A stretch of DNA of 64,000 nucleotides from Zygnema cylindricum (lineage: Eukaryota > Streptophyta > Zygnematophyceae > Zygnematales > Zygnemataceae). This document shows, in pieces, positions 1 through 64,000 of the stretch (positions are counted from its first letter, which is position 1; every line of letters starts with the position of its first letter). Below the pieces are notes generated by a model. It was not told the origin of the DNA and did no database searches. It was given only the letters and a program-made list of their open reading frames with translations. Both the position numbers and the translations under genes were made by a program. The stretch spans positions 62,001 through 126,000 of the forward strand of contig JBBHKE010002020.1 in NCBI GenBank assembly GCA_037447655.1, written 5' to 3'.

Positions 1-334
1 TCTCCCTAACTAAATATATATCTATCACATACCATAGCACTTAGCATTGGTCCTAGTCTATTGGGATAAAGCTGACCGCTACCGGTCAACTTGACGAACC
101 GTAGGTACCGGGATCAAATCTCTGGTCCGTCAAGTATATTTTTAGTAACCTACTAAAAATAGCTGTCTGTTGAACTAAAGGCAGCCATGGATCAACCTCT
201 CTCTCTTACCTTCAGTGACTACAACAAGTATGGAAGCTAGAGAGCGGAGGTGGAGGCAGGCTGTCCGTCCTTTTTCCTTTTATAAAAACATATTTAAACC
301 TAGAAAATACTTTAAAAATCTATAAATTTCAACA
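1..334 (-). repeat. copia LTR fragment, family B (left edge of window)
   Basis: This stretch matches the LTR at 62,179-63,278 from its (TA)n tract to its terminus, including the conserved blocks around 'ggtaccgggatcaaat' and 'ggcagccatggatcaac'. On the minus strand the LTR starts TGTTGAAATT at 334. Its (TA)n tract is only a few units long here, against about 76 bp in the right-hand copy. The homology of Copia-II resumes directly at 335, so this is a family-B LTR or element inserted in Copia-II; the other end lies outside the window. Confidence 0.8.
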
Positions 335-3300
335 AGCTTAATCTAGCGGGGTACAATTCATAAAATAGATTAGACTTCCCACTACTTGCCTGTAAAGAAT
401 AGTCTGCATGAACTTCTGTTCTTCATGAGATAATTCCTCGTCTTATACTATGACTCCTTCGTCCTCACTCCCCTCACTTCCCTTCTCTAACTCCATTGGA
501 GTTGTACAACTATTAGCTTTATCCATCTGAAATTTTTCAAGCATGTTCCCTATTGCTTCTTTTTGAGTCAATCTTATAATCTTTGTTTTTCGGTCTCTTT
601 CTACTTGAATTCCCAAAATATATTTTGCTTTCCCCATATTCTTCATTTCAAATCACCCCTTAAGATCGGTTTTCAGTTTATTAATTTTTTCCATTGATTT
701 ACATAAAACAAGCAAATCATCAACATAAATTGCAATAAATATAATACCTTCCTCATCGTCAAAAACATAGATTGAGTGATATGAGCTGATCCAGATATAT
801 CCCAGACCGGTAAGAAAATCATCAAGTTTCTTATTCTAGTGATGAGGCGCCTGTTTCAAATCGTAAAGAGATTTAATCAGCCAGCATACCTTACTCTCCT
901 CTCCTTCCTCCACAAATCCTTCACGTCGTCGCATGAAGATCTCCTCTTCTAATTCTCCATGCAAAAAGGTTGTCTTGATGTCCATCTGGTGCACCTCCAT
1001 GTCTTCTGCTGCTGCTAGACTGAGAAGTATGCGTACGGAGGGAAATCTTACCACCGGGGCAAAGGTTTCCTCGTAGTCGATTCCTTCTTGATGTGTAAAT
1101 CCTTTTGCCACTTATCCGGCTTTGTAACGCTCAATGGTATTATCCGGGTTCAGTTGTAATTTGAATACCCACTTACAACCGATTGGTGTTTGGTTAGGTG
1201 GACAGTCCACTAGCTCCCAAGTATTGCCTGCCATAATTAAGGACATCTCCTCATTTATCGTTGTCTTCCTCAGGTTTCTTTCTAGGCAAGTCATCGCCTC
1301 TCCATTAGTTTGACGTTCATCTTGATGAGATAGTTTTGTTACCTTTTTATTAACCTGTTTTTCCTGCAATCTTTTGCTACTTCTCCTTCCCCCCTCAAAA
1401 TCTGTGGCCAGAATAGATGGTTCTCGTGGGTTTTTTTCGAAAAATCTTGGCTTTTTTTCAGTCCCTTGATTCCAAATCAGTTTCCACCACGTCTTCCGCT
1501 TCGGGTAGAGTTGCACTGGAGTTTCCACAGTCAAGTTATTTTCGGTCTGATTTGTAACTTTAAGAATGTCATCTTCTCTAAAACCTAGATAGTTTGGAAG
1601 TTCAAAGTCATCGGAATTTTTTGACTCAAATCTGATTTTCACTGACTTTATATACTTAAAGGGATCCGCGGACTTTCCTTCATCCATAACTACTAGATGC
1701 TTTACTAAGATTATATCTTCCCTTTTTATATCATAGACTCTATATCCTTTCACATCCTCATCATATCCTAATTAGTATCTCGGTTTTCCTTTAGGATCTA
1801 GCTTCCAATTAGACCGATCTGTATCTAGACTAAATACTTGACTGCCAAAAACCTTTAAGTGAGATATGTCTGGTTTCTAACGTGTCCATCTCTCATAAGG
1901 TGTTTGATCTTTTATTGGTGAAGTAAGATCTCTATTTTTGAGGTAATTAGCAAAGTTCATTGCTTCGGCCCAAATCCATTTTCCTATCTTCTTGTCCGAC
2001 AACATACTTCTAGCACTATCACTAAGTGTCATATTTAATCTTTCAACTACCCCATTCTGTTCTGGGTTTTCTGGAATTGTCTTTTAGTGTTAGACTCCAT
2101 CTTCCCTCAGAAAATCCTAAAACTGGTTAGAAGTATACTCTCCACCATTGTCACTCGTTACTCTCTTGATTGGATTTTCATGGAGTTTTTCGCTCCATGC
2201 TTTATATTATCTAAAACAGTCTTGAGCCTCTTACTTGTTTTTCAAAAAATACACCCTGGAATACCGAGACCAATCATCAGTGATAGTCATTATAAATCTC
2301 TTCCCCCCTGGTGACGGCACTTTGGCCGGTCCCTAAATATCTGTGTGTACTAAATCTATAACTCTTTCTCCCTTATTAGTGGCTGTTTTGGGAAAGGGTA
2401 ATGTGTGTGCTTTACCTTGAGCACATCCACTACAATCACTTATATTATCACTCTCACTGAACTAAATCCCTTCCACCACTCCCATCTTTTTCATCTCTTT
2501 TAACTTATCTAGATTCACATGCCCAAGCCTTTTATGCCACATCATAATATCATGAACAACAGCATAATAAAGTTTCTTAGTTCCATTACTTAAAACCATC
2601 CTAAATCCCTTGGCTACCTTTCTCAGCAATGAAATAGACCTCTTCCTCAAAAGTAGCAGTAAAGACTCCTTCCCTAGTGCTAGTAAAAAAACCCTTACCA
2701 TCTAATACAGATGTAAAGATGAGGTTTTTGTTCAGCTCCGGGATAAACAATACATCGGAGAATGCTACTATAGATGTCTTTCCTTCTACTAACACTTTCA
2801 GATCTACCGATCCTACAAGAGTAATAGTGACTATCCTCCCATCCCCGTACTCTATCTCTACGGTGGGAATCTTTCTCATCTTAGTGAACAGGTGCTTATC
2901 CTAACACATGTGCATGGAGGCACCTGAATCTACAATCCAGCCTGCTTCACCTTTCAATCCACCGTAAGCACATTTATGCCTTCGTGGAATTTCAACCTCG
3001 TTTTTCGCCTCCAACTCCTCATCCAATAAGAGCTAATCGTCCTCGTTCTCGGATTCAGCCTCATGCACCTATGTCACAAGGGCCTTTTTCTTTCATCTCG
3101 AGGTTCCACCGGTCTGCCCCTCCTTTAACCGAAAATCGTTTAGCTTAGTGCATTGCCATATAGTGCCCCGCTTTCTTACAAAAATGACATAAACCTTTGG
3201 GAGCCCTTGGTCCGAACTTGTCGGTCTGATTTTTCTGCTCCCTCCCCCCATAGTTTCCGAAAGGTCTTCGGGAATCCTTGTTCCTCCAATCAGTTGCAGC

Positions 3301-3399
3301 TGCCAAGGCTTGCCCACTCTTTCCTCCTCTTTAAATCTCAATCATATTCTCGCGAACAAGAATCATCCGTACCACTGAGTTCCATATCCACCTTGAGTC

Positions 3400-3481
3400 C
3401 GGCAAGTCCTACACACGGTTGACTATGTAATCGAACTCATCGGCAAGTCCTGCACACGGTTGACTATGTCATCGAACTCAT
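3400..3481. repeat. 41-bp tandem duplication inside Copia-II gag
   Basis: Two adjacent copies (3,400-3,440 and 3,441-3,481) begin CGGCAAGTCCT and end ATCGAACTCAT. They differ at two positions. The single copy in Copia-I near 59,540-59,580 shows that the duplication is secondary. Confidence 0.85.
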
Positions 3482-4088
3482 CGGGTAACTTCATCAGTAA
3501 ACAGTTAACCTTTTTGTTTTCACTAAAATCTTTTCCCGCACTCTCTAGCTCCATGAAGAGTGTAGCAAGCTCATTGCAAAAATCCAACATATTCCCCCTT
3601 TTGTATACATATTCCTTAACTTTCTGATCAGCCACCTGTTGTTGCTAAATCGTACCACTTCGGTACATCTTTATGAGAGCCATCCACAAACCGGATGCCC
3701 TTTTTACTTGCAAATGAAGACATGCAAGTCCTTGAGTAATATTGCGTGGATGAAGTGCTTTGTTGCCATATTGTTGAGTCCCATGTTCAGTATCATTCTC
3801 CTCGTTCCTCGGAATAGGTGACATGAATGCTGAACTAGTTGCTATTGGTGTGGTCATCTCCTTCTCTGCTCCTTTGTCCACCACCTCTTCTTCCTTTGTC
3901 TCCTTCGTTGAAGATGGACCTGCTTTCTTGTGAATTTGCTTCCTTCAAACCCTAGAGGGATTCCAAGACTTGATGGACGCCATAATCCTCCACTCACTAT
4001 CCCCCAAAACCTTTTTTTGCATAGAGCTCTTATCATCATACTTTCCTAGTATATAAAGCCAGTTCCATTAAAGATGGGTACCCTAGAG

Positions 4089-4103
4089 GGTGGGCCCATA
4101 ACC
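4089..4103 (-). promoter_or_regulatory. primer-binding site, half-tRNA type (Copia-II)
   Basis: The minus strand reads GGTTATGGGCCCACC directly after the LTR terminus CA. It complements the anticodon stem-loop of plant initiator tRNA-Met. It also contains the ATG of a gag reading frame. Confidence 0.75.
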
Positions 4104-5160
4104 TGAAACTCTGAGACCTCCATAAGTCCTCATAGTGGACAACTTCCAAGAAGCCTCTAAGATAACCTTGACCCCTTTGTGTTTCAGCAAGAATTTCTCC
4201 CACCCTGGCAAACAAAAACTCTAACCACCTTCAAAACTATGAAAGCAAGACTCCCCTGAGTTGATAGTAAAAAGAATCTCTGAATTTGCTCCCCTGAGCA
4301 GTAAGTTATGGAGGGTCAAAGTTGACCTTTTGTATAGAAGCTCTCTGGGAGAGAGGGTCCTATCTACCAATTTTTCCTAAGTCGTATCTCTCTCACAAAC
4401 TCTATCTACTGATGTAGAGACCAAATATATTACTCCTTTGTACATAAAAGTACAGCAACAGGTGTATTTCTGTACTAATACAGAACGACATGTTCGAAAT
4501 GTCGACACGTGGTATATCCGGATTCGCTCCCTTAATCCCCGGAGATGCCGGATCCATGGTCTTTTTGCCACGTGTCATCCGATGTGGCGATGACCACAAA
4601 CTGCCAAAATCCTAATCCGCGATCTCGGCATTCATTCTGGCCGTCCGATTAAATGTATATATAATCGTAACCGTAATAAATTCCTACGCGGTATTCGTTC
4701 GTTATTGAAACAAATGCGCGGTACTTGTTCCTTGTCCGTACCTTTAATCCGTACTTTTACATAACTAGATCTATGTATCCCGTACGCAGTTGTAGTTAAA
4801 TGATTTATCTAAAGTTATTATATATAAATAAGTAACAAACCCTGTACTATGTATTGTTGGATTTAGAATTAACGGTTAGGACTACCGGCTATCGGCTATC
4901 TATCATTCCGTAGGTACCAAGATCAAATATTGGTTCTGACGCGAATCTTTTTAGTAAATAAACCAGTAAATAAACTAATCTATTTCGCGTAAATCTCTGT
5001 ATAGCCTAGGCAGCCATTGCCTCAGCTTCCACTCCAACTTCCTAGTGACTGCGACAAGTGTGGGAGTTGGAGAGAGAAGTTAGAGATAGACTGCCTCGAT
5101 TCTTTCTGTATTTTAGTTTAGACCAAGAAAATACTTAAAAAGGAACCATTAATTTCTACA
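4104..5160 (-). repeat. 5' LTR of Copia-II (1,057 bp)
   Basis: On the minus strand it runs from TGTAGAAATT at 5,160 to ...CAGAGTTTCA at 4,104. It is homologous over its length to both Copia-I LTRs but clearly more diverged. Confidence 0.88.
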
Positions 5161-5199
5161 CACCCCTCCTAAATCTCCCACCTCTACACCTAGCGCCTC

Positions 5200-6170
5200 G
5201 ATACTGTGGGTCCAGATCGCTAGAGCCCTCCGGAAGGTTTTATGAGAGGGTTTCCTCGATCCGCACCTAGAGCTTTGGGATCGTTGGGTTCGGATTGCTT
5301 GAGCCCCCGCGATGGTGGAACTTTTTGCGCTGCAAAAAGAGGCCCTCCGGTTGAGGCTAGAGCAGGTGGTGGGAAAGGTTCCTCTTTGTGAATCAGAATG
5401 AATCTACCTTTACTGTCACGATGGTCAACTCTCTTTCCCTTTCCAGGATCAGGTAATTTCCCCCTGCTGGTTCCCTCTCCTAGGCGAGATCGAGAGGTGG
5501 TGCGTTCGTGGATGGCACGCTAGTAGAGGCGTATTGGAATGAAAACTGCGGTGGACGCAATTTTGGTGCTCTCCAAGGTTGATTCTGTTTGACTGTGAGG
5601 AACTACACTAGAAAGAACTGCTCAAGATTTCCACCACCCCTCCCACAGGTCGAACCACCCGAGTTCGATTTGTCCGGGCCACCTTTTGAACTAACTCCTG
5701 CTTCACCTTCAACTCATGGGGATCATTAAAGGCAAGGAGTTCCTTACGAGCGAACGACGAGGATTTGCTTGAACCGCAAGTTCTATAGGAATTTTTGCCC
5801 TCAGAATCTTAGATCAACTATGGAATCCAACCTCCGAAAGATGGCCACAAAGTGGCTTTCTATGAGCAAACCTCTTTTGTCGGGAAGTTGGGGACACTTT
5901 CCTCTTCTCCTCACCTTGGACCCCAGTAGTCTCGGGGAACTGTCCGAGTGTGATAACGTGAGGAGGTAGAGGAACAGTTTCCTCAGCCGGCCCCTTGGGT
6001 TGAGACTCCAACATAGATGCCTTTGGGACAGATTCCTCGGGCCTGGGAGAACTCGTCCCCGGTGCGAATCCCTCCTCACTACCTTTCTCCTCAGGCTTCA
6101 GACTTGGGTTTCCCCTATCCTGAGCCTCTCCTCCCCCCATTAGATGATGGCAGCTAGAAAGTGTTAGCAA
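5200..6170 (-). pseudogene. Gypsy-II gag N-terminal fragment
   Basis: The minus-strand reading begins near 6,170 with a glutamate/proline-rich leader. It then carries two blocks also present in Gypsy-I: TSRQKRFAHRK (near 5,880) and a helix-rich block (RKELLAFNDPHELKVKQELV, about 5,750-5,690) followed by VVRPVGGVVEILSSS. Frameshifts and stops separate them. I do not recognise a named domain. The conservation between the two copies argues that it is coding. Confidence 0.6.
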
Positions 6171-7456
6171 TATAGAATAGAAATACTAACCCGCCTAACA
6201 CAAAGAGAGATTCCAAAGTCAAAGCTCTATCTCCTCAAATCCGAGTAGACAAGTGGCTTTTTCAGTATTGTGATGATCCACTAGAAGTCAGCCAAATGTG
6301 TCCTCAAAACCCACCGTTCTGGTACAAAAGGTCGTAGCAGTCTGTACCGTTGGAACCGCCGCGGAAGGCCAAAAATAACTACCACAGAGGACAAAATAAA
6401 CTTCCACGCAGAAATAACCAAAAATAAAAAGAATTAGTTATTTCAAATTTAACAATATCACCTTGCCCTTGAAAATGGAATAAAAGATAGAATTAATAAT
6501 GATAGTGAAGCAAGCTCAACATACCCTAGAAAGCCAAGCGGAAACAAAGAGAAGACAAAATATTTCCCGATGGCACCGATGACCGGTACGATCCTCCTTC
6601 ACACCTCGATTTCCACATATCGGAACTAACTAGACTCTCTTTTGTTTCAATGGCAAAATTCAAGATCGCCCAAAATAATGGATAGTGGCGACTAACCACC
6701 CGAACTATGACCTCCAAACAAGGCAAATCCAAACCAAGATGGCAATAGAGTCCAACACTCAAGCTAGACAAAGATTCTCCAAAAGAAGGTTTGTTTGGAA
6801 TTTTCTAAGGGTTTTCAAAGGAGACACTACTGAAAAGCAACCTGTCTTCTTCGGCCCCAAGTGCGTTATACATCAAAGTTTGTGATATTTTAGGTCCAAA
6901 AGTCAAAGCCATGCTACTAACCAATGAGCCGCAAGCAAGTGTAACTGAACTAACATAAGACAAAATCACCCGTACTACACTTGAGGCAAAAAGTTATGCT
7001 CGTGATTGGGGCTAGATCTGCGGCCGAAAGTAATAAATCGTTCCACTATTATAAGGCAAAGTACAAAAAAAAGGACACGAAATTGCCAAACTTTGACCTA
7101 AGGTAATTAATGGACCGAAAGTCAGCTGACCCTGAACTGAATTCCTACTGACAGCTAACAGCTTAATCTAGACATCAATCCGAGAATTTACGTGGCAATC
7201 CACAATGTACCCCCCACAAGGGTTGGCGAAAACTAGTCCCATGGAACGTAATTGCAATCTTCGAGACGGTAGAACTTGGCCATCTGACCTTGGTTAGGCG
7301 CGAAATAAATTGTGTACCGCTCAGGTTTGTAAATATAAGGATCGCGTCTTGCTTGGTGCACTCACTCCTTCGTACTCGTATGACCGTACAAGTAAGAAAA
7401 GGCCCGGAAATTCTTAATAATATAAAGGTGTGCCGGAAACGCACACAAGCTTGACA
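6171..7456 (-). repeat. LTR/leader of Gypsy-II
   Basis: It is non-coding and matches 23,400-24,719. The minus strand starts TGTCAAGCTTGTGTG at the 7,456 end. The internal boundary with the leader could not be set because no standard primer-binding site was recognised. Confidence 0.6.
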
Positions 7457-8987
7457 GCCATTAATGATGAGATGGCTTCCATTATGGAAGCAAATACATG
7501 GGAGTTGGTGGATTCTCCTCCAGACAGAAAGCCAATATGATGCAAGTGGGTATTTAAGTTGAAACTCAATCCGGATAACAATATCGAGCAATATAAGGCC
7601 AGATTAGTGGCAAAGGGGTTTACACAAAAAGAGGGAATCGATTATGAGGAGACCTTCGCTCCGGTTATTACATTTCCCTCCGTCCGGATTCTACATAGTC
7701 TAGCGGTAGCAGAAGACATGGAAGTGCATTTGATAGACATCAAAACAACTTTTTTACACAGAGAATTAGAAGAAGAGATCTTCATGCGGCAACCGGAAGG
7801 ATTTGTGGAGAAAAGAGAAGAAAGTAAGATGTGCAGACTGATAAAATCCCTTTACAGACTAAAGCAAGCACCACGCTAATTGAAACAAGAAGCTAGACGA
7901 GTTTCTAACAAGTTTGGGATATATCGGAATCAGTTCGAATCATTCCATCTATCTATTTGAGGATGAGGAAGGTATAATTTTAATTGCTATCTATGTAGAT
8001 GATTTGCTTGTTTTTAGTAAATCGATGGAGAAAATTAATAGGTTGAAAAATTAATAGGATCTAAAGAGTAGATTTGAAATGAACGACTTGGCAAAGTACA
8101 TTTTGGGAAGTCAAATGGAAAGGGATAAAGAGAAGAAAACAATTAGACTAATTGAAAAGGAAGCAATAAATAATATGCTTGAAAAATTTCAAATGGATAA
8201 GGCAAATAGTTGTACGACTCCCATTGACTTAAAGAAGGGAAATGAGGGGAGCTTAGAAAAGGGAGTCTTGATCTTAGATAAAGAGTTAGGACCTGAGGAA
8301 AGCAAGTTCATGCAAACTATTCGGTACAGAAAAGTTATCGGTAGTTTGATCTATTTTATGAATTGTACTCGTCCTGATATAGCAGCAGCTGTGGGGGTAT
8401 TAAGTAAGAGTCTGAATGATCCTAGGAAGAAAGATTAAGAAGCGGCTAAAAGGGTCATGGGATACTTGATAGGATCAAAAGATCTATGGTTGCATTTAGG
8501 GGGAGATAATACTAACATCACCACTGGGAGTGATGCCAGTTATGGGGATACTCTGATGAGAAGATGTACTTTTGGGTAAGTGTTGTATGTTGGAAATGGG
8601 GCGTGCTATTGGAGCAGCAAGCAACAAAAGGTGATTGCTCAGTCCACCATAGAGGCTTAGTATATGGCCTCTTGTTCGGCTGTGAAAGAATTAATGTGTG
8701 TGAAATCTTTGCTTCAAAAATTGAGATATATAAAGAATGGAGTGCAAAAGATATTTTGTGACAATCAAGCTGCGATTACAATTGCAGCAAACCCTAAGCA
8801 TCACTTTCAAGCAAAACATATGGATATTTGTTTGAGCTTTGTTAGAGAGAAGATTGAGAATAAAATAATTAGCTTGGAATAAAGACCGGATGGAGAGATG
8901 GTAGCAGATATGATAACTAAGTCAGTTCCCTCTCCCAAATTAATATTTTGTAGGGAGAAGTGTGGACTGAAAGAAACGACAGACTAG
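7457..8987 (+). pseudogene. Copia-III RT-RNase H pseudogene
   Basis: RT begins at the conserved block INDEMASIMEANTWELVDSP, followed by CKWVFKLKLNPDNNIEQYKA, GFTQKEGIDYEETFAPVITF and the YVDD box at 7,992-8,003. RNase H follows, with TRPDIAAAVGVLS near 8,370 and a GSDASYGDTLMRRC block near 8,530-8,570. Breaks include TGA for Cys near 7,540, TAA near 7,877, TAA at 8,436 and later frameshifts. The stop TAG (8,985-8,987) immediately precedes the polypurine tract, as in Copia-I. Confidence 0.88.
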
Positions 8988-9000
8988 AAAATAAGAGGAG

Positions 9001-10080
9001 TGTTGAAAAAGGTATTTTATAATCTATCTTCTTAGTCAATCTATGGGCATTCTACATTGTTCTCATACTTCTCGTAGTTATTGAGAGCTAGCAGGCACCC
9101 ATGGTTGCCTCAAAAGACAGGCGGAAGTCATAACACCTTCAAAAGATAAGTTTGTAGAAAAACAGGATTTGATCATATGACCTTCAATTGACAGATGTAC
9201 GGAATAGCCGTCCTCTTTATCCAATTGGTCTTGTTGAATTGATATCAATATTGTATTTGATAAATATTAAAGAGTGACGCGGCGACACATTTCAACGAAA
9301 TGGAACATTGAAACGTACAATACCGCACGAAATACTATACCGCACGATATAAACGAAATGAAATCAAATGTCGTTTCGTGATTAACGGTTCGCAAAGTAA
9401 GACGCATTTTTTAATGGTCAAACGGGATGACAACCGTATAAATTCAACGGTCAACACAGAAAGATGATCGTTGAATTTCACAGTCAACATTATACGGCGC
9501 CATCAGATCGAACAGGTGACATTGATAGTCGAATTACAAACGGAGGACACGCGTGAGTGCCGGCATGCCGGAAAGATTTTCTAGGAGCACTTCTCCAAAG
9601 TGGAGGAAGATGACACGTGGCACCATCCTATAGGATGCTGAAGATAAAGGGACAGAATGGAGACGACTTATTTGCCACGTGGCAGACCGAGAGTGGTGCT
9701 GAATATTTCCTTACATAAAGTACGGCGGCTGCCGTACTTTATATGTACATTATTTAGTGTATGGTAATTTGATTGGTCTAAAAGGGCTATGAGTAGGTTC
9801 TGAGGACTTAGACATTTTTGAAAGCCCTCTCTCCTAGATGCCATTTGCATAAATTCGCTATCTTTGAACTGCCATAACTTAATGCTCAGGTGAGCAAATT
9901 TAGTGATTTTTTTTGCTGCAGACTCAACAAAGTCCACGCTACACAAGGTTTTCAGTCGGTTGGAGTTTTTGCGTGCCTGCGTGGCACTTATTCATTGCCA
10001 AAGTCAAAAGTGAAAATATTATCCTAGAGGCTTCATATAAGCTGGACATTCTGTGTACCAATGAAGGTCACATAATTACA
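9001..10080 (+). repeat. 3' LTR of Copia-III (1,080 bp)
   Basis: It starts TGTTGAAAAAGG after the polypurine tract and ends ...CATAATTACA. An inverted repeat with 12-nt arms (9,715-9,726 and 9,731-9,742, GCCGTACTTTAT) lies inside it. The following AGTTG (10,081-10,085) could be one target-site copy, but its partner is not in view. Confidence 0.75.
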
Positions 10081-10129
10081 AGTTGCGGGCCCAAACTTCC
10101 GTTTGAAAGCCCCACAACCTAAAAAAACA
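10081..10129. other. short junction sequence
   Basis: These bases lie between the Copia-III LTR and the first recognisable Copia-IV coding sequence. I see no feature in them. Confidence 0.4.
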
Positions 10130-12220
10130 TGAAGGACGCCCAATATTTTACCTACGTTAATTCTTTGACAGCAGAACATGAAGCTATATACAAAACCTCT
10201 TTAGTGGACTGAGGTACCACCTTTTGTTGCTTGTTATTCTAGCAACAAGCTCGAGATCCAACTTGCAAAACATATCTAGAAATACATCATCTCATACGCA
10301 CATCCCCGTAATTGGCATCACTATATGTGGTTATGTGAGTATTGTCCCCACGTAGATTCAGCCACAAATCTCTAGTTCCCTCGAAATTCCTCATCACTCC
10401 ATTTGCAGCTTCCTAGTATCTCTTCCTATGATTATTTAATCTTTAACTTTGAACACCTACTGCTACAGCTATGTTGGGCCGGGTACAATTCATAAAATAA
10501 ATTAGACTCCCCACATTCTGTATACAGGGAGTATTTCTCATGAATTCTCTTTCTTCGTGATCCATCTGTGATCATTACTCTTCCCTTTGAACTCCGCTCC
10601 GAAACCTTCTAAAAGTCCATTGGAGTAAAGCAACTGTTGGCTTTCTCTATCTAGAATATTTATAAAATGTTTTCTATAGCCTCTTTTTTTGAGTTAATTT
10701 TATGATTTTTTTTTCTCTTTCGCTATCCATCTAAATTCCCAAAATATACCTAACTTCTCCTAGATCCTTCATAGCAAACTGAGTTCTCATTTTTTTTTAA
10801 TTTATTAATTTTTTCAAGTGATTTCCTTAGAACTAACAGATCATCAACATTATTTGCAATGAAGATCACTCCATTTTCATCTTCAAACAAGTAAATAGAA
10901 TCATCAAAACCGATTCTGATATATCCAAAACCGACCGGTTAGAAATTCATCTAACTTAATGTTCCATTGCCTTGGAGCCTGCTTAAGCCCATACAAGAAC
11001 TTAATCAGTATGCACACTTTACTTTCATATCCTTGTTCCACAAAACCTTGCAGTTGTCTCAAGAAAATTTCCTCTTTCAATTCTCGTGTAGGTAAAATGT
11101 TTTGATAACCATTTGGTAGATCTCCATGTCTTCCACTATTGCTAAACTGAGAAAAAATCCAAACTGAAAGAAATCTGACCACTTGAAAAAAGATTTATTC
11201 ATAATCAATCCCCTCCTTTTGTGTGAATCACTTAGCACCCAGCCTGACTTTATATCTCTCTATGGTGTTGTGAGGATTGAGTTTCAATTTGAAAATCCAC
11301 TTACATCCTGTTGGTTTCCTATAAGGTGGACAGTCCACCAATTCGCAAGTGTTGGCTTCCGTGATTGATTCCATTTCCCCATTTATGGCTATCATCCATC
11401 ATTTGCTCCCGAGGTGTTAAGTGCCTCAAAATAAGTTTGTGGTTTATTTGGGTGTGACAGTTTTGTGAGCTTATTGTTAGCTTTCCTTTCTTGAAGCCTC
11501 TTGGTGCTCCTTCTTCCTCTTTAAAAATCTTTGCTGGTATAGAGGGTAGTTTTCGATTCCTCCTTGGGTGCTCCTTGGCTCTAATGTCCATAACAACCTT
11601 TTCGGTCTCTTTGTCTTCTCTTTCATCAAATATTAGTGAATCTTTTTCTTCTTGCTGATTCTCTTTTTATTTTGGAATATCAGGTGGTTCTGAGTTGTCT
11701 TTTAAATTTATCTTTTCAGGACCAACTTTTGTTTCGGATTCTAAATCAATTTCAAATCTAATTTTTACAAATTTTGTGTCTTTGAAAGGATCTACAAATT
11801 TTCCTTCATCCATTACTACTAGGTGTTTTACCATGATTATGTCTTTGATGGTAATTTCATCGACTCTATATCTCTCTAAATCCTCATCATAGCCCATTAA
11901 GTATCATGGTTTGCTTTTTGCATCAATTTTCCAGCTTGATTTATCTGTATTCAAACTGTAAACTTGACTTCCTAACACTTTTAGGTGAGAGATATATGAT
12001 TTTCTACCTCCCTGTCTCTCATAAGGTGTTTTTTATCTAATCGAGGTGAAATATCTATTTCTAAGATAGTTAGCACACTTCATAGCCTTTGCCCAAAACT
12101 GTCTCTCTATTCATTTATCGGCCAGCATAGCACTATCTCCTAAAGTCCTATTTAGTCTTTCAACCACCCCAGTCTGTTTTGGATTATTTGAAATAATAAT
12201 TCATAGTTAAACTTATCTTC
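10130..12220 (-). pseudogene. Copia-IV: partial copia pol (integrase to RNase H)
   Basis: The minus-strand reading goes from the integrase core (about 12,220-11,950) through the linker with DIIMVKHLVVMDEGKFVDP (11,840-11,780) and RT (CKWIFKLKLNPHNTIER near 11,270; 11,182-10,904) to RNase H near 10,200. The catalytic box near 10,838 reads NVDD instead of YVDD. Frames are broken repeatedly. The protein is more diverged from Copia-I than Copia-II is. It is truncated at both ends: by Copia-V at 12,220/12,221 and at the Copia-III LTR. Confidence 0.85.
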
Positions 12221-13105
12221 TGTTAGACTCTTGAGAGAGAGAGAGAGAATCACAGAGAAAGAAACCATGAGTGCCTCTTTAGTGGCCAAGGTGACAAACT
12301 GAAGCAAAAGACAAAAGGTCACTTTACCAAAATGGTTGGACTGGCCCGGATTTGATCCTAGGCCTTATGTATTCCAAAGTAGCCTGCCGCCCTATCCGCT
12401 AAGTCGTTGTAGAATCAATGCACATATTAGGTGTGATAATGCATTAAACAACGACGCAGCGGCTAATCCATCTCTCACAACAAATTGACGAAGAGACGCA
12501 TGTGAACTGACGGCATGTGACATTATGCACGAACGCGAATGGCAACCATGTAAATATATTTGATCGAACTGTTATTGTTGCAACTGCCATACTGAAATGG
12601 ACTTTTTAGCGACTTTCAAAAAGTGCGTCACGCAATGTCACCTGGCAACATATAATTGGGAGGACGAACCATGGTTGTCGATCTGATAAGCGTCACTTGG
12701 AAGGCCATTCCATATAATGGTTGTATAAGAAGTACATCGGCCACTCTACCTTCTTATACTACATAGTCTCTCTATTGGTCTACGGTTTAGTAGTAGGCAG
12801 TTGTGAGTAGGTAGTCGTGAGTAAGCAGACTAGGACTTAATGAAATGTAACAGCCTCTCTTTGGTAAAGCTTGTATGTAAAAAGGTCATATTCAACCATG
12901 AATAACTTACTACTCATTTGAGCAAATTTTGTGATTTTTTTGCACTCAGCTGAGAGGAGTCGGGCCCTCACAAAGGTGAGGGTGGTCAGAAGATTTATTT
13001 GCCACGGTGACACTTATTTAATGGGAGATTCAAAGGGAAAACATTATCATTGAGGTCAAATATAGGCACCAAATTTTGTGGTCCTATGGAGGCCACATAA
13101 TTTCA
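12221..13105 (+). repeat. 5' LTR of Copia-V (885 bp)
   Basis: It contains the family block 'ggatttgatccta' near 12,350 and a (GA)n run at 12,232-12,248. Its right end is fixed by the adjoining primer-binding site. Its left end is inferred from the TG start and the loss of Copia-IV homology. Confidence 0.65.
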
Positions 13106-13120
13106 GGTTATGGGCCCACC
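13106..13120 (+). promoter_or_regulatory. primer-binding site, half-tRNA type (Copia-V)
   Basis: An exact GGTTATGGGCCCACC directly follows the LTR end. It has the same site and placement as in Copia-I, -II and -VIII. Confidence 0.75.
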
Positions 13121-13345
13121 CTGTAGGGTGCCCGTATTTGATGGATCTTTCTTTATTGGGAGATGATGATAGAAGGGGCTCGCTTTGAGAAGCATTTATG
13201 TGGCATAGTAACTAGACATATTCAATGTCCACCACCACCGGGGTTTGGAGGTACACGTTTTTCAAGCGCCTCCACAACTACAGCTGCCAAGATATCTATC
13301 ACAATAAATGAGGACAGTGAGGAGGGGGGGAACATTCTTATGTAG
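13112..13345 (+). pseudogene. Copia-V gag N-terminal fragment
   Basis: It begins VMGPPCRVPVFDG from the primer-site ATG, then shifts frame. From 13,163 it continues as MMIEGARFEKHLCGIVT, matching Copia-I gag (MMIGALCEKRFWGIVSG). It ends with an acidic stretch and a stop at 13,343-13,345. Confidence 0.75.
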
Positions 13346-14103
13346 GGCGAAAAAAAAGGAGCAAAATCTCAAGGAACTTTAATGCTTAGTGTTGTCTATA
13401 GCCTATTTCAGCCATGGATTACTCAAGGAAACACCCATTGACTACCCCAAAACAGATGTGTTTCAGACAACACAGATTACTCCACAATATACAAAAGTAC
13501 CTCAAACTCCACCTGTATGCAGTATGTACTGGACACTATAACCTCCCAAAGTAAAAGCCTGATCCACAAATGAAATCCAAAAGATATGAGCTCCAGAGTT
13601 TCCCAAAAACAGTTGACAGCTTATCAAACTAACCAAGTAAATCTCTCTCAGAATTCTACAGAAACAACAGAACAAAATGAAACTACACAACCATATATTT
13701 TCTATATCACAAAACATCCACACAAAGTTTCATATCAAGATATCAATCAAAGTGATCACAGTGACAGGTCAAAGATGCAGAAAAACAGTCTGCCATTACT
13801 ATGATAAACTCAGCTGATGCTGAAAATAAACTAAGTCCTACATTTTATACTCACATAGCTATCTACTGAGCCTTGCACTAATCAAGTTACTACACGTGTA
13901 ACTAAGTACTGTACCCTACTGCAATTGTTGCATCCTTCGACAATTGTTGCATACCCAAACGTGGTCAAGCGGGAAAGACAAATCACAGGGGGGTGGAGCA
14001 AGAAAAAGGGTTGGTGAAATAAATCAAATGGAAAGTGGGTTCGTCCTCCAGTCCTCGAAGATGGCAAGGAGCAACATTGATTTGGTTCTCTTTAATTCTC
14101 TAG
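13346..14103. other. non-coding segment between Copia-V and Gypsy-I pol
   Basis: No convincing gene is seen. It lies 3' of the Gypsy-I stop codon and candidate polypurine tract on the minus strand, so it may be the 3' LTR or flank of Gypsy-I. It shows no similarity that I could see to the sequence at 23,400-24,719, so the assignment stays open. Confidence 0.4.
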
Positions 14104-14109
14104 CCATCA

Positions 14110-14121
14110 TTCCCCTCCTAA
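14110..14121 (-). other. candidate polypurine tract of Gypsy-I
   Basis: The minus strand reads TTAGGAGGGGAA followed by TGATGG. The pol stop codon TAG (14,116-14,118) overlaps it. Its position at the end of pol fits a plus-strand primer site, but no LTR start could be confirmed beyond it. Confidence 0.45.
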
Positions 14122-15210
14122 GTAAAAACCCCCTTGTTAGAAACTTCAACCACTTTTAAGATTACCCGACAAGCATAAATATCTAACGTGTCCTTCTTTT
14201 GTTGCATCCTATAAACAAAATCCTCGGGCATAAACCTTCGCTATTTGGGAACATAATTCCCGCTCCGTCGTTGGAAATACCACAACTGATCCTGGTGTTG
14301 AGCCGACTGTAAATTTCCCATGGCAAGAGGTATCTCACGGTGGAACACTTTAGCTCTATCATAGATCAATTTTTTCGACAGTCCCTTCATCATCCATTTC
14401 CCGAAGAACCACCGCTTGGGCCGAGGCTGCTCCGGGGAGGATGGGATGTCGTCCAAATAGGATGAAATAAGGGCTGTAGGAGTGGAGGGATGCTTGTCGG
14501 CTGAACCTATATTCCATGGCAATCCAAGAAACCCTTCGGTCCCACTCCCCCTGATCTTCTTCGACCACATATTTCCGTAGTGACCGCTTCACTGTTTGGA
14601 CGCACCTTTCGGCCAATCCGTCGCCTTGTGGGTTGTCCCAACTGGTTAGCGGGTGGTCCATGAGGCATTTCTCCAAGAGGATGGAAAATTCTCCGGCAAA
14701 TTTAGAGCCTTGGTCGGTTAAAACCTCCGAGGGCAGTCCAAATTGAGACAACACTCTCTGCAAAAAGGCATCTGCAATGGACTTTGATTCCTTTACGGGC
14801 AAAACCACTAATTCTATCCATTTGGAAAAATGTTTTATCATAACAAGCACGAAGCGATTGTCGGGTAGGCTGGTCGGCATAGGTACCAAGAGATCTAGAG
14901 ACCATCGATAAAACATTCCTCGGATGGGCAAAGAATGCAGCTCGGTTTCGCCCTTTTTGTCGAAAGCTACTTTAACCTGGTCACAGGAAGAACAAGTTTG
15001 TACAATTTTGTTGACCTGAGCCCACAACCCATGCCAACAATAGGATCCAATAACCAGAGCAGTGGTCCGTTTTTGCCCGAAATGTCCACATTGCTGATGG
15101 AGACAGGTAATCAGAGTTTTTCGATCAGAGGAAGGAGGAACCACTTTCCTCGTCCTGTCTGCCCATTTTTGGAAAAGAATACCTCGGTCCTAGTCATACG
15201 CCGCCATACG
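14116..15210 (-). pseudogene. Gypsy-I integrase
   Basis: The N-terminal zinc-binding part is at about 15,120-14,985 (CLHQQCGHFG then CSSCDQVK). The catalytic core begins YRWSLDLLVPMP (first Asp near 14,900), continues with EVLTDQGSKF (second Asp near 14,725), and ends with GLAERCVQTVKRSLRKYV (Glu near 14,615). The 261-residue open stretch 15,144-14,359 holds the core. A frameshift near 14,500 moves the C-terminal part (RAKVFHREIPLAMGNLQ, then YACRVILKVVEVSNKGVFT) to another frame. The DDE residues are all visible. No chromodomain was recognised after the core. Confidence 0.85.
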
Positions 15211-15489
15211 GGTTTGAACTCGGGACAATTGAACTCTAGACAAGTGTAGAAGAGGAGATCCTTTTTGTATGGATTGCAGGGAATCGGGGTCATTCGAGAT
15301 ATCCTTACGCCCGGCTCGTATTGGTGCGTGTCCCTCCACGTCATCTAAAAATGTGGACAGTTCCCCCCAAGATGGTGGAAGCCAAATTAAAACAGAGGAG
15401 GCCCGGATTAATCCCAAGCTGATCTCTGGATCCTCATCGAGTCTTGCTCTGGTAGAATCCAATGTACAGGGGTCGGGGTTCCGGCTAAG

Positions 15490-16104
15490 TCTGTCGGCAT
15501 TCCCATGGATTTATCTTGCCCATTGGATAATACTAAAATGGTACTCCTGCAATATAAAAACCCATCTCGCGAGTTTGCCGGTTAATTTGCTATTTTCCAT
15601 GATCCATTGCAGAGGCTGATGGTCCGTAATTAAAGTTAAATGGATCCCGTATAAATATAGCCGGAAATGCTGAATCGCCCAAACAACAGCAAAGAGTTCC
15701 CCGTGGTAACTGCTGTAATTTCCTTCGGCTCGGTTATTGCTCCGACTAGCGTAAGCCACTACATACTATGCTCCGGCATCATCCACTTGAACTTAAACGA
15801 CCCTCAATCCAAACCTGCTCCAATCAGTGTAAAGGAGGAAAGGTCTTTGGTTATCGGGCATTCGGAGCACGGGGTGCTGCTTGAGTGCGTCCTTCAAAAA
15901 TTGGAAGGCGATCTGCTGCTCGGTGGCCCACTGCCATTCTTCGTCTTTCCGCAACAAGTGATTTAGAGGTTGGGCGTGACTACTGAACTCGGGATTGAAC
16001 CTTTGGTAATAATTAGCCTGGCCAAGAATGGTGCGTAGAGTTGATATATCTTGAGGTGGGGGAAGAGCGTCCAGAGCGGCCACCTTCACCATATGGGAAC
16101 CCAC
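15490..16104 (-). pseudogene. Gypsy-I RNase H and connection
   Basis: The RT connection reads DISTLRTILGQANYYQRFNP (about 16,050-15,990). RNase H starts at FLLYTDWSRFGLRVV (Asp near 15,815), continues with NYSSYHGELFAVVWAI (Glu near 15,700) and LITDHQPLQWIMENS (Asp near 15,625), and ends near NADRLSRNPD (15,500). Stops interrupt it, but it stays in the same frame as the integrase and the RT N-terminus. Confidence 0.85.
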
Positions 16105-16109
16105 TTTCC

Positions 16110-16880
16110 CGGGGGTTACTTCATGTCAAGGTAAATAATTTTTTGAACATCGAGAATACCTTTACCAGGATGGCATTTCAAACCCGTGTTTCAAGTGCGC
16201 GGAGGACAATCTGGATATGCTCCAGGTGTTCTTCAAAAGTCTTGGAGAAAATGATTACATCATCAATATAGCACCTGGCACAATGAATTCCTCGAAGGGC
16301 TTCGTCCATCGCCCTTTGGAATTTTGTCAGCGCATTCTTGAATCCGAAGGGCATGTATATTCACTCGTATAACGAAGAACCTGCCCCAAATGCCGTTCTC
16401 TCGCGGTACTTTGGTTCCATGGCAATTTGGTGAACCTGTTCTTCATATCAAAGGTAGAGTAGATGGTGGCCCCCAAAAGAGAGTTGAAAATCTCTTGTGG
16501 GGTTGGCATCGAATACCGGTCCAGAATAGTAGCCGTGTTGAGCATGCGCTAAACCCCACACATCCGAAAATCTACAGTTTTCCCTGAGGCATCCTTCTTT
16601 GGAGGAAAAACGGTTGGGGAAGCGAACCCATGGAGTCCGGTGCTTTCCTTAACCAACACAGCTTCCACCAAGGTCTGCACTTTGGCGATGATAAACTCTT
16701 TTTCCTTAAAACTGAGAGGATACTGCTTCTGCCAAACAGTTGCCGTCTCATCTATCACGTCAATTCGGAAAAGAGTTCATTTGTAAATAACGACATTTGT
16801 TTCTGACCTAGAGAATACCTGTTTTTTTCTTGCTAACAGCTCCGATAACTGAGCCTTTTGTTGAGGATCAAATTGCTCCC
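16110..16880 (-). pseudogene. Gypsy-I reverse transcriptase
   Basis: The N-terminal region is DPQQKAQLSELLARKKQVFS (about 16,865-16,805). YPLSFKEKEFI... SPTVFPPKKD... VDFRMC (16,720-16,555), LNTATILDRYSMPTPQEIF and YSTFDMKNRF follow. The YIDD catalytic box is the complement of 16,259-16,270 (ARCYIDDVIIFSKTFEEHL). The YIDD segment sits in a different frame from what precedes and follows, which implies a pair of compensating indels between about 16,400 and 16,105. Confidence 0.87.
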
Positions 16881-17149
16881 CTAGTGTCCAATCCATTTTC
16901 CCTGGCTCCACCGCTGCCCATGCTTCTGGGGGTCGGCCCCATCTAGTAATATCAAATTCGGATCCTACTTGTGGGTCTACTTTTTCCCTTCCGTCCTGGA
17001 CCCTACTGTTGACAACTTTTGCTAAGCTCTTCTCTTCTGAGCAGCCGCCTTCCCCCACTAGAGGGACTCTCAGATGGGAGATTTGAATTTTTCTTCTCTC
17101 TCTCCCCCCCTCTAGTTGCCAAGTTGCTTGCATTGCCAACAATTTAGGA

Positions 17150-18180
17150 GCTTGAAGGTAACTATTTAGCTTCTCTCGAGAGTGGAGACTTGAAAAGGCA
17201 AGAGCATGTTTGATAACCCATGTGATTTCGTTGAAGTCCATGATCTGTCCGATAAGGCTACATCTTTGGGGTTCGGAAATACCTGGTGCAGCCGTGGTGT
17301 ATGGGTAGAATCCCATAGCTTGTTCCCTTTCTGCAATTGTTGGTTTTGTCGATTTTCCTGCGATACTGTCAAATATCATTCCGGCTGCCCCTTTCGAATA
17401 CGCGTGGCTGTTGGGGAAAGAGACCAAGGGCAGAAGGGCTCTGCATGGAAATCCTAGTTTGTTGCATTTGAAGAAGGGAGAACGGTGTGTTTTTGTAACA
17501 AGGGTGGCCATTCGACCTTTTTCCGAGATTTGTTGTACCGTATTGTTTGGGTCTGGAATCCGCCTGTCCATGAGTTGCTTGAGGAGGTGAATTTGGATCA
17601 AATTGGTCCAATAAGCCCTTACCCTTTGGGCCCGCGATCCCAACTGTGCCGCATTGAAAACCAACGGGATTCCTAAAATCTAGACGACTTATTTCCAACT
17701 GTCCGCTACATGTTGTCGCCGCTCATCCCCCGGGTGGACATTCTCCAAAACATACCTACTGGTGTGTCTTGGAGCTATTCTATCTATGATATTACTTGTA
17801 TCATCTGGAACAAAGTCTTGCTTCTTTGGTCTGCATGTCCTTTTCCTTGTCTTACTAGGGAGTATCTCTGACAAGGCCATCCAGCTACCACCAAATCTAC
17901 CCTTCCCAGATTGGCTATGTATGGGGTCATGATATTTTCCACGTTTTGAGGTAGGCTTCGGTGAGCTTGGGAGATTGCTGACACAGGGAGTTGTTGAGGA
18001 TATAATTGTTGAATTTGGTGCAGGCGATGCTCGCTGACGGCTCATGCTTCAGGTGATATTTCCACAGCCGTATACGCCTCCACTATGTATTCGCTTTCAA
18101 AACCGCTTCCAACTCAGTGCTGATTCCCGAAAATAATGATACAATCCGGAGTCCAGAATCTGGGATTCTCAGTGACACCA
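17150..18180 (-). pseudogene. C5 cytosine DNA methyltransferase domain within Gypsy-I
   Basis: Canonical C5-methyltransferase motifs occur in order on the minus strand. Motif I is RIVSLFSGISTELEAVLKA (FSGI at 18,133-18,122; family consensus GIGTG, here GISTE). Motif IV is DLVVAGWPCQRYS, with the catalytic PCQ at 17,876-17,868. Motif VI is SRYVLENVHPGD (ENV at 17,745-17,737). Motif VIII is AAQLGSRAQRVRAYWTN (17,655-17,605). A target-recognition stretch follows (MATLVTKTH...), then motif IX-like AEREQAMGFYPYTTAAPG and motif X-like SLIGQIMDFNEITWVIKHAL (to about 17,185). The 295-residue open frame 17,664-16,777 runs from motif VIII into the RT N-terminus, so the domain is part of the pol polyprotein between protease and RT. 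Two frameshifts (about 18,080 and 17,800) and in-frame stops disable it. The sequence style is DRM/DNMT3-like, but the subfamily is not decided. The expected role is cytosine methylation of DNA; whether host or element DNA is the target is inference. Confidence 0.88.
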
Positions 18181-18550
18181 CCTGTCGGTTGAACTTCCCA
18201 TCTTGGGACAAGATTTCCGAAGATTCTGACGGAAGAGTTGAATATATCTTATTTGGTGCTATAGCTGTAAAAGCCTTTTCCACTCCTTGCCGAAGTGCTG
18301 CCATCTGAAATAATCGGTCTTGGTATCCCTCTTCCCACCGCTTGGAAATAAGGAATTGGTATATCTCGTTGGCAATATCAAGTGAGTTGGCAAAAAGTTG
18401 CGCCGGAGAGGATGTGGCATATACGGGGTAACAGCCGGACATAGGCGCATTTATCTTTCCCCTATTCCATAATCCCAAGGGAACCACCACTTGGGTCCCT
18501 TCGGGCTCTTGGGGGTCCCTCACCGTGAACTGCTCCTTCCACACACTTTA
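18181..18550 (-). pseudogene. Gypsy-I segment upstream of methyltransferase motif I
   Basis: An open 153-codon stretch (18,544-18,083) begins about 135 residues before motif I. It includes NSLDIANEIYQFLISKRWEEG and GKFNRQVVSLRIPDSGLRI. It joins protease to methyltransferase and could be an N-terminal lobe of the latter. No domain was recognised. Confidence 0.6.
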
Positions 18551-18900
18551 CTCCATTTTAAGTCAGGTCCAAGTCGCCATCCCAAGTTGAATCTCGAACT
18601 GCTTCCCTTCCACCACTAGGAAGGGGAGCTAGATTCGGACTCGTTGACCCGCATCATCTGAGAATTCAATTTCCATAGCTTTGATGATTTCATAGACCGG
18701 TTGAATTCTGCTGCTAATTGTACTCAAGTAGATGTCGCTTGGTAACATTTCTAGCCGTGATTCCTCAAGCATCTGCTGTAAAGCAGAAGTTGTTATTAAA
18801 TTTGGAAGCGCACCGGTATAGACCACTACATCCTGGTAGCCCCCGTATCCGTTGAGTTTGAAATTTCCGGTCTAGTTGAGGATGAGGGCCACCGATAAGG
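18551..18900 (-). pseudogene. Gypsy-I aspartic protease
   Basis: A retropepsin-like active-site segment reads VVYTGALPNLITTSALQQ (18,826-18,770), preceded by TGNFKLNGYGGYQD. The family active site is D-[TS]-G; here Tyr replaces Asp (TAT, at 18,820-18,818), which would abolish activity. A downstream strand-rich region (IEFSDDAGQRVRI) and EGKQFEIQLGMATW follow, consistent with the rest of a retropepsin fold. Confidence 0.7.
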
Positions 18901-19199
18901 CCTTGTAATCCCTATCCGTCATAGGGGTCTTGGGTTCTTAGGATAAAAAGACGAAATTGGATCGATTTGCTAGCCGTACTTTCTCCTTTCCCAAGTGGAT
19001 TTCCTCTCCCAATGCCTGAATATAGATATCTTCTGGCAAATTGTGGGACGAGGCCAGAGTTTTGACATGTGTGAGGGCGTAGGGCATTAGGTGTCGGACT
19101 AAAATAGCAGATGATTTGGAGGAAAGAGGCGCAGCATTAGGCGGTTTAATGGGGGTACTCGGCTCTTCCGTTTTCTCCTACTCCCCCCCCCTTACTTCC

Positions 19200-20118
19200 T
19201 CCTCTTCGGCATCCGAACCTGGCGTGGGAGGTGTCGCCTGTGTATCATCCTCTGGGCCTTCTGCCATGAACCGTTCAAACTAGTATTGGGTTTTCCGCTT
19301 CTCGTCCTCTTTGGCTTGTTTCTCTCTCTCCCTTTGTTTGTTAGTCTTGTATTCTTCGAATCCTGGCGGCAGTTTCTTCACAACTACTGGGGGAGGATTT
19401 GTAAGTTTTATTCCTAGGTCAGTGTCGTTATTTGGTATTATTGTCCGGGGAGTGAATGACAATGGTCTAATGATCTTTCTGTTATGGTCTCTCGGGGCCT
19501 GTCCTTCTCGATCCCTCCTTTGCTCCGATGTGGTGTTGCGGAGTGGTCTTTGATTATCTCCCACTCCCACATTCCAGGCTGTCAACTGAAAAGTTCGTGC
19601 ATGGTTAACTTTGGGAGGCATCATATCCTATCCCATGATGTCATCATCGTCCCAAGTTGCCGTGGCTTGTTGTTCAAGCCCTGCTAGCTTTTGTAAAATC
19701 TATTGTTTTCTCCCTTGGAGTTTTTGAGCAGGCATCAAAGCAGCCGGGCGGGAGGAAGACTTTAAACGTAAGGCGGCTAATTTTGAATCCATCGCGGCAA
19801 ATTGCTCGCTTTGATGTTGAATTATCTCTTCCGATGTACGGGGTGCTCAACCTGCCAATGTTCGTTCGAGTTCCTCCATTGTGCGGCGTCCTTAGTGGTA
19901 AAGGAGCTGAAGATGGAGAGGATTCACGGTAGCTGCCCCTTCACCGGTTAACAGGGCTTATTGCATCATCTCATTTGGCACCCTATTCTTTTGGAAACAT
20001 TGCCCCTATTTGTGTCAGAGGAAACCGCAGGCCTCACATTTGGAACCCTCGGTAGTGTATTTGCTCCATAACTCATTAGAAATCTTGGCGTCATCGAATT
20101 TTGGAAAATTTATTAGTC
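19200..20118 (-). pseudogene. Gypsy-I gag-protease linker
   Basis: A charged, low-complexity reading frame includes an open 114-codon stretch (19,624-19,280) rich in Arg, Lys, Pro and Asn (EYKTNKQREREKQAKEDEKR). It probably links nucleocapsid to protease. There is no catalytic motif. Confidence 0.5.
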
Positions 20119-21450
20119 TCAACTAAGCTTGAGACATTTTGGACGTTTCGAACCGGGAGTTGGGCGGTAATTGTCCTTTGTTACTAGTATTTTGTCCTCT
20201 GATCCCCCTCCCTGTTTCCTTTCGTTTTGCTTCTGGATTCTTTCAGCCCTTTCTTTTTCCCGTTCCTCATGTTTCAGAGCGAGTTCCGGTTTGAGTTTCC
20301 AAGGGCATCGTTTCCACCCATGGCCGTTCTGCTGACACTTCCAACAATTATACAAAATCATCTTGTCATCCGCCCCCATCGCGGGTTATAATCCACTATC
20401 AGCTGCCCGTTCTCCTTTTAGCTTCCGCAAAGCTTGGAGTTCATCCTACTCTTCACTGCTCAAAGAGGTTCCTCCGGCAAACCCGGCGAAATTTGCTTTG
20501 GCTTTGCCTGTGACAGCCTTTTCACCTCCCTCACTTTTGACAAAGTTGTCGTACAGTTTCATGGCTGCCAGAGAGATTTCCTTAGCCGAGGGGTTAATGT
20601 CTTGGATTGCCTTCCTTGCGATCCAGTTATCCAGAGAAGCGTGCCAGGTGGGTCTGAACGAATTTTGTAAAGCGATAAAGTACTTGGTTGCCATTGCTGG
20701 AAGATCAATAGTTGAGAGCTTTCTTTTCTGGTAAACACTCGATAGCCTATTGAAAAGGGTCTGAGGCGTCTCATTCTTCAAGTTTCGGAAGTCCGTGAAT
20801 TCCTTGATGGCGGACTCATTTCTCTCAGTATAAAAAAGTCTACAAGCGTCGAGTAGTGTGGTGTAGTGGGTGGGGTTGGCGATCATTCGAGTGGCATCCT
20901 AGGCTGCGTGAATAGCTTGCAGTTGGTTAACGTAGGCCCGACCTTGGGCTTGCAGCTTCATGTCCTCGATAAAGGCAGGAGAGACAAGAGTGGCAGCCGC
21001 TGAAGCCAAGTCGGCTTCCGCTTGTAAAACAGCAGCATCGAGAGTCGGGTCGGAGATTCTGATGCTAAGAGCCATCAAGGGATGTTGCCGTTCCATGTAA
21101 TCCGCCAAAGCACCCCCAGAGATATGGTTGACCATCATGAGGAATTGGGTAGTCTCGAGGTCATCCGGAATAACCCCTCCCCGATATTTGTTCATTTCGG
21201 ACTAAGTGAAGGATTTCCACAACAGTTTGAAATCTAAGAATGCAATTCCGAAATTATCCCCCGTAAATATTCGGTTGTCTCCCATCTCTTTCCCCTCCTC
21301 CGCAAGGTAAGTGAATTGGGGAGAGTGAGGCCTAGTGGGAGTGACAAATTGCGCCGGTGAAATCACCCCTTGCTCTTCGTTTTCGGATCCGGTATCGCCT
21401 ACTTCTCCGACAGAAGTAGCAGCTTGTGAAATGGCCACTCTCCCCCCCAC
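20119..21450 (-). pseudogene. Gypsy-I gag, capsid and nucleocapsid part
   Basis: One reading frame runs from 21,450 to 20,119, interrupted only by stops at 21,202-21,204, 20,899-20,901 and 20,446-20,448. It includes a helical capsid-like region (FRNLKNETPQTLFNRLSSVY, about 20,800-20,740). The zinc knuckle CWKCQQNGHGWKRC near 20,350-20,300 has the CX2CX4HX4C spacing of retroviral nucleocapsids. The knuckle is intact. Loss of frame is by nonsense codons, so this part decayed less than the methyltransferase. Confidence 0.8.
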
Positions 21451-21512
21451 CGAGGAAGTGCCTGGTTATGAAAAAATGGTTGGGGGGTAAATGTCTCCCC
21501 TAGGTAATTCTC

Positions 21513-23390
21513 TTATCCCCCGAGTTGCGAAGGGTCTTGACGATCGCCGACTTCTCCTTTCCGATGGGATTTGAAGATCCAGTCTGTTTGGAGGTGTTCC
21601 TTTAGATGACTAAGAAGACGCGGATGGTGAACGACCTTGCTTGGGATACCGGGATTGCCCCATAGCAGTGCGCCCAAAAAGAGGAGAAAGAAGTTGTTTA
21701 GAACTGGATGATTGAGAACGTCGATGAGGTGGCGAATATGCCGAATGGAAGTTTTTAGTCGCGCGGCAGTGGCAAGTGATTCAATTGTCAACCATAGGGG
21801 CCCTATAGGAATATCTTTGGGATCTTCTGCAAGTCTCGAGGCTTGAGATGAAGTGAGCGGAGGAGGAGAGGAGGTAGGATCAAGATTTTGTCTAGAAGGC
21901 GGCGGAGGAGGAGTAGCTGGTCTCAAAGGGATGTGGATCCTTTCGTTTGGCCGTAATTCCACCAGAGCCTCCACAAGGGAGAAGATCTCCACAGATACAA
22001 AGGTAGGATGCTCCCGAGAGATAGAAGCGAACTCAAAAGGTAGATCTGCACCGAAACCCTTTTCATTAGGTCTCGTGATTCTTACCCCTCCCCGCTGAAG
22101 AGGAAGATCTTGTGGATTCCCAGATTGAGTCTTCTTAGGGTGAGACTTGGAGACTTGAGCGGCTTCCCTTGTGGGCTTCTAGATGTAAGGATTAAGTATT
22201 GGAGAAGTAGAGACCTGCTCCCTTAGAAGTCCTCCGGACCTAAGCCGTGCGTCCCTTATCAGTCGCAGTTCTTGTTCCCATACTTTCTTCCTTTCTTCCT
22301 CTAAAGCCTCCCAATCTATTTCGACAGGTCCGGCCCCTTTCGTTGCCCCACCTTAAGATCTCAACTTCTTTACCAATTCCTGAGCACTGCTCAAAACTCG
22401 AGTTAGATCTCCCACCTCTAAACCTGGTGCCTTGGGATCTGTTGGTTCGTGTCGCCATAGCCCTCCGGAAGGGCGATCTGTGGGATCCTTGGGAAAGGAT
22501 CTCCCCCATTCTACACGTGGAACCTCGGAATCGGGTGGTTCAGATTGCCAAAGCTCCACAAGAGGTGTACCCTTTGGGATTGCTGAGGTAGGCCCTCTAG
22601 TCAAGGCGGGAGCAGGTGCTGGAATTGTTTCCTCCTTGGAAATAGGAGCAAATCTACCTTTACTATCACGGTGGTCGAACCGCTTCCCCTTCCAAGGATT
22701 TGGAAAGTCCTTCCTCCTGCCCCCTTCTTCAAGACGAGATCGAGAGGTGGTACCTCCTTTGGGTGGCCTGCTGCTAGATGTGTTGTTAAAGAAAGATTGC
22801 GGCGGACAAAATTCTGGGGCTCTCCGAGGTAGACTTTGTTCAGATGGTGATGAGCTACATCCAGAGGAACTGCTCAAAATTTCCACTACTCCTCCCACGC
22901 GTCTAACCACCCGAGCTCCATCGGCACGGGCCACTTGTTGAACCAACTCTTTTTTCACCTTCAACTCATGGAGATCATGCAGAGCAAGAAGTTCCTTACG
23001 ACCAAGACGACGGGGATCGGCTAACACCGCAAGGTCTATTGGAATCTCGGCCGTGGGAATCTTCGATCAGGTATGAAATCAAACCTCAAGCAGATGACCA
23101 GTGACAAGCTCCCTATGGGCCAACCGCTTTTGTCGGGAAGTGGGAGTCATTTTCCTTTTCTTTTCAGCTTGGGCCCGGGCCGCTTTGGCTAGAGAGGGGA
23201 ACTGTTCAAGGGTGAGGACCGGAGGAGTCGGAGGAACGCTTTCCTCGGCCTGTCCTTTGAGTGGAGATTCAAACATGGAAGCCCCTTGGACTGCTTCCTC
23301 AGGCCTGAGAGAACCCCCCCCAAGGGCAGACCCCTCCTGCCTACCTCCCCTGCAAGCGTAAGGCTGTGGGTTACCCTATCCTAAGCCTCT
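21513..23390 (-). pseudogene. Gypsy-I gag N-terminal extension
   Basis: One frame from about 23,390 to 21,513 carries stops at 23,079-23,081 and 22,353-22,355. A frameshift lies between 21,512 and 21,450. It contains TSRQKRLAHRELVTGHLLEV, a charged helix RKELLALHDLHELKVKKELV, VVRRVGGVVEILSSSSG, long Pro/Ser/Gly-rich stretches, and a more hydrophobic part with SIRHIRHLIDVLNHPVLNN (near 21,750-21,690). Over 600 codons before the capsid is unusually long for a gypsy gag. It may be a separate additional protein. It is conserved in Gypsy-II. Its function is unknown. Confidence 0.6.
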
Positions 23391-23399
23391 CCTCCTCCC

Positions 23400-24719
23400 A
23401 TCGGATGATAACCACTAGAAACAAGAAGTAATATAAAATAAGAAAATCTAACCACCTTCCACTAAGAGAGATTCCAGAGTCAAAGCTCCTATCTCCTCTA
23501 ATACGAGTAGACAGGGTTGTTTCTTTTCAGAACTGTGCTGATCCTCTAGAAGTCTAACTTTTGTACCCTCAAAACCCACTGTTTTAGTATCTAAGATGTG
23601 AGAAACCGATTCCGGAGGGAACACAGCAAAATCCAAAGAGAACTACCGGCGGAGGACAAATGAACTTCCACGCGAAAAATAAAAAAATAGAAATGATTGG
23701 CAGTTTCAGATTTAACAATATCACCTTGCCCCAAAGAATGGAATAAAAGATTGAATGAAGAATTATGGCAAAGCAAGCTCAACATACCGTAGAAAGCCAA
23801 GATGACACCAAGGGAAGACGAAATATCTTTCAGCGGCACTGAAGACCGGTACGTTTCTCCTTCACCACTCGGTTTCCGCAGATCGGAACCGACTTGACTC
23901 TTCTCGGCTTCAATAGCAAAAAGTCAAGATCGCCTTAAAGGATTGATTGTGCCAACTACCCACCCGAACTACGATCTCTAAACAAGACAAATCCAAACCA
24001 AGATGGCAATAGAGTCAAGGAATCAAGCACAACAAAGATTCTCTAAAAGAAGGTTTGTTTGGAATTTCTCTGAGGTTTTTTATAGGAGACAGTATTGAAA
24101 AGCAACCTGTCTCCTTCGGCTCCAAGCGCCATATACAACCAAGTTTGTCTACTTCTGGTCCAAAAAGTCAAAGCAAAACAAGGAACCAATCAGCGGGAAG
24201 CAAATGCTATCGAACTAACAAAAGAAAAATTTAGTTGTACTACCCTTAAGGCAAAAAGTTGTGCTTCCAGTTACTGCTAGATTTCCGGCTGAAAGTCAAA
24301 GTTTGTTCCACTTCATTAGGACAAAGTACTGAAAATGACGCCTAAACGCCAAATTTTGACCTGATCTAATTAATGGACAAAAAGTCAGCTGGACCTGAAC
24401 CAAATTCCTACTGACATAAGACAGCCAAATCTAAATGACTAATCCGAAGGGTTACGTGGCGTTCCACAATGTGACCCCCAAAAGGTCAAGTGGCAACTGG
24501 CTGCATGTAACATAATTGAAATCTTTGAAGCGGAATAACTTAGCTTTATGTCCTCCGTTAAACGCGATAAAAATTGCATTCCGTTCAGTTCAAAAAATCC
24601 CTTGATTTGGTCCGGTTCCGTGTACCTCCTCTGCCAAACGCTAATGTCCGAACAGGTAGAAAGGGTCTTGAAGATCTTGGGTAAATAAATGTGTGCCGAA
24701 AACACACACGAGCTTGATA
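23400..24719 (-). repeat. 5' LTR and leader of Gypsy-I
   Basis: This non-coding stretch is homologous to 6,171-7,456, block for block. The minus-strand terminus is TATCAAGCTCGTGTG at 24,719 (TGTCAAGC in the other copy). The LTR/leader border is not set. A plain iMet 3'-end site (TGGTATCAGAGC) is not present. Confidence 0.6.
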
Positions 24720-25330
24720 GCAATTGGCGAATCCATCCAAATTACTGTAAGCGTCCGTACTTGTCAATTCCGAATTCACGGATCATCGTAAGATGTAAAG
24801 TAGATCTTCGCGATTGACGACACGCGTCCAAATCTTTAGCTGTGGTCCCATTTCAAATTGACGCTTAGTCAACATGGTTCACGTCAATCCAGCCGACTGT
24901 TATTGTGCGGTACGAAGCACGTGAGTGCGTAGGGCGAGCTTTGTCACTTGTGGTCCCGCGGGAATTGCGTCCGTCGATACCATTCGAATCAACGTTCCAT
25001 ACTGAATCTGTATAGTCAATTTACCAGATATCCGGTCCAAACTTCATCCGTTTGATTTTGTGAATCCGCGCGTTCGATATTACACACGTGTATGTGAGTG
25101 TCGGCGGCTTTCCATAACACCTGCAAAATCCTCATCTGCTGACGCGTGACTTTGTAGAAGTACGATACACTCTTTTGTCCTTATACTACTGTAACACTAT
25201 TAGGGGTCAGTACTAAAGTGTGTATACCAAAAATTATTCTAAGTACTAACCCCTCTCTCACTAACCTATTTACTAAGTACTAAAGTTTTCAAATCACAAC
25301 ACTTAGGACGGTACCGACAACAACACTACC
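24720..25330. other. non-coding stretch upstream of Copia-VI gag
   Basis: I see no gene. The sequence has the texture of copia LTRs here (blocks such as 'cgtgagtgtcggc' and 'attaggggtcagtac'), so it may be a decayed LTR of Copia-VI. No terminus or primer site was found. Confidence 0.3.
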
Positions 25331-26950
25331 AAGAATGGCGGTAGGGAGTTAGACGGAAGAGTCAGAGTATGAAACATGACACTATAAGGACACCGTAACT
25401 AAACACTTCATTCTTAAAAGTGTAGTCAAGGGCATTGCCATTCCCATTATGAAATTCAGATTTTCTTCTCATTTTTGGGAGTCACTAGTTAACAAATATA
25501 AGAGTGGGTCATTGCAGCAATAGCAGGTGGCAGAAAATATGATTTTAGCTTATACTTACAAGGGACGAAGTATGAATGATTATTGGATTGACTTAGGAGC
25601 CTTATTTGGAGTACTAGAGAGGGTAGGAAACTCATGGTATAAGAGACAAAGAGTGAATATATTGATGTTAAAACTACCTGAAAAGTATGAGGATACAATT
25701 AATAGATTGTGCGATATAACTGATAGCAATTGGAAATGGGCTAATATAGTGGGGATGATACTAGTGAAAGAAAATATCCTAGAACTAAGGAGAGGAAGTT
25801 CGAGTGTGCAAGCACTAACTACAGGATCTGATTGGCGGAAGCGTGATGAGAAAAAGGGAAAGGATCTTTATCAAAATTTTGGAGGAAGAGGACAAGGAGT
25901 TGGCACATTTTACCGACAGCCACAAGGTGGATTATATCACTACTGTAAGAAACCAAGACACTACATGGCACATTGTGTCAAACTTTTCGAGCTCTGAATA
26001 TCGGATGGACAATGAACCTCAGGTGATGGAGGAAAGAAGAAAGCTTTCCTTACTCAAATTAATTAAAAGAAATAAGAGAAAGAAGCCAAAACGGTAGAGG
26101 AATTGGATTAGCTTCTCCTTAACGAGGAGAGAAATAAGAAGCATTCCGATATCCCACAAAGACATTGATATGCATTTGGAGGTAAGAGGTATCCACCCGA
26201 AGATGAGTGGATAATATATTTGGGGGCCTCTATGCATATGTGCAAGGATAAGAGGTGGTTCACTAAATTAAAGAAAATCTCGACAGTTCAGATAGACTAC
26301 GGAGATGGTAGAGTAGAACCTACAAGTTTTGTTTGATATGTTCACTCGAAGGTTCTAGTTGATGAGATGGCTTCAATTGTAACACTGTGATATTTTTTTT
26401 AAATTCCACATCTTAGTAAGTACTTAGTTTGTACATTTGTACTAAATGACAAAGTGTTTGAAACATGAACTAGGAAAAGAATCTTCACACCTAGCTTTGA
26501 TACTGAGGTTTATTTCATATTTGAGAAAAGAAGTCAAGAAATTTTTAGATTTGTACTTTGTAATGAAAAGAGTGTTCTCTACTCGTGTGAAAGTGGTATG
26601 ATGCTATGGCACAAGAGGTTGGGGCATGTGCATCTAGATAAGCTAAAAATAATGAAGAGAAAGTAAATAGTGGATGGGATTAATTTTGGAGATGGTAAAA
26701 TTTCAAATGATTGCAGTGTATGTGCCCAGAGAAAGATTCATAGACTTCTATTCTTAAAGGCATCCACATTTAGAAGAGAGAAAGTATTGGATTTAATACA
26801 CAATGATGTTTGGGGACCTTCTATGTATGCTTCACACATGGGAAAAAAATATATGCCAACCATAACTGAAAACTAGTCTAAATGCATTTAGGTATACTTT
26901 CTCATACATAAGTCAAAAATATTAGGATACTTCAAAGAACATAAAGTATG
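25331..26950 (+). pseudogene. Copia-VI: gag to integrase fragment
   Basis: The plus-strand reading is gag from about 25,335 (KHFILKSVVKGIAIPI, then SGSLQQ, then the open 156-codon stretch 25,527-25,997). The knuckle reads HYCKKPRHYMAHC: the first Cys of CX2CX4HX4C is His. The protease segment near 26,215-26,300 has lost its Asp-Ser-Gly (YLGASMHMCKDKRWF). The integrase zinc region is HKRLGHVHLDKLKIMKRK...CSVCAQRKIHRL (26,610-26,750) and the core start is LIHNDVWGPSMYASHMG. The coding match stops near 26,940, before the rest of integrase and RT. Confidence 0.85.
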
Positions 26951-27014
26951 GGTTTTAATAGTGGGTCTTAATAGTGGGTCTTAATACTAGGTCTTATTCT
27001 TGGGTCTTGATAGT
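26950..27014. repeat. 13-bp tandem array A (GGGTCTTAATAGT)n
   Basis: About five degenerate units (variants TTTTAATAGT, CTTAATACT, CTTGATAGT). On the minus strand it directly follows the 3' end of LINE-1. Confidence 0.85.
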
Positions 27015-28407
27015 AAAATCTCCCGAGCAGGAAAAATTAAAAAACAAGATGGTAAACATTATGAATCTGAGGGAACAAAAAGGGTGGTATGGCCAAATTT
27101 GAAAAAACTACTAGCAAGGCAAAAAAAATCAAAGAAAGCTTCATGAACACGGAAAATGACAAGTAAAATAAAAGCGCCCAAACTCAAAATAAAAAGCACC
27201 AACTCACTAAACCAAAACTACAACCCCAACCCCAACTCAATTATACATGTCTGAAGAGCAACCCCGTAAGTCCTCCTGGCCCGGGGGAGCACGTTGAGGG
27301 AGTTCGGGTACACGTCGATGATCCATAACTACAATAGCTGATCGAAAGAGAATAGAAGCCTGCACTCGCTGTAAAGCGACAGATAAACGTTGACGAGAAA
27401 AGGAGGTAAGGACCGAAGGAGAAAGGCTCCCAAATCCTCGTCGCCCGAAAGCACGTCGCGCACAAGTACGGAAAAACTTGTCCAACGCAACACCCAAACA
27501 ACCAAAGATCTCGACCGCCATCAAAATAAAGTCATCCACAAGGTCCCGTTGGGCATAATCACGCTCTTTCGCCTTAGCGCCATCAGGAGCTGCCACCCTA
27601 ACATGTCGAGCCGCTTGACCAACAACTGTAGCCAAAGTAGGGTTCCCAAAAACAATATCACCAAAGATGCGACGGGCACCATTAAGCTAAACAACATCAA
27701 TATGACGAGAGGGAAAAGCCACCCTCCGAAGCGATAGTCCTCGCGAATACTATCGTGTGCCTAGATCAAATCTCCCCCATAGGACTGATGAAGCAAATGG
27801 ACACCATCCGGCCCCAAGACATGACCACATGCGCAAACTAGAGAGCCAAGTAAACGAGGATGGGGGAGACGAAGGCGAAACGGAGGGCGGTGGTGAATTG
27901 AGCGTGAGAATCGGAAAGTGGACAAAATAGGTGTAGCGAATAGCCTAGACCCAGAACCAGGTCCACCACAAGAGAGAAGACGTGCACGCTAAGAATTAGA
28001 GGGAAGTGCCTCGAGAAATACTTTTAATGGCGGCGACAACCCGATAAGAAATCAATTCCTTAAGACGCTCAACGGATTTTGTAACAAGGGTGGAAAGAAT
28101 TGGCACATCTATAAGGGCATGAGGAGGAAGAGAATGTGACGCGTCCAATAGTAACCGCTGGAAGGCGAACATACCGTTTCAAACCTGAGGGACCACAGTG
28201 GCTAGAACGGGGGTGTCGCCAACCAAAAAGTTGGAAACAAGAGTGGAGGCAATAAGGCACCAACTTCCCAAATAGGCAGCGGGAGCAACACGGGCAGTTG
28301 ATAATAAACCCTATCCCTCCGTAGAGATAGAGAGGGATGATTCAATGTGGGCCGAAGGCTCAGACTCGCCATCAAAAGCTCCACCACCTAACAGAGTGTG
28401 AAGGACG
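27015..28407 (-). mobile_element. LINE-1: 5'-truncated non-LTR retrotransposon, 3' end
   Basis: The minus strand encodes the C-terminal part of a LINE polyprotein, then a 3' UTR. Visible pieces include the post-RT motif GLLSTARVAPAAYLGSW (about 28,330-28,270), a long helical stretch, and a cysteine/histidine segment CACGHVLGPDGVHLLHQS (about 27,840-27,780), typical of the zinc/endonuclease-like C-terminus. A final reading to 27,237 (AVEIFGCLGVALDKFFRTCA...) follows. RT itself is missing. Frames are broken. The 3' end carries array A as its tail or target. Confidence 0.7.
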
Positions 28408-28550
28408 TGGGTCTTAATACTGAGTCTTAATAGTGGGTCTTAATACAAGGTCTTAATTTTGGGTCTCAATAGTGGGTCTTAATTATGGGTTTTAATAGTA
28501 GGTTTTAATAGTGGGTCTTAATACTAGGTCTTAATAATGGGTCTTAATAG
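28408..28550. repeat. 13-bp tandem array B (GGGTCTTAATAGT)n
   Basis: About eleven degenerate units between LINE-1 (5' side of its minus-strand copy) and the 3' end of LINE-2. Confidence 0.9.
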
Positions 28551-28889
28551 TTAAAAAACGGGCGGACTTTATTAAAAAGCACGATGGTAAATCATCTGAG
28601 TCCATGGAAACAAAAGAAAGTAACATTGCAAAAACTGAAAACCTACATGTGGGGGGAGAAACAAAAAAGACAAGAGAGGCAAAAACAACGAAAATAAGAA
28701 AAGATGGTAAGTAAAATAAAAACACCCAAAAAAGCAAAAAACAACAAAAAAAACATCAAAAGAAAGTTTCAACATCTATCAACAAAATCCCAACATAACT
28801 AAAAATCTACAAAAAGCAACCACATAAGTCTCTGAATCCCAGAGGAGCACGAGGAAAGAGTTCCGCGACACGTCAACGATCCATAGCTG
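28551..28889 (-). mobile_element. LINE-2: short 3' end of the same LINE family
   Basis: It is homologous to 27,040-27,340 of LINE-1 (blocks 'gatggtaaa', 'gacaagtaaaataaaa/gtaagtaaaataaaa', 'ggagcacg', 'acacgtc.a.gatccata'). It is truncated at 28,889 and followed on the minus strand by array B. Confidence 0.75.
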
Positions 28890-29100
28890 TGGGTCTTACT
28901 ACTGGATCAGAATATTGAGTCTTAATCCTGGGTTTTAATAGTTGGTCTTAATACTTGGTCTAAATAATGGGTCTTAATAGTGGGTCTTATAGTGGGACAT
29001 AATAGTGGGTCTTAATACTGGGTGTTAATACTGGGTCTTAATAATACTGGGTCTTAATACTGGGTCTTAATAGTGGGTCTTAATAGTGGGTCTTAATAGT
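28890..29100. repeat. 13-bp tandem array C (GGGTCTTAATAGT)n
   Basis: About sixteen degenerate units, same orientation and unit as arrays A and B. On the + strand it ends ATAGTAAAA, as array A does. Confidence 0.9.
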
Positions 29101-29344
29101 AAAACCATTCTGACTTAATTAATTAATTTTCCCCTTAATGAAACCCTACTTGTAATATGAAAAATAACTGCAATAATATATATATAAAAAAATCCAGATT
29201 CTACAAACATAATAGTCCTACAAACACGTTTGTTTACAAACTATAACAAAAACGAAAAAATAATAAAAATAACAATAAATAAATAAATAAATTTTGAGGT
29301 TTGTAAGATTATGCATTGTTTGGACATTCCTCTATCCATCATCG
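29101..29344. other. A/T-rich spacer
   Basis: A/T-rich sequence with 'aataaataaataaat' runs between the 13-bp array and the CCCTCCT array. No gene. Confidence 0.5.
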
Positions 29345-30565
29345 ATATATTGACATCTTTTATCCTCTATCCTCCACCCTTTATCCTCCTCCCTCCTCCC
29401 TCCATCCTCCATCCTCCCTCCTCCCTCCTCCCCCCTCCCCCCTCCCTCCTCCCCCCTCCCCCCCCTCTCTCCCCTCTCCCCACTCTCCCTCTCCCCCCTC
29501 CCTCCTCCCCCCTCTCCCCCCTCTCTCCCCTCTCCCCACTCTCCCTCTCCCTCCCTCTTTCCTCATTTGTCCTCCCTTTGTCCTCCGTCCTCCCTCTCCC
29601 CTCTCTCCCCTCTCTCCCCTCTCTCCCCTCCCCCTCTCCCTCCTCTCCCTCCTCTCCCTCCCTCCTCCCTCCTCCCTCCTCCCTCCTCCCTCCTCCCTCC
29701 TCCCTCCTCCCTCCTCCCTCCTCCCTCCTCCCTCCTCCCTCCTCCCTCCTCCCTCCTCCCTCCCTCCTCCCTCCTCCCTCCTCCCTCCTCCCTCCTCCCT
29801 CCTCCCTCCTCCCTCCTCCCTCCTCCCTCCTCCCTCCTCCCTCCTCCCTCCTCCCTCCTCCCTCCTCCCTCCTCCCTCCTCCCTCCTCCCTCCTCCCTCC
29901 TCCCTCCTCCCTCCTCCCTCCTCCCTCCTCCCTCCTCCCTCCTCCCTCCTCCCTCCTCCCTCCTCCCTCCTCCCTCCTCCCTCCTCCCTCCTCCCTCCTC
30001 CCTCCTCCCTCCTCCCTCCTCCCTCCTCCCTCCTCCCTCCTCCCTCCTCCCTCCTCCCTCCTCCCTCCTCCCTCCTCCCTCCTCCCTCCTCCTCCCTCCT
30101 CCCTCCTCCCTCCTCCCTCCTCCCTCCTCCCTCCTCCCTCCTCCCTCCTCCCTCCTCCCTCCTCCCTCCTCCCTCCTCCCTCCTCCCTCCTCCCTCCTCC
30201 CTCCTCCCTCCTCCCTCCTCCCTCCTCCCTCCTCCCTCCTCCCTCCTCCCTCCTCCCTCCTCCCTCCTCCCTCCTCCCTCCTCCCTCCTCCCTCCTCCCT
30301 CCTCCCTCCTCCCTCCTCCCTCCTCCCTCCTCCCTCCTCCCTCCTCCCTCCTCCTCCCTCCTCCCTCCTCCCTCCTCCCTCCTCCCTCCTCCCTCCTCCC
30401 TCCTCCCTCCTCCCTCCTCCCTCCTCCCTCCTCCCTCCTCCCTCCCTCCCGCCTCCCTCCTCCCTCCTCCCTCCTCCCTCCTCCCTCCTCCCTCCTCCCT
30501 CCTCCCTCCTCCCTCCTCCCTCCTCCCTCCTCCCTCCTCCCTCCCTCCCGCCTCCCTCCTCCCTC
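29345..30565. repeat. (CCCTCCT)n heptanucleotide satellite, about 1.2 kb
   Basis: The + strand is almost purely pyrimidine. The first 300 bp are mixed CT-rich variants (ccctct, ccccact). From about 29,650 to 30,565 the 7-bp unit is nearly perfect, with a few 3-4 bp phase slips (for example near 29,761, 30,088, 30,353, 30,444, 30,541). Long open frames on both strands are artefacts of the repeat, since 7 is not a multiple of 3 and the unit holds no stop. The G-rich minus strand (AGGAGGG)n can be expected to form G-quadruplex or triplex structures. Confidence 0.95.
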
Positions 30566-30707
30566 GTATCATGTATAAATGTGCATCATCATGCAAAATC
30601 GTACACCATTGGTTTAAAACAAACACTTTTTTTGTTTTAGGTTTTCTATCGTCTCACAACAATTTTGTCGCATTAACCACTGGCAGTACATACCAGACAA
30701 CAATACG
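30566..30707. other. unique spacer
   Basis: A short unique sequence between two arrays. I see no feature in it. Confidence 0.4.
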
Positions 30708-30868
30708 TTGACCTTAATATATGGACCTTAATAAATTGACCTTAACATATTGGCAGTAATAAATTGACCTTAATATATTGACCTTAATATATTGACCTTA
30801 ATAAATTGACCTTAACATATTGACCTTAATAAATTGACCTTAATATATTGACCTTAATATATTGACCT
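30708..30868. repeat. TTGACCTTAATATA tandem array
   Basis: About eleven 14-bp units (TTGACCTTAATATA, variants ...AATAAA, ...AACATA). The core ACCTTAATA resembles the GTCTTAATA core of arrays A-C, so the two repeats may be related. Confidence 0.85.
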
Positions 30869-31135
30869 CCGAATAAGAGTCACAAATTTTCACAATACTA
30901 TGCGTAAGATTGGAATAAATGGCAGTTATGGCAGTTCTGACAGTTATGACAGCTATTTCCACTGCTCATGAAAGAACCATCATTAAGGAAGGACAATTAA
31001 TATGGGCGACTTAAGACACTTATTTTGTTAATAGGTTTTGTAGAAATGAAGTGACATCGTCACGGTCCCAAAAAAATGCTTTCTCATCTTTGTCTTCCCT
31101 GCTTCCTCCATGGTCAAAGAAGGAACCCTAAGTGT

Positions 31136-31346
31136 TCACAAGTTTACGAGCATGTGGATAAAGACACGTGTCACATATTCTCCTACCACTCCATGAACTC
31201 TCGTGTCATTGGCGTAGAGACAAGAGTAGTGACTGTCCTTCCACCAAGTCCCAGGGGCAAATTCTCGTAGACACGCGTCACCATATCTTGGCGCCTCGAT
31301 GGGCCAAAAGTTCATAAATTTGAATCCAAAGGTAGGGGCATGAAAT
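31136..31346 (-). CDS. exon 7 (terminal) of the NXPE-like gene
   Basis: Acceptor GAAAACAG, phase 2. It encodes FMNFWPIEAPRYGDACLREF, WWKDSHYS and GVVGEYVTRVFIHMLVNL, then the stop TGA (31,136-31,138). Homology and phase fix it in the absence of transcript data. Confidence 0.75.
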
Positions 31347-34300
31347 CTGTTTTCAAAGAACAGATCACACCCACATGTTAGAAGAATATTAGTCTTCAGT
31401 ACGAATGAAAGATAAAACAGTTAACATTAAGCCTTGGAAAAGACAGACTTTGAAAAAGGGAAAAGGAAAGACAAGACAGACCTTGAAAAAAGTGAAAGGG
31501 AAAGATAGATGCTGAAAAAGGGAAAGGGAAAGACAGATATAAAGTGAAAGGGAAAGACAGATCTTGAAAAAGGGAATAAGGGAAGCTTGAAGGCCACAAA
31601 TAGTGTTCAACCTCTACGAAATCCCCGAATGACACAAACTAATTGCATTCAGAGTTAATCCATTAAATGCACAGGAATCATTAACGTTCCAAGAGAGAAC
31701 CAAAAATTTGAAAAGTAATCCAAACCTATCTCTCTTTGTTAGACACTTACGAGGCAATTTTCCCAGTATTGGATAAAGGACATATAGTCAAGGTCCCTAC
31801 TTTCAGTCCTCCAAGCCGGCACGAAACATTTGTGAACAAGAACCTCAAATTGTAAACTTTGGGGAAAATCTAGAAAATAGATATAGTTGGTCTTTAAATT
31901 CGTCGATGAAATGTCATCCGGTTAACGTTTTTTTTTTTTTTTTTTTTTTAAGGGTACATTAATTTTAGCTTTTGAGTTTAAATCAATAGTCAGGAATTTA
32001 AAATCCTTTCAACTTTATTCAATTTTTGGCCTCATATTTGCGTCTTCTCTTTTTTGTGAAGTTACGAGCCCATAGCCTCAAGCAAAGGTCCTAAAATTCA
32101 GCAAAAACTCTTTCACACTTGAAAGCTTCAAATCCAGCATTTTTTCAGTTTCCAAAAAACTTGGGGTGTGATCGTTGGTTACGTCTTTATTGTTGTTCTA
32201 CTCGAGTAGGCAGCACCATTTATGACGCCATGAAACGTGTCATCATTGCGTAGGAGGAGAAAGATTCCAACGCTCTTTTCCACCTTGTCTTATCATTGGA
32301 GATAATTTATATACATAAAAATTTAGTTCGTGGCGCAAAAATGTCTTATGAGACGTAGATACTTCAATATGGAGCTAAAGGAACTGTCATTGTCCGAATT
32401 GCCTCCCACTGTGTTGGTATTCCTCTTGATAAAAAAAGAAAAAAACTGATACCATACTCGCTTTCATTCAAAAAGTTCAAACACTTGTTGGGCAATTCGA
32501 ATGTATTTATCATAGCATAAGTCATGAAGATATGATTAGTGCTAACTTTAGCGAATTACTTCCCTCTTTTGACCCTTTATAAGTACGGTCAATAATAATC
32601 CTGCCTACGTAACTCTGTCAAATGTTACTAACAGAATGATGCATGAAGAAACACACTTTAAAAACATATGACACATCGATGGATGGCTATATTCTAACCA
32701 TTTTTGCTCTTGAAAACCGCTTTTGCTGTTAGGAAACCTCGCATAGTGCACAATTTCTCGCTTCCTACAAATATTGCAAAAGAAAAAACCATCTTCTTAA
32801 GGAGTGTCGCACATAAAGACGTGCCAAAGGTGTTACACAAAGACCAAATTCAGCAAATTCAAACACAACTTTTATTGCAAAACCACGAAGCCATTTTGGA
32901 CAATATGCACAATGCAAACATCGAACTCAATGCATATCCGTACGATCTTCCTCTTTGTTGGTACCCTGCACCTAACTTTACATATTCATCGAGAGTACAA
33001 AACGTGCTACCTCCAAATCAAGGACATTGAGGCAAAAAGTAGCAGAAATTTTTTACGATACATTGCAAATATTGTGAAACTGCAATAAGGGTTTCCTTTT
33101 TTTGCGTAAAAGAGAAACCCCGGGAAGATTTTGAATTGAATTAATGAGGATGAGAAGGCTTTTCTTAGGATATACATACACTTTTTGGGGATTGATCCTA
33201 TACAAATATTGATCGCAAATTCTAACTTCGGATTTGTTTCCCTTTTAATAACTGACTCGAATTTTAACTTGCTGCCGAATATGGAAAACGATAGGAGACC
33301 TTGGGTTAAACAGATATTCTTCATGAATATTCTCCAAATGGGAATATTCTTGTAATGAATACGGTGACCATAGTTCTGAAGACATATTTGGTGATGGAGC
33401 GATCAATAAATAGTAACGACATCAAAAGCTACGTAAAACACAATCACACTATCATAAGCTCGACAGCTCTTTCGAGATTAAAAAAACAACGTAGTTACGA
33501 TGAACAATGACTACGACCAACAACAACTTGACAACAACGACAATGAAACAATGAAAACAGCGAATGAAAAACAAAAACGAAACAACGTTCCTAACAACGA
33601 AATAGATAGATATAAAAAAAAAAAAACCACCAGACAACCAGTGACAACCAGCGTCAACACCTGTCTTACATAATTGCAAGGTTCTTAGCTTCAACGAGTC
33701 TCACCTTGCAATCTTATTAGCTTCTGCAAAAAGGGAACTTCGTCGCAAGCCAACGAATCCACTGCACCCATACCACCTACTTGGGAAAGGGGGGGCCGAC
33801 CGCCAAAAAAAGCGAGTGGACGGCTTATGAGGCAAATTAACAGCCCATTTCATGAATTTGGGAAGGTGTTCTGAATACGACCCAATTGGGTCAGAACAGA
33901 ACTGCACAACAACAATCCGAAATTGATAGAAACAGCATTGACAGTTAAGAAGAGACCTTTGCCTTTCTCGAAGAACTAACATCCATTTCCGTTTGCAGAA
34001 CTAAATTTTGTTGTGACACTAGCTTGATAAATTAGGATGCAGGCAGTCATTCAAATTACAATAAAACCTTTTGGTATCTCTCACAAGCGTTTGCTGTTTG
34101 ACACAAAACAACTTAAGCTTATTACAACAAGGTTACTCATGAAGTTGAGAAATTTGTATCCGAACACAAAATGTAAAGCTGAAATCTTGAACATGCTTCT
34201 TAAGGACTCCAAGAATAACAGTGGAGCACAGAAAAACAGCCCCACCCGGAAGGTCCATGCAGCTGTGCCAAGCACCACAACATCAGATGTGTTGGAGAAC

Positions 34301-37300
34301 ACCGGCCAATCAGAGTTACCCTTCACGGATGAGTGCGAACAACCAAATTCGCCATCTGTGAAAGTGCCCTCCATCCAGTAGAATCTTAATTGCAGACTAG
34401 TCCCACTTTGAGGGTCAAACACAGAAAACTCTCGGTTTCCATGAAACTTTCCAGTAAAACTTCCTGCAATAATAGACAATGGTAGAAGAGGGGAAAGTCA
34501 GATAAAAAATGATACTCAATAAAGAAAACCTGACGTCAAATGTTTTGGTAACAGTCTATTCACAGAACCTATCGGTCATGCGTTTTGATAGATGATTACA
34601 ACAGACTTTTAGCAGCTGAAACAGATCATGCTACACTGTGAATCGCTATTAGGGTTAAGAAATAATTAATGTAAAGAAACAATTAGTATTACTATCTCTA
34701 TTTTGGCTTATTAAGGCTAATTGTGATTCACGGTGTAGTTGATCTTGCAGGTATTGGTTGGACACTATTCTTGCTATTCTGTTGAACCACCCAAAGACAA
34801 TTCTTGTGAAGCAGTGAAAAAAAGGTGCAAAGATGTCTTTATATTTCTACATACAAAAAGGGAAAAAGAATTTGATTTAGGAACTATAACAATCAATTTG
34901 AACATTTAATTTTCTAGCAAAAAATTGTAGGAATTCACCCACGAAAAAACATGAAATTTTTTTTGGGGCTAATAACACATTGCCCAAATCAAAATTTGAA
35001 TTAACGATCAAATTTAGCTTTGGCCACATAATATTCAAATCATCTGTTTTAGTGTAAGTTCACATTTAAGATGACCCACAGAATTTGTTGAGCCAAACTC
35101 AAAGAATAACTACTTTCAATTAGTATGTACCATACTCAACTTTCAATTATGCGAACCATTTTGCCTGGTTAAAGATTATCCTCTCCTCCCAAAAAATTCA
35201 GCTCCACTCCACTTACAAAAAATATTTCTTGGGAATAAAAGGAATTACTTTAAAACGACCATCTCTAAAAAGGGTCCACAGAGCTTGAGAAGAACCAATG
35301 CCAAACAACAAAGTACATGCTTTACCCATTTGAAAAGTACACTCAAGATTGGTATGTACCCTTGCAACATAGTCCTCCCTCTGTCATTCTCGGTCTATCT
35401 GTCTCTCTCCCTCCCTCTCTCGCCCTCTCAGTCTCTCTCTCCCTCGCCCTTTACCTCACCTTCACCCTCCCTCCCTCACTTCTCAAACATCATCTGGCAC
35501 GGATCCATCTGATCCCGAACTCATCCTCATCTGGCACCACATCCGCCTTCCCCTTCCCCTCCCTCCCCCCCCCTCACCAAATTCATCCACCTCCTCCCTC
35601 TCCCCTCCCTCCCCTTCTCCCTCACTCCTTCTCTTCTCTTTCCTCTAGTTGAGCCACAAATGTTCTCACCCAGCAATTGAGTGACTTATGATATATACCA
35701 TATTGATGACCATATATCCAAATCAGAAGTGATCACCTTTAAGTAGCATATGAAGATGTGTAAAAAGAGCCCGTTGATGCGAGTCTCCCACAACAGATAT
35801 CTCCCGAATGCCTCGTTGAATTAAAACACTTGCAAAATTGTCCAATGATTGCAGTTGACCTACACATGCATAAGGCTGGAACTGGAGGTAAGGTCGGCTA
35901 GAAGGTGGAGGAATTCCATGAACCCTATATCTTGTCCTGAGATCCACGAGGAGATTTCGTCCTAACCGAACCTTAAGATTCAAGCTCCTGACAGATTGTT
36001 CGTTCACATCCCGTCTGTCCACCCAGCGTCCCACGTGTCCTATAGTGCATGGTGTTTGAAGTGTCTTCTCCTCATATTCCTCTACCTCCACCTCCAACAT
36101 AACCAAACGTCGGGAGGTCGTGCCGCCAGTCCCTTCTTCCCTGACAATTTGAAACACAATGAAGCATCACCACGATTGCTATGTAGAGTTCATAAGCACT
36201 TTCCTACGAATTTTCCAAGGTTCTTTTCCAAGGTTACTAGGACATTTTTAGAAGTTTTCAAGGTAATTTGTGGTTTTTTTGGGTTATCTAGGGTGTGACA
36301 TCGCATTCTCGAGAAGAAGACATCAATAACTGGTCCCCGGTTAAGTCATGTTGGTGTCATTCTGTCAATTTTTAGACACACAAAGAACTTAACAAACTCT
36401 AAATGTGTCTTTCATAGCCCCGTTATGTAATGGAAAGTTACTCACGACTTGTGAGTAAAACTTAAGTGCTAATACACTTTGATTTTTTGACTAACCGTGG
36501 GATACTCACATAACTGTAAAATTGCTTACAAAATGCAAGCTATTTTGATAGTGTAATCAAGCTTTCAAAAAATAAAGGTCCCTTGACTTAAAGCATCACA
36601 TTGGAAGGCCGAAAGAAAGGATGCCGATGATCTCATTTCTCCCCTTCCCTTCTTTTCTTGACCTTAAGACTTACAAGCAACAGTCGCAGTCGATGGTGAG
36701 AATGTACTTGCCAGCATCCCATGTTTGATAGCTGACATCAAAAGAAGAACCACTTCCTTCGAAATTCAATGAGCTGGAAACTGAACCATGCACAAGGGCT
36801 GGGCCTGGACAAACAAAAAATGACAAGTTATCACCCAAATGATAACAAAAGGGTAAAAGACTGCAATTATGAACAATCGTCGTCAGCATTTTTAAAGTGA
36901 CTACCATGCAATAGCATCAACAATGGCATTAAATTTCAAGCATAAATTGGAAGTTCCAGAACAGATGACTTGGACAAAGTGGTCACAAGTCATCAAGAGT
37001 GGTACAAGGCCAGGAGGAAGTCAATATATTCGACCTGTGCTCATTGTGGGGTTTAAACGATAAGCCCTAAACATGCAATCGTCTAAAAATTCGTTCAAAC
37101 GTTTAAACCTTGTTTCAGTTGTTTAAACATCTTTTCACCGTCAATTATAAAGTCACAAACAGATGTGAAACATTGAAACTCCATAGACCTTGATAAAGTT
37201 GTCCACATCACTTTCATTCAGTGGAACTCAAGCAATAAATTTCAACATTCATATTTGTATCTGTGGAATTTCGGGTTTGGCTTCAAAATTCAATGACATT

Positions 37301-40300
37301 TTAAATTCCACATTTCAATGGATCTTGAACTTCACCATCGACCAATATATGTTCAATATTGGACACGTTAAGACGCTGGAATTGAACTGCCATTCTGTCA
37401 AAATTCCATCTGATCGAAAAACATAAAATAAATATTGCATGGCGTTTGACGAGAACAACAAAAAAAATGGCTTGGAATTCAAAAGCTCAATTTTAGCGTT
37501 AGTAATTTTTCTTTGCAAATTATCTATCATCCATTAGAAATTTGTAAATTAAAGAGGAGAAAAAAAATGAAAATTGAAGATAAAAACTAATTAAAATGTT
37601 TTCTTCCAAAGGTTATGCGCCAACTATCTGATTGAAACTTGATGAAAAGAAGAAAAACGAAACAAAACACATGTTTGAAACTTTTGGAAATATAGAAGTT
37701 CAAACGAAAAATAAATGTCGTTTAACCTTTTCAACATTAATTTAGTTTAACCACATAAAGCACATGAAGTTCACCTTGATGAATTGGTTTATCCTTTTTG
37801 ATCAGCGTTACCTTTAAAAAAAATATTTGTTATGTCACCCAGTAAACATTGCATATTTATTGTCTTTGATCTAAAACATAGAGCTATCATGCGTCAATTT
37901 TTTTAATTTTTTAGGAATATGCATTATTTTTTCATAATTTTGAACTTTTCGTAAATTTCGTATACTTTTCGGAAGAAATTTGAAAAAGTGACGTTGCGTC
38001 ACTTTTTTGCGCGAAATTTGACGAGATACTTTCCGCAAACCCTAAAAAATTTGTAAAAGTGACATTGGGAGACTTTTCGCGCAAAATTTAACGAGGTTCA
38101 GGACGATTATGAAAATAAATTCTAAGCGGCGGATATTGCTATTTACACAAAACGTCGACATTTCATCGGACGGACGAGATGATCCCGCAGACAACCCAAA
38201 TCGACATAGTTATTTTTGACGCGGCCGACTTTGTTGTTACGTCACAGTCTGGTGAAAGTCAATGTCAATCAACACATTTTATAGACAATGCATTTGTTCC
38301 ATGCAAATATTCATTATTTTTTGGGTTGTTATACCATGCGCTTGATGCGCATGAGACCCCCTTGATCTAAAATATAGGACTAAGAAAGCATTACTCATAA
38401 TCTACACTAACCTACTGCAGAGCTGACCGATAAACTATACTTGGGCCGAATACGGCCTAGAGGTCAACTAACCCAAAGTTTAGATTCCAAGAGTGTTGCC
38501 TCCTGGTTTGAAACTCACCAGTAAGAATAACCATAAACTCTCGTGTCCCTGGAAACCACCTATCGAAATAAATATCAGAAGCAAAACGGACTTGAAATCG
38601 GCACGAGATTCCGGAGATGCATTTCCGACAGCCATCACCTGAATCACCAAAATTCTTGCAATAAGAACTCAGAAAAAAGAACAAAAACAGGAGTGCGTGC
38701 AATAGAGGTAAAGGACGTTAAAATTGAAGGATAAAACCTATTGAATGCATTTCTTGAACATTAGCAACAAAATGACTGACATATTCTGCAATCCACATTC
38801 ACCTTCTTGAGAGGATCGATCTCACACTGGAGTGTGTAGGAACTAACAAACATACGCAAGCGGATGCATAAACTCACCGACAGCAATACACTCAAAAAAC
38901 AAGCACCATAACAAGGTCTCGGCCAAATACACATACGTCAAATCGAAGCATTTATTACCGTCACTCTTACTAAGTTCTTTCTTACCTACATCCTTTGTAA
39001 GCTTAGCTTACAATTGCATGATTGCATTAACTACCGCCTGACCACCCTAATTTACCCACTTTACCTTAGACCACAGATACAAGAAACTGCCTGAAACATA
39101 CTAATGGACAAACAAACATACTAATGGACAAAGACTGTTACACATGGCAAAACATGGACCATTGAAACTGTTAGAATTTGCAATGTGCGGAATCAATGTC
39201 CAATGTCCAATGTCCAATGTCAATGTCAATGTCAATTTCTTAATGTTGGTTCGTAAGTAATGTGGTTAAGTTTGGTCGCTTGTCACGTCGCAAATTTTGT
39301 TTCGTTCGGTTTCATTGGTACTTTTTCGTATATACAATTCATTTTGTTTCGTTTTTTTTGTGCAAGTTAAGTTTTCGGTAGAGGACTTTTAATAGTTTCG
39401 TTTCCAAGTAGCTTCGATTCGCGTCGGTCCTAATTTTGTAAGTTGAACGTGTCGTTCGCAGATTAGATTTTTGAGATAGACTTAATTTGCGGCGAGTTAA
39501 AAAGCCATCTTGTGAGTGAGTGACAGTGTATGAGTTAATGTACAAAAAGACTGGGTTAAATATGAGTGTATTTTGCCGAGAGCACACCTTATCTCTATGT
39601 TGTGTTTATGAGCATTCAAAGTATGTAATATGAGTTGGTGATGATTTGTCAAGTTATATTTACTTCTGCATTGAGTAATTTTCAGTGTTTGTGAACAATC
39701 CGTTTTAGTGTGGATCTTATCAATTGGTATCCGAGCTAGATTGGCTCTATATCCAACCGGCAAATTGAGGATCGAATGTGATAGTCACGGGGGGGAAGAA
39801 GAGGAACACACCCTCTCTCGCGGACCGAGGATGACTATAAAAACCTCGAGATATACGCCGACTCCTGAAACGCTCTCGAGAACAAAGCGAAAGAGATTTC
39901 GGTCTCAGTGGAGAATTTGTCCCAAATTTCTTTTCACTACCGGCTGATCTCTTTGGATTTGACAGATATAAGGATAAATAAAGTTACCATGTCGTAAGAT
40001 GGAGACACACATACGAGTGGTTGAAATTTATGGAAAAAGGCAAAAGGGAAAAATGTTTTAGTGAAAGAAGAATCAGAGGGCAGCTCTAGTTTTAGCTCTA
40101 TTTCTAACAACTCAGATAGTTCGAATAAAGATAAAAAATAACAAAAAGAGAGGAGAAGAAAGGGGAGGAAAAGGTAGAAGACGATCTAGATTCTGATAGT
40201 GAGTTGGAAGGAGAAGAGGATTTTTGAATGGGCGGCAAACAGGTCCTCCTCAACAAATCTAACTATGCAATTGGAAAGAAGAACATCAAGGCAAGCTCAT

Positions 40301-43300
40301 TTTGAAGAAAGTTATAGAAGATCGTGAATGGCGAGAAGAAAATGTCAAAATTTCCGAAGGTGAGCAAATTGTGGAAATTGAAAGATTTGCCGACCGCCAA
40401 TGGATTGATCCAAAGTTGTACCGGATCAGTCCACGATCATTTTCCTACTCATAACACCGCAAGTGAATGTTGGAAGGCATTAAAAAAACAAATTGAGAAA
40501 GAATTCAAAGATAAGGCCAATTATGTTTTTAAGGAATTTATTCAATGTAAGTAAAACCAAAATGAGTCTATAAATGATAGAGTGAAGAGATTCAATATAA
40601 TGGTAGAACAATTGATTAGTCTTGGTAGAGTCATACCGGAAAGTGATATGTTACACGTGTTCTTAACCGGATTATCGAAAAGATTTTCTACATCTAGCGA
40701 GATAATCTAATCTAAAGGAAAACTACACTCACGTCTAGTGAGATAATCCAATCTAAGAGGAAAAACGACATTTGAGGGTGCAGTTACTTCAAAATTGTTG
40801 AGAAGTCTGAAAAGAGTCAAGGTAAAGGTTTGGGAAATAGTTGGAACCACAATGTAAATTCCTCGGATTCCCTGAATCTAAATTTGTAACGCGGAAGACG
40901 GGGTATGAGAGGAAACTTTAGAGGTAGAGGTAGAGATAGCGGTCAAAATGTCAGAATCTAGTAGGATTTACATTAAAAAGGCTACCTCTTCTAACGTGAT
41001 TTTCCTAAATGTGATAAGATGGGACAGTTTGTAACCGGGTACCCCTACAAAGAGAAGTAATGCAATGTTTTTCGTACGTGGGAACACAATCCTTTGATGT
41101 TTCCAACGAGGTGGGAATTCCATTTATTACGTAGATTGAGGAAAAAGACAAGAACGAGGCCGAGGACGAAGACGCGGAGGCGGTCGTGGCCAACAGAGAG
41201 GAGTCGGACAACAAGGGAATTACAAGGACTTCCAAATGACATCGGGGAGTGATTTCAAAGTTTTGCAATTTTACTGGACGGGAAAACCGGCGCAATTCTG
41301 AATTCGGTTTTAAGCAATCATTGTGTAACGGATTGGATTATTGATACCAATGCCACACATCATGTTTGCAAGGACTTAAGTTGGTTTTTTATATTAAAAT
41401 ACTCACAGTTTCAAAGAATATTAACTCAGCAATCGGGCATGTGATTCCAGTAGATACCGTTGAATCGGTCTGCCTTGATTTGCTCGTAAAAGATAAGAGT
41501 GGAAAAGTTAGAGTGACTAAACCTAAATAAGACGATCTGCTTTTTATTTTACATTTTTGTGATTGTTTACGATTTTTCTCGAAAAAGATGGGTATACCTT
41601 TCAAAAAGGGAAGTTGGACGCCTTAGAAAGTCTTAGAAACCTGTCGTGATGGCAGAGGGAGAAACGGACAAAAAAATGAAAGTTGTGAAAGTGGATAATG
41701 GCGGAGAAATCGTACCATTTAAGGAGTTTTGTGAGGAGCGGGGAGTTAAGCAGCAACAATTGTCGCGTACTCGCTCGACTTTAAGTTCGCTCAACTTAAA
41801 GTAACCGAGAGGAAATAGGATGTTGTAAGAAATGGTGTTTGCAATGCTTCATAGCACGAACCACGAAGTTTTGTTGTGGACAGACGCCATCTTACGGCCA
41901 ATTAAGTTTGCAATCGACGGTTGACTTCGGTTTCCAGCAAAAAAATGGCCGAGGAACTTAGAAGTGGACAGCTTTAGTCCATAGGCATCTTCAAATTTGG
42001 GGTTGCCGTGCAACTGGCTTTACTGACACAAAAAAAGCGGACCTTCAAGTCTAGTCTATGGAGTTGGATTAGAATTTTTGTCGGGTACAATACGAATTCA
42101 AATCAGTATCATATCTTCATTCCAATAACACAAAACGTTGGCGCGAAGATCTAAAGGCGGCCATGGAGTTTTTGAGCGGCAAGAAGTGGAGTTCCGTTTT
42201 TGAGGAGTTTCGTTCAGACAAGTTTGAAGCGGCTTATTCGTTGGATGGAGAAGAAGATGACTCTGCCGTATCGAACGGGAAACAAAAATCTAGGAAAGTG
42301 CCTATTTTCTGCAAAATCTGATTCCAAATCCGTTCTGAGTGATAACAAATCAGAAAGCTCTAAACATTTCGTAGAAAATTAGATTAGTAATAAAAGTTTG
42401 CCATCAATTTTTGAAAAAAGTGAAAAAATGCTATGGAATAAGAAATGATTGTGAGGAGAAGTAATCGAGAAAATAAGGGAAAGGCACTTGAGAAATTTTA
42501 GTTGGTGATAAATCTCATCTTTTAGTTTAGAGGCTAAATTGAACGAGTTTCTCTTGAAGCAATTACTGCAAGAGTTTGAAGTGATTATCCAAAATCTTAT
42601 CTCGAAGCTAGAAATTTTAGGTGATTGGGAGTCTAAGTGTAAAGGTTCTTTTGATAAGGAATTCAAATGATTGTTGATAACCAAACATTGAGGAAGTAGA
42701 ATTACTTGAAAGGAAAAAGGCCATTGATGCAAAATAAGTATTTAAGACTAAAATCGGTGTTTTGGGTGAAATTATTACGTCCAAAGTCGGAACAGTGTGT
42801 AAGGGATTTCAGTAGAAAGAGGGAGGTAATATCACTGAGACCTATGCTCACGTGGTTAAACGTAATTCTTTGAGGATGACCATCACATTGGCGGCGGCAG
42901 GAATAAAGATATGTATCAGATGGATGTGGACACCTAATAGAGATCTTAAGGAGAATGTGTACATGAAGGCTTTAGAATATAAACCCGGTTAGAAATTGTT
43001 GTTTTGATTGAAGCAAGCACCGAGGACTTGGTATTTACGGTTACATAAAGTTTTCATTGATTTTGGATATGTGAGAACAGATTGCAATTTTCGTGTGTAT
43101 GTGAAGGGATTGGAGTTGGTCAAATTATTTTTGGTGAATACATTAGTGATTTAATTATTGTTTCGGATAGTTTGGATAAAATTGAAAAATTGAACTATTA
43201 TTCGAAGAAACTTATCAAGGTGGCACATATGGATTATATTTTAGGCCTCGAGGTGATAAGAAATGAATCTAGTTGTATTAAACTTAGTCAACAACAAAAT

Positions 43301-45809
43301 TATAAGGAATTTTTGACTCGAATTTGTATGCTAAACTCAAGCCCCTCAATTCACCTCTGGGTCCAGAAATTACAGCTTAACAAATTGGAAAATGAGGAAA
43401 TTGTTGATCTACCTTAGACCGGATATTTCTGTTGTTGTTTTGGTAGTCAACAGGATAGTTAGCAGAAATAGTAAGGCCCTGAAAAAGCAACATTGAAAAT
43501 TTGTGAAGCAGATTTTCAAGTATTTGGCAAGTTGATTGGACATTGGATTGGTTTTCCAAATAAGAAATGCTTTGGATTATTTGGATAGAGCGACGCTCAC
43601 TGGGTTGGTAATTTGGACACGGGAAAGTATACTTCAGGTTATGCTGTCAAGTTGAGTGGAACGGCAATTTCATGGAACTCTCGATAGAGCCCACGATGGC
43701 TTTGGGTTCGATTGAAGCAGAGTATAGGGCGGCATGTCATGCAACAAAAGCTTCAATTTGGATTAAGATGTTGTGTGAACTAGGAATTTCTGCTAAATTT
43801 TCCCTACCATGTCACACCGGGACAACTGCGCCACTCTTTCTGAAACTTGAAGTAGTTCGATGCCTCAGGTAAGTTCCTTTTGTATGTTGCAGATGTGTGT
43901 CATAACAAAGATCTTATAAACAATTGCGGAAAATGGGGCCAGCAAACTCTCCCACGATTTTTTTTTCAGATACACTTAGGACTCCAAATGATACTAGGTT
44001 CGACCTCTTGAACTTCACATTATCCTCTCGGTGGATATTTAGTCCAAAGAATTCTTTGAAATTCGAATTTCGCCTACTCTTGCTCCTAGTCGATTGAATT
44101 TTGACAAAGTTTTGGACAAGTGACAGTTTCGGCAGATCAACATTCAGGACGAAAAATATTTCTAACAAATCAACGTACTCGACAAATGAACATTTTTGGA
44201 GCCAAAATTTGTGACAAATGAATGTATTTTACAAGTGAAGTGTTTTGACATCATTTTTGACAAAGTGGACGTTTTTGATATGAACATTTGTCACAAATGA
44301 ACGTTTTTAATGACATTTTTGTCAAATGTATATTTTTTAGCAATTCACATTTTTTGAGAAATGAACATTTTTGATAAATTTATGAAAGTTGATATTTTTT
44401 TACAACACGACATTTTCGAGAAATAGATTTTTTTGACATGAATGTTGTCGACAAGTGAGCAAGTTTGAGAAATGGACAGTTTGGTCAACTAACGTTTTGA
44501 CAGATAAGCTTTTCAGCATCTTGATGCCATTTGCAGGAAAATATCAATATGTCAATAAAGTCAATATTATAATTGTCAACATTGTTCAAATGTTAAATAT
44601 GGTAATAATTGTATGCAAACAACCATAACCCTAACCTTTACTTTTGTTAAGGTTATGGCTAATTTTTTTTGCACAATGACATGGTACAATTAGAGTTAAA
44701 CACATCAATTCTTGTGTTTTTGTTTTAACCTAAAATCGTACATTAAGACAGTTTAGTTAAGTGGCCCATGGTGGAACCACGTTGGCAGGTCATAATGTAC
44801 TGTAGTTAATTTTAGTAAAGTGTGCACGCAAAAAAACTCATACAGCGACGAGCGGTGGCGCAAATCATTGGATTTTCACGCACTGGACTTCCACTCTCTC
44901 TAAAAAAATAAAAACAAATCTTGAACGCCCCCCAATTTAAACAAACACTTCAAAAAACACCGGCAAATTTCTAAACTTGTAAGATTAAAAATTGTAATTA
45001 ATTGTAATTAATTGTAAGTAATTGTAATTAATGTAAAAAAATGTAATTTCTAAAAAGGAAGATCGATCTCGCTAGAAGCTACGATAACAGTACCCAATTT
45101 ATATGCAAGAAGCTCCTCCTAGTATGAAATCTTAGGAATGCATTGTCTAGACCTGGTCCATGTTCATATTTCATTTCAAGACATTGTAGTAAAAATGATT
45201 AGAAAAATAGTGCAACTGGCAAACCTAGACGAAGAAATACATTTCAACAAAGCATTATGTTTTTCCCAAAGCTTAAATGAACAAACATCTACCCACAAAT
45301 TAAACCTAAATCCCTAAATTTCTCACCACATTGGACTATGAAGGTTATAACTACCCAAAACACACAATAACTAGAGAAAAACCTAACTTAAAAAATATGA
45401 TTTTGGTATAATGCCTGAGATGCGAATGCCATATTCCTCCCAAGTCCTACTGCTTCCTGCCTCTTGAATTATGCTCTTATAATAAATAATATTGCTCTAA
45501 TAATAAATAATGCTCTCGTAATAAATAATGCTCTTATAATAAATAATGCTCTAGTCTTATAAATAATAAAACATGACTTCTTATAGAATATTGCATACCT
45601 GCGATGCGAATGCCATATTCTTCCCAAGTCTTGTTGCTTCCAGATTCCTGAATTCTGTTCCTTAAGTACAGTCCAGGCCCGTCCCAGCATACGACATTTT
45701 CCCGTTCGAAACCTCGCGCATCCACCGTACGATCTGCATGTGACTCAGCCACGCGGCAAGATCTTGCCACTAGCACTAGCAATACTAGAAAAGCTGCCCA
45801 ACCTCCCAT
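31136..45809 (-). CDS. secreted NXPE/PC-esterase-like protein, seven exons, 496 aa
   Basis: Seven exons (45,809-45,599; 38,638-38,519; 36,804-36,675; 36,140-35,737; 34,463-34,246; 33,901-33,705; 31,346-31,136) join with GT-AG introns. Phases match at every junction (1,1,2,1,0,2), giving 1,491 nt. Residues 1-22 are a signal peptide (MGGWAAFLVLLVLVARSC). Residues about 85-155 (FDRWFPGTREFMVILTG / SFDVSYQTWDAGKYILTID) look like a filamin-type Ig fold split over exons 2 and 3. Residues 184-194 (PCTIGHVGRWV) and 268-278 (ISVVGDSHQRA) match the entry region and GDSH nucleophile motif (Ser274) of PC-esterase/NXPE/TBL acyl-esterases. TSDVVVLGTAAW (exon 5) and WWKDSHYS (Asp464, His466, exon 7) fit the later conserved blocks; the usual spacing is DxxH, here DxH. 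The likely place of action is the secretory pathway or cell surface, perhaps on acylated polysaccharide; the substrate is unknown. Intron 1 (7.0 kb) holds an antisense copia remnant. No frameshift or premature stop occurs, unlike everything around it. Confidence 0.82.
31430..31600. repeat. purine-rich minisatellite in intron 6
   Basis: About five degenerate units of roughly 30-35 bp built on GACAGA(T)CTTGAAAAAGGGAAA. Confidence 0.7.
31601..33704. other. remainder of intron 6
   Basis: No gene was accepted. It holds a T22 run (31,928-31,949), a plus-strand stretch at 32,700-33,090 with short open frames that could be a very decayed zinc-knuckle-containing retroelement, and CAA/ACA-rich DNA at 33,480-33,640. 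Confidence 0.4.
33705..33901 (-). CDS. exon 6 of the NXPE-like gene
   Basis: Acceptor TTGTTGTGCAG, donor AAG|GTGAGA, phase 0 to 2. It encodes YSEHLPKFMKWAV and STRFFWRSAPPF, typical of the late PC-esterase region. Confidence 0.8.
34246..34463 (-). CDS. exon 5 of the NXPE-like gene
   Basis: Acceptor TTATTGCAG, donor CGG|GTGGGG (weak), phase 1 to 0. It encodes LQLRFYWMEGTF and SDVVVLGTAAWTFR. Confidence 0.8.
34464..35736. other. intron 4 of the NXPE-like gene
   Basis: It is A/T-rich, with a strongly pyrimidine-rich tract (CTCCCT, TCTCTC) at about 35,380-35,650 on the + strand. Short open frames in it are compositional. Confidence 0.6.
35737..36140 (-). CDS. exon 4 of the NXPE-like gene
   Basis: Acceptor ATTGTCAG, donor AAG|GTGATC, phase 2 to 1. 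It carries GRWV and the GDSH nucleophile motif. Confidence 0.85.
36675..36804 (-). CDS. exon 3 of the NXPE-like gene
   Basis: Acceptor TTTGTCCAG, donor CTT|GTAAGT, phase 1 to 2. It encodes PALVHGSVSSSLNF and the GKYILTIDCDCC end of the filamin-like domain. Confidence 0.8.
36805..38518. other. intron 2 of the NXPE-like gene
   Basis: No gene. It contains a perfect 11-nt inverted repeat at 37,983-38,007 and a partial second copy of that segment about 65 bp downstream. Confidence 0.6.
37983..38007. repeat. short perfect inverted repeat
   Basis: AAAAAGTGACG, a TTG loop, then CGTCACTTTTT. The following text (TTTTGCGCGAAATTTGACGAG) recurs at about 38,070-38,095. Confidence 0.8.
38519..38638 (-). 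CDS. exon 2 of the NXPE-like gene
   Basis: Acceptor GATTCAG, donor CTG|GTGAGT, phase 1 to 1. It encodes a Cys-rich stretch (DGCRKCISGISC) and the first strands of the filamin-like domain. Confidence 0.78.
39169..39722 (+). repeat. 5' LTR of Copia-VII (554 bp)
   Basis: It begins TGTTAGAATTTG and ends GGATCTTATCA. A short tandem of TGTCCAA/TGTCAA units lies at 39,197-39,236. The right end is fixed by the primer site two bases beyond it. Confidence 0.7.
39725..39736 (+). promoter_or_regulatory. primer-binding site, tRNA-iMet 3'-end type (Copia-VII)
   Basis: TGGTATCCGAGC matches the usual plant copia site TGGTATCAGAGC at 11 of 12 positions. Confidence 0.8.
40250..43875 (+). pseudogene. Copia-VII gag-pol pseudogene
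   Basis: Gag is at about 40,320-40,690 (WKALKKQIEKEFKDKANYVF, then a UBN2-like NDRVKRFNIMVEQL). The protease has WIIDTNATHHVCKDLSW (near 41,340; consensus Asp-Ser-Gly, here Asp-Thr-Asn). The integrase core has VVKVDNGGEIVPFKEFCEERG (near 41,680-41,740). RT has TETYAHVVKRNSLRMTITLA (near 42,840-42,890) and LKQAPRTWYLRLHK (near 43,010). RNase H has GKYTSGYAVKLSGTAISWNS (near 43,620-43,680). Frameshifts and stops are frequent, and the YVDD box is not intact. Confidence 0.8.
44160..44520. repeat. degenerate ACAAATGAACATTTTTGA repeats
   Basis: About fifteen imperfect copies of an 18-25 bp motif (gacaaatgaacgttttt and variants) within intron 1. Confidence 0.7.
44521..45410. other. 5' part of intron 1, unique
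   Basis: No gene. A short run of 'ttgtaattaa' units lies at 44,993-45,030. Confidence 0.4.
45411..45477 (-). pseudogene. duplicated end of exon 1
   Basis: It is homologous to 45,595-45,661, the last coding part of exon 1 with its donor site. It would read GSSRTWEEYGIRIS, where exon 1 has GSNKTWEEYGIRIA. The donor GT is GC here (CTCAG|GCATT). It lies inside intron 1. Confidence 0.7.
45474..45562. repeat. 17-18 bp minisatellite (ATGCTCTTATAATAAATA)n
   Basis: About five units lie between the duplicated exon-1 end and the true exon 1. Confidence 0.85.
45599..45809 (-). CDS. exon 1 of the NXPE-like gene
   Basis: The start Met (45,809-45,807) is chosen because it opens a clear signal peptide. 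An upstream in-frame Met at 45,905 would bury it. Donor CAG|GTATGC, phase 1. It contains an NKT glycosylation sequon near its end. Confidence 0.75.
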
Positions 45810-45913
45810 TTGCGACCACGTATACGATTTCCCAATCCTGTCAATAACGCAATATGGGAAATATTGTACTAAGGTTGAGCCTGTCTTGAGACTCCTTTTG
45901 GTCAAAGTCTGGT

Positions 45914-45997
45914 TAATGTTTCGGTTAATGTTTCGGTTAATGTTTCGGTTAATCTGTTAATGTTTCGGTTAATCCGTTAATGATTTGGTTAATGTTT
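45914..45997. repeat. 12-bp minisatellite (GGTTAATGTTTC)n
   Basis: Six to seven units, the last degenerate, lie just upstream of exon 1, about 105-190 bp before the start codon, in the likely 5' UTR or promoter. Confidence 0.85.
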
Positions 45998-47845
45998 GGT
46001 CAGTCCTGCCAAAATTTGTGAATAAATGCGTGCGGTTAAAATAAGAAGAATCCGAATGCTCAAAAATTTATCTTATTCTTGTCGTTTCTCGTGAATGTCG
46101 GTGTCAGGTACAGTACAGTAACGCAGAATCTTCTTCCGTACAGATTGTGCAAGTTCTAGTTTGGAATTTCATACGTCATCCTCGAAATTTGTCGTGCATT
46201 GACTGTTATGAATTTTGTCTTCTTGCTTTCCTGTCTAGTTTGGTGTATAGGTAAATTTGGCATCGCAATAGATCCATAACCAGATATTCTCGGTTATTGA
46301 ACGGAAAATGACACCGCTATATCGCTACAGGACTAATTAGTTTGCTACATAGTTCAAAAGTAGGCGTTTTTATGGTAGGCCTTTGGTAGGCGCACAAAAC
46401 TTGGCACAAAACTCGCGCAGAGTAAGCTTACTGTATGTGTGTGCGTTGTGCACACAATTGTACGAACGTACGAATATGACTTATCATCATAGTACAGCGC
46501 ACGCCGCCGGACGATTTTTTTTAGCGAACTGACACGGCGTAGGATGACATTCCGCGGGAAAAAAAACCCGGAAAAAAATAAAAGAACGCGGACGTAAGTC
46601 CTATCGTAAGTTGTGTTATGGGCTTTTCATGTGATCTTCTTAGATCGCTACTTTGATCAGCGACCGTCCGATCGTCCAAATCTGACGGTTTAGATAAAAA
46701 ATACCTCAAAGCTCACGGAAAAATAAAAATTTGTCCAAATGTTTTACAAAATTTAGACATGACGTTTAATTCTCTATCGATCGATGTGCAACTCAACCCT
46801 GTTACTATTATTTTTCATTTTGCGGCCAATACAATATGAGTCTTAAGGTCATATTGTATGTTTTGCATACAATAGGCATATTGTATGGGCCTACTTTCAC
46901 CTACTTTTGAACTATGGTTTGCTATCTCCGATATATATGTAAGTGAACCAGGGTCGCAAAAGTTAAAATTTTAGGTGACCGAAACCAACCCTTTTTTTTT
47001 CAAAATCTGAGTACCCGACGTCCGACCGGGTTATGTCACGCTCCTAAATTGCTAACCGTTACCCGAAACGCGTTTACGAAAATAATAGTTAACCGAAACT
47101 CGATTTCTCGGGACTACCCGTACTCGCCAGTACCCAAAAAGTACAAAATGATGTCACGTACTTCCACGATACCAATAGTACAAAGTACAATAACGTTAGA
47201 TAGTATGGACAGTATAAACCTTCAATTTTTTTCGTTTTTTACTTTCCCGCCAACCGATTTTTTTTTTTTTCGTGAATCACCCGCCCGAATCCGCTCGACC
47301 CCCCAAATTTGGCACCCGAATCTGTTCTGGGTCCAGCGCGGGCAATCGGTTAACGGTCGGTTCCGGTTTCGGTTAACCGTTTGCGACCTTTGAAAGTGAA
47401 CTACAATACAATACTGTGCATCGCTAATCGTTACTAGTTTTAATAACACTAATTTGGTCGCGACTTATTTTGATCAAAAATCACAAAATAGAGTTAACAA
47501 CATTATGTAGGGATGTGGACTACAATTTGCCACGTCTCTTTGCATTAAATTAGTATTGTTAATTTTAATTTCGAATTAACACTAATAAATTTTTAACGCT
47601 AATAACGATGAGCGGGTGTACTGTACACCGTGTATCGTTATCAGTGTTAATGTTTATTTTGTTATTTAGATCATCTTTTCTCCATGCACGCCTATTCGAT
47701 TTTTGATTGTAAATATCCAATAGAAAGGTGAGAATTTTGCCTTCCAATCGCAACCGTCGGCTTCACAATTCAACATGTGTTTCAGTAAAGAAGATCTCTA
47801 GAGTGGCAAAAAAAAATACCACTAATGATACACTGTGTAGTAATT
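45998..47845. other. intergenic DNA upstream of the NXPE-like gene
   Basis: No gene was accepted. Short inverted repeats (ACAATATGA...TCATATTGT near 46,829-46,855) and an AACCG/CGGTTAAC-rich segment at 47,050-47,400 suggest small decayed transposons. I cannot delimit any. Confidence 0.4.
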
Positions 47846-49191
47846 TGAAACCTCTTGGTGCGAGACTTCCTCCTAGAGCGAGTTCCAAATTTTTGAGGCC
47901 TTCTACTGAGAATCACTTCTCCTGGTGCAAGTTCTCCTCTTATTACGAGTCCTTATCTTAGCAAGAGTCTATGGGATCTAGAACTAAGCCAATTTTTGGG
48001 GCTCTCTAATGCAAGTCCGCCTCATGAGCCCAATTTTTAAGGCTCTTTGGCCCAAGTCCGCCTCCTAGAACGAGTCCTCCTCACGGTGCGAGACCCCTTC
48101 TCTTCTCTCAAGTCTGTGGGCTCCGATACTAAGCCAAATGTTTGAGGCTTTTTGGTGCGAGTCCACCTCTTTGTGCAAGTCCTCCTCTTGGTGTGAATCC
48201 TCCTGTTTGTGCGGGTTCACTTTTTGTTGTGAGGCCATGTGCTCTACTACTTAACCAGACTTTTGAGGCCTCTAGATGCTAAACTCCATCCATGTGTGAG
48301 TCCACTTCCACGTGCAATTCCTTCTCTTTGTGCAACTCCATCTCTTAGTGCAAGTTCGTGGGTTGCGGTACTTAGCCAGATTTTTGAGGCCTCTTGGTCC
48401 GCGTTCGCCTCCTAATGGAAGTCCTCCTCCTTATGTGAGTTCGCCTCTTAGTACGAGTTCTTGGGCTCTTGTACTTTGCCAAACTTTTGGGATCTCTTGG
48501 TGGAATTCCGTTTCTTGGTGCGATTCCTCTTTCTGTTATGGGTCCTTTTCATGATACGAGCTTGCGGGCCTTGATACTTAGACATTTTTTTTAGGATCTT
48601 TGGTGTGAGTCCCTTTATGGTGAAACTTCTCCACCTAGTGTGAGTACACCTCTTGGTGCAAGAACTTTCTTTGGTGAGAGTTTGTGGGATCCAACACATA
48701 ACCAAAATTTTGAGGCCTTTTCGTGCAAGTTAGCCTCCTTGTGAATTCCTCCACATTTTGTGAGTCTATGTGCTACGATACTTTTCCAAATTATTTATGG
48801 ACTTGTGGTTCCGCCTCTTTATGCGATTCCTCATCGTAGAGCAAGTGCAAGGGATCTTGTGCACAACCAAATTTTTTAGGCCTTGTCATGCGATTCCGCC
48901 TCACGGTGCGATTCCTCCTCTTGGTGCAAGTTTGTGGGCTTCAACATTGAGCCAAATTTTTGAGAAGTCTTGGTGCAAGTCACTATTCTGTGGAAGTTCT
49001 CCTCTTCGTGTTATTTCGCCTGTTAGTATGAGGTTGTGGGCTCTAGTACTTAGCAAATTTGTTGAGGCCCTCTGGTGCGTGTCCTTTATTGGTGCGAGTT
49101 CGTGGGTTCTTATACTTAGCAAAAAATTTGTGACCTCTTATTGCGTGTCCTCCTCTTGGTTTGAGTCCGCCTCTTAGTGCGTGTATGTGGG
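47846..49191. repeat. degenerate tandem repeat, about 80-130 bp period, left part
   Basis: At least fourteen units share 'cttagccaaatttttgaggcctcttggtgcgagtc' in variants. Each also holds 18-bp sub-repeats (cctcctcttggtgcgagt). No stable reading frame spans it. The array resumes at 53,442 beyond Copia-VIII. Confidence 0.85.
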
Positions 49192-50455
49192 TGTTGAAAT
49201 GTATGTATTTTCTAGGTCTGAATAAAGGAAAATCAATAAGAGGAAGTCAACAATGGCAGCCTGCCTCTCGCTTGACTCTCCAAACCCCCACCTTTATCGT
49301 AGTCACTGAAGGTTAGAGAGAGGAAGCTTGAGCCATGGCTGCCGATGCTGCCAAGAGAGAGAGTCAGGCAACATTTGGTAAGGTTACCAAAAGGTTCTTT
49401 GACGCACCCAGGATTTGATCCTGGTTTTTGCCGTCCGTCAAGAATTCGACAGCCGGTAGCTTTATCCTGTAGTCTACGATCACTACTAGAGTACACAGGG
49501 TACGATAGTTATATAAATGTCAGCACGTAGTATCTTTCATTTAACTGGTTACGAGACAGCTTATACACGGAAATGCATTAGATCGCACGAATTCCGGACC
49601 GCACAGAATTAACGAAATGACATTTTATTTGACGTTTAGTGTTAAATGTCGGTCTTCATCAAACGGCCGTGGTGCGAGCTAGGATTTCGCAGTGGATGAT
49701 TTGGCATTTTTGGGCACCACCACTCCCTATGACACGTGGCAAGATCCGGGAGGATCGCGAGATTTCCGCAACGGATGATAATAATTTCGGATGTGACAAA
49801 TGTCACATTATGGCAATATTAACAGACTTCACTCTAAGTTGGTTCATTATGCTATTTCGATATGATTGAAATTTGATACTCTTTTTAAGAGACCAATATT
49901 TGTGCATTGTGTTGAAAATTACGTACATTGACCGTACAGAAAGTACGACGGTACCAGTACTTTTTTGTACGGTACAATCTTACGATTGGACCATACCTCA
50001 GTACTAGGAAGCTTGGAGAGGGGTTTAAGGACTTAGAATAATTTTGGTAGGTAGTCGCCTCTCTCCCAAAGAGCATCTGTATAAATATGCAAACTTTGCC
50101 ATTTAATAGCACCTCAGTCGGTTGACCAAATTCAGTGATTCTTTTTGCTGCGGACTCAAGGGAGTCCACGCTACATAGGGGTGTAATCGGTTAGAACTTT
50201 TGCCTGCCAGGGTGGTTGCATTTCTAAGGGAAACTCAAAGTGGTTGAATGTGTCCAAAACTCATATTCTAACTTTGCATTCTCTGGTGGAACTATGCACA
50301 CATAAATTCTTATTTCACAGGGGTCAAGCTACAATGGGTTTTTGATTGTCAAGGGATTAGTCATTTTGGTTTATATCAACTTGGAGTCAGTACAATCTAG
50401 ATTAACTTCATTTGGATCTGTGATTTATGTGGGCAATAGAGCACACAAAGTTTTA
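49192..50455 (+). repeat. 5' LTR of Copia-VIII (1,264 bp)
   Basis: It runs from TGTTGAAATG to ...AAAGTTTTA (CA end mutated to TA). It carries about 104 bp near 49,812-49,920 that are absent from the 3' LTR. Confidence 0.85.
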
Positions 50456-50470
50456 GGTTATGGGCCCACC
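50456..50470 (+). promoter_or_regulatory. primer-binding site, half-tRNA type (Copia-VIII)
   Basis: An exact GGTTATGGGCCCACC immediately follows the LTR. Confidence 0.78.
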
Positions 50471-52269
50471 ATCTAAGGTGCTTGTGTTCGATGGAACAGA
50501 CTTCACTTATTAGGAGTTTACGATGAAGGGATTGCATTTCGAAAAGCACTTATGGGGAATTGTTTCGGGACAAGTGAGGTGTCAGCCACTAGGCTTTGGT
50601 GGAGCTCACTACGGAGATTCACTTGGGGCTTCCTAGGAAACCAACCGGATTTGAGATGCAACAGAAGGTGAAAGGAAAATTATTGCCATTGAAGGGGGAA
50701 AAGGTGAAAAAGGAAAAGGAACACCTATGATGAGGGGAGCTAGGCTCTCGGCTACGGTCCCACTTGTAGGGGTTATAACAAAACCAAAGAACTCAAAGTA
50801 GAATTTGGGAGTATTAGAACACTTTAGCAAAACATCTCATACTTAGAAATGTGTTTAAGTCCACAGCTATCACTCTTTTAAATCTAACGAAGTCTTCAGA
50901 AATTTGGGAAACACTTAGGCAGATTTATAAGAGTGAGACTATACAGAGGCACCAGTTAGTAAAACACGAAATCGGGGCCTATGCTTATTAAGGCGGTAGC
51001 ATGATAGAGTTTTGCAATGATATTGTTGCGTTATATGTTGAGCTTGCTAGTGCGGGATATGTAGAATCTGAGGAGAGACAGATTAACACACTAATCATAA
51101 AACTCCCAGATGAGTACAAAAACATCATTAACCGTATGCAGGATATGGATGGCTCCTCATGGACTTGGAGCATTACCATGGGGATAATTCTTGTGAGGGA
51201 AAGTACTTTGGAGCTTTGTAGGGGAAGTAACAAGGTGAATGCACTAACTGCTAATGGTGACTGGCGCAAGCGTGATGAGAGGAATAGCGGTGACGAGCGG
51301 AAGCGTGATGAGAGGAAGAAAGACAAAGATAAACCTTATTGGAATTTCAGTGGAAAGAGAGGGAGAGGAAAAAAAAGGTGAGCTGGGTCACTATATGGAG
51401 GAGTGTCTTAGTTTAGAAGAAATTAGAAATTGGAATGTTGATGAGGAGAAACAAGGGGAATAGGAGAACGAGGATGAAGATTTTTTGGAGCTTCTCCGCA
51501 TCAGTAATATGGGGAAGAAAGAAAAGCACACAGAAATTCTATGAAGCTTTTGGAGGTATAAGGGAATCAAAGAGAGAGGAGAAACTTGAGGGTGTTCAAA
51601 TTATTGAGGTTAGTTTCATAGATATTTTGGAAATAGAAAACTGGTCGGAAAGGGAGACTTCAACAGATTCCTAGGAAAGGGGAGAAGTAAATTTAAAAGG
51701 GGCTCAAAAAGATAGGGGAGAAGAGGAATATTTGATTAAAAGTTTAGGGGAGGAGACATATATTTTGGGATTAAAAATAGAAAGTGATAGTGGAAAAAAT
51801 TCCGTGGGAGAGAGTGAGGGAAGTACAGAAATTGGGGTAATTATCATGGATAAAAATATGAGTTCGGAAGATGTAGATTTTATGAGGAACTTAGTGGGGA
51901 CTCTTGATTTAAGGATAAATTTGGGGGTTAATGGTTTTGACATCACTAATGGGAGTGATGCCATCTATGAAGGTGTGCCTGTAAAAGGGTTAGCATTTGG
52001 GTGTGTGTTGCATATTAGAGATGGGGCTGACTGTTTGAATTGCAAGAGGAAAATTGGATTTTGTGTGGATGTAAAAGAGATGAGGTGGATAAAATCTTTG
52101 TTCTGATTAATGAAAAGTGGGATGCTAAATAAAGTGTGTGATCAACAAGATGCAATTTTTATTTCATCTCATCTAATAGACCTATATGAATATAAGGTTG
52201 TTTACTTCAAGTTTTATGAGAAAAAAAGAAAAAAAAACAAATGTAGGAGTTAAGAGGGAAGTAAACTAG
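50461..52269 (+). pseudogene. Copia-VIII gag with RT/RNase H scraps
   Basis: Gag starts at the primer-site ATG and reads on as FEKHLWGIVSGQV (near 50,540), with frameshifts. An open stretch at 51,001-51,381 (MIEFCNDIVALYVELASAGY, NIINRMQDMDGSSWTWS) matches Copia-I gag. It ends in a charged repeat (RKRDERN, GDERKRDERKK). The zinc knuckle has lost its first half (only GHYMEEC remains, near 51,390). Later pieces resemble RT (EETYILGLKIESD) and RNase H (FDITNGSDAIYEG). The polypurine-like tract at 52,270-52,282 precedes the 3' LTR. Confidence 0.8.
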
Positions 52270-52282
52270 AAAATAATGTGAG

Positions 52283-53441
52283 TGTTGAAATGTATGTATT
52301 TTCTAGGTCTGAATAAAGGAAAATCAATAAGAGGAAGTAAGCAAAGGCAGCCTGCCTCCCGCTTAACTCTCCAAACCCCCACACTTATCGCAGTCACTGA
52401 AGGTTGGAGAGGAAGCTTGAGCAATGGCTACCCATGCTGCCCATAGAGAGAGACAAGCGGTATTCAGTAGGTTTACCAAAAGGTTCTTTGACGTACCTAG
52501 GATTTGATCATGGTACCTGCCGTCCGTCAAGTATCCAGCAGCCGGTAGCTTTATCGTGTAGACTACGATTAGTACTAGAGTACATAGGGTACGATAGTTA
52601 TATAAATCTGAACACGTAGTATCTTTCATTTAGCTGGTTACGGGACGGCCTGTACACGGAAACCCATTAGATCGCACGAATTCCGGACCGCACGGAATTT
52701 ATGAAAGGATATTTTATTTGACGGCCAGTGTTAAATGTCGGTCTTCATCGAAAAACCGTGGTGCGAGCCAAGATTTTGGAGTAGACAATTTGGCGTTTTC
52801 AGGCACCGCCACTCCGAACGACACGTGGTAGGATGCGAGAGGATCGCGGGATTTCCGCAACGCAAGATAATAATTTCGGATGTGATAAATGTCATATTAT
52901 GGCGATGTCGTACATTGACCATACAGAAAGTATGAAGGTACCTGTATTTTCTTGTACTGTTCAATCTTACGATTGGACCATACCTCAGTACTAGGAAGCT
53001 TAGAGTGGGGTTTCAGGAATTAGAATAATTTTGGTAGGTAGTCGCCTCTCTCCCAAAGAGCATTTGTATAAATAGGCAAACTTTCCCATTTTATAGCAAC
53101 TCACTCGGTTGATCAAATTCAGTGATTCTTTTTGCAGCGGAATCAGAGGAGTCTAAGCTAGAGAGGGTGTAGTTGGTCAACATTTTTGCCTGCCCGGGTG
53201 GCTTCATTTTTAAGGGAAAGTCAATGTGGGTGAATGTGTCCAAAACTCATATTCTCACTTTGCATATTGTGGTGGAACTGAGCAAACAGAAAGTCTTATT
53301 TCACAAGGGTGAAGCTATAACGGGTTTTCTATTTTCAAGGGGTTAGTCATTTTGGTTTACATCAACTTGGAGGCGGCACTATCTAGATTAGCTTCGTTTG
53401 GATCTGTGATTTTTGTGGGCAATGGAGCACACAGAGTTTCA
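52283..53441 (+). repeat. 3' LTR of Copia-VIII (1,159 bp)
   Basis: It runs from TGTTGAAATG to ...CAGAGTTTCA and is collinear with the 5' LTR apart from the 104-bp difference. Confidence 0.85.
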
Positions 53442-53580
53442 GTGTGCTCCACTATCTAACCAAATTTTTGAGGCAAGTTGGTGCCTGTCCACCTTGTAGT
53501 GAGAGTCTTTCTCGTTGTGCGAGTCTAGGGGCTTTAGTACTAAACCAAATTTCAGAGGCATCTTAGTGCGAGCGACATAA
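53442..53580. repeat. degenerate tandem repeat, right part
   Basis: It continues the array of 47,846-49,191 ('ctatctaaccaaatttttgaggcaagttggtgcctgtccacc', then 'actaaaccaaatttcagaggcatcttagtgcgag'). Confidence 0.8.
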
Positions 53581-54049
53581 TATTATAAATTAGTGTTGTG
53601 CATCAAGAAATTTCCTAATGTGATAAATTCGATCAATATTTCGAATATCGAACAACAAATATCTATACATATCACTCAAGGACTTAGAAAGATTATTGTT
53701 ATATGTTTGGTGGGAGGTGGGCGTCTGTACGATTACAGTACAACTATTAAATAAAGAAAAATTTATACTTTACACTTTCCCAAGATAAATAATGGTACCT
53801 TTAAAAAAAGACCAGTCTAAGAAGAGAATAGATTATCGGACATGTAAATGTTATGTGTCCCTCAACAAGGCCTCAATATTGGACAAATATTAAATGTCGA
53901 TCCCAATAGAAAATTTTGACATATTGGTAAGAGTTGAGGCCATATATTTGTTAAACATTTGCCAAATATTTCATTTAATTTGGCCAAATCTAAATCATCA
54001 CGAGAGATATAATTTTTGAGCAATAGATCAACTATACATTTGGCTTTAT
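53581..54049. other. unique A/T-rich DNA
   Basis: I see no gene or repeat structure here. Confidence 0.4.
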
Positions 54050-54550
54050 AGACCTTTTGGATTTAAAAACGTAGGAGTTAGAGTCGAGAGGGTCGTGGAT
54101 GAGGCCCTTTAAAGCCTAAAATAGAAAGCGCAACTTGCTATGTTGATGACGTGATTATTTCTTTACAAATTATTGGGGAGCATCTTTGACACATTAAGAT
54201 GGATTAATACGTTTTGCGGGTGGTCGGACTTAAGTGTCAACATGGTTTTTATCAATTTGGGGTGGAAAGAAATTGTACCCAATTGCATGAGGTCACTCTC
54301 GAGACATTGAGCCCTCACATGGTAGAGATTCCAACCCTTGATGCACTACCCACCCCTTTCGATATACGTATGCTCCAAACATTCCTTTTCAAGATTGTGA
54401 ATTATCATAGAAGGTTCATTAAAAGTTATAGCAAAGTTACCCAGCTCTTCAACTAGCTCATTTATAATGACAATGAGAGATTTTGGGCAAGGGAACGGCA
54501 TAAGCCTTTAAATATTTCAAAGGGGTTGTGAAGACTCAATTGAGATTGTC
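54050..54550 (+). pseudogene. Gypsy-III: RT fragment of another Ty3/gypsy element
   Basis: The plus-strand reading includes PFGFKNV near 54,055, ATCYVDDVIISLQ (YVDD near 54,139-54,150), EIPTLDALPTPFDIRMLQTF and VNYHRRFIKSYSKVTQLFN (54,360-54,455), then AFKYFKGVVKTQLRLSD. This is the RT palm to RNase H connection of gypsy pol. Frameshifts and stops break it. It is unlike Gypsy-I in sequence and orientation. Confidence 0.8.
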
Positions 54551-54801
54551 GGACTAGTAGCAACATGTTCTTGTATATATCAACTGAGTTTGTAGTACTT
54601 AAAAAGCGGAAAGTGATGAAACAAAGGTAGTGGTAGAAGTGCACGTGTTGATGAGATAACAGAGGTGGTAACATCTCATCTAAGCAAAACCTACGTGGGG
54701 GCTTAGAAGTTTATTTTAGGTTTTCTTCGTGGGATAAATCGGTTCCACTAGGAAAAACGAGAAACTAGAACGCAAAAGAAGTTGAACCTAACGTGCGCCC
54801 T
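54551..54801. other. flank of Copia-I
   Basis: No feature was recognised. It may be further decayed Gypsy-III. Confidence 0.35.
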
Positions 54802-54806
54802 AATTC
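54802..54806. repeat. target-site duplication, left copy (AATTC)
   Basis: AATTC directly precedes the 3' LTR of Copia-I and matches 61,257-61,261 exactly. Confidence 0.9.
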
Positions 54807-55855
54807 TGAAACTCTGAGACCTCCATAAGTCCTCAGAGTGGACAGCTTCCAAGAAGCCTCTAGGATAATCCTGACCCCTTTGTGTTTAAGCAAAAATAAC
54901 TGCCACCCTGGCAGACAAAAACTCTGACCAACTTCACCCCTATGAATACAAGACTCCCCTGAGTTGATAGCAAAAAGAATCTCTGAATTTGCTCCCCTGA
55001 GCAGTAAGTTATGGAGGGTCAAAGTTGACCTTTTGTACAGAAGCTCTCTGGGAGAGAGGGTCCTATCTTCTAATTTTTCTAAGTCCTATCTCTCTCACAG
55101 ACTCTATCTACTGATGTACGGAACCAATCAGAATTGAGTTCCGTACGCAAAAGTACAGCTGCCGGTGTACTTTATGTACGGACATTGTACGACATGGCCA
55201 AAATGTCGACACATGTCAAATCCGGATTCGGTGCCGTAATCTCCGGAGATTCCACAATCCAACGGAATTTCGCCACGCGTCATCCGATGTGGCGATGGCC
55301 ACAAACCGCCGAAATCTTCCTCCGCGATCTCGGCGCTAATCCCGGCCGTCCGATTAAATTCGGCTTTAATCGTAGCCGTAATAAATACATGCGCGGTATT
55401 TGTTTCATTTACGAAACAAATGCGCGGTACTGATTTATGTCCGTACCGTAAGTCGTACATTACATATTACTGGATCTATGTATCCCGTAATTAATTCTAG
55501 TTAAATGGTTTATCGCTTGTATACATATATAAATAATTATCAAACTATATGCTAGGTAACACTACCGCTAGATGAAACGGCTAAGGCTACCGGCTACATT
55601 GTGTCTGCCGGCCGGCAGGTACAAGGATCAAATCCTGCCGCCGGCACATACATTTTAATTAAATATATAAACCCTAATATAAAATTCCCGTAAACCTCAG
55701 GATAGCCAAGGTAGCCATGGCTCTAGCTTCCTCTCCAATTTCTCAGTGACTGCGACAAGTTTGAGAGTTGGAGAGAGAAGTTAGAGATAGACTGCCTCGA
55801 CTTCTATATTTCTTTTCAGACCTAGATAATACTAATAAAACCATTAGTTTCTACA
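54807..55855 (-). repeat. 3' LTR of Copia-I
   Basis: The minus strand runs from TGTAGAAACTAATGG at 55,855 to CAGAGTTTCA at 54,807. It contains the hairpin ATTTGTTTC...GAAACAAAT near 55,399-55,422. Confidence 0.93.
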
Positions 55856-55868
55856 CTCCCCTTATTTT
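55856..55868 (-). other. polypurine tract of Copia-I
   Basis: AAAATAAGGGGAG on the minus strand lies directly between the pol stop codon (55,869-55,871) and the LTR. Copia-X (63,279-63,291) and Copia-III (8,988-9,000) have the same layout. Confidence 0.85.
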
Positions 55869-58800
55869 CTAGTCAATCTTTAATTTCAGACCACACTTCT
55901 CCCTGCAAAAAATTAGCTTAGGGGAAGGCACAGGTTTGGTCATCATATCTGCTACCATCTCACTATCTGGTCTGTACTCTAAACTGATTATTTTGTTTTC
56001 TACTTTCTCTCTAACAAAGCTGAGTCTGATGTCCATGTGTTTGGCTTTAAAATGGTGTTTAGGATTGGCAGAAATAGCGATCGTTGCCTGATTATCACAA
56101 AATTTTTTCTGCACACCACTCTTAAGGTGACCAAGCTCACCAAGCAAAGACTTGACCCACATCAATTCTTTTACAGCAGAGCAAGAGGCCATATACTCAA
56201 CCTCCATGGTGGACTGAGCAATAACCTTTTGCTGTTTGCTACTCCAACAGCAAGCCCCATCACCCACATATAATACATATCCAGAAGTACATCTCCTCAT
56301 CGGAGCATCACCATAACTGGCATCACTCCAAGTAGTGATGTCAGTATTCTCCCCACCCAAATGCAACCATAGATCTCTAGTTCCTACCAAGTATATAAGG
56401 ACTCTCTTAGCTGCCTCCCAATCCTTCTTAGTGGGAGCATTTAGACTTCTACTCAGCACTCCTACAGCTGCAGCTAAATCCGGCCGGGTACAATTCATAA
56501 AATAGATTAGACTTCCCACTACTTGCCTGTAAGGAATAGTCTGCATGAACTTCTGTTCTTCAGGATATAATTCCTCGTCTAAGACTATGACTCCTTCTTC
56601 CTCACTCCCCTCACTTCCCTTCTTCAATTCCATTGGAGTTGTAGAACTATTAGCTTTATCCATTTGAAATTTTTCAAACATGTTCCCTATTGCTTCTTTT
56701 TGAGTCAATCTTATAATTTTTCTTTTTCGGTCTCTCTCTACTTGAATTCCCAAAATATATTTTGCTTCCCCCATATCCTTCATTTCAAATCTCCCCTTAA
56801 GATCGGTTTTCAGTTTATTAATTTTTTCCATTGATTTACTTAAAACAAGCAAATCATCAACATAAATTGCAATAAATATAAAACCTTCCTCATCTTCGAA
56901 AACATAGATTGAGTGATCTCAGCTGATCCGAATATATCCTAGACCGGTAAGAAACTCATCAAGCTTCTTATTCCACTGTCGAGGCGCCTGTTTCAAACCA
57001 TAAAGAGATTTAATCAGCCGGCAGACCTTACTCTCCTCTCCTTCTTCCACAAACCCTTCGGGTTGTCGCATGAAGATCTCCTCTTCTAATTCTCCATGCA
57101 AAAAGGCTGTTTTGATGTCCATCTGGTGCACTTCCATGTCTTCCGCCGCTGCTAAACTGAGAAGTATGCGGACGGAGGGAAATTTGACCAACGGGGCAAA
57201 GGTTTCCTCGTAGTCAATTCCTTCCTTTTGTGTAAATCCCTTTGCCACTAATCTGGCCTTGTAGCGCTCGATTGTGTTATCTGGGTTCAGTTTTAGTTTG
57301 AAAACCCACTTACAACCGATTGGTTTTCGGTTAGGTGGACAGTCCACCAGCTCCCAAGTATCGGCTGCCATGATTGAAGCCATCTCCTCATTGATGGCTG
57401 TCTTCCACCGGTTTCTTTCTGGACAAGTCATCGCCTCTCGATAAGTTTGAGGTTCATCTTGATGAGATAGTTTAGTTACCTTGTTATTAACCTGTTTTTC
57501 TTGCAGTCTTCTGCTACTTCTCCTCCCTCCCTCAAAATCTGAGGCCGGAATAGATGGTTCTCGTGGATTCTTTCGAACAAACTCGGCTTCTCCCCTATCC
57601 CTTGATATCGAATCAATTTCCACCACGTCTTCCGCTTCGAGTAGAGTTGTCACTAGAGTTTCCACAGCCGAGTCCTTTTCGGTCTGATTTGTTCCTGCAA
57701 GAATGTCATCGTCTCTAAAACCTGGATAGTTAGGAAGCTCAAAGTCATCAGAATTTTCTGACTCAAATCTGATTTTTACTGACTTTGTATATTTGAAGGG
57801 ATCCACAGACTTTCCTTCATCCATAACTACTAGATGCTTTACTAAGATTATATCTTCTCTTTTTAGATCATAAACTCTATATCCTTTAACATCCTCATCA
57901 TATCCTAATAAGTATCCCGGTTTTCCTTTAGGATCTAGCTTCCAATTGGACCGATCAGTATCTAGACTGAATACTTGACTGCCGAATACCTTTAAATGAG
58001 ATAAGTCTGGTTTCCGGCCTGTCCATCTCTCATAAGGTGTTTGATCTTTTATAGCTGAAGTAAGAACTCTATTTTTGAGGTAATTAGCACAGTTCATTGC
58101 TTCTGCCCAAAACCTTTTTCCTATCTTCTTATCCGACAACATACTTCTAGCACTATCACTTAGTGTTCTATTTAACCTTTCAGCTACCCCATTCTGTTCA
58201 GGATTTTCTGGCACTGTCTTTTGGTGTTGAACCCCATCTTCCCTCAAAAAATCCTCAAACTGGTTAGAAGTATACTCTCCACCATTGTCACTCCTTACTC
58301 TCTTGATTGGAGTTTCATGGAGTTTTTCGCTCCATGCTTTATATTGTCTAAAACAGTCCTCAGCCTCTGACTTGTTTTTCAAAAAATATACTCGGGAATA
58401 CCGAGACCAATCATCAGTTATAGTCATCATAAAACTCTTCCCCCCCGGTGAGGGCACTCTAGCCGGTCCCCAAATATCTGTGTGTACTAGATCTAGAAGT
58501 TTTTCTCCCTTGTAGGTGGCTGTTTTTGGAAAGGGTAATCTGTGTGCTTTACCTTGAGCACACCCACTACAATCACTTATATCATCACTCTCACTGAACT
58601 GAATCCCTTCCACCACTCCCATCTTTTTCATCTCTCTTAACTTATCTAGATTCACATGCCCAAGCCTCTTATGCCACATCATAATATCATGAACACCAGC
58701 ATAATAAAGTTTCTTTGTTTCATTACTTAAGATCAGCCTAAACATCCCATGGCTACCTTTCTCAGCAATGAAATAGACATCCTCCTCAAAACTAGCAGTA

Positions 58801-60203
58801 AAGACTCCTTCCCTAGTGCTAGTGAAAAAACCCTTATCATCTAATACTGATGTAGAGATAAGGTTTTTGTTCAGCTCCGGAATAAACAATACATCGGAGA
58901 ATGTTAATATGGATGTCTTTCCTTCAACTAACACTTTCAGATCTACCGATCCTACAAGAGTAGTGGTGACTATCCTCCCATCCCCGTACTCTATCTCTAC
59001 GGTGGGAATCTTTCTTATCTTAGTGAACAGGTGTCTATCCTTACACATGTGCATTGAGGCACCTGAATCTATAATCCAGCCTGCTTCACCTTTCAATCCA
59101 CTGTAAGCACATTTCTGCCTTCGTGGAATTTCAACCTCAGTTTTCGCCTCCAACTCCTCATCCAAAAGGAGCTCATCGTCCTCGTCCTCGGATTCCGCCT
59201 CAAGTACCTGTGTGACAAGGGCCTTTTTCTTTCCTCTCGGGGTACCACCGGTCTGCCCCTCCTTTAACCGAAGCTCGGTTAGCTTGGTGCACTCTGCCAT
59301 ATAGTGCCCCGGTTTCTTACAAAAATGACATAAACCTTTGGGAGCCCTTGGTTCGAACTCGCCAACCTGTTTTTTCTGCTCCCTACCCCCATAGTTTCCG
59401 ACTGGTTTCCGGGAATCCTTGTTCCTCCAATCGGTCGCTGTTGCCAAGGCTTGGCCACTCTTTCCTCCCCTTCGGATCTATATTGTATTCTCTCGAACGA
59501 GAATCATCCCTACCACTGAGTTCCATATCCACCTTGAGTCCGGCAAGTCCTGCACACGGTTGACTATGTTCTCGAACTCATCAGGTAACTTCATTAGTAA
59601 ACAGTTAACTTTTTCTTTTTCACTAAAAACTTTACCCGCACTCTCTAGCTCCATGAAGAGTGTAGCAAGCTCATTGCAAAAATCCAACATATTTCCCCCT
59701 TTGTATACATACTCCTTAACTTTCTGATCAGCCAACTGTTGTTGCTGAATCGTACCACTTCGGTACATCTCTATGAGAGCCATCCAAAGATCGGATGCCC
59801 TCTCTACCTGCAAATGAGGACATGCAATTCCTTGTGTGAGATGGCGTAGGATGAAGTGCTTTGCCGCCATATTGTTGAAGTCCCAGGTTTTAGTATCATT
59901 CTCCTCGTTCCTAGGAATAGGTGACATGAATGCTAAACCAGTTGCTATTGGTGTGGTCGCCTCCTTCTCCTTTCCTTTGTCCACCACCTCTCCTTCCTTT
60001 GTTTCCTCTGTTGAAGGTGAATCCTCTTTCCTGGTGAATCTGCTTCCTTTAAACCCTGGAGGAATTCCAAGACTTGATGGACGCCCCAATCGTCCACTCA
60101 CTATCCCCCAAAACCTTTTTTCGCATAGAGCTCCTATCATCATACTTTCCCAGTATATGAAGCCAGTTCCATTAAAGATTGGTACCCTAAAGGGTGGGCC
60201 CAT
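55869..60203 (-). pseudogene. Copia-I gag-pol polyprotein, two nonsense codons
   Basis: One uninterrupted frame of 1,444 codons starts from the ATG inside the primer site (MGPPFRVPIFNG) and ends in a TAG abutting the polypurine tract. Gag is residues 1-310, with knuckle CHFCKKPGHYMAEC at 292-305. The protease has WIIDSGASMHMC (Asp379-Ser-Gly). The integrase zinc region is HKRLGHVNL...CSGCAQGKAHRL, and its DDE core has LVHTDIWGP, RSDNGGEYTSNQF and PEQNGVAERLNRTL. RT runs from WKTAINEEMASIMAADTWEL, with YVDD at 1114-1117. RNase H has TDITTWSDASYGDAP and ends in KPVPSPKLIFCREKCGL. Only TAG at codon 242 (59,480-59,478) and TGA at codon 1095 (56,921-56,919) interrupt it; there are no frameshifts. 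It is probably inactive as is but close to a functional parent. Confidence 0.93.
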
Positions 60204-60207
60204 AACT
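60193..60207 (-). promoter_or_regulatory. primer-binding site, half-tRNA type (Copia-I)
   Basis: AGTTATGGGCCCACC directly follows the LTR (one mismatch to GGTTATGGGCCCACC). It overlaps the first gag codons. Confidence 0.78.
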
Positions 60208-61256
60208 TGAAACTCTGAGACCTCCATAAGTCCTCAGAGTGGACAGCTTCCAAGAAGCCTCTAGGATAATCTTGACCCCTTTGTGTTTAAGCAAAAATAA
60301 CTGCCACCCTGGCAGACAAAAACTCTGACCAACTTCACCCCTGTGAAGACAAGACTCCCCTGAGTTGATAGCAAAAAGAATCTCTGAATTTGCTCCCCTG
60401 AGCAGTAAGTTATGGAGGGTCAAAGTTGACCTTTTGTACAGAAGCTCTCTGGGAGAGGGGGTCCTATCTTCTAATTTTTCTAAGTCCTATCTCTCTCACA
60501 GACTCTATCTACTGATGTACGGAACCAATCAGAATTGAGTTCCGTACGCAAAAGTACAGCTGCCGGTGTACTTTATGTACGGACATTGTACGACATGGCC
60601 AAAATGTCGACACATGTCAAATCCGGATTCGGTGCCATAATCTCCGGAGATTCCACAATCCAACGGAATTTCCCCACGCGTCATCCGATGTGGCGAAGGC
60701 CACAAACCGCCGAAATCTTCCTCCGCGATCTCGGCGCTAATCCCGGCCGTCCGATTAAATTCGGCTTTAATCGTAGCCGTAATAAATACATGCGCGGTAT
60801 TTGTTTCTTTTACGAAACAAATGCGCGGTACTGATTTTTGTCCGTACCGTAAGTCGTACATTATATTTTACTGGATCTATGTATCCCGTAATTCATTTCA
60901 GTTAAATGGTTTATCGCTTGTATACATATGTAAATAATTATCAAACTATATGCTAGGTAACACTACCGCTAGATTATACGGCTAAGGCTACCGGCTACTT
61001 CGTGTCTGCCGGCCGGCAGGTACAAGGATCAAATCCTGCCGCCGGCACATACATTTTAATTAAATATATAAACCCTAATATAAAATTCCCGTAAACCTCA
61101 GGATAGCCAAGGTAGCCATGGCTCTAGCTTCCTCTCCAATTTCTCAGTGACTGCGACAAGTTTGAGAGTTGGAGAGAGAAGTTAGAGATAGACTGCCTCG
61201 ACTTCTATATTTCTTTTCAGACCTAGAAAATACTAATAAAACCATTAGTTTCTACA
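60208..61256 (-). repeat. 5' LTR of Copia-I
   Basis: It has the same 1,049-bp length and termini as the 3' LTR. It also reads in frame into gag from an ATG at 60,227-60,225 (MEVSEFQV), a possible alternative start. Confidence 0.93.
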
Positions 61257-61261
61257 AATTC
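61257..61261. repeat. target-site duplication, right copy (AATTC)
   Basis: An exact match to 54,802-54,806. Confidence 0.9.
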
Positions 61262-61330
61262 AAATGCCTAAATTTGAGTGGGAGTGTAGGAACCGAGCGG
61301 ATGAGCGATAAAAGATAAGGGAGTGGTAGG

Positions 61331-62178
61331 TGCAATTTTGTGTCCCCCATTGGACCATAGAATTGAAGAAGCCTTTAGGTAGTTTTTTAATAATCCTTTT
61401 TCAACTAAGACCACTGCTACCCAAGCAAGCAAATAGACAATCAGACTGCACCCCTGAGCACTCTCGATTGTGTAACTCTGAGACCTCCATAGGTCCTTAG
61501 AGTAAGCAGCTCACACGAAGCCTCTAAGATAACCCTGACCCCTTTGTGTTTCAGCAAGAATAAGTGCCACCCTAGCAGACAAAAACTCTTACCACCTTCA
61601 ACCTTGTGAAGGCAAGACTCCCTTGAGTGGATAGCAAATTCAGGAGAATTCCTGTATTCTCCGGAGATGGTGCAAGCCAATGTGATAATGCCACATATCA
61701 TTTGACATGGCGATGACCGAAAACCGCTAAAGCGTCCATTTCGCAATCTTGGCATCTATCGCGGCCATTCGATCAAGATCGGCAATTAATCTTAGTGGTC
61801 GAAATTAATTGCGTAGTATTTGTTTCGCGGTCGAAACAAATGTGAGATATTCATTTCTTTGAGTAGCGTACGTCTTACTATACAAAACTGTGTTTATGTC
61901 TTAAATTTTGTTCGCACCGTAAAACGAACTTGTTTATGTATGAATTGTAAAATAATTATCAAACCCTACATGTCCCAGCACTAATCCTAGACTAATAGGA
62001 TAAAGCTACCGGCTACAGCTGAACTTGATGGACGACATGTACTACGATCAAATCATGGGTTAGTCAAGTGCCATTTTAGTAAACGTACCAAAACTGCTAT
62101 CTGTCTTTCTTTGGACACCATAGGCAGCCATGGCTCTAGCTCCTTCTTGAACCTTTTGTGTTGGAGTTTGAAGGAGAG
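61331..62178 (-). repeat. Copia-IX: LTR fragment
   Basis: Its left terminus is TGCAATTTTGTG (minus strand ends ...CACAAAATTGCA). It shares the LTR blocks 'ctctgagacctccat', 'tttgtttcg/cgaaacaaat' and 'ggcagccatggctctagct' with Copia-I and is cut at 62,178 by Copia-X. No primer site lies next to it on the left, so it is a 3' or solo LTR. Its right end lies outside the window. Confidence 0.7.
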
Positions 62179-62885
62179 TGCGATTTTGCGTCCTCCATTG
62201 GACCACAAAATACAAGAAACCTCTCGATAGTATTTAACTAACCCACTTCAAGCCACAACCTCTACTATCTAGGAAGGCAAAATGACAGTTTGACTACACC
62301 CCTATGCAGCCTGGACTCCCTTGAGTTCGTAGTAAAAAAAATCACTGAAAACAGCAAACGAGCCGATAAGTTATGAGGCAGTAAAAATGCCAATTTGTAC
62401 AAACTCTCAAAGGGATAGGTGACTACCTACCAAAATTTTTTAAGTCCTAATTCCCTCTAATAACTTCTATCTACTAAAGTACAAACAACTCAGAATACTG
62501 TACCATACCAAAAAATACTATTGTCGATGTACCTTTTGTACGGCCTATGTAAGACAAGGCTATTAAGCGGACGCGTGTCTAAGTTTCACTCGTCCGTACA
62601 TTCCTCGAAATTCGGATGACCGAATGTCATCTCTCCACGTGGCTCCAGGTCATGCCACGTCACAAAACGCCAAAGTGACAATTCTGGGATTTCGGCGATG
62701 ATGTGCGCCGTTGGATTATCAGCGAGACGCAATATTAGCCGTATAAATACTTGCGCGATATTTGTTTCACTATCGAAACAAAAATGCGTGATATCCGTTT
62801 TGAAATAGAATCGTACTTCGTACTTTCATAAAATTATATCTATGCATGCCGTATACAGTTTTAGTTAAATGGATTTGTTCCTCCC

Positions 62886-62964
<79 letters not shown>

Positions 62965-63278
62965 ATCACATACTATAGCATTTAGCATTGGTCCTAGTCT
63001 AATAGGATAAAGTTGACCGCTATCGGCCAACTTGACGAACCGCAGGTACCGGGATCAAATCCTGTGTCCGTCGGGTATATTTTTAGTAACCTACTAAAAA
63101 ATCACTGCCTGTTGAACTAAGGCAGCCATGGATCAACCACCCTCTCTGTCCTTCAGTAACTACAACAAGTATGGGGGCTAGAGAGAGGAGGTGGAGGCAG
63201 GCTGCCCGTCATTTTCTTTTCTTTTATCCTACCAAATTTAATTCTAGAAAATACTCTATAAATCTATTAATTTCAACA
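62179..63278 (-). repeat. 3' LTR of Copia-X, family B
   Basis: The minus strand runs from TGTTGAAATT at 63,278 to ...AAAATCGCA at 62,179. It is the same family as 1-334. It includes the hairpin TTTGTTTC...GAAACAAA near 62,760-62,782. Confidence 0.82.
62887..62962. repeat. (AT)n microsatellite, about 76 bp
   Basis: It lies inside the Copia-X LTR. The family-B LTR at the left edge has only a few TA units at the same place. Confidence 0.95.
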
Positions 63279-63291
63279 CTCCCCTTATTTT

Positions 63292-64000
63292 CTAGTCTAA
63301 TTTTAATTTTTCATTCAACCCGCACTTTTCCCGACAATATTTAAATTTAGGAGAGGGGACAAGTTTGGTCCTCATGTCAGCCACCATTTCTTCATCAGGT
63401 CTATACATAAGACTTAAAATTTTATTTTCAACTTTTTCCCTTACGACGCTTAATCTTATGTCCATAGGTTTTGCTTTGAAATGGTGTTTTGGATTGGTTG
63501 CAATTGCGATTGCAGCTTGATTATCGCAAAAGATTTCATGCACTCCCTCCTTCATATATCCCAGTTCTTGCAATAATGATTTCACCCACATTAGTTCTTT
63601 TACAGCTGAACAAGACGCCATATACTGAGCCTCTATAGTAGACTGAGCAACCACTTTTTGTTGCTTACTGCTCCAACAGCAAGCACCTTCCCCCACATAC
63701 AAAACATATCCAGAAGTGCATCTTCTCATAGGTGCATCCCCTATAACTGGCATCACTGCAAGTGGTGATATCAATGTGCTCCCCTCCCAAATGCAACCAT
63801 AATTCTCTGGTTCCAACCAGATATCTCATGACTCTCTTGGGTGCCTCCAAGTCTCTCTTTCTAAAATCATTAAGACTCCTACTTAGTACTCCAACTGCTG
63901 CCGCTATGTCCGGCCTGTCACAATTCATAAAATAGATCAAACTTCCTACGACCTGTCTATAAGAGATAGACTTCATAAACTCTCTCTCCTTTGGACTCGT
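63292..64000 (-). pseudogene. Copia-X pol, RNase H part
   Basis: Two overlapping open stretches (off the right edge to 63,665, and 63,816-63,292) imply one frameshift near 63,740. It has ISYRQVVGSLIYFMNCDRPD, GYVLYVGEGACCWSSKQQKV, SCSAVKELMWVKSLLQELGY and FCDNQAAIAIATNPKHHFKA. The stop TAG (63,292-63,294) abuts the polypurine tract. Confidence 0.88.

Follow-up and report, generated by a model that had tools for sequence, protein, structure and literature searches.

A decayed Ty3/Gypsy element of Zygnema cylindricum with a DNMT3-type methyltransferase in pol, and its relatives in green algae

A methyltransferase domain between protease and reverse transcriptase

The window analyzed here is a stretch of 64,000 nucleotides from the genome of Zygnema cylindricum, and positions given without further label refer to it. 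Its minus strand carries, from about 24,464 to 13,940, one decayed Ty3/Gypsy element in which a terminal repeat, a long gag, a protease, a DNMT3-type methyltransferase (DNMT), a reverse transcriptase (RT), RNase H, an integrase and a PHD-finger remnant follow one another. The element was mapped piecewise by tblastn using the proteins of a copy with an uninterrupted Pol (L034, on contig C1374). The gag of L034 matched 23,336-19,976, its protease 19,174-18,362 and its Pol 18,358-13,992, with identities of approximately 60% to 80%, or 43% to 50% in the gag N-terminus. The following features were assigned:

23,629-24,464, minus strand: left terminal repeat (A repeat), diverged (blastn to the A repeat of C1374; 24,257-23,629 at 73%, 24,464-24,390 at 72%)
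21,930-23,336, minus strand: gag, N-terminal half (tblastn to L033 290-2329, 43%, and L034 1-1131, 50%)
19,976-21,504, minus strand: gag, C-terminal half, with a CCHC-like knuckle at 20,346-20,305 (CWKCQQNGHGWKRC) (tblastn to L034 1135-3282, 61-67% identity)
18,362-19,174, minus strand: aspartic protease region (tblastn to L034 3976-4812, 70%)
18,359-18,361, minus strand: site of the stop conserved in relatives, TAC in the window copy (comparison with relatives)
17,200-18,154, minus strand: DNMT3-type C5 methyltransferase, motifs I to X, in three frames (PF00145, tblastn pieces, motif positions)
16,558-17,199, minus strand: linker between methyltransferase and RT (collinear tblastn with the L034 Pol)
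16,069-16,557, minus strand: RT (tblastn, collinear with L034 Pol residues 601-763, where RVT_1 lies)
15,541-15,930, minus strand: RNase H (PF17919 in ORF 15,793-16,125, PF17917 in ORF 15,511-15,765)
14,683-15,138, minus strand: integrase, H2C2 and rve core (PF17921, E 2.5e-12, and PF00665, E 1.7e-8, in ORF 14,359-15,189)
13,940-14,387, minus strand: integrase C-terminus and PHD-finger remnant (VWVCNNC, 13,960-13,940) (tblastn to L034 Pol 1340-1471, 80%; translations)

The Ty3/Gypsy domain order, protease-RT-RNase H-integrase with an rve core, is thus present by Pfam and tblastn. DIRS and PAT elements have a tyrosine recombinase in place of the rve integrase; this identity was ruled out by the rve integrase, and no recombinase domain was among the Pfam matches of Pol. 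The gag C-terminal piece with the CCHC-like knuckle had no Pfam match. A gag of more than usual length, as proposed in an initial annotation made from the sequence of the window, was recovered on C1374, where a frame opening with an ATG extends over approximately 1,130 codons before a TAG is reached; the single TGA inside it is absent in both other copies seen there. Gags are usually shorter. The PHD fingers of L033 and L034 are weak (E 0.0002 and 0.004, respectively, below the Pfam cut-off), and neither matched the C4HC3 pattern.

Run on the window methyltransferase, the PF00145 profile matched the piece at 17,784-18,041 on the minus strand (E 1.5e-6, 28.3 bits, curated cut-off 22), which contains motif IV; three other pieces of the methyltransferase tried singly gave no PF00145 match. 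Motifs I (LFSGI, 18,136-18,122), IV (GWPCQ, 17,882-17,868), VI (YVLENV, 17,754-17,737), VIII (QRVRAYWTN, 17,628-17,602) and X (LIGQIMDFNEITWVIKH, 17,256-17,206) lie in the unrearranged order, in three frames overall, and the catalytic cysteine is present. With the protease upstream and RT, RNase H and integrase downstream, these results agree with the initial annotation, which had placed a cytosine methyltransferase in the pol of a Ty3/gypsy element. The Pol of L034 aligned to the window in three collinear pieces in different frames (18,358-18,089, 18,101-17,754 and 17,754-14,368; 61% to 69% identical by tblastn), which indicates two frameshifts inside the window methyltransferase. After these, one frame runs through stops to the integrase, as the same annotation had stated. 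It had also assigned both motifs VIII-X and the RT N-terminus to a single open stretch; the stretch (16,777-17,679, 300 aa) ends at approximately residue 527 of the L034 Pol and RVT_1 starts at residue 601, so that it contains the linker preceding RT and not the RT domain proper. The window copy is dead, because its methyltransferase is spread over three frames and the Asp motif of its protease is lost (D-T-G in L034, Y-T-G in the window, at 18,820).

The domain is predicted to be a DNMT3-class enzyme

We classify the domain as DNMT3, a predicted C5 cytosine methyltransferase, because of its PDB sequence matches and its fold matches. In the PDB sequence search, family A (the window's own family, described below; searched with the L034 homologue) matched human DNMT3A with an E-value of 8e-14, and family B, a second family of the same genome, with 5e-10. 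Plant DRM2, which is DNMT3-related, was matched by family A with E-values of 0.005-0.006 only, and the alignment was confined to Pol residues 67-192. When modeled with AlphaFold2 (pLDDT 86, pTM 0.86, from 15 aligned sequences), the family-A domain had DNMT3B and DNMT3A as its best PDB matches (E 5e-18, target TM 0.82), the 50 matches listed being 20% to 24% identical. NCBIfam returned the general dcm family alone, below its cut-off. Vertebrate DNMT3A, DNMT3B and DNMT3C share the fold and the unrearranged catalytic motifs with the domain (32% identity over the aligned DNMT3A fragment), but are stand-alone host enzymes with other regulatory domains. DRM2 differs in its rearranged motif order (PMC5890265).

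Two families of the element in the same genome

A PF00145 search of the genome (352.8 Mb in 2,689 contigs) found at least 123 places among 782 candidates. Because all 123 places scored exceed the cut-off in the same genome, the methyltransferase match in the window is not due to chance. Among the best 30 PF00145 loci, 29 were the same kind of element; the exception (L007) is an intron-flanked exon that looks like a CMT and is presumably of host origin. In these 29 loci, which reach 1.5 kb past the match, a protease was found upstream in 28 and RT downstream in 24, with the full protease-DNMT-RT order in 23. Twenty-three loci make up family A and 6 family B, and the methyltransferases of the 2 families are approximately 40% identical. 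Open frames of 1,520-1,525 aa were found for the family-A Pol and of 2,395 aa for the whole family-B polyprotein, which is a single ORF with no stop between protease and DNMT; no PHD finger was seen in the 2,322 of these 2,395 residues that were examined. Over 6,228 bases, two copies of family B from different contigs share 99.9% identity, which may reflect recent activity or, possibly, a duplicated piece of the assembly.

Conservation of the domain was analyzed in 108 sequences: the 29 loci of this genome and 79 of 82 DNMT-bearing public proteins (3 were too short and were dropped). The catalytic Cys is present in 104 of the 108, the motif VI Glu in 106 and the first motif VIII Arg in 105; one of the 4 domains in which the Cys was not found has a gap there. 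Immediately before the Cys, motif IV has Pro in 40 domains, Glu in 60 and another residue in 8, with Pro-Cys in all 23 family-A loci and Glu-Cys in all 6 family-B loci. To our knowledge, this Pro is near-universal elsewhere, and Glu-Cys might mean that catalysis is changed or abolished in its bearers. For the DNMT, dN/dS had a median of 0.11 in family B, where 4 of 15 pairs among 6 copies could be estimated. In family A the median was 0.21 over 12 copies (28 of 66 pairs) and 0.26 when the 9 copies free of stops were taken alone (15 of 36 pairs), and dN/dS of the family-A RT was 0.15 (3 of 6 pairs), all without a neutral control. Only copies with at least 85% of the domain were used, and a pair was discarded if its sites were too few or its synonymous change too small or saturated. 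The low dN/dS, the order found in 23 of 29 loci and the uninterrupted ORFs of 1,520-2,395 aa bear out the earlier proposal of a polyprotein domain rather than a captured host fragment.

A conserved in-frame stop codon precedes the family-A methyltransferase

An in-frame stop between protease and DNMT was present in all 22 unique readable family-A loci besides the window (TAG in 21, TAA in 1; L010, with an unreadable junction, was left out), and the window copy has TAC at this site. The codon after the stop is CAA in 20 of 22 loci and the second codon TTC in 20 of 22, both together (CAATTC) occurring in 19. Protein sequence is conserved on both sides of the stop, and in 21 of 22 loci no other stop lies within the 50 codons viewed. 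The type I readthrough motif of plant viruses is UAG-CARYYA (PMC5382211), with which UAG-CAA-UUC (19 of 22) agrees except for the last base, the 22 copies being kin and not independent. Folds downstream of the stop differ among four copies.

Judged from its placement, the stop would cause DNMT, RT and integrase to be made together, at a low level, as an extension of Gag-protease. It could instead be an ordinary termination signal, with Pol started independently by internal initiation or from a spliced or edited mRNA. The first Met of the L034 Pol, at residue 19, is compatible with such a start, but Pol lies in the same frame, its codons are conserved up to and past the stop even in sub-lineages whose DNMTs are 38% to 53% identical to that of L034, and a start elsewhere sits poorly with the recurrent CAATTC; we therefore regard an independent start as unlikely. 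Readthrough is the reading that we prefer for family A, and the family-B frame without a stop indicates that low dosage by readthrough is not needed across the whole lineage.

Split repeats at the ends of the elements

The left end of the elements is repeat A, of 1,186 bases, which starts with TGTC. At the 10 right ends examined, the arrangement B1-A2-B2 was found in 5, B alone in 2 and no match in 3. The B repeat ends with GACA, two bases separate B1 and A2, and the A2/B2 junction varies among copies, C507 keeping approximately 325 bases of internal sequence. On C1374, the element has a B of its own, and the B1-A2-B2 found 3.7 kb further out could represent another, truncated copy. In the window, the left repeat alone was recognizable by blastn; between 8,000 and 28,000 no direct repeat of at least 40 bases was detected, and plain long terminal repeats at both ends were not found. 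In five copies with both ends read, a search for target-site duplications gave a match of 4 bp (ACGT) in C507 and of 3 bp in C1870, and none in C1920, C1374 and C544. Two inverted A repeats, 99.5% identical and 3.2 kb apart (L041 1-790 and 4,007-4,797, contig C544), sit at the left end of a family-A element.

Relatives in other green algae have the methyltransferase at two places in pol

A protein search with the DNMT part of the L034 Pol returned 22 proteins, including Klebsormidium nitens P0017, Chromochloris zofingiensis P0016 and Haematococcus lacustris P0021, and one with the RT-integrase part retrieved 1,153, the best 120 of which add Closterium, Pleodorina and Monoraphidium among those named. 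For six Closterium proteins, the best-scoring matches listed to the loci of this genome and the window are 32% to 48% identical. In a set of 136 proteins from both searches, 23 have the DNMT before RT (layout I; Klebsormidium, Closterium) and 54 have RT before the DNMT (layout II, RT-RNaseH-DNMT-integrase-PHD; Haematococcus, Pleodorina, Monoraphidium, Chromochloris); 4 are DNMT-integrase, 1 is DNMT alone and 54 have no DNMT. Fifty of these last 54 have fewer than 600 residues upstream of RT, too short to tell absence, and P0083, P0105, P0116 and P0123 have more than 600 residues there without a detectable DNMT. In this genome the protease-DNMT-RT order is complete in 23 loci of 29. The initial annotation had named gypsy relatives without the domain at this position as a sign of a one-off insertion, and this condition holds in part: P0083 and P0116, of a sister RT lineage, and P0105 of Klebsormidium show no detectable DNMT in at least 600 residues upstream of RT, and a large clade carries its DNMT elsewhere in pol.

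The RT tree was made by a quick method from 130 rows (127 of the 136 proteins and 3 of our own; 9 proteins with a missing or short RT were dropped). Layout II occupies one side of a branch (SH-aLRT 99), and layout I is not one clade and needs 4 changes. P0083 and P0116 fall in a separate clade of six, a sister RT lineage, and P0105 groups with P0017. Since the set was chosen by similarity to L034 and includes two outgroup rows on long branches, the picture of one lineage is partly built in. DNMT trees split both layouts with supports of 98/97 (26 rows) and 100/99 (39 rows, consisting of 35 of the 82 proteins, 3 of our own and the DNMT3A fragment); when this fragment serves as outgroup, the root falls inside layout I (86/77), on a very long branch. 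A small integrase tree does not separate the layouts (3 changes, weak support), which argues against a simple history. P0017 groups with the window's family in the DNMT tree (98/97) and in the RT tree (98/95), and weakly outside the group in the small integrase tree. A protein search aimed at a host DNMT3 gave 6 matches, none a recognizable cellular eukaryotic DNMT3: 4 are retrotransposon-like, and P0141 and P0142 are short and, by reading, bacterial- or phage-like. A scan of viral contigs found 11 loci, 25% to 37% identical.

A tentative history, to which we give slightly less than even odds, is that of one green-plant-wide Gypsy lineage spanning streptophytes and chlorophytes. DNMT3 would have been a core replication enzyme in it since before or soon after their split, would have changed place once in pol, leaving the interval between protease and RT for the one that separates RNase H from integrase, and would have changed from Pro-Cys to Glu-Cys in over half of the compared members, the window's family dosing the enzyme by stop readthrough.

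Comparison with known retrotransposon methyltransferases

A DNMT3 in a Gypsy pol has been known since 2018 from KnitGypsy-Dnmt3 of K. nitens (PMC5890265). This is the closest known system, and the concept of a retrotransposon-borne methyltransferase is, as the initial annotation had stated, not new. Likenesses are the DNMT3 inserted in a Gypsy pol, purifying selection (Ka/Ks <0.2 there) and repeats, said to be DIRS-like there and split here (PMC5890265). K. nitens P0017 has the order DNMT-RT-RNaseH-integrase and groups with the window's family in the DNMT tree. KnitGypsy-Dnmt3 differs in its host and in its DNMT, which is 42% identical over 55% of the query, and the elements described here differ from it in the conserved in-frame stop before the DNMT, the PHD-like end, the long gag and the Glu-Cys family B. 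The available portions of its description say nothing of a stop codon ahead of the DNMT, and the term "phd" does not occur in the main text (PMC5890265). What goes beyond KnitGypsy-Dnmt3 is the stop between protease and DNMT, the two pol layouts including chlorophytes, Glu-Cys in 60 of 108 domains and the split terminal repeats. We found neither chlorophyte Gypsy-DNMT elements nor the second layout, the PHD or the stop codon described in the accessible text of the matches listed from the open-licence PMC literature, PMC10952607 included. SymbioDIRS-Dnmt3 and SymbioLINE-Dnmt of dinoflagellates also have cytosine methyltransferases within retrotransposon ORFs, but DIRS and LINE are unrelated retrotransposon classes (PMC5890265).

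A proposed model: methylation of the element's own cDNA

We propose, with a probability of roughly 0.6, that the window holds a dead copy of the KnitGypsy-Dnmt3 kind and that live family-A copies make the DNMT by UAG readthrough, package it and methylate their own cDNA. From the observed domains and their order, the conserved stop, the low dN/dS and the conserved catalytic residues, we infer readthrough, packaging, cDNA as the substrate and a benefit. Ribosomes on family-A transcripts would make Gag-protease and halt at the UAG, and a minority would read through it into DNMT-RT-RNaseH-integrase-PHD. With a conserved readthrough stop, the methyltransferase would be produced in the same small amounts as RT and integrase and would enter the particle with both. 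The packaged enzyme would then methylate double-stranded cDNA of the element itself, either ahead of integration or during it, and the new copy would arrive with the host's kind of CG mark. Methylation of cDNA was first proposed for DIRS elements (PMC5890265).

The methyltransferase could also act on the host genome or on older copies: together with the integrase, and aimed by the PHD finger, it would methylate the target site and silence rivals or soften harm to the host. Integrase and a PHD-like end do lie on the same polyprotein, and layout II sets the DNMT beside both, but with the weak PHD of family A and none in the examined part of the family-B ORF we hold this to be improbable. Somewhat less probable still is that the domain is now structural or nucleic-acid-binding and has no catalysis. 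The Glu-Cys of 60 of 108 domains, the 4 in which the catalytic Cys was not found and the K. nitens Gypsy DNMT, which gave no methylation in yeast, a result that its authors call inconclusive (PMC5890265), are in line with such a role. However, the Cys, the motif VI Glu and the motif VIII Arg are nearly invariant, which is beyond the needs of binding, and de novo CG methylation in yeast has been observed for the retrotransposon DNMT3s of Symbiodinium (PMC5890265). A one-off insertion or a chimeric assembly, which the broken state of the window copy might suggest, is practically eliminated by the homologues in other algae and by 29 separately placed loci from two families, of which 23 have the whole protease-DNMT-RT order.

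Cytosine methylation is the host's means of silencing transposons, and an element in which such an enzyme is maintained by selection reverses the usual story. The finding of related copies both in this genome and in other green algae suggests that the DNMT has long been kept as a working part of the element, and its presence in chlorophytes and in a second pol layout suggests a durable lineage and not the curiosity of a single alga. By tying enzyme dosage to RT and integrase through the conserved stop, family A makes the cDNA-methylation idea directly testable. For annotators, counts of PHD and DNMT genes in such genomes may include retrotransposon parts. Strain SAG 698-1a is reported to have at least 9-fold more PHD genes than its relatives (PMC9915684); if that strain is this host, retrotransposon PHD fingers may cause the excess.

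Other repeats and reading frames in the window

A second, shorter relative lies on the minus strand at 5,265-7,161, with an A-like repeat (7,161-6,369, approximately 70% to 72%) followed by a gag-like stretch (6,143-5,265) that is 30% to 31% identical to the gag of L033 and L034; no further part was matched. On the plus strand, 53,723-54,501 is an RT fragment of the same Gypsy lineage, 40% to 46% identical to L034 Pol residues 575-831, and the same tblastn reported no DNMT match there. Long ORFs of 349 and 852 aa, which we take from reading to be Copia-like, occur at 55,872-60,233 on the minus strand and elsewhere, with many Copia-like fragments, and much of the window looks like nested retrotransposons. 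The ORF at approximately 35,726-36,166 (minus strand) resembles what we take to be part of a host gene of the PC-esterase kind. At 29,385-30,565, approximately 168 copies of the 7-base unit CCTCCTC are open in several frames on both strands.
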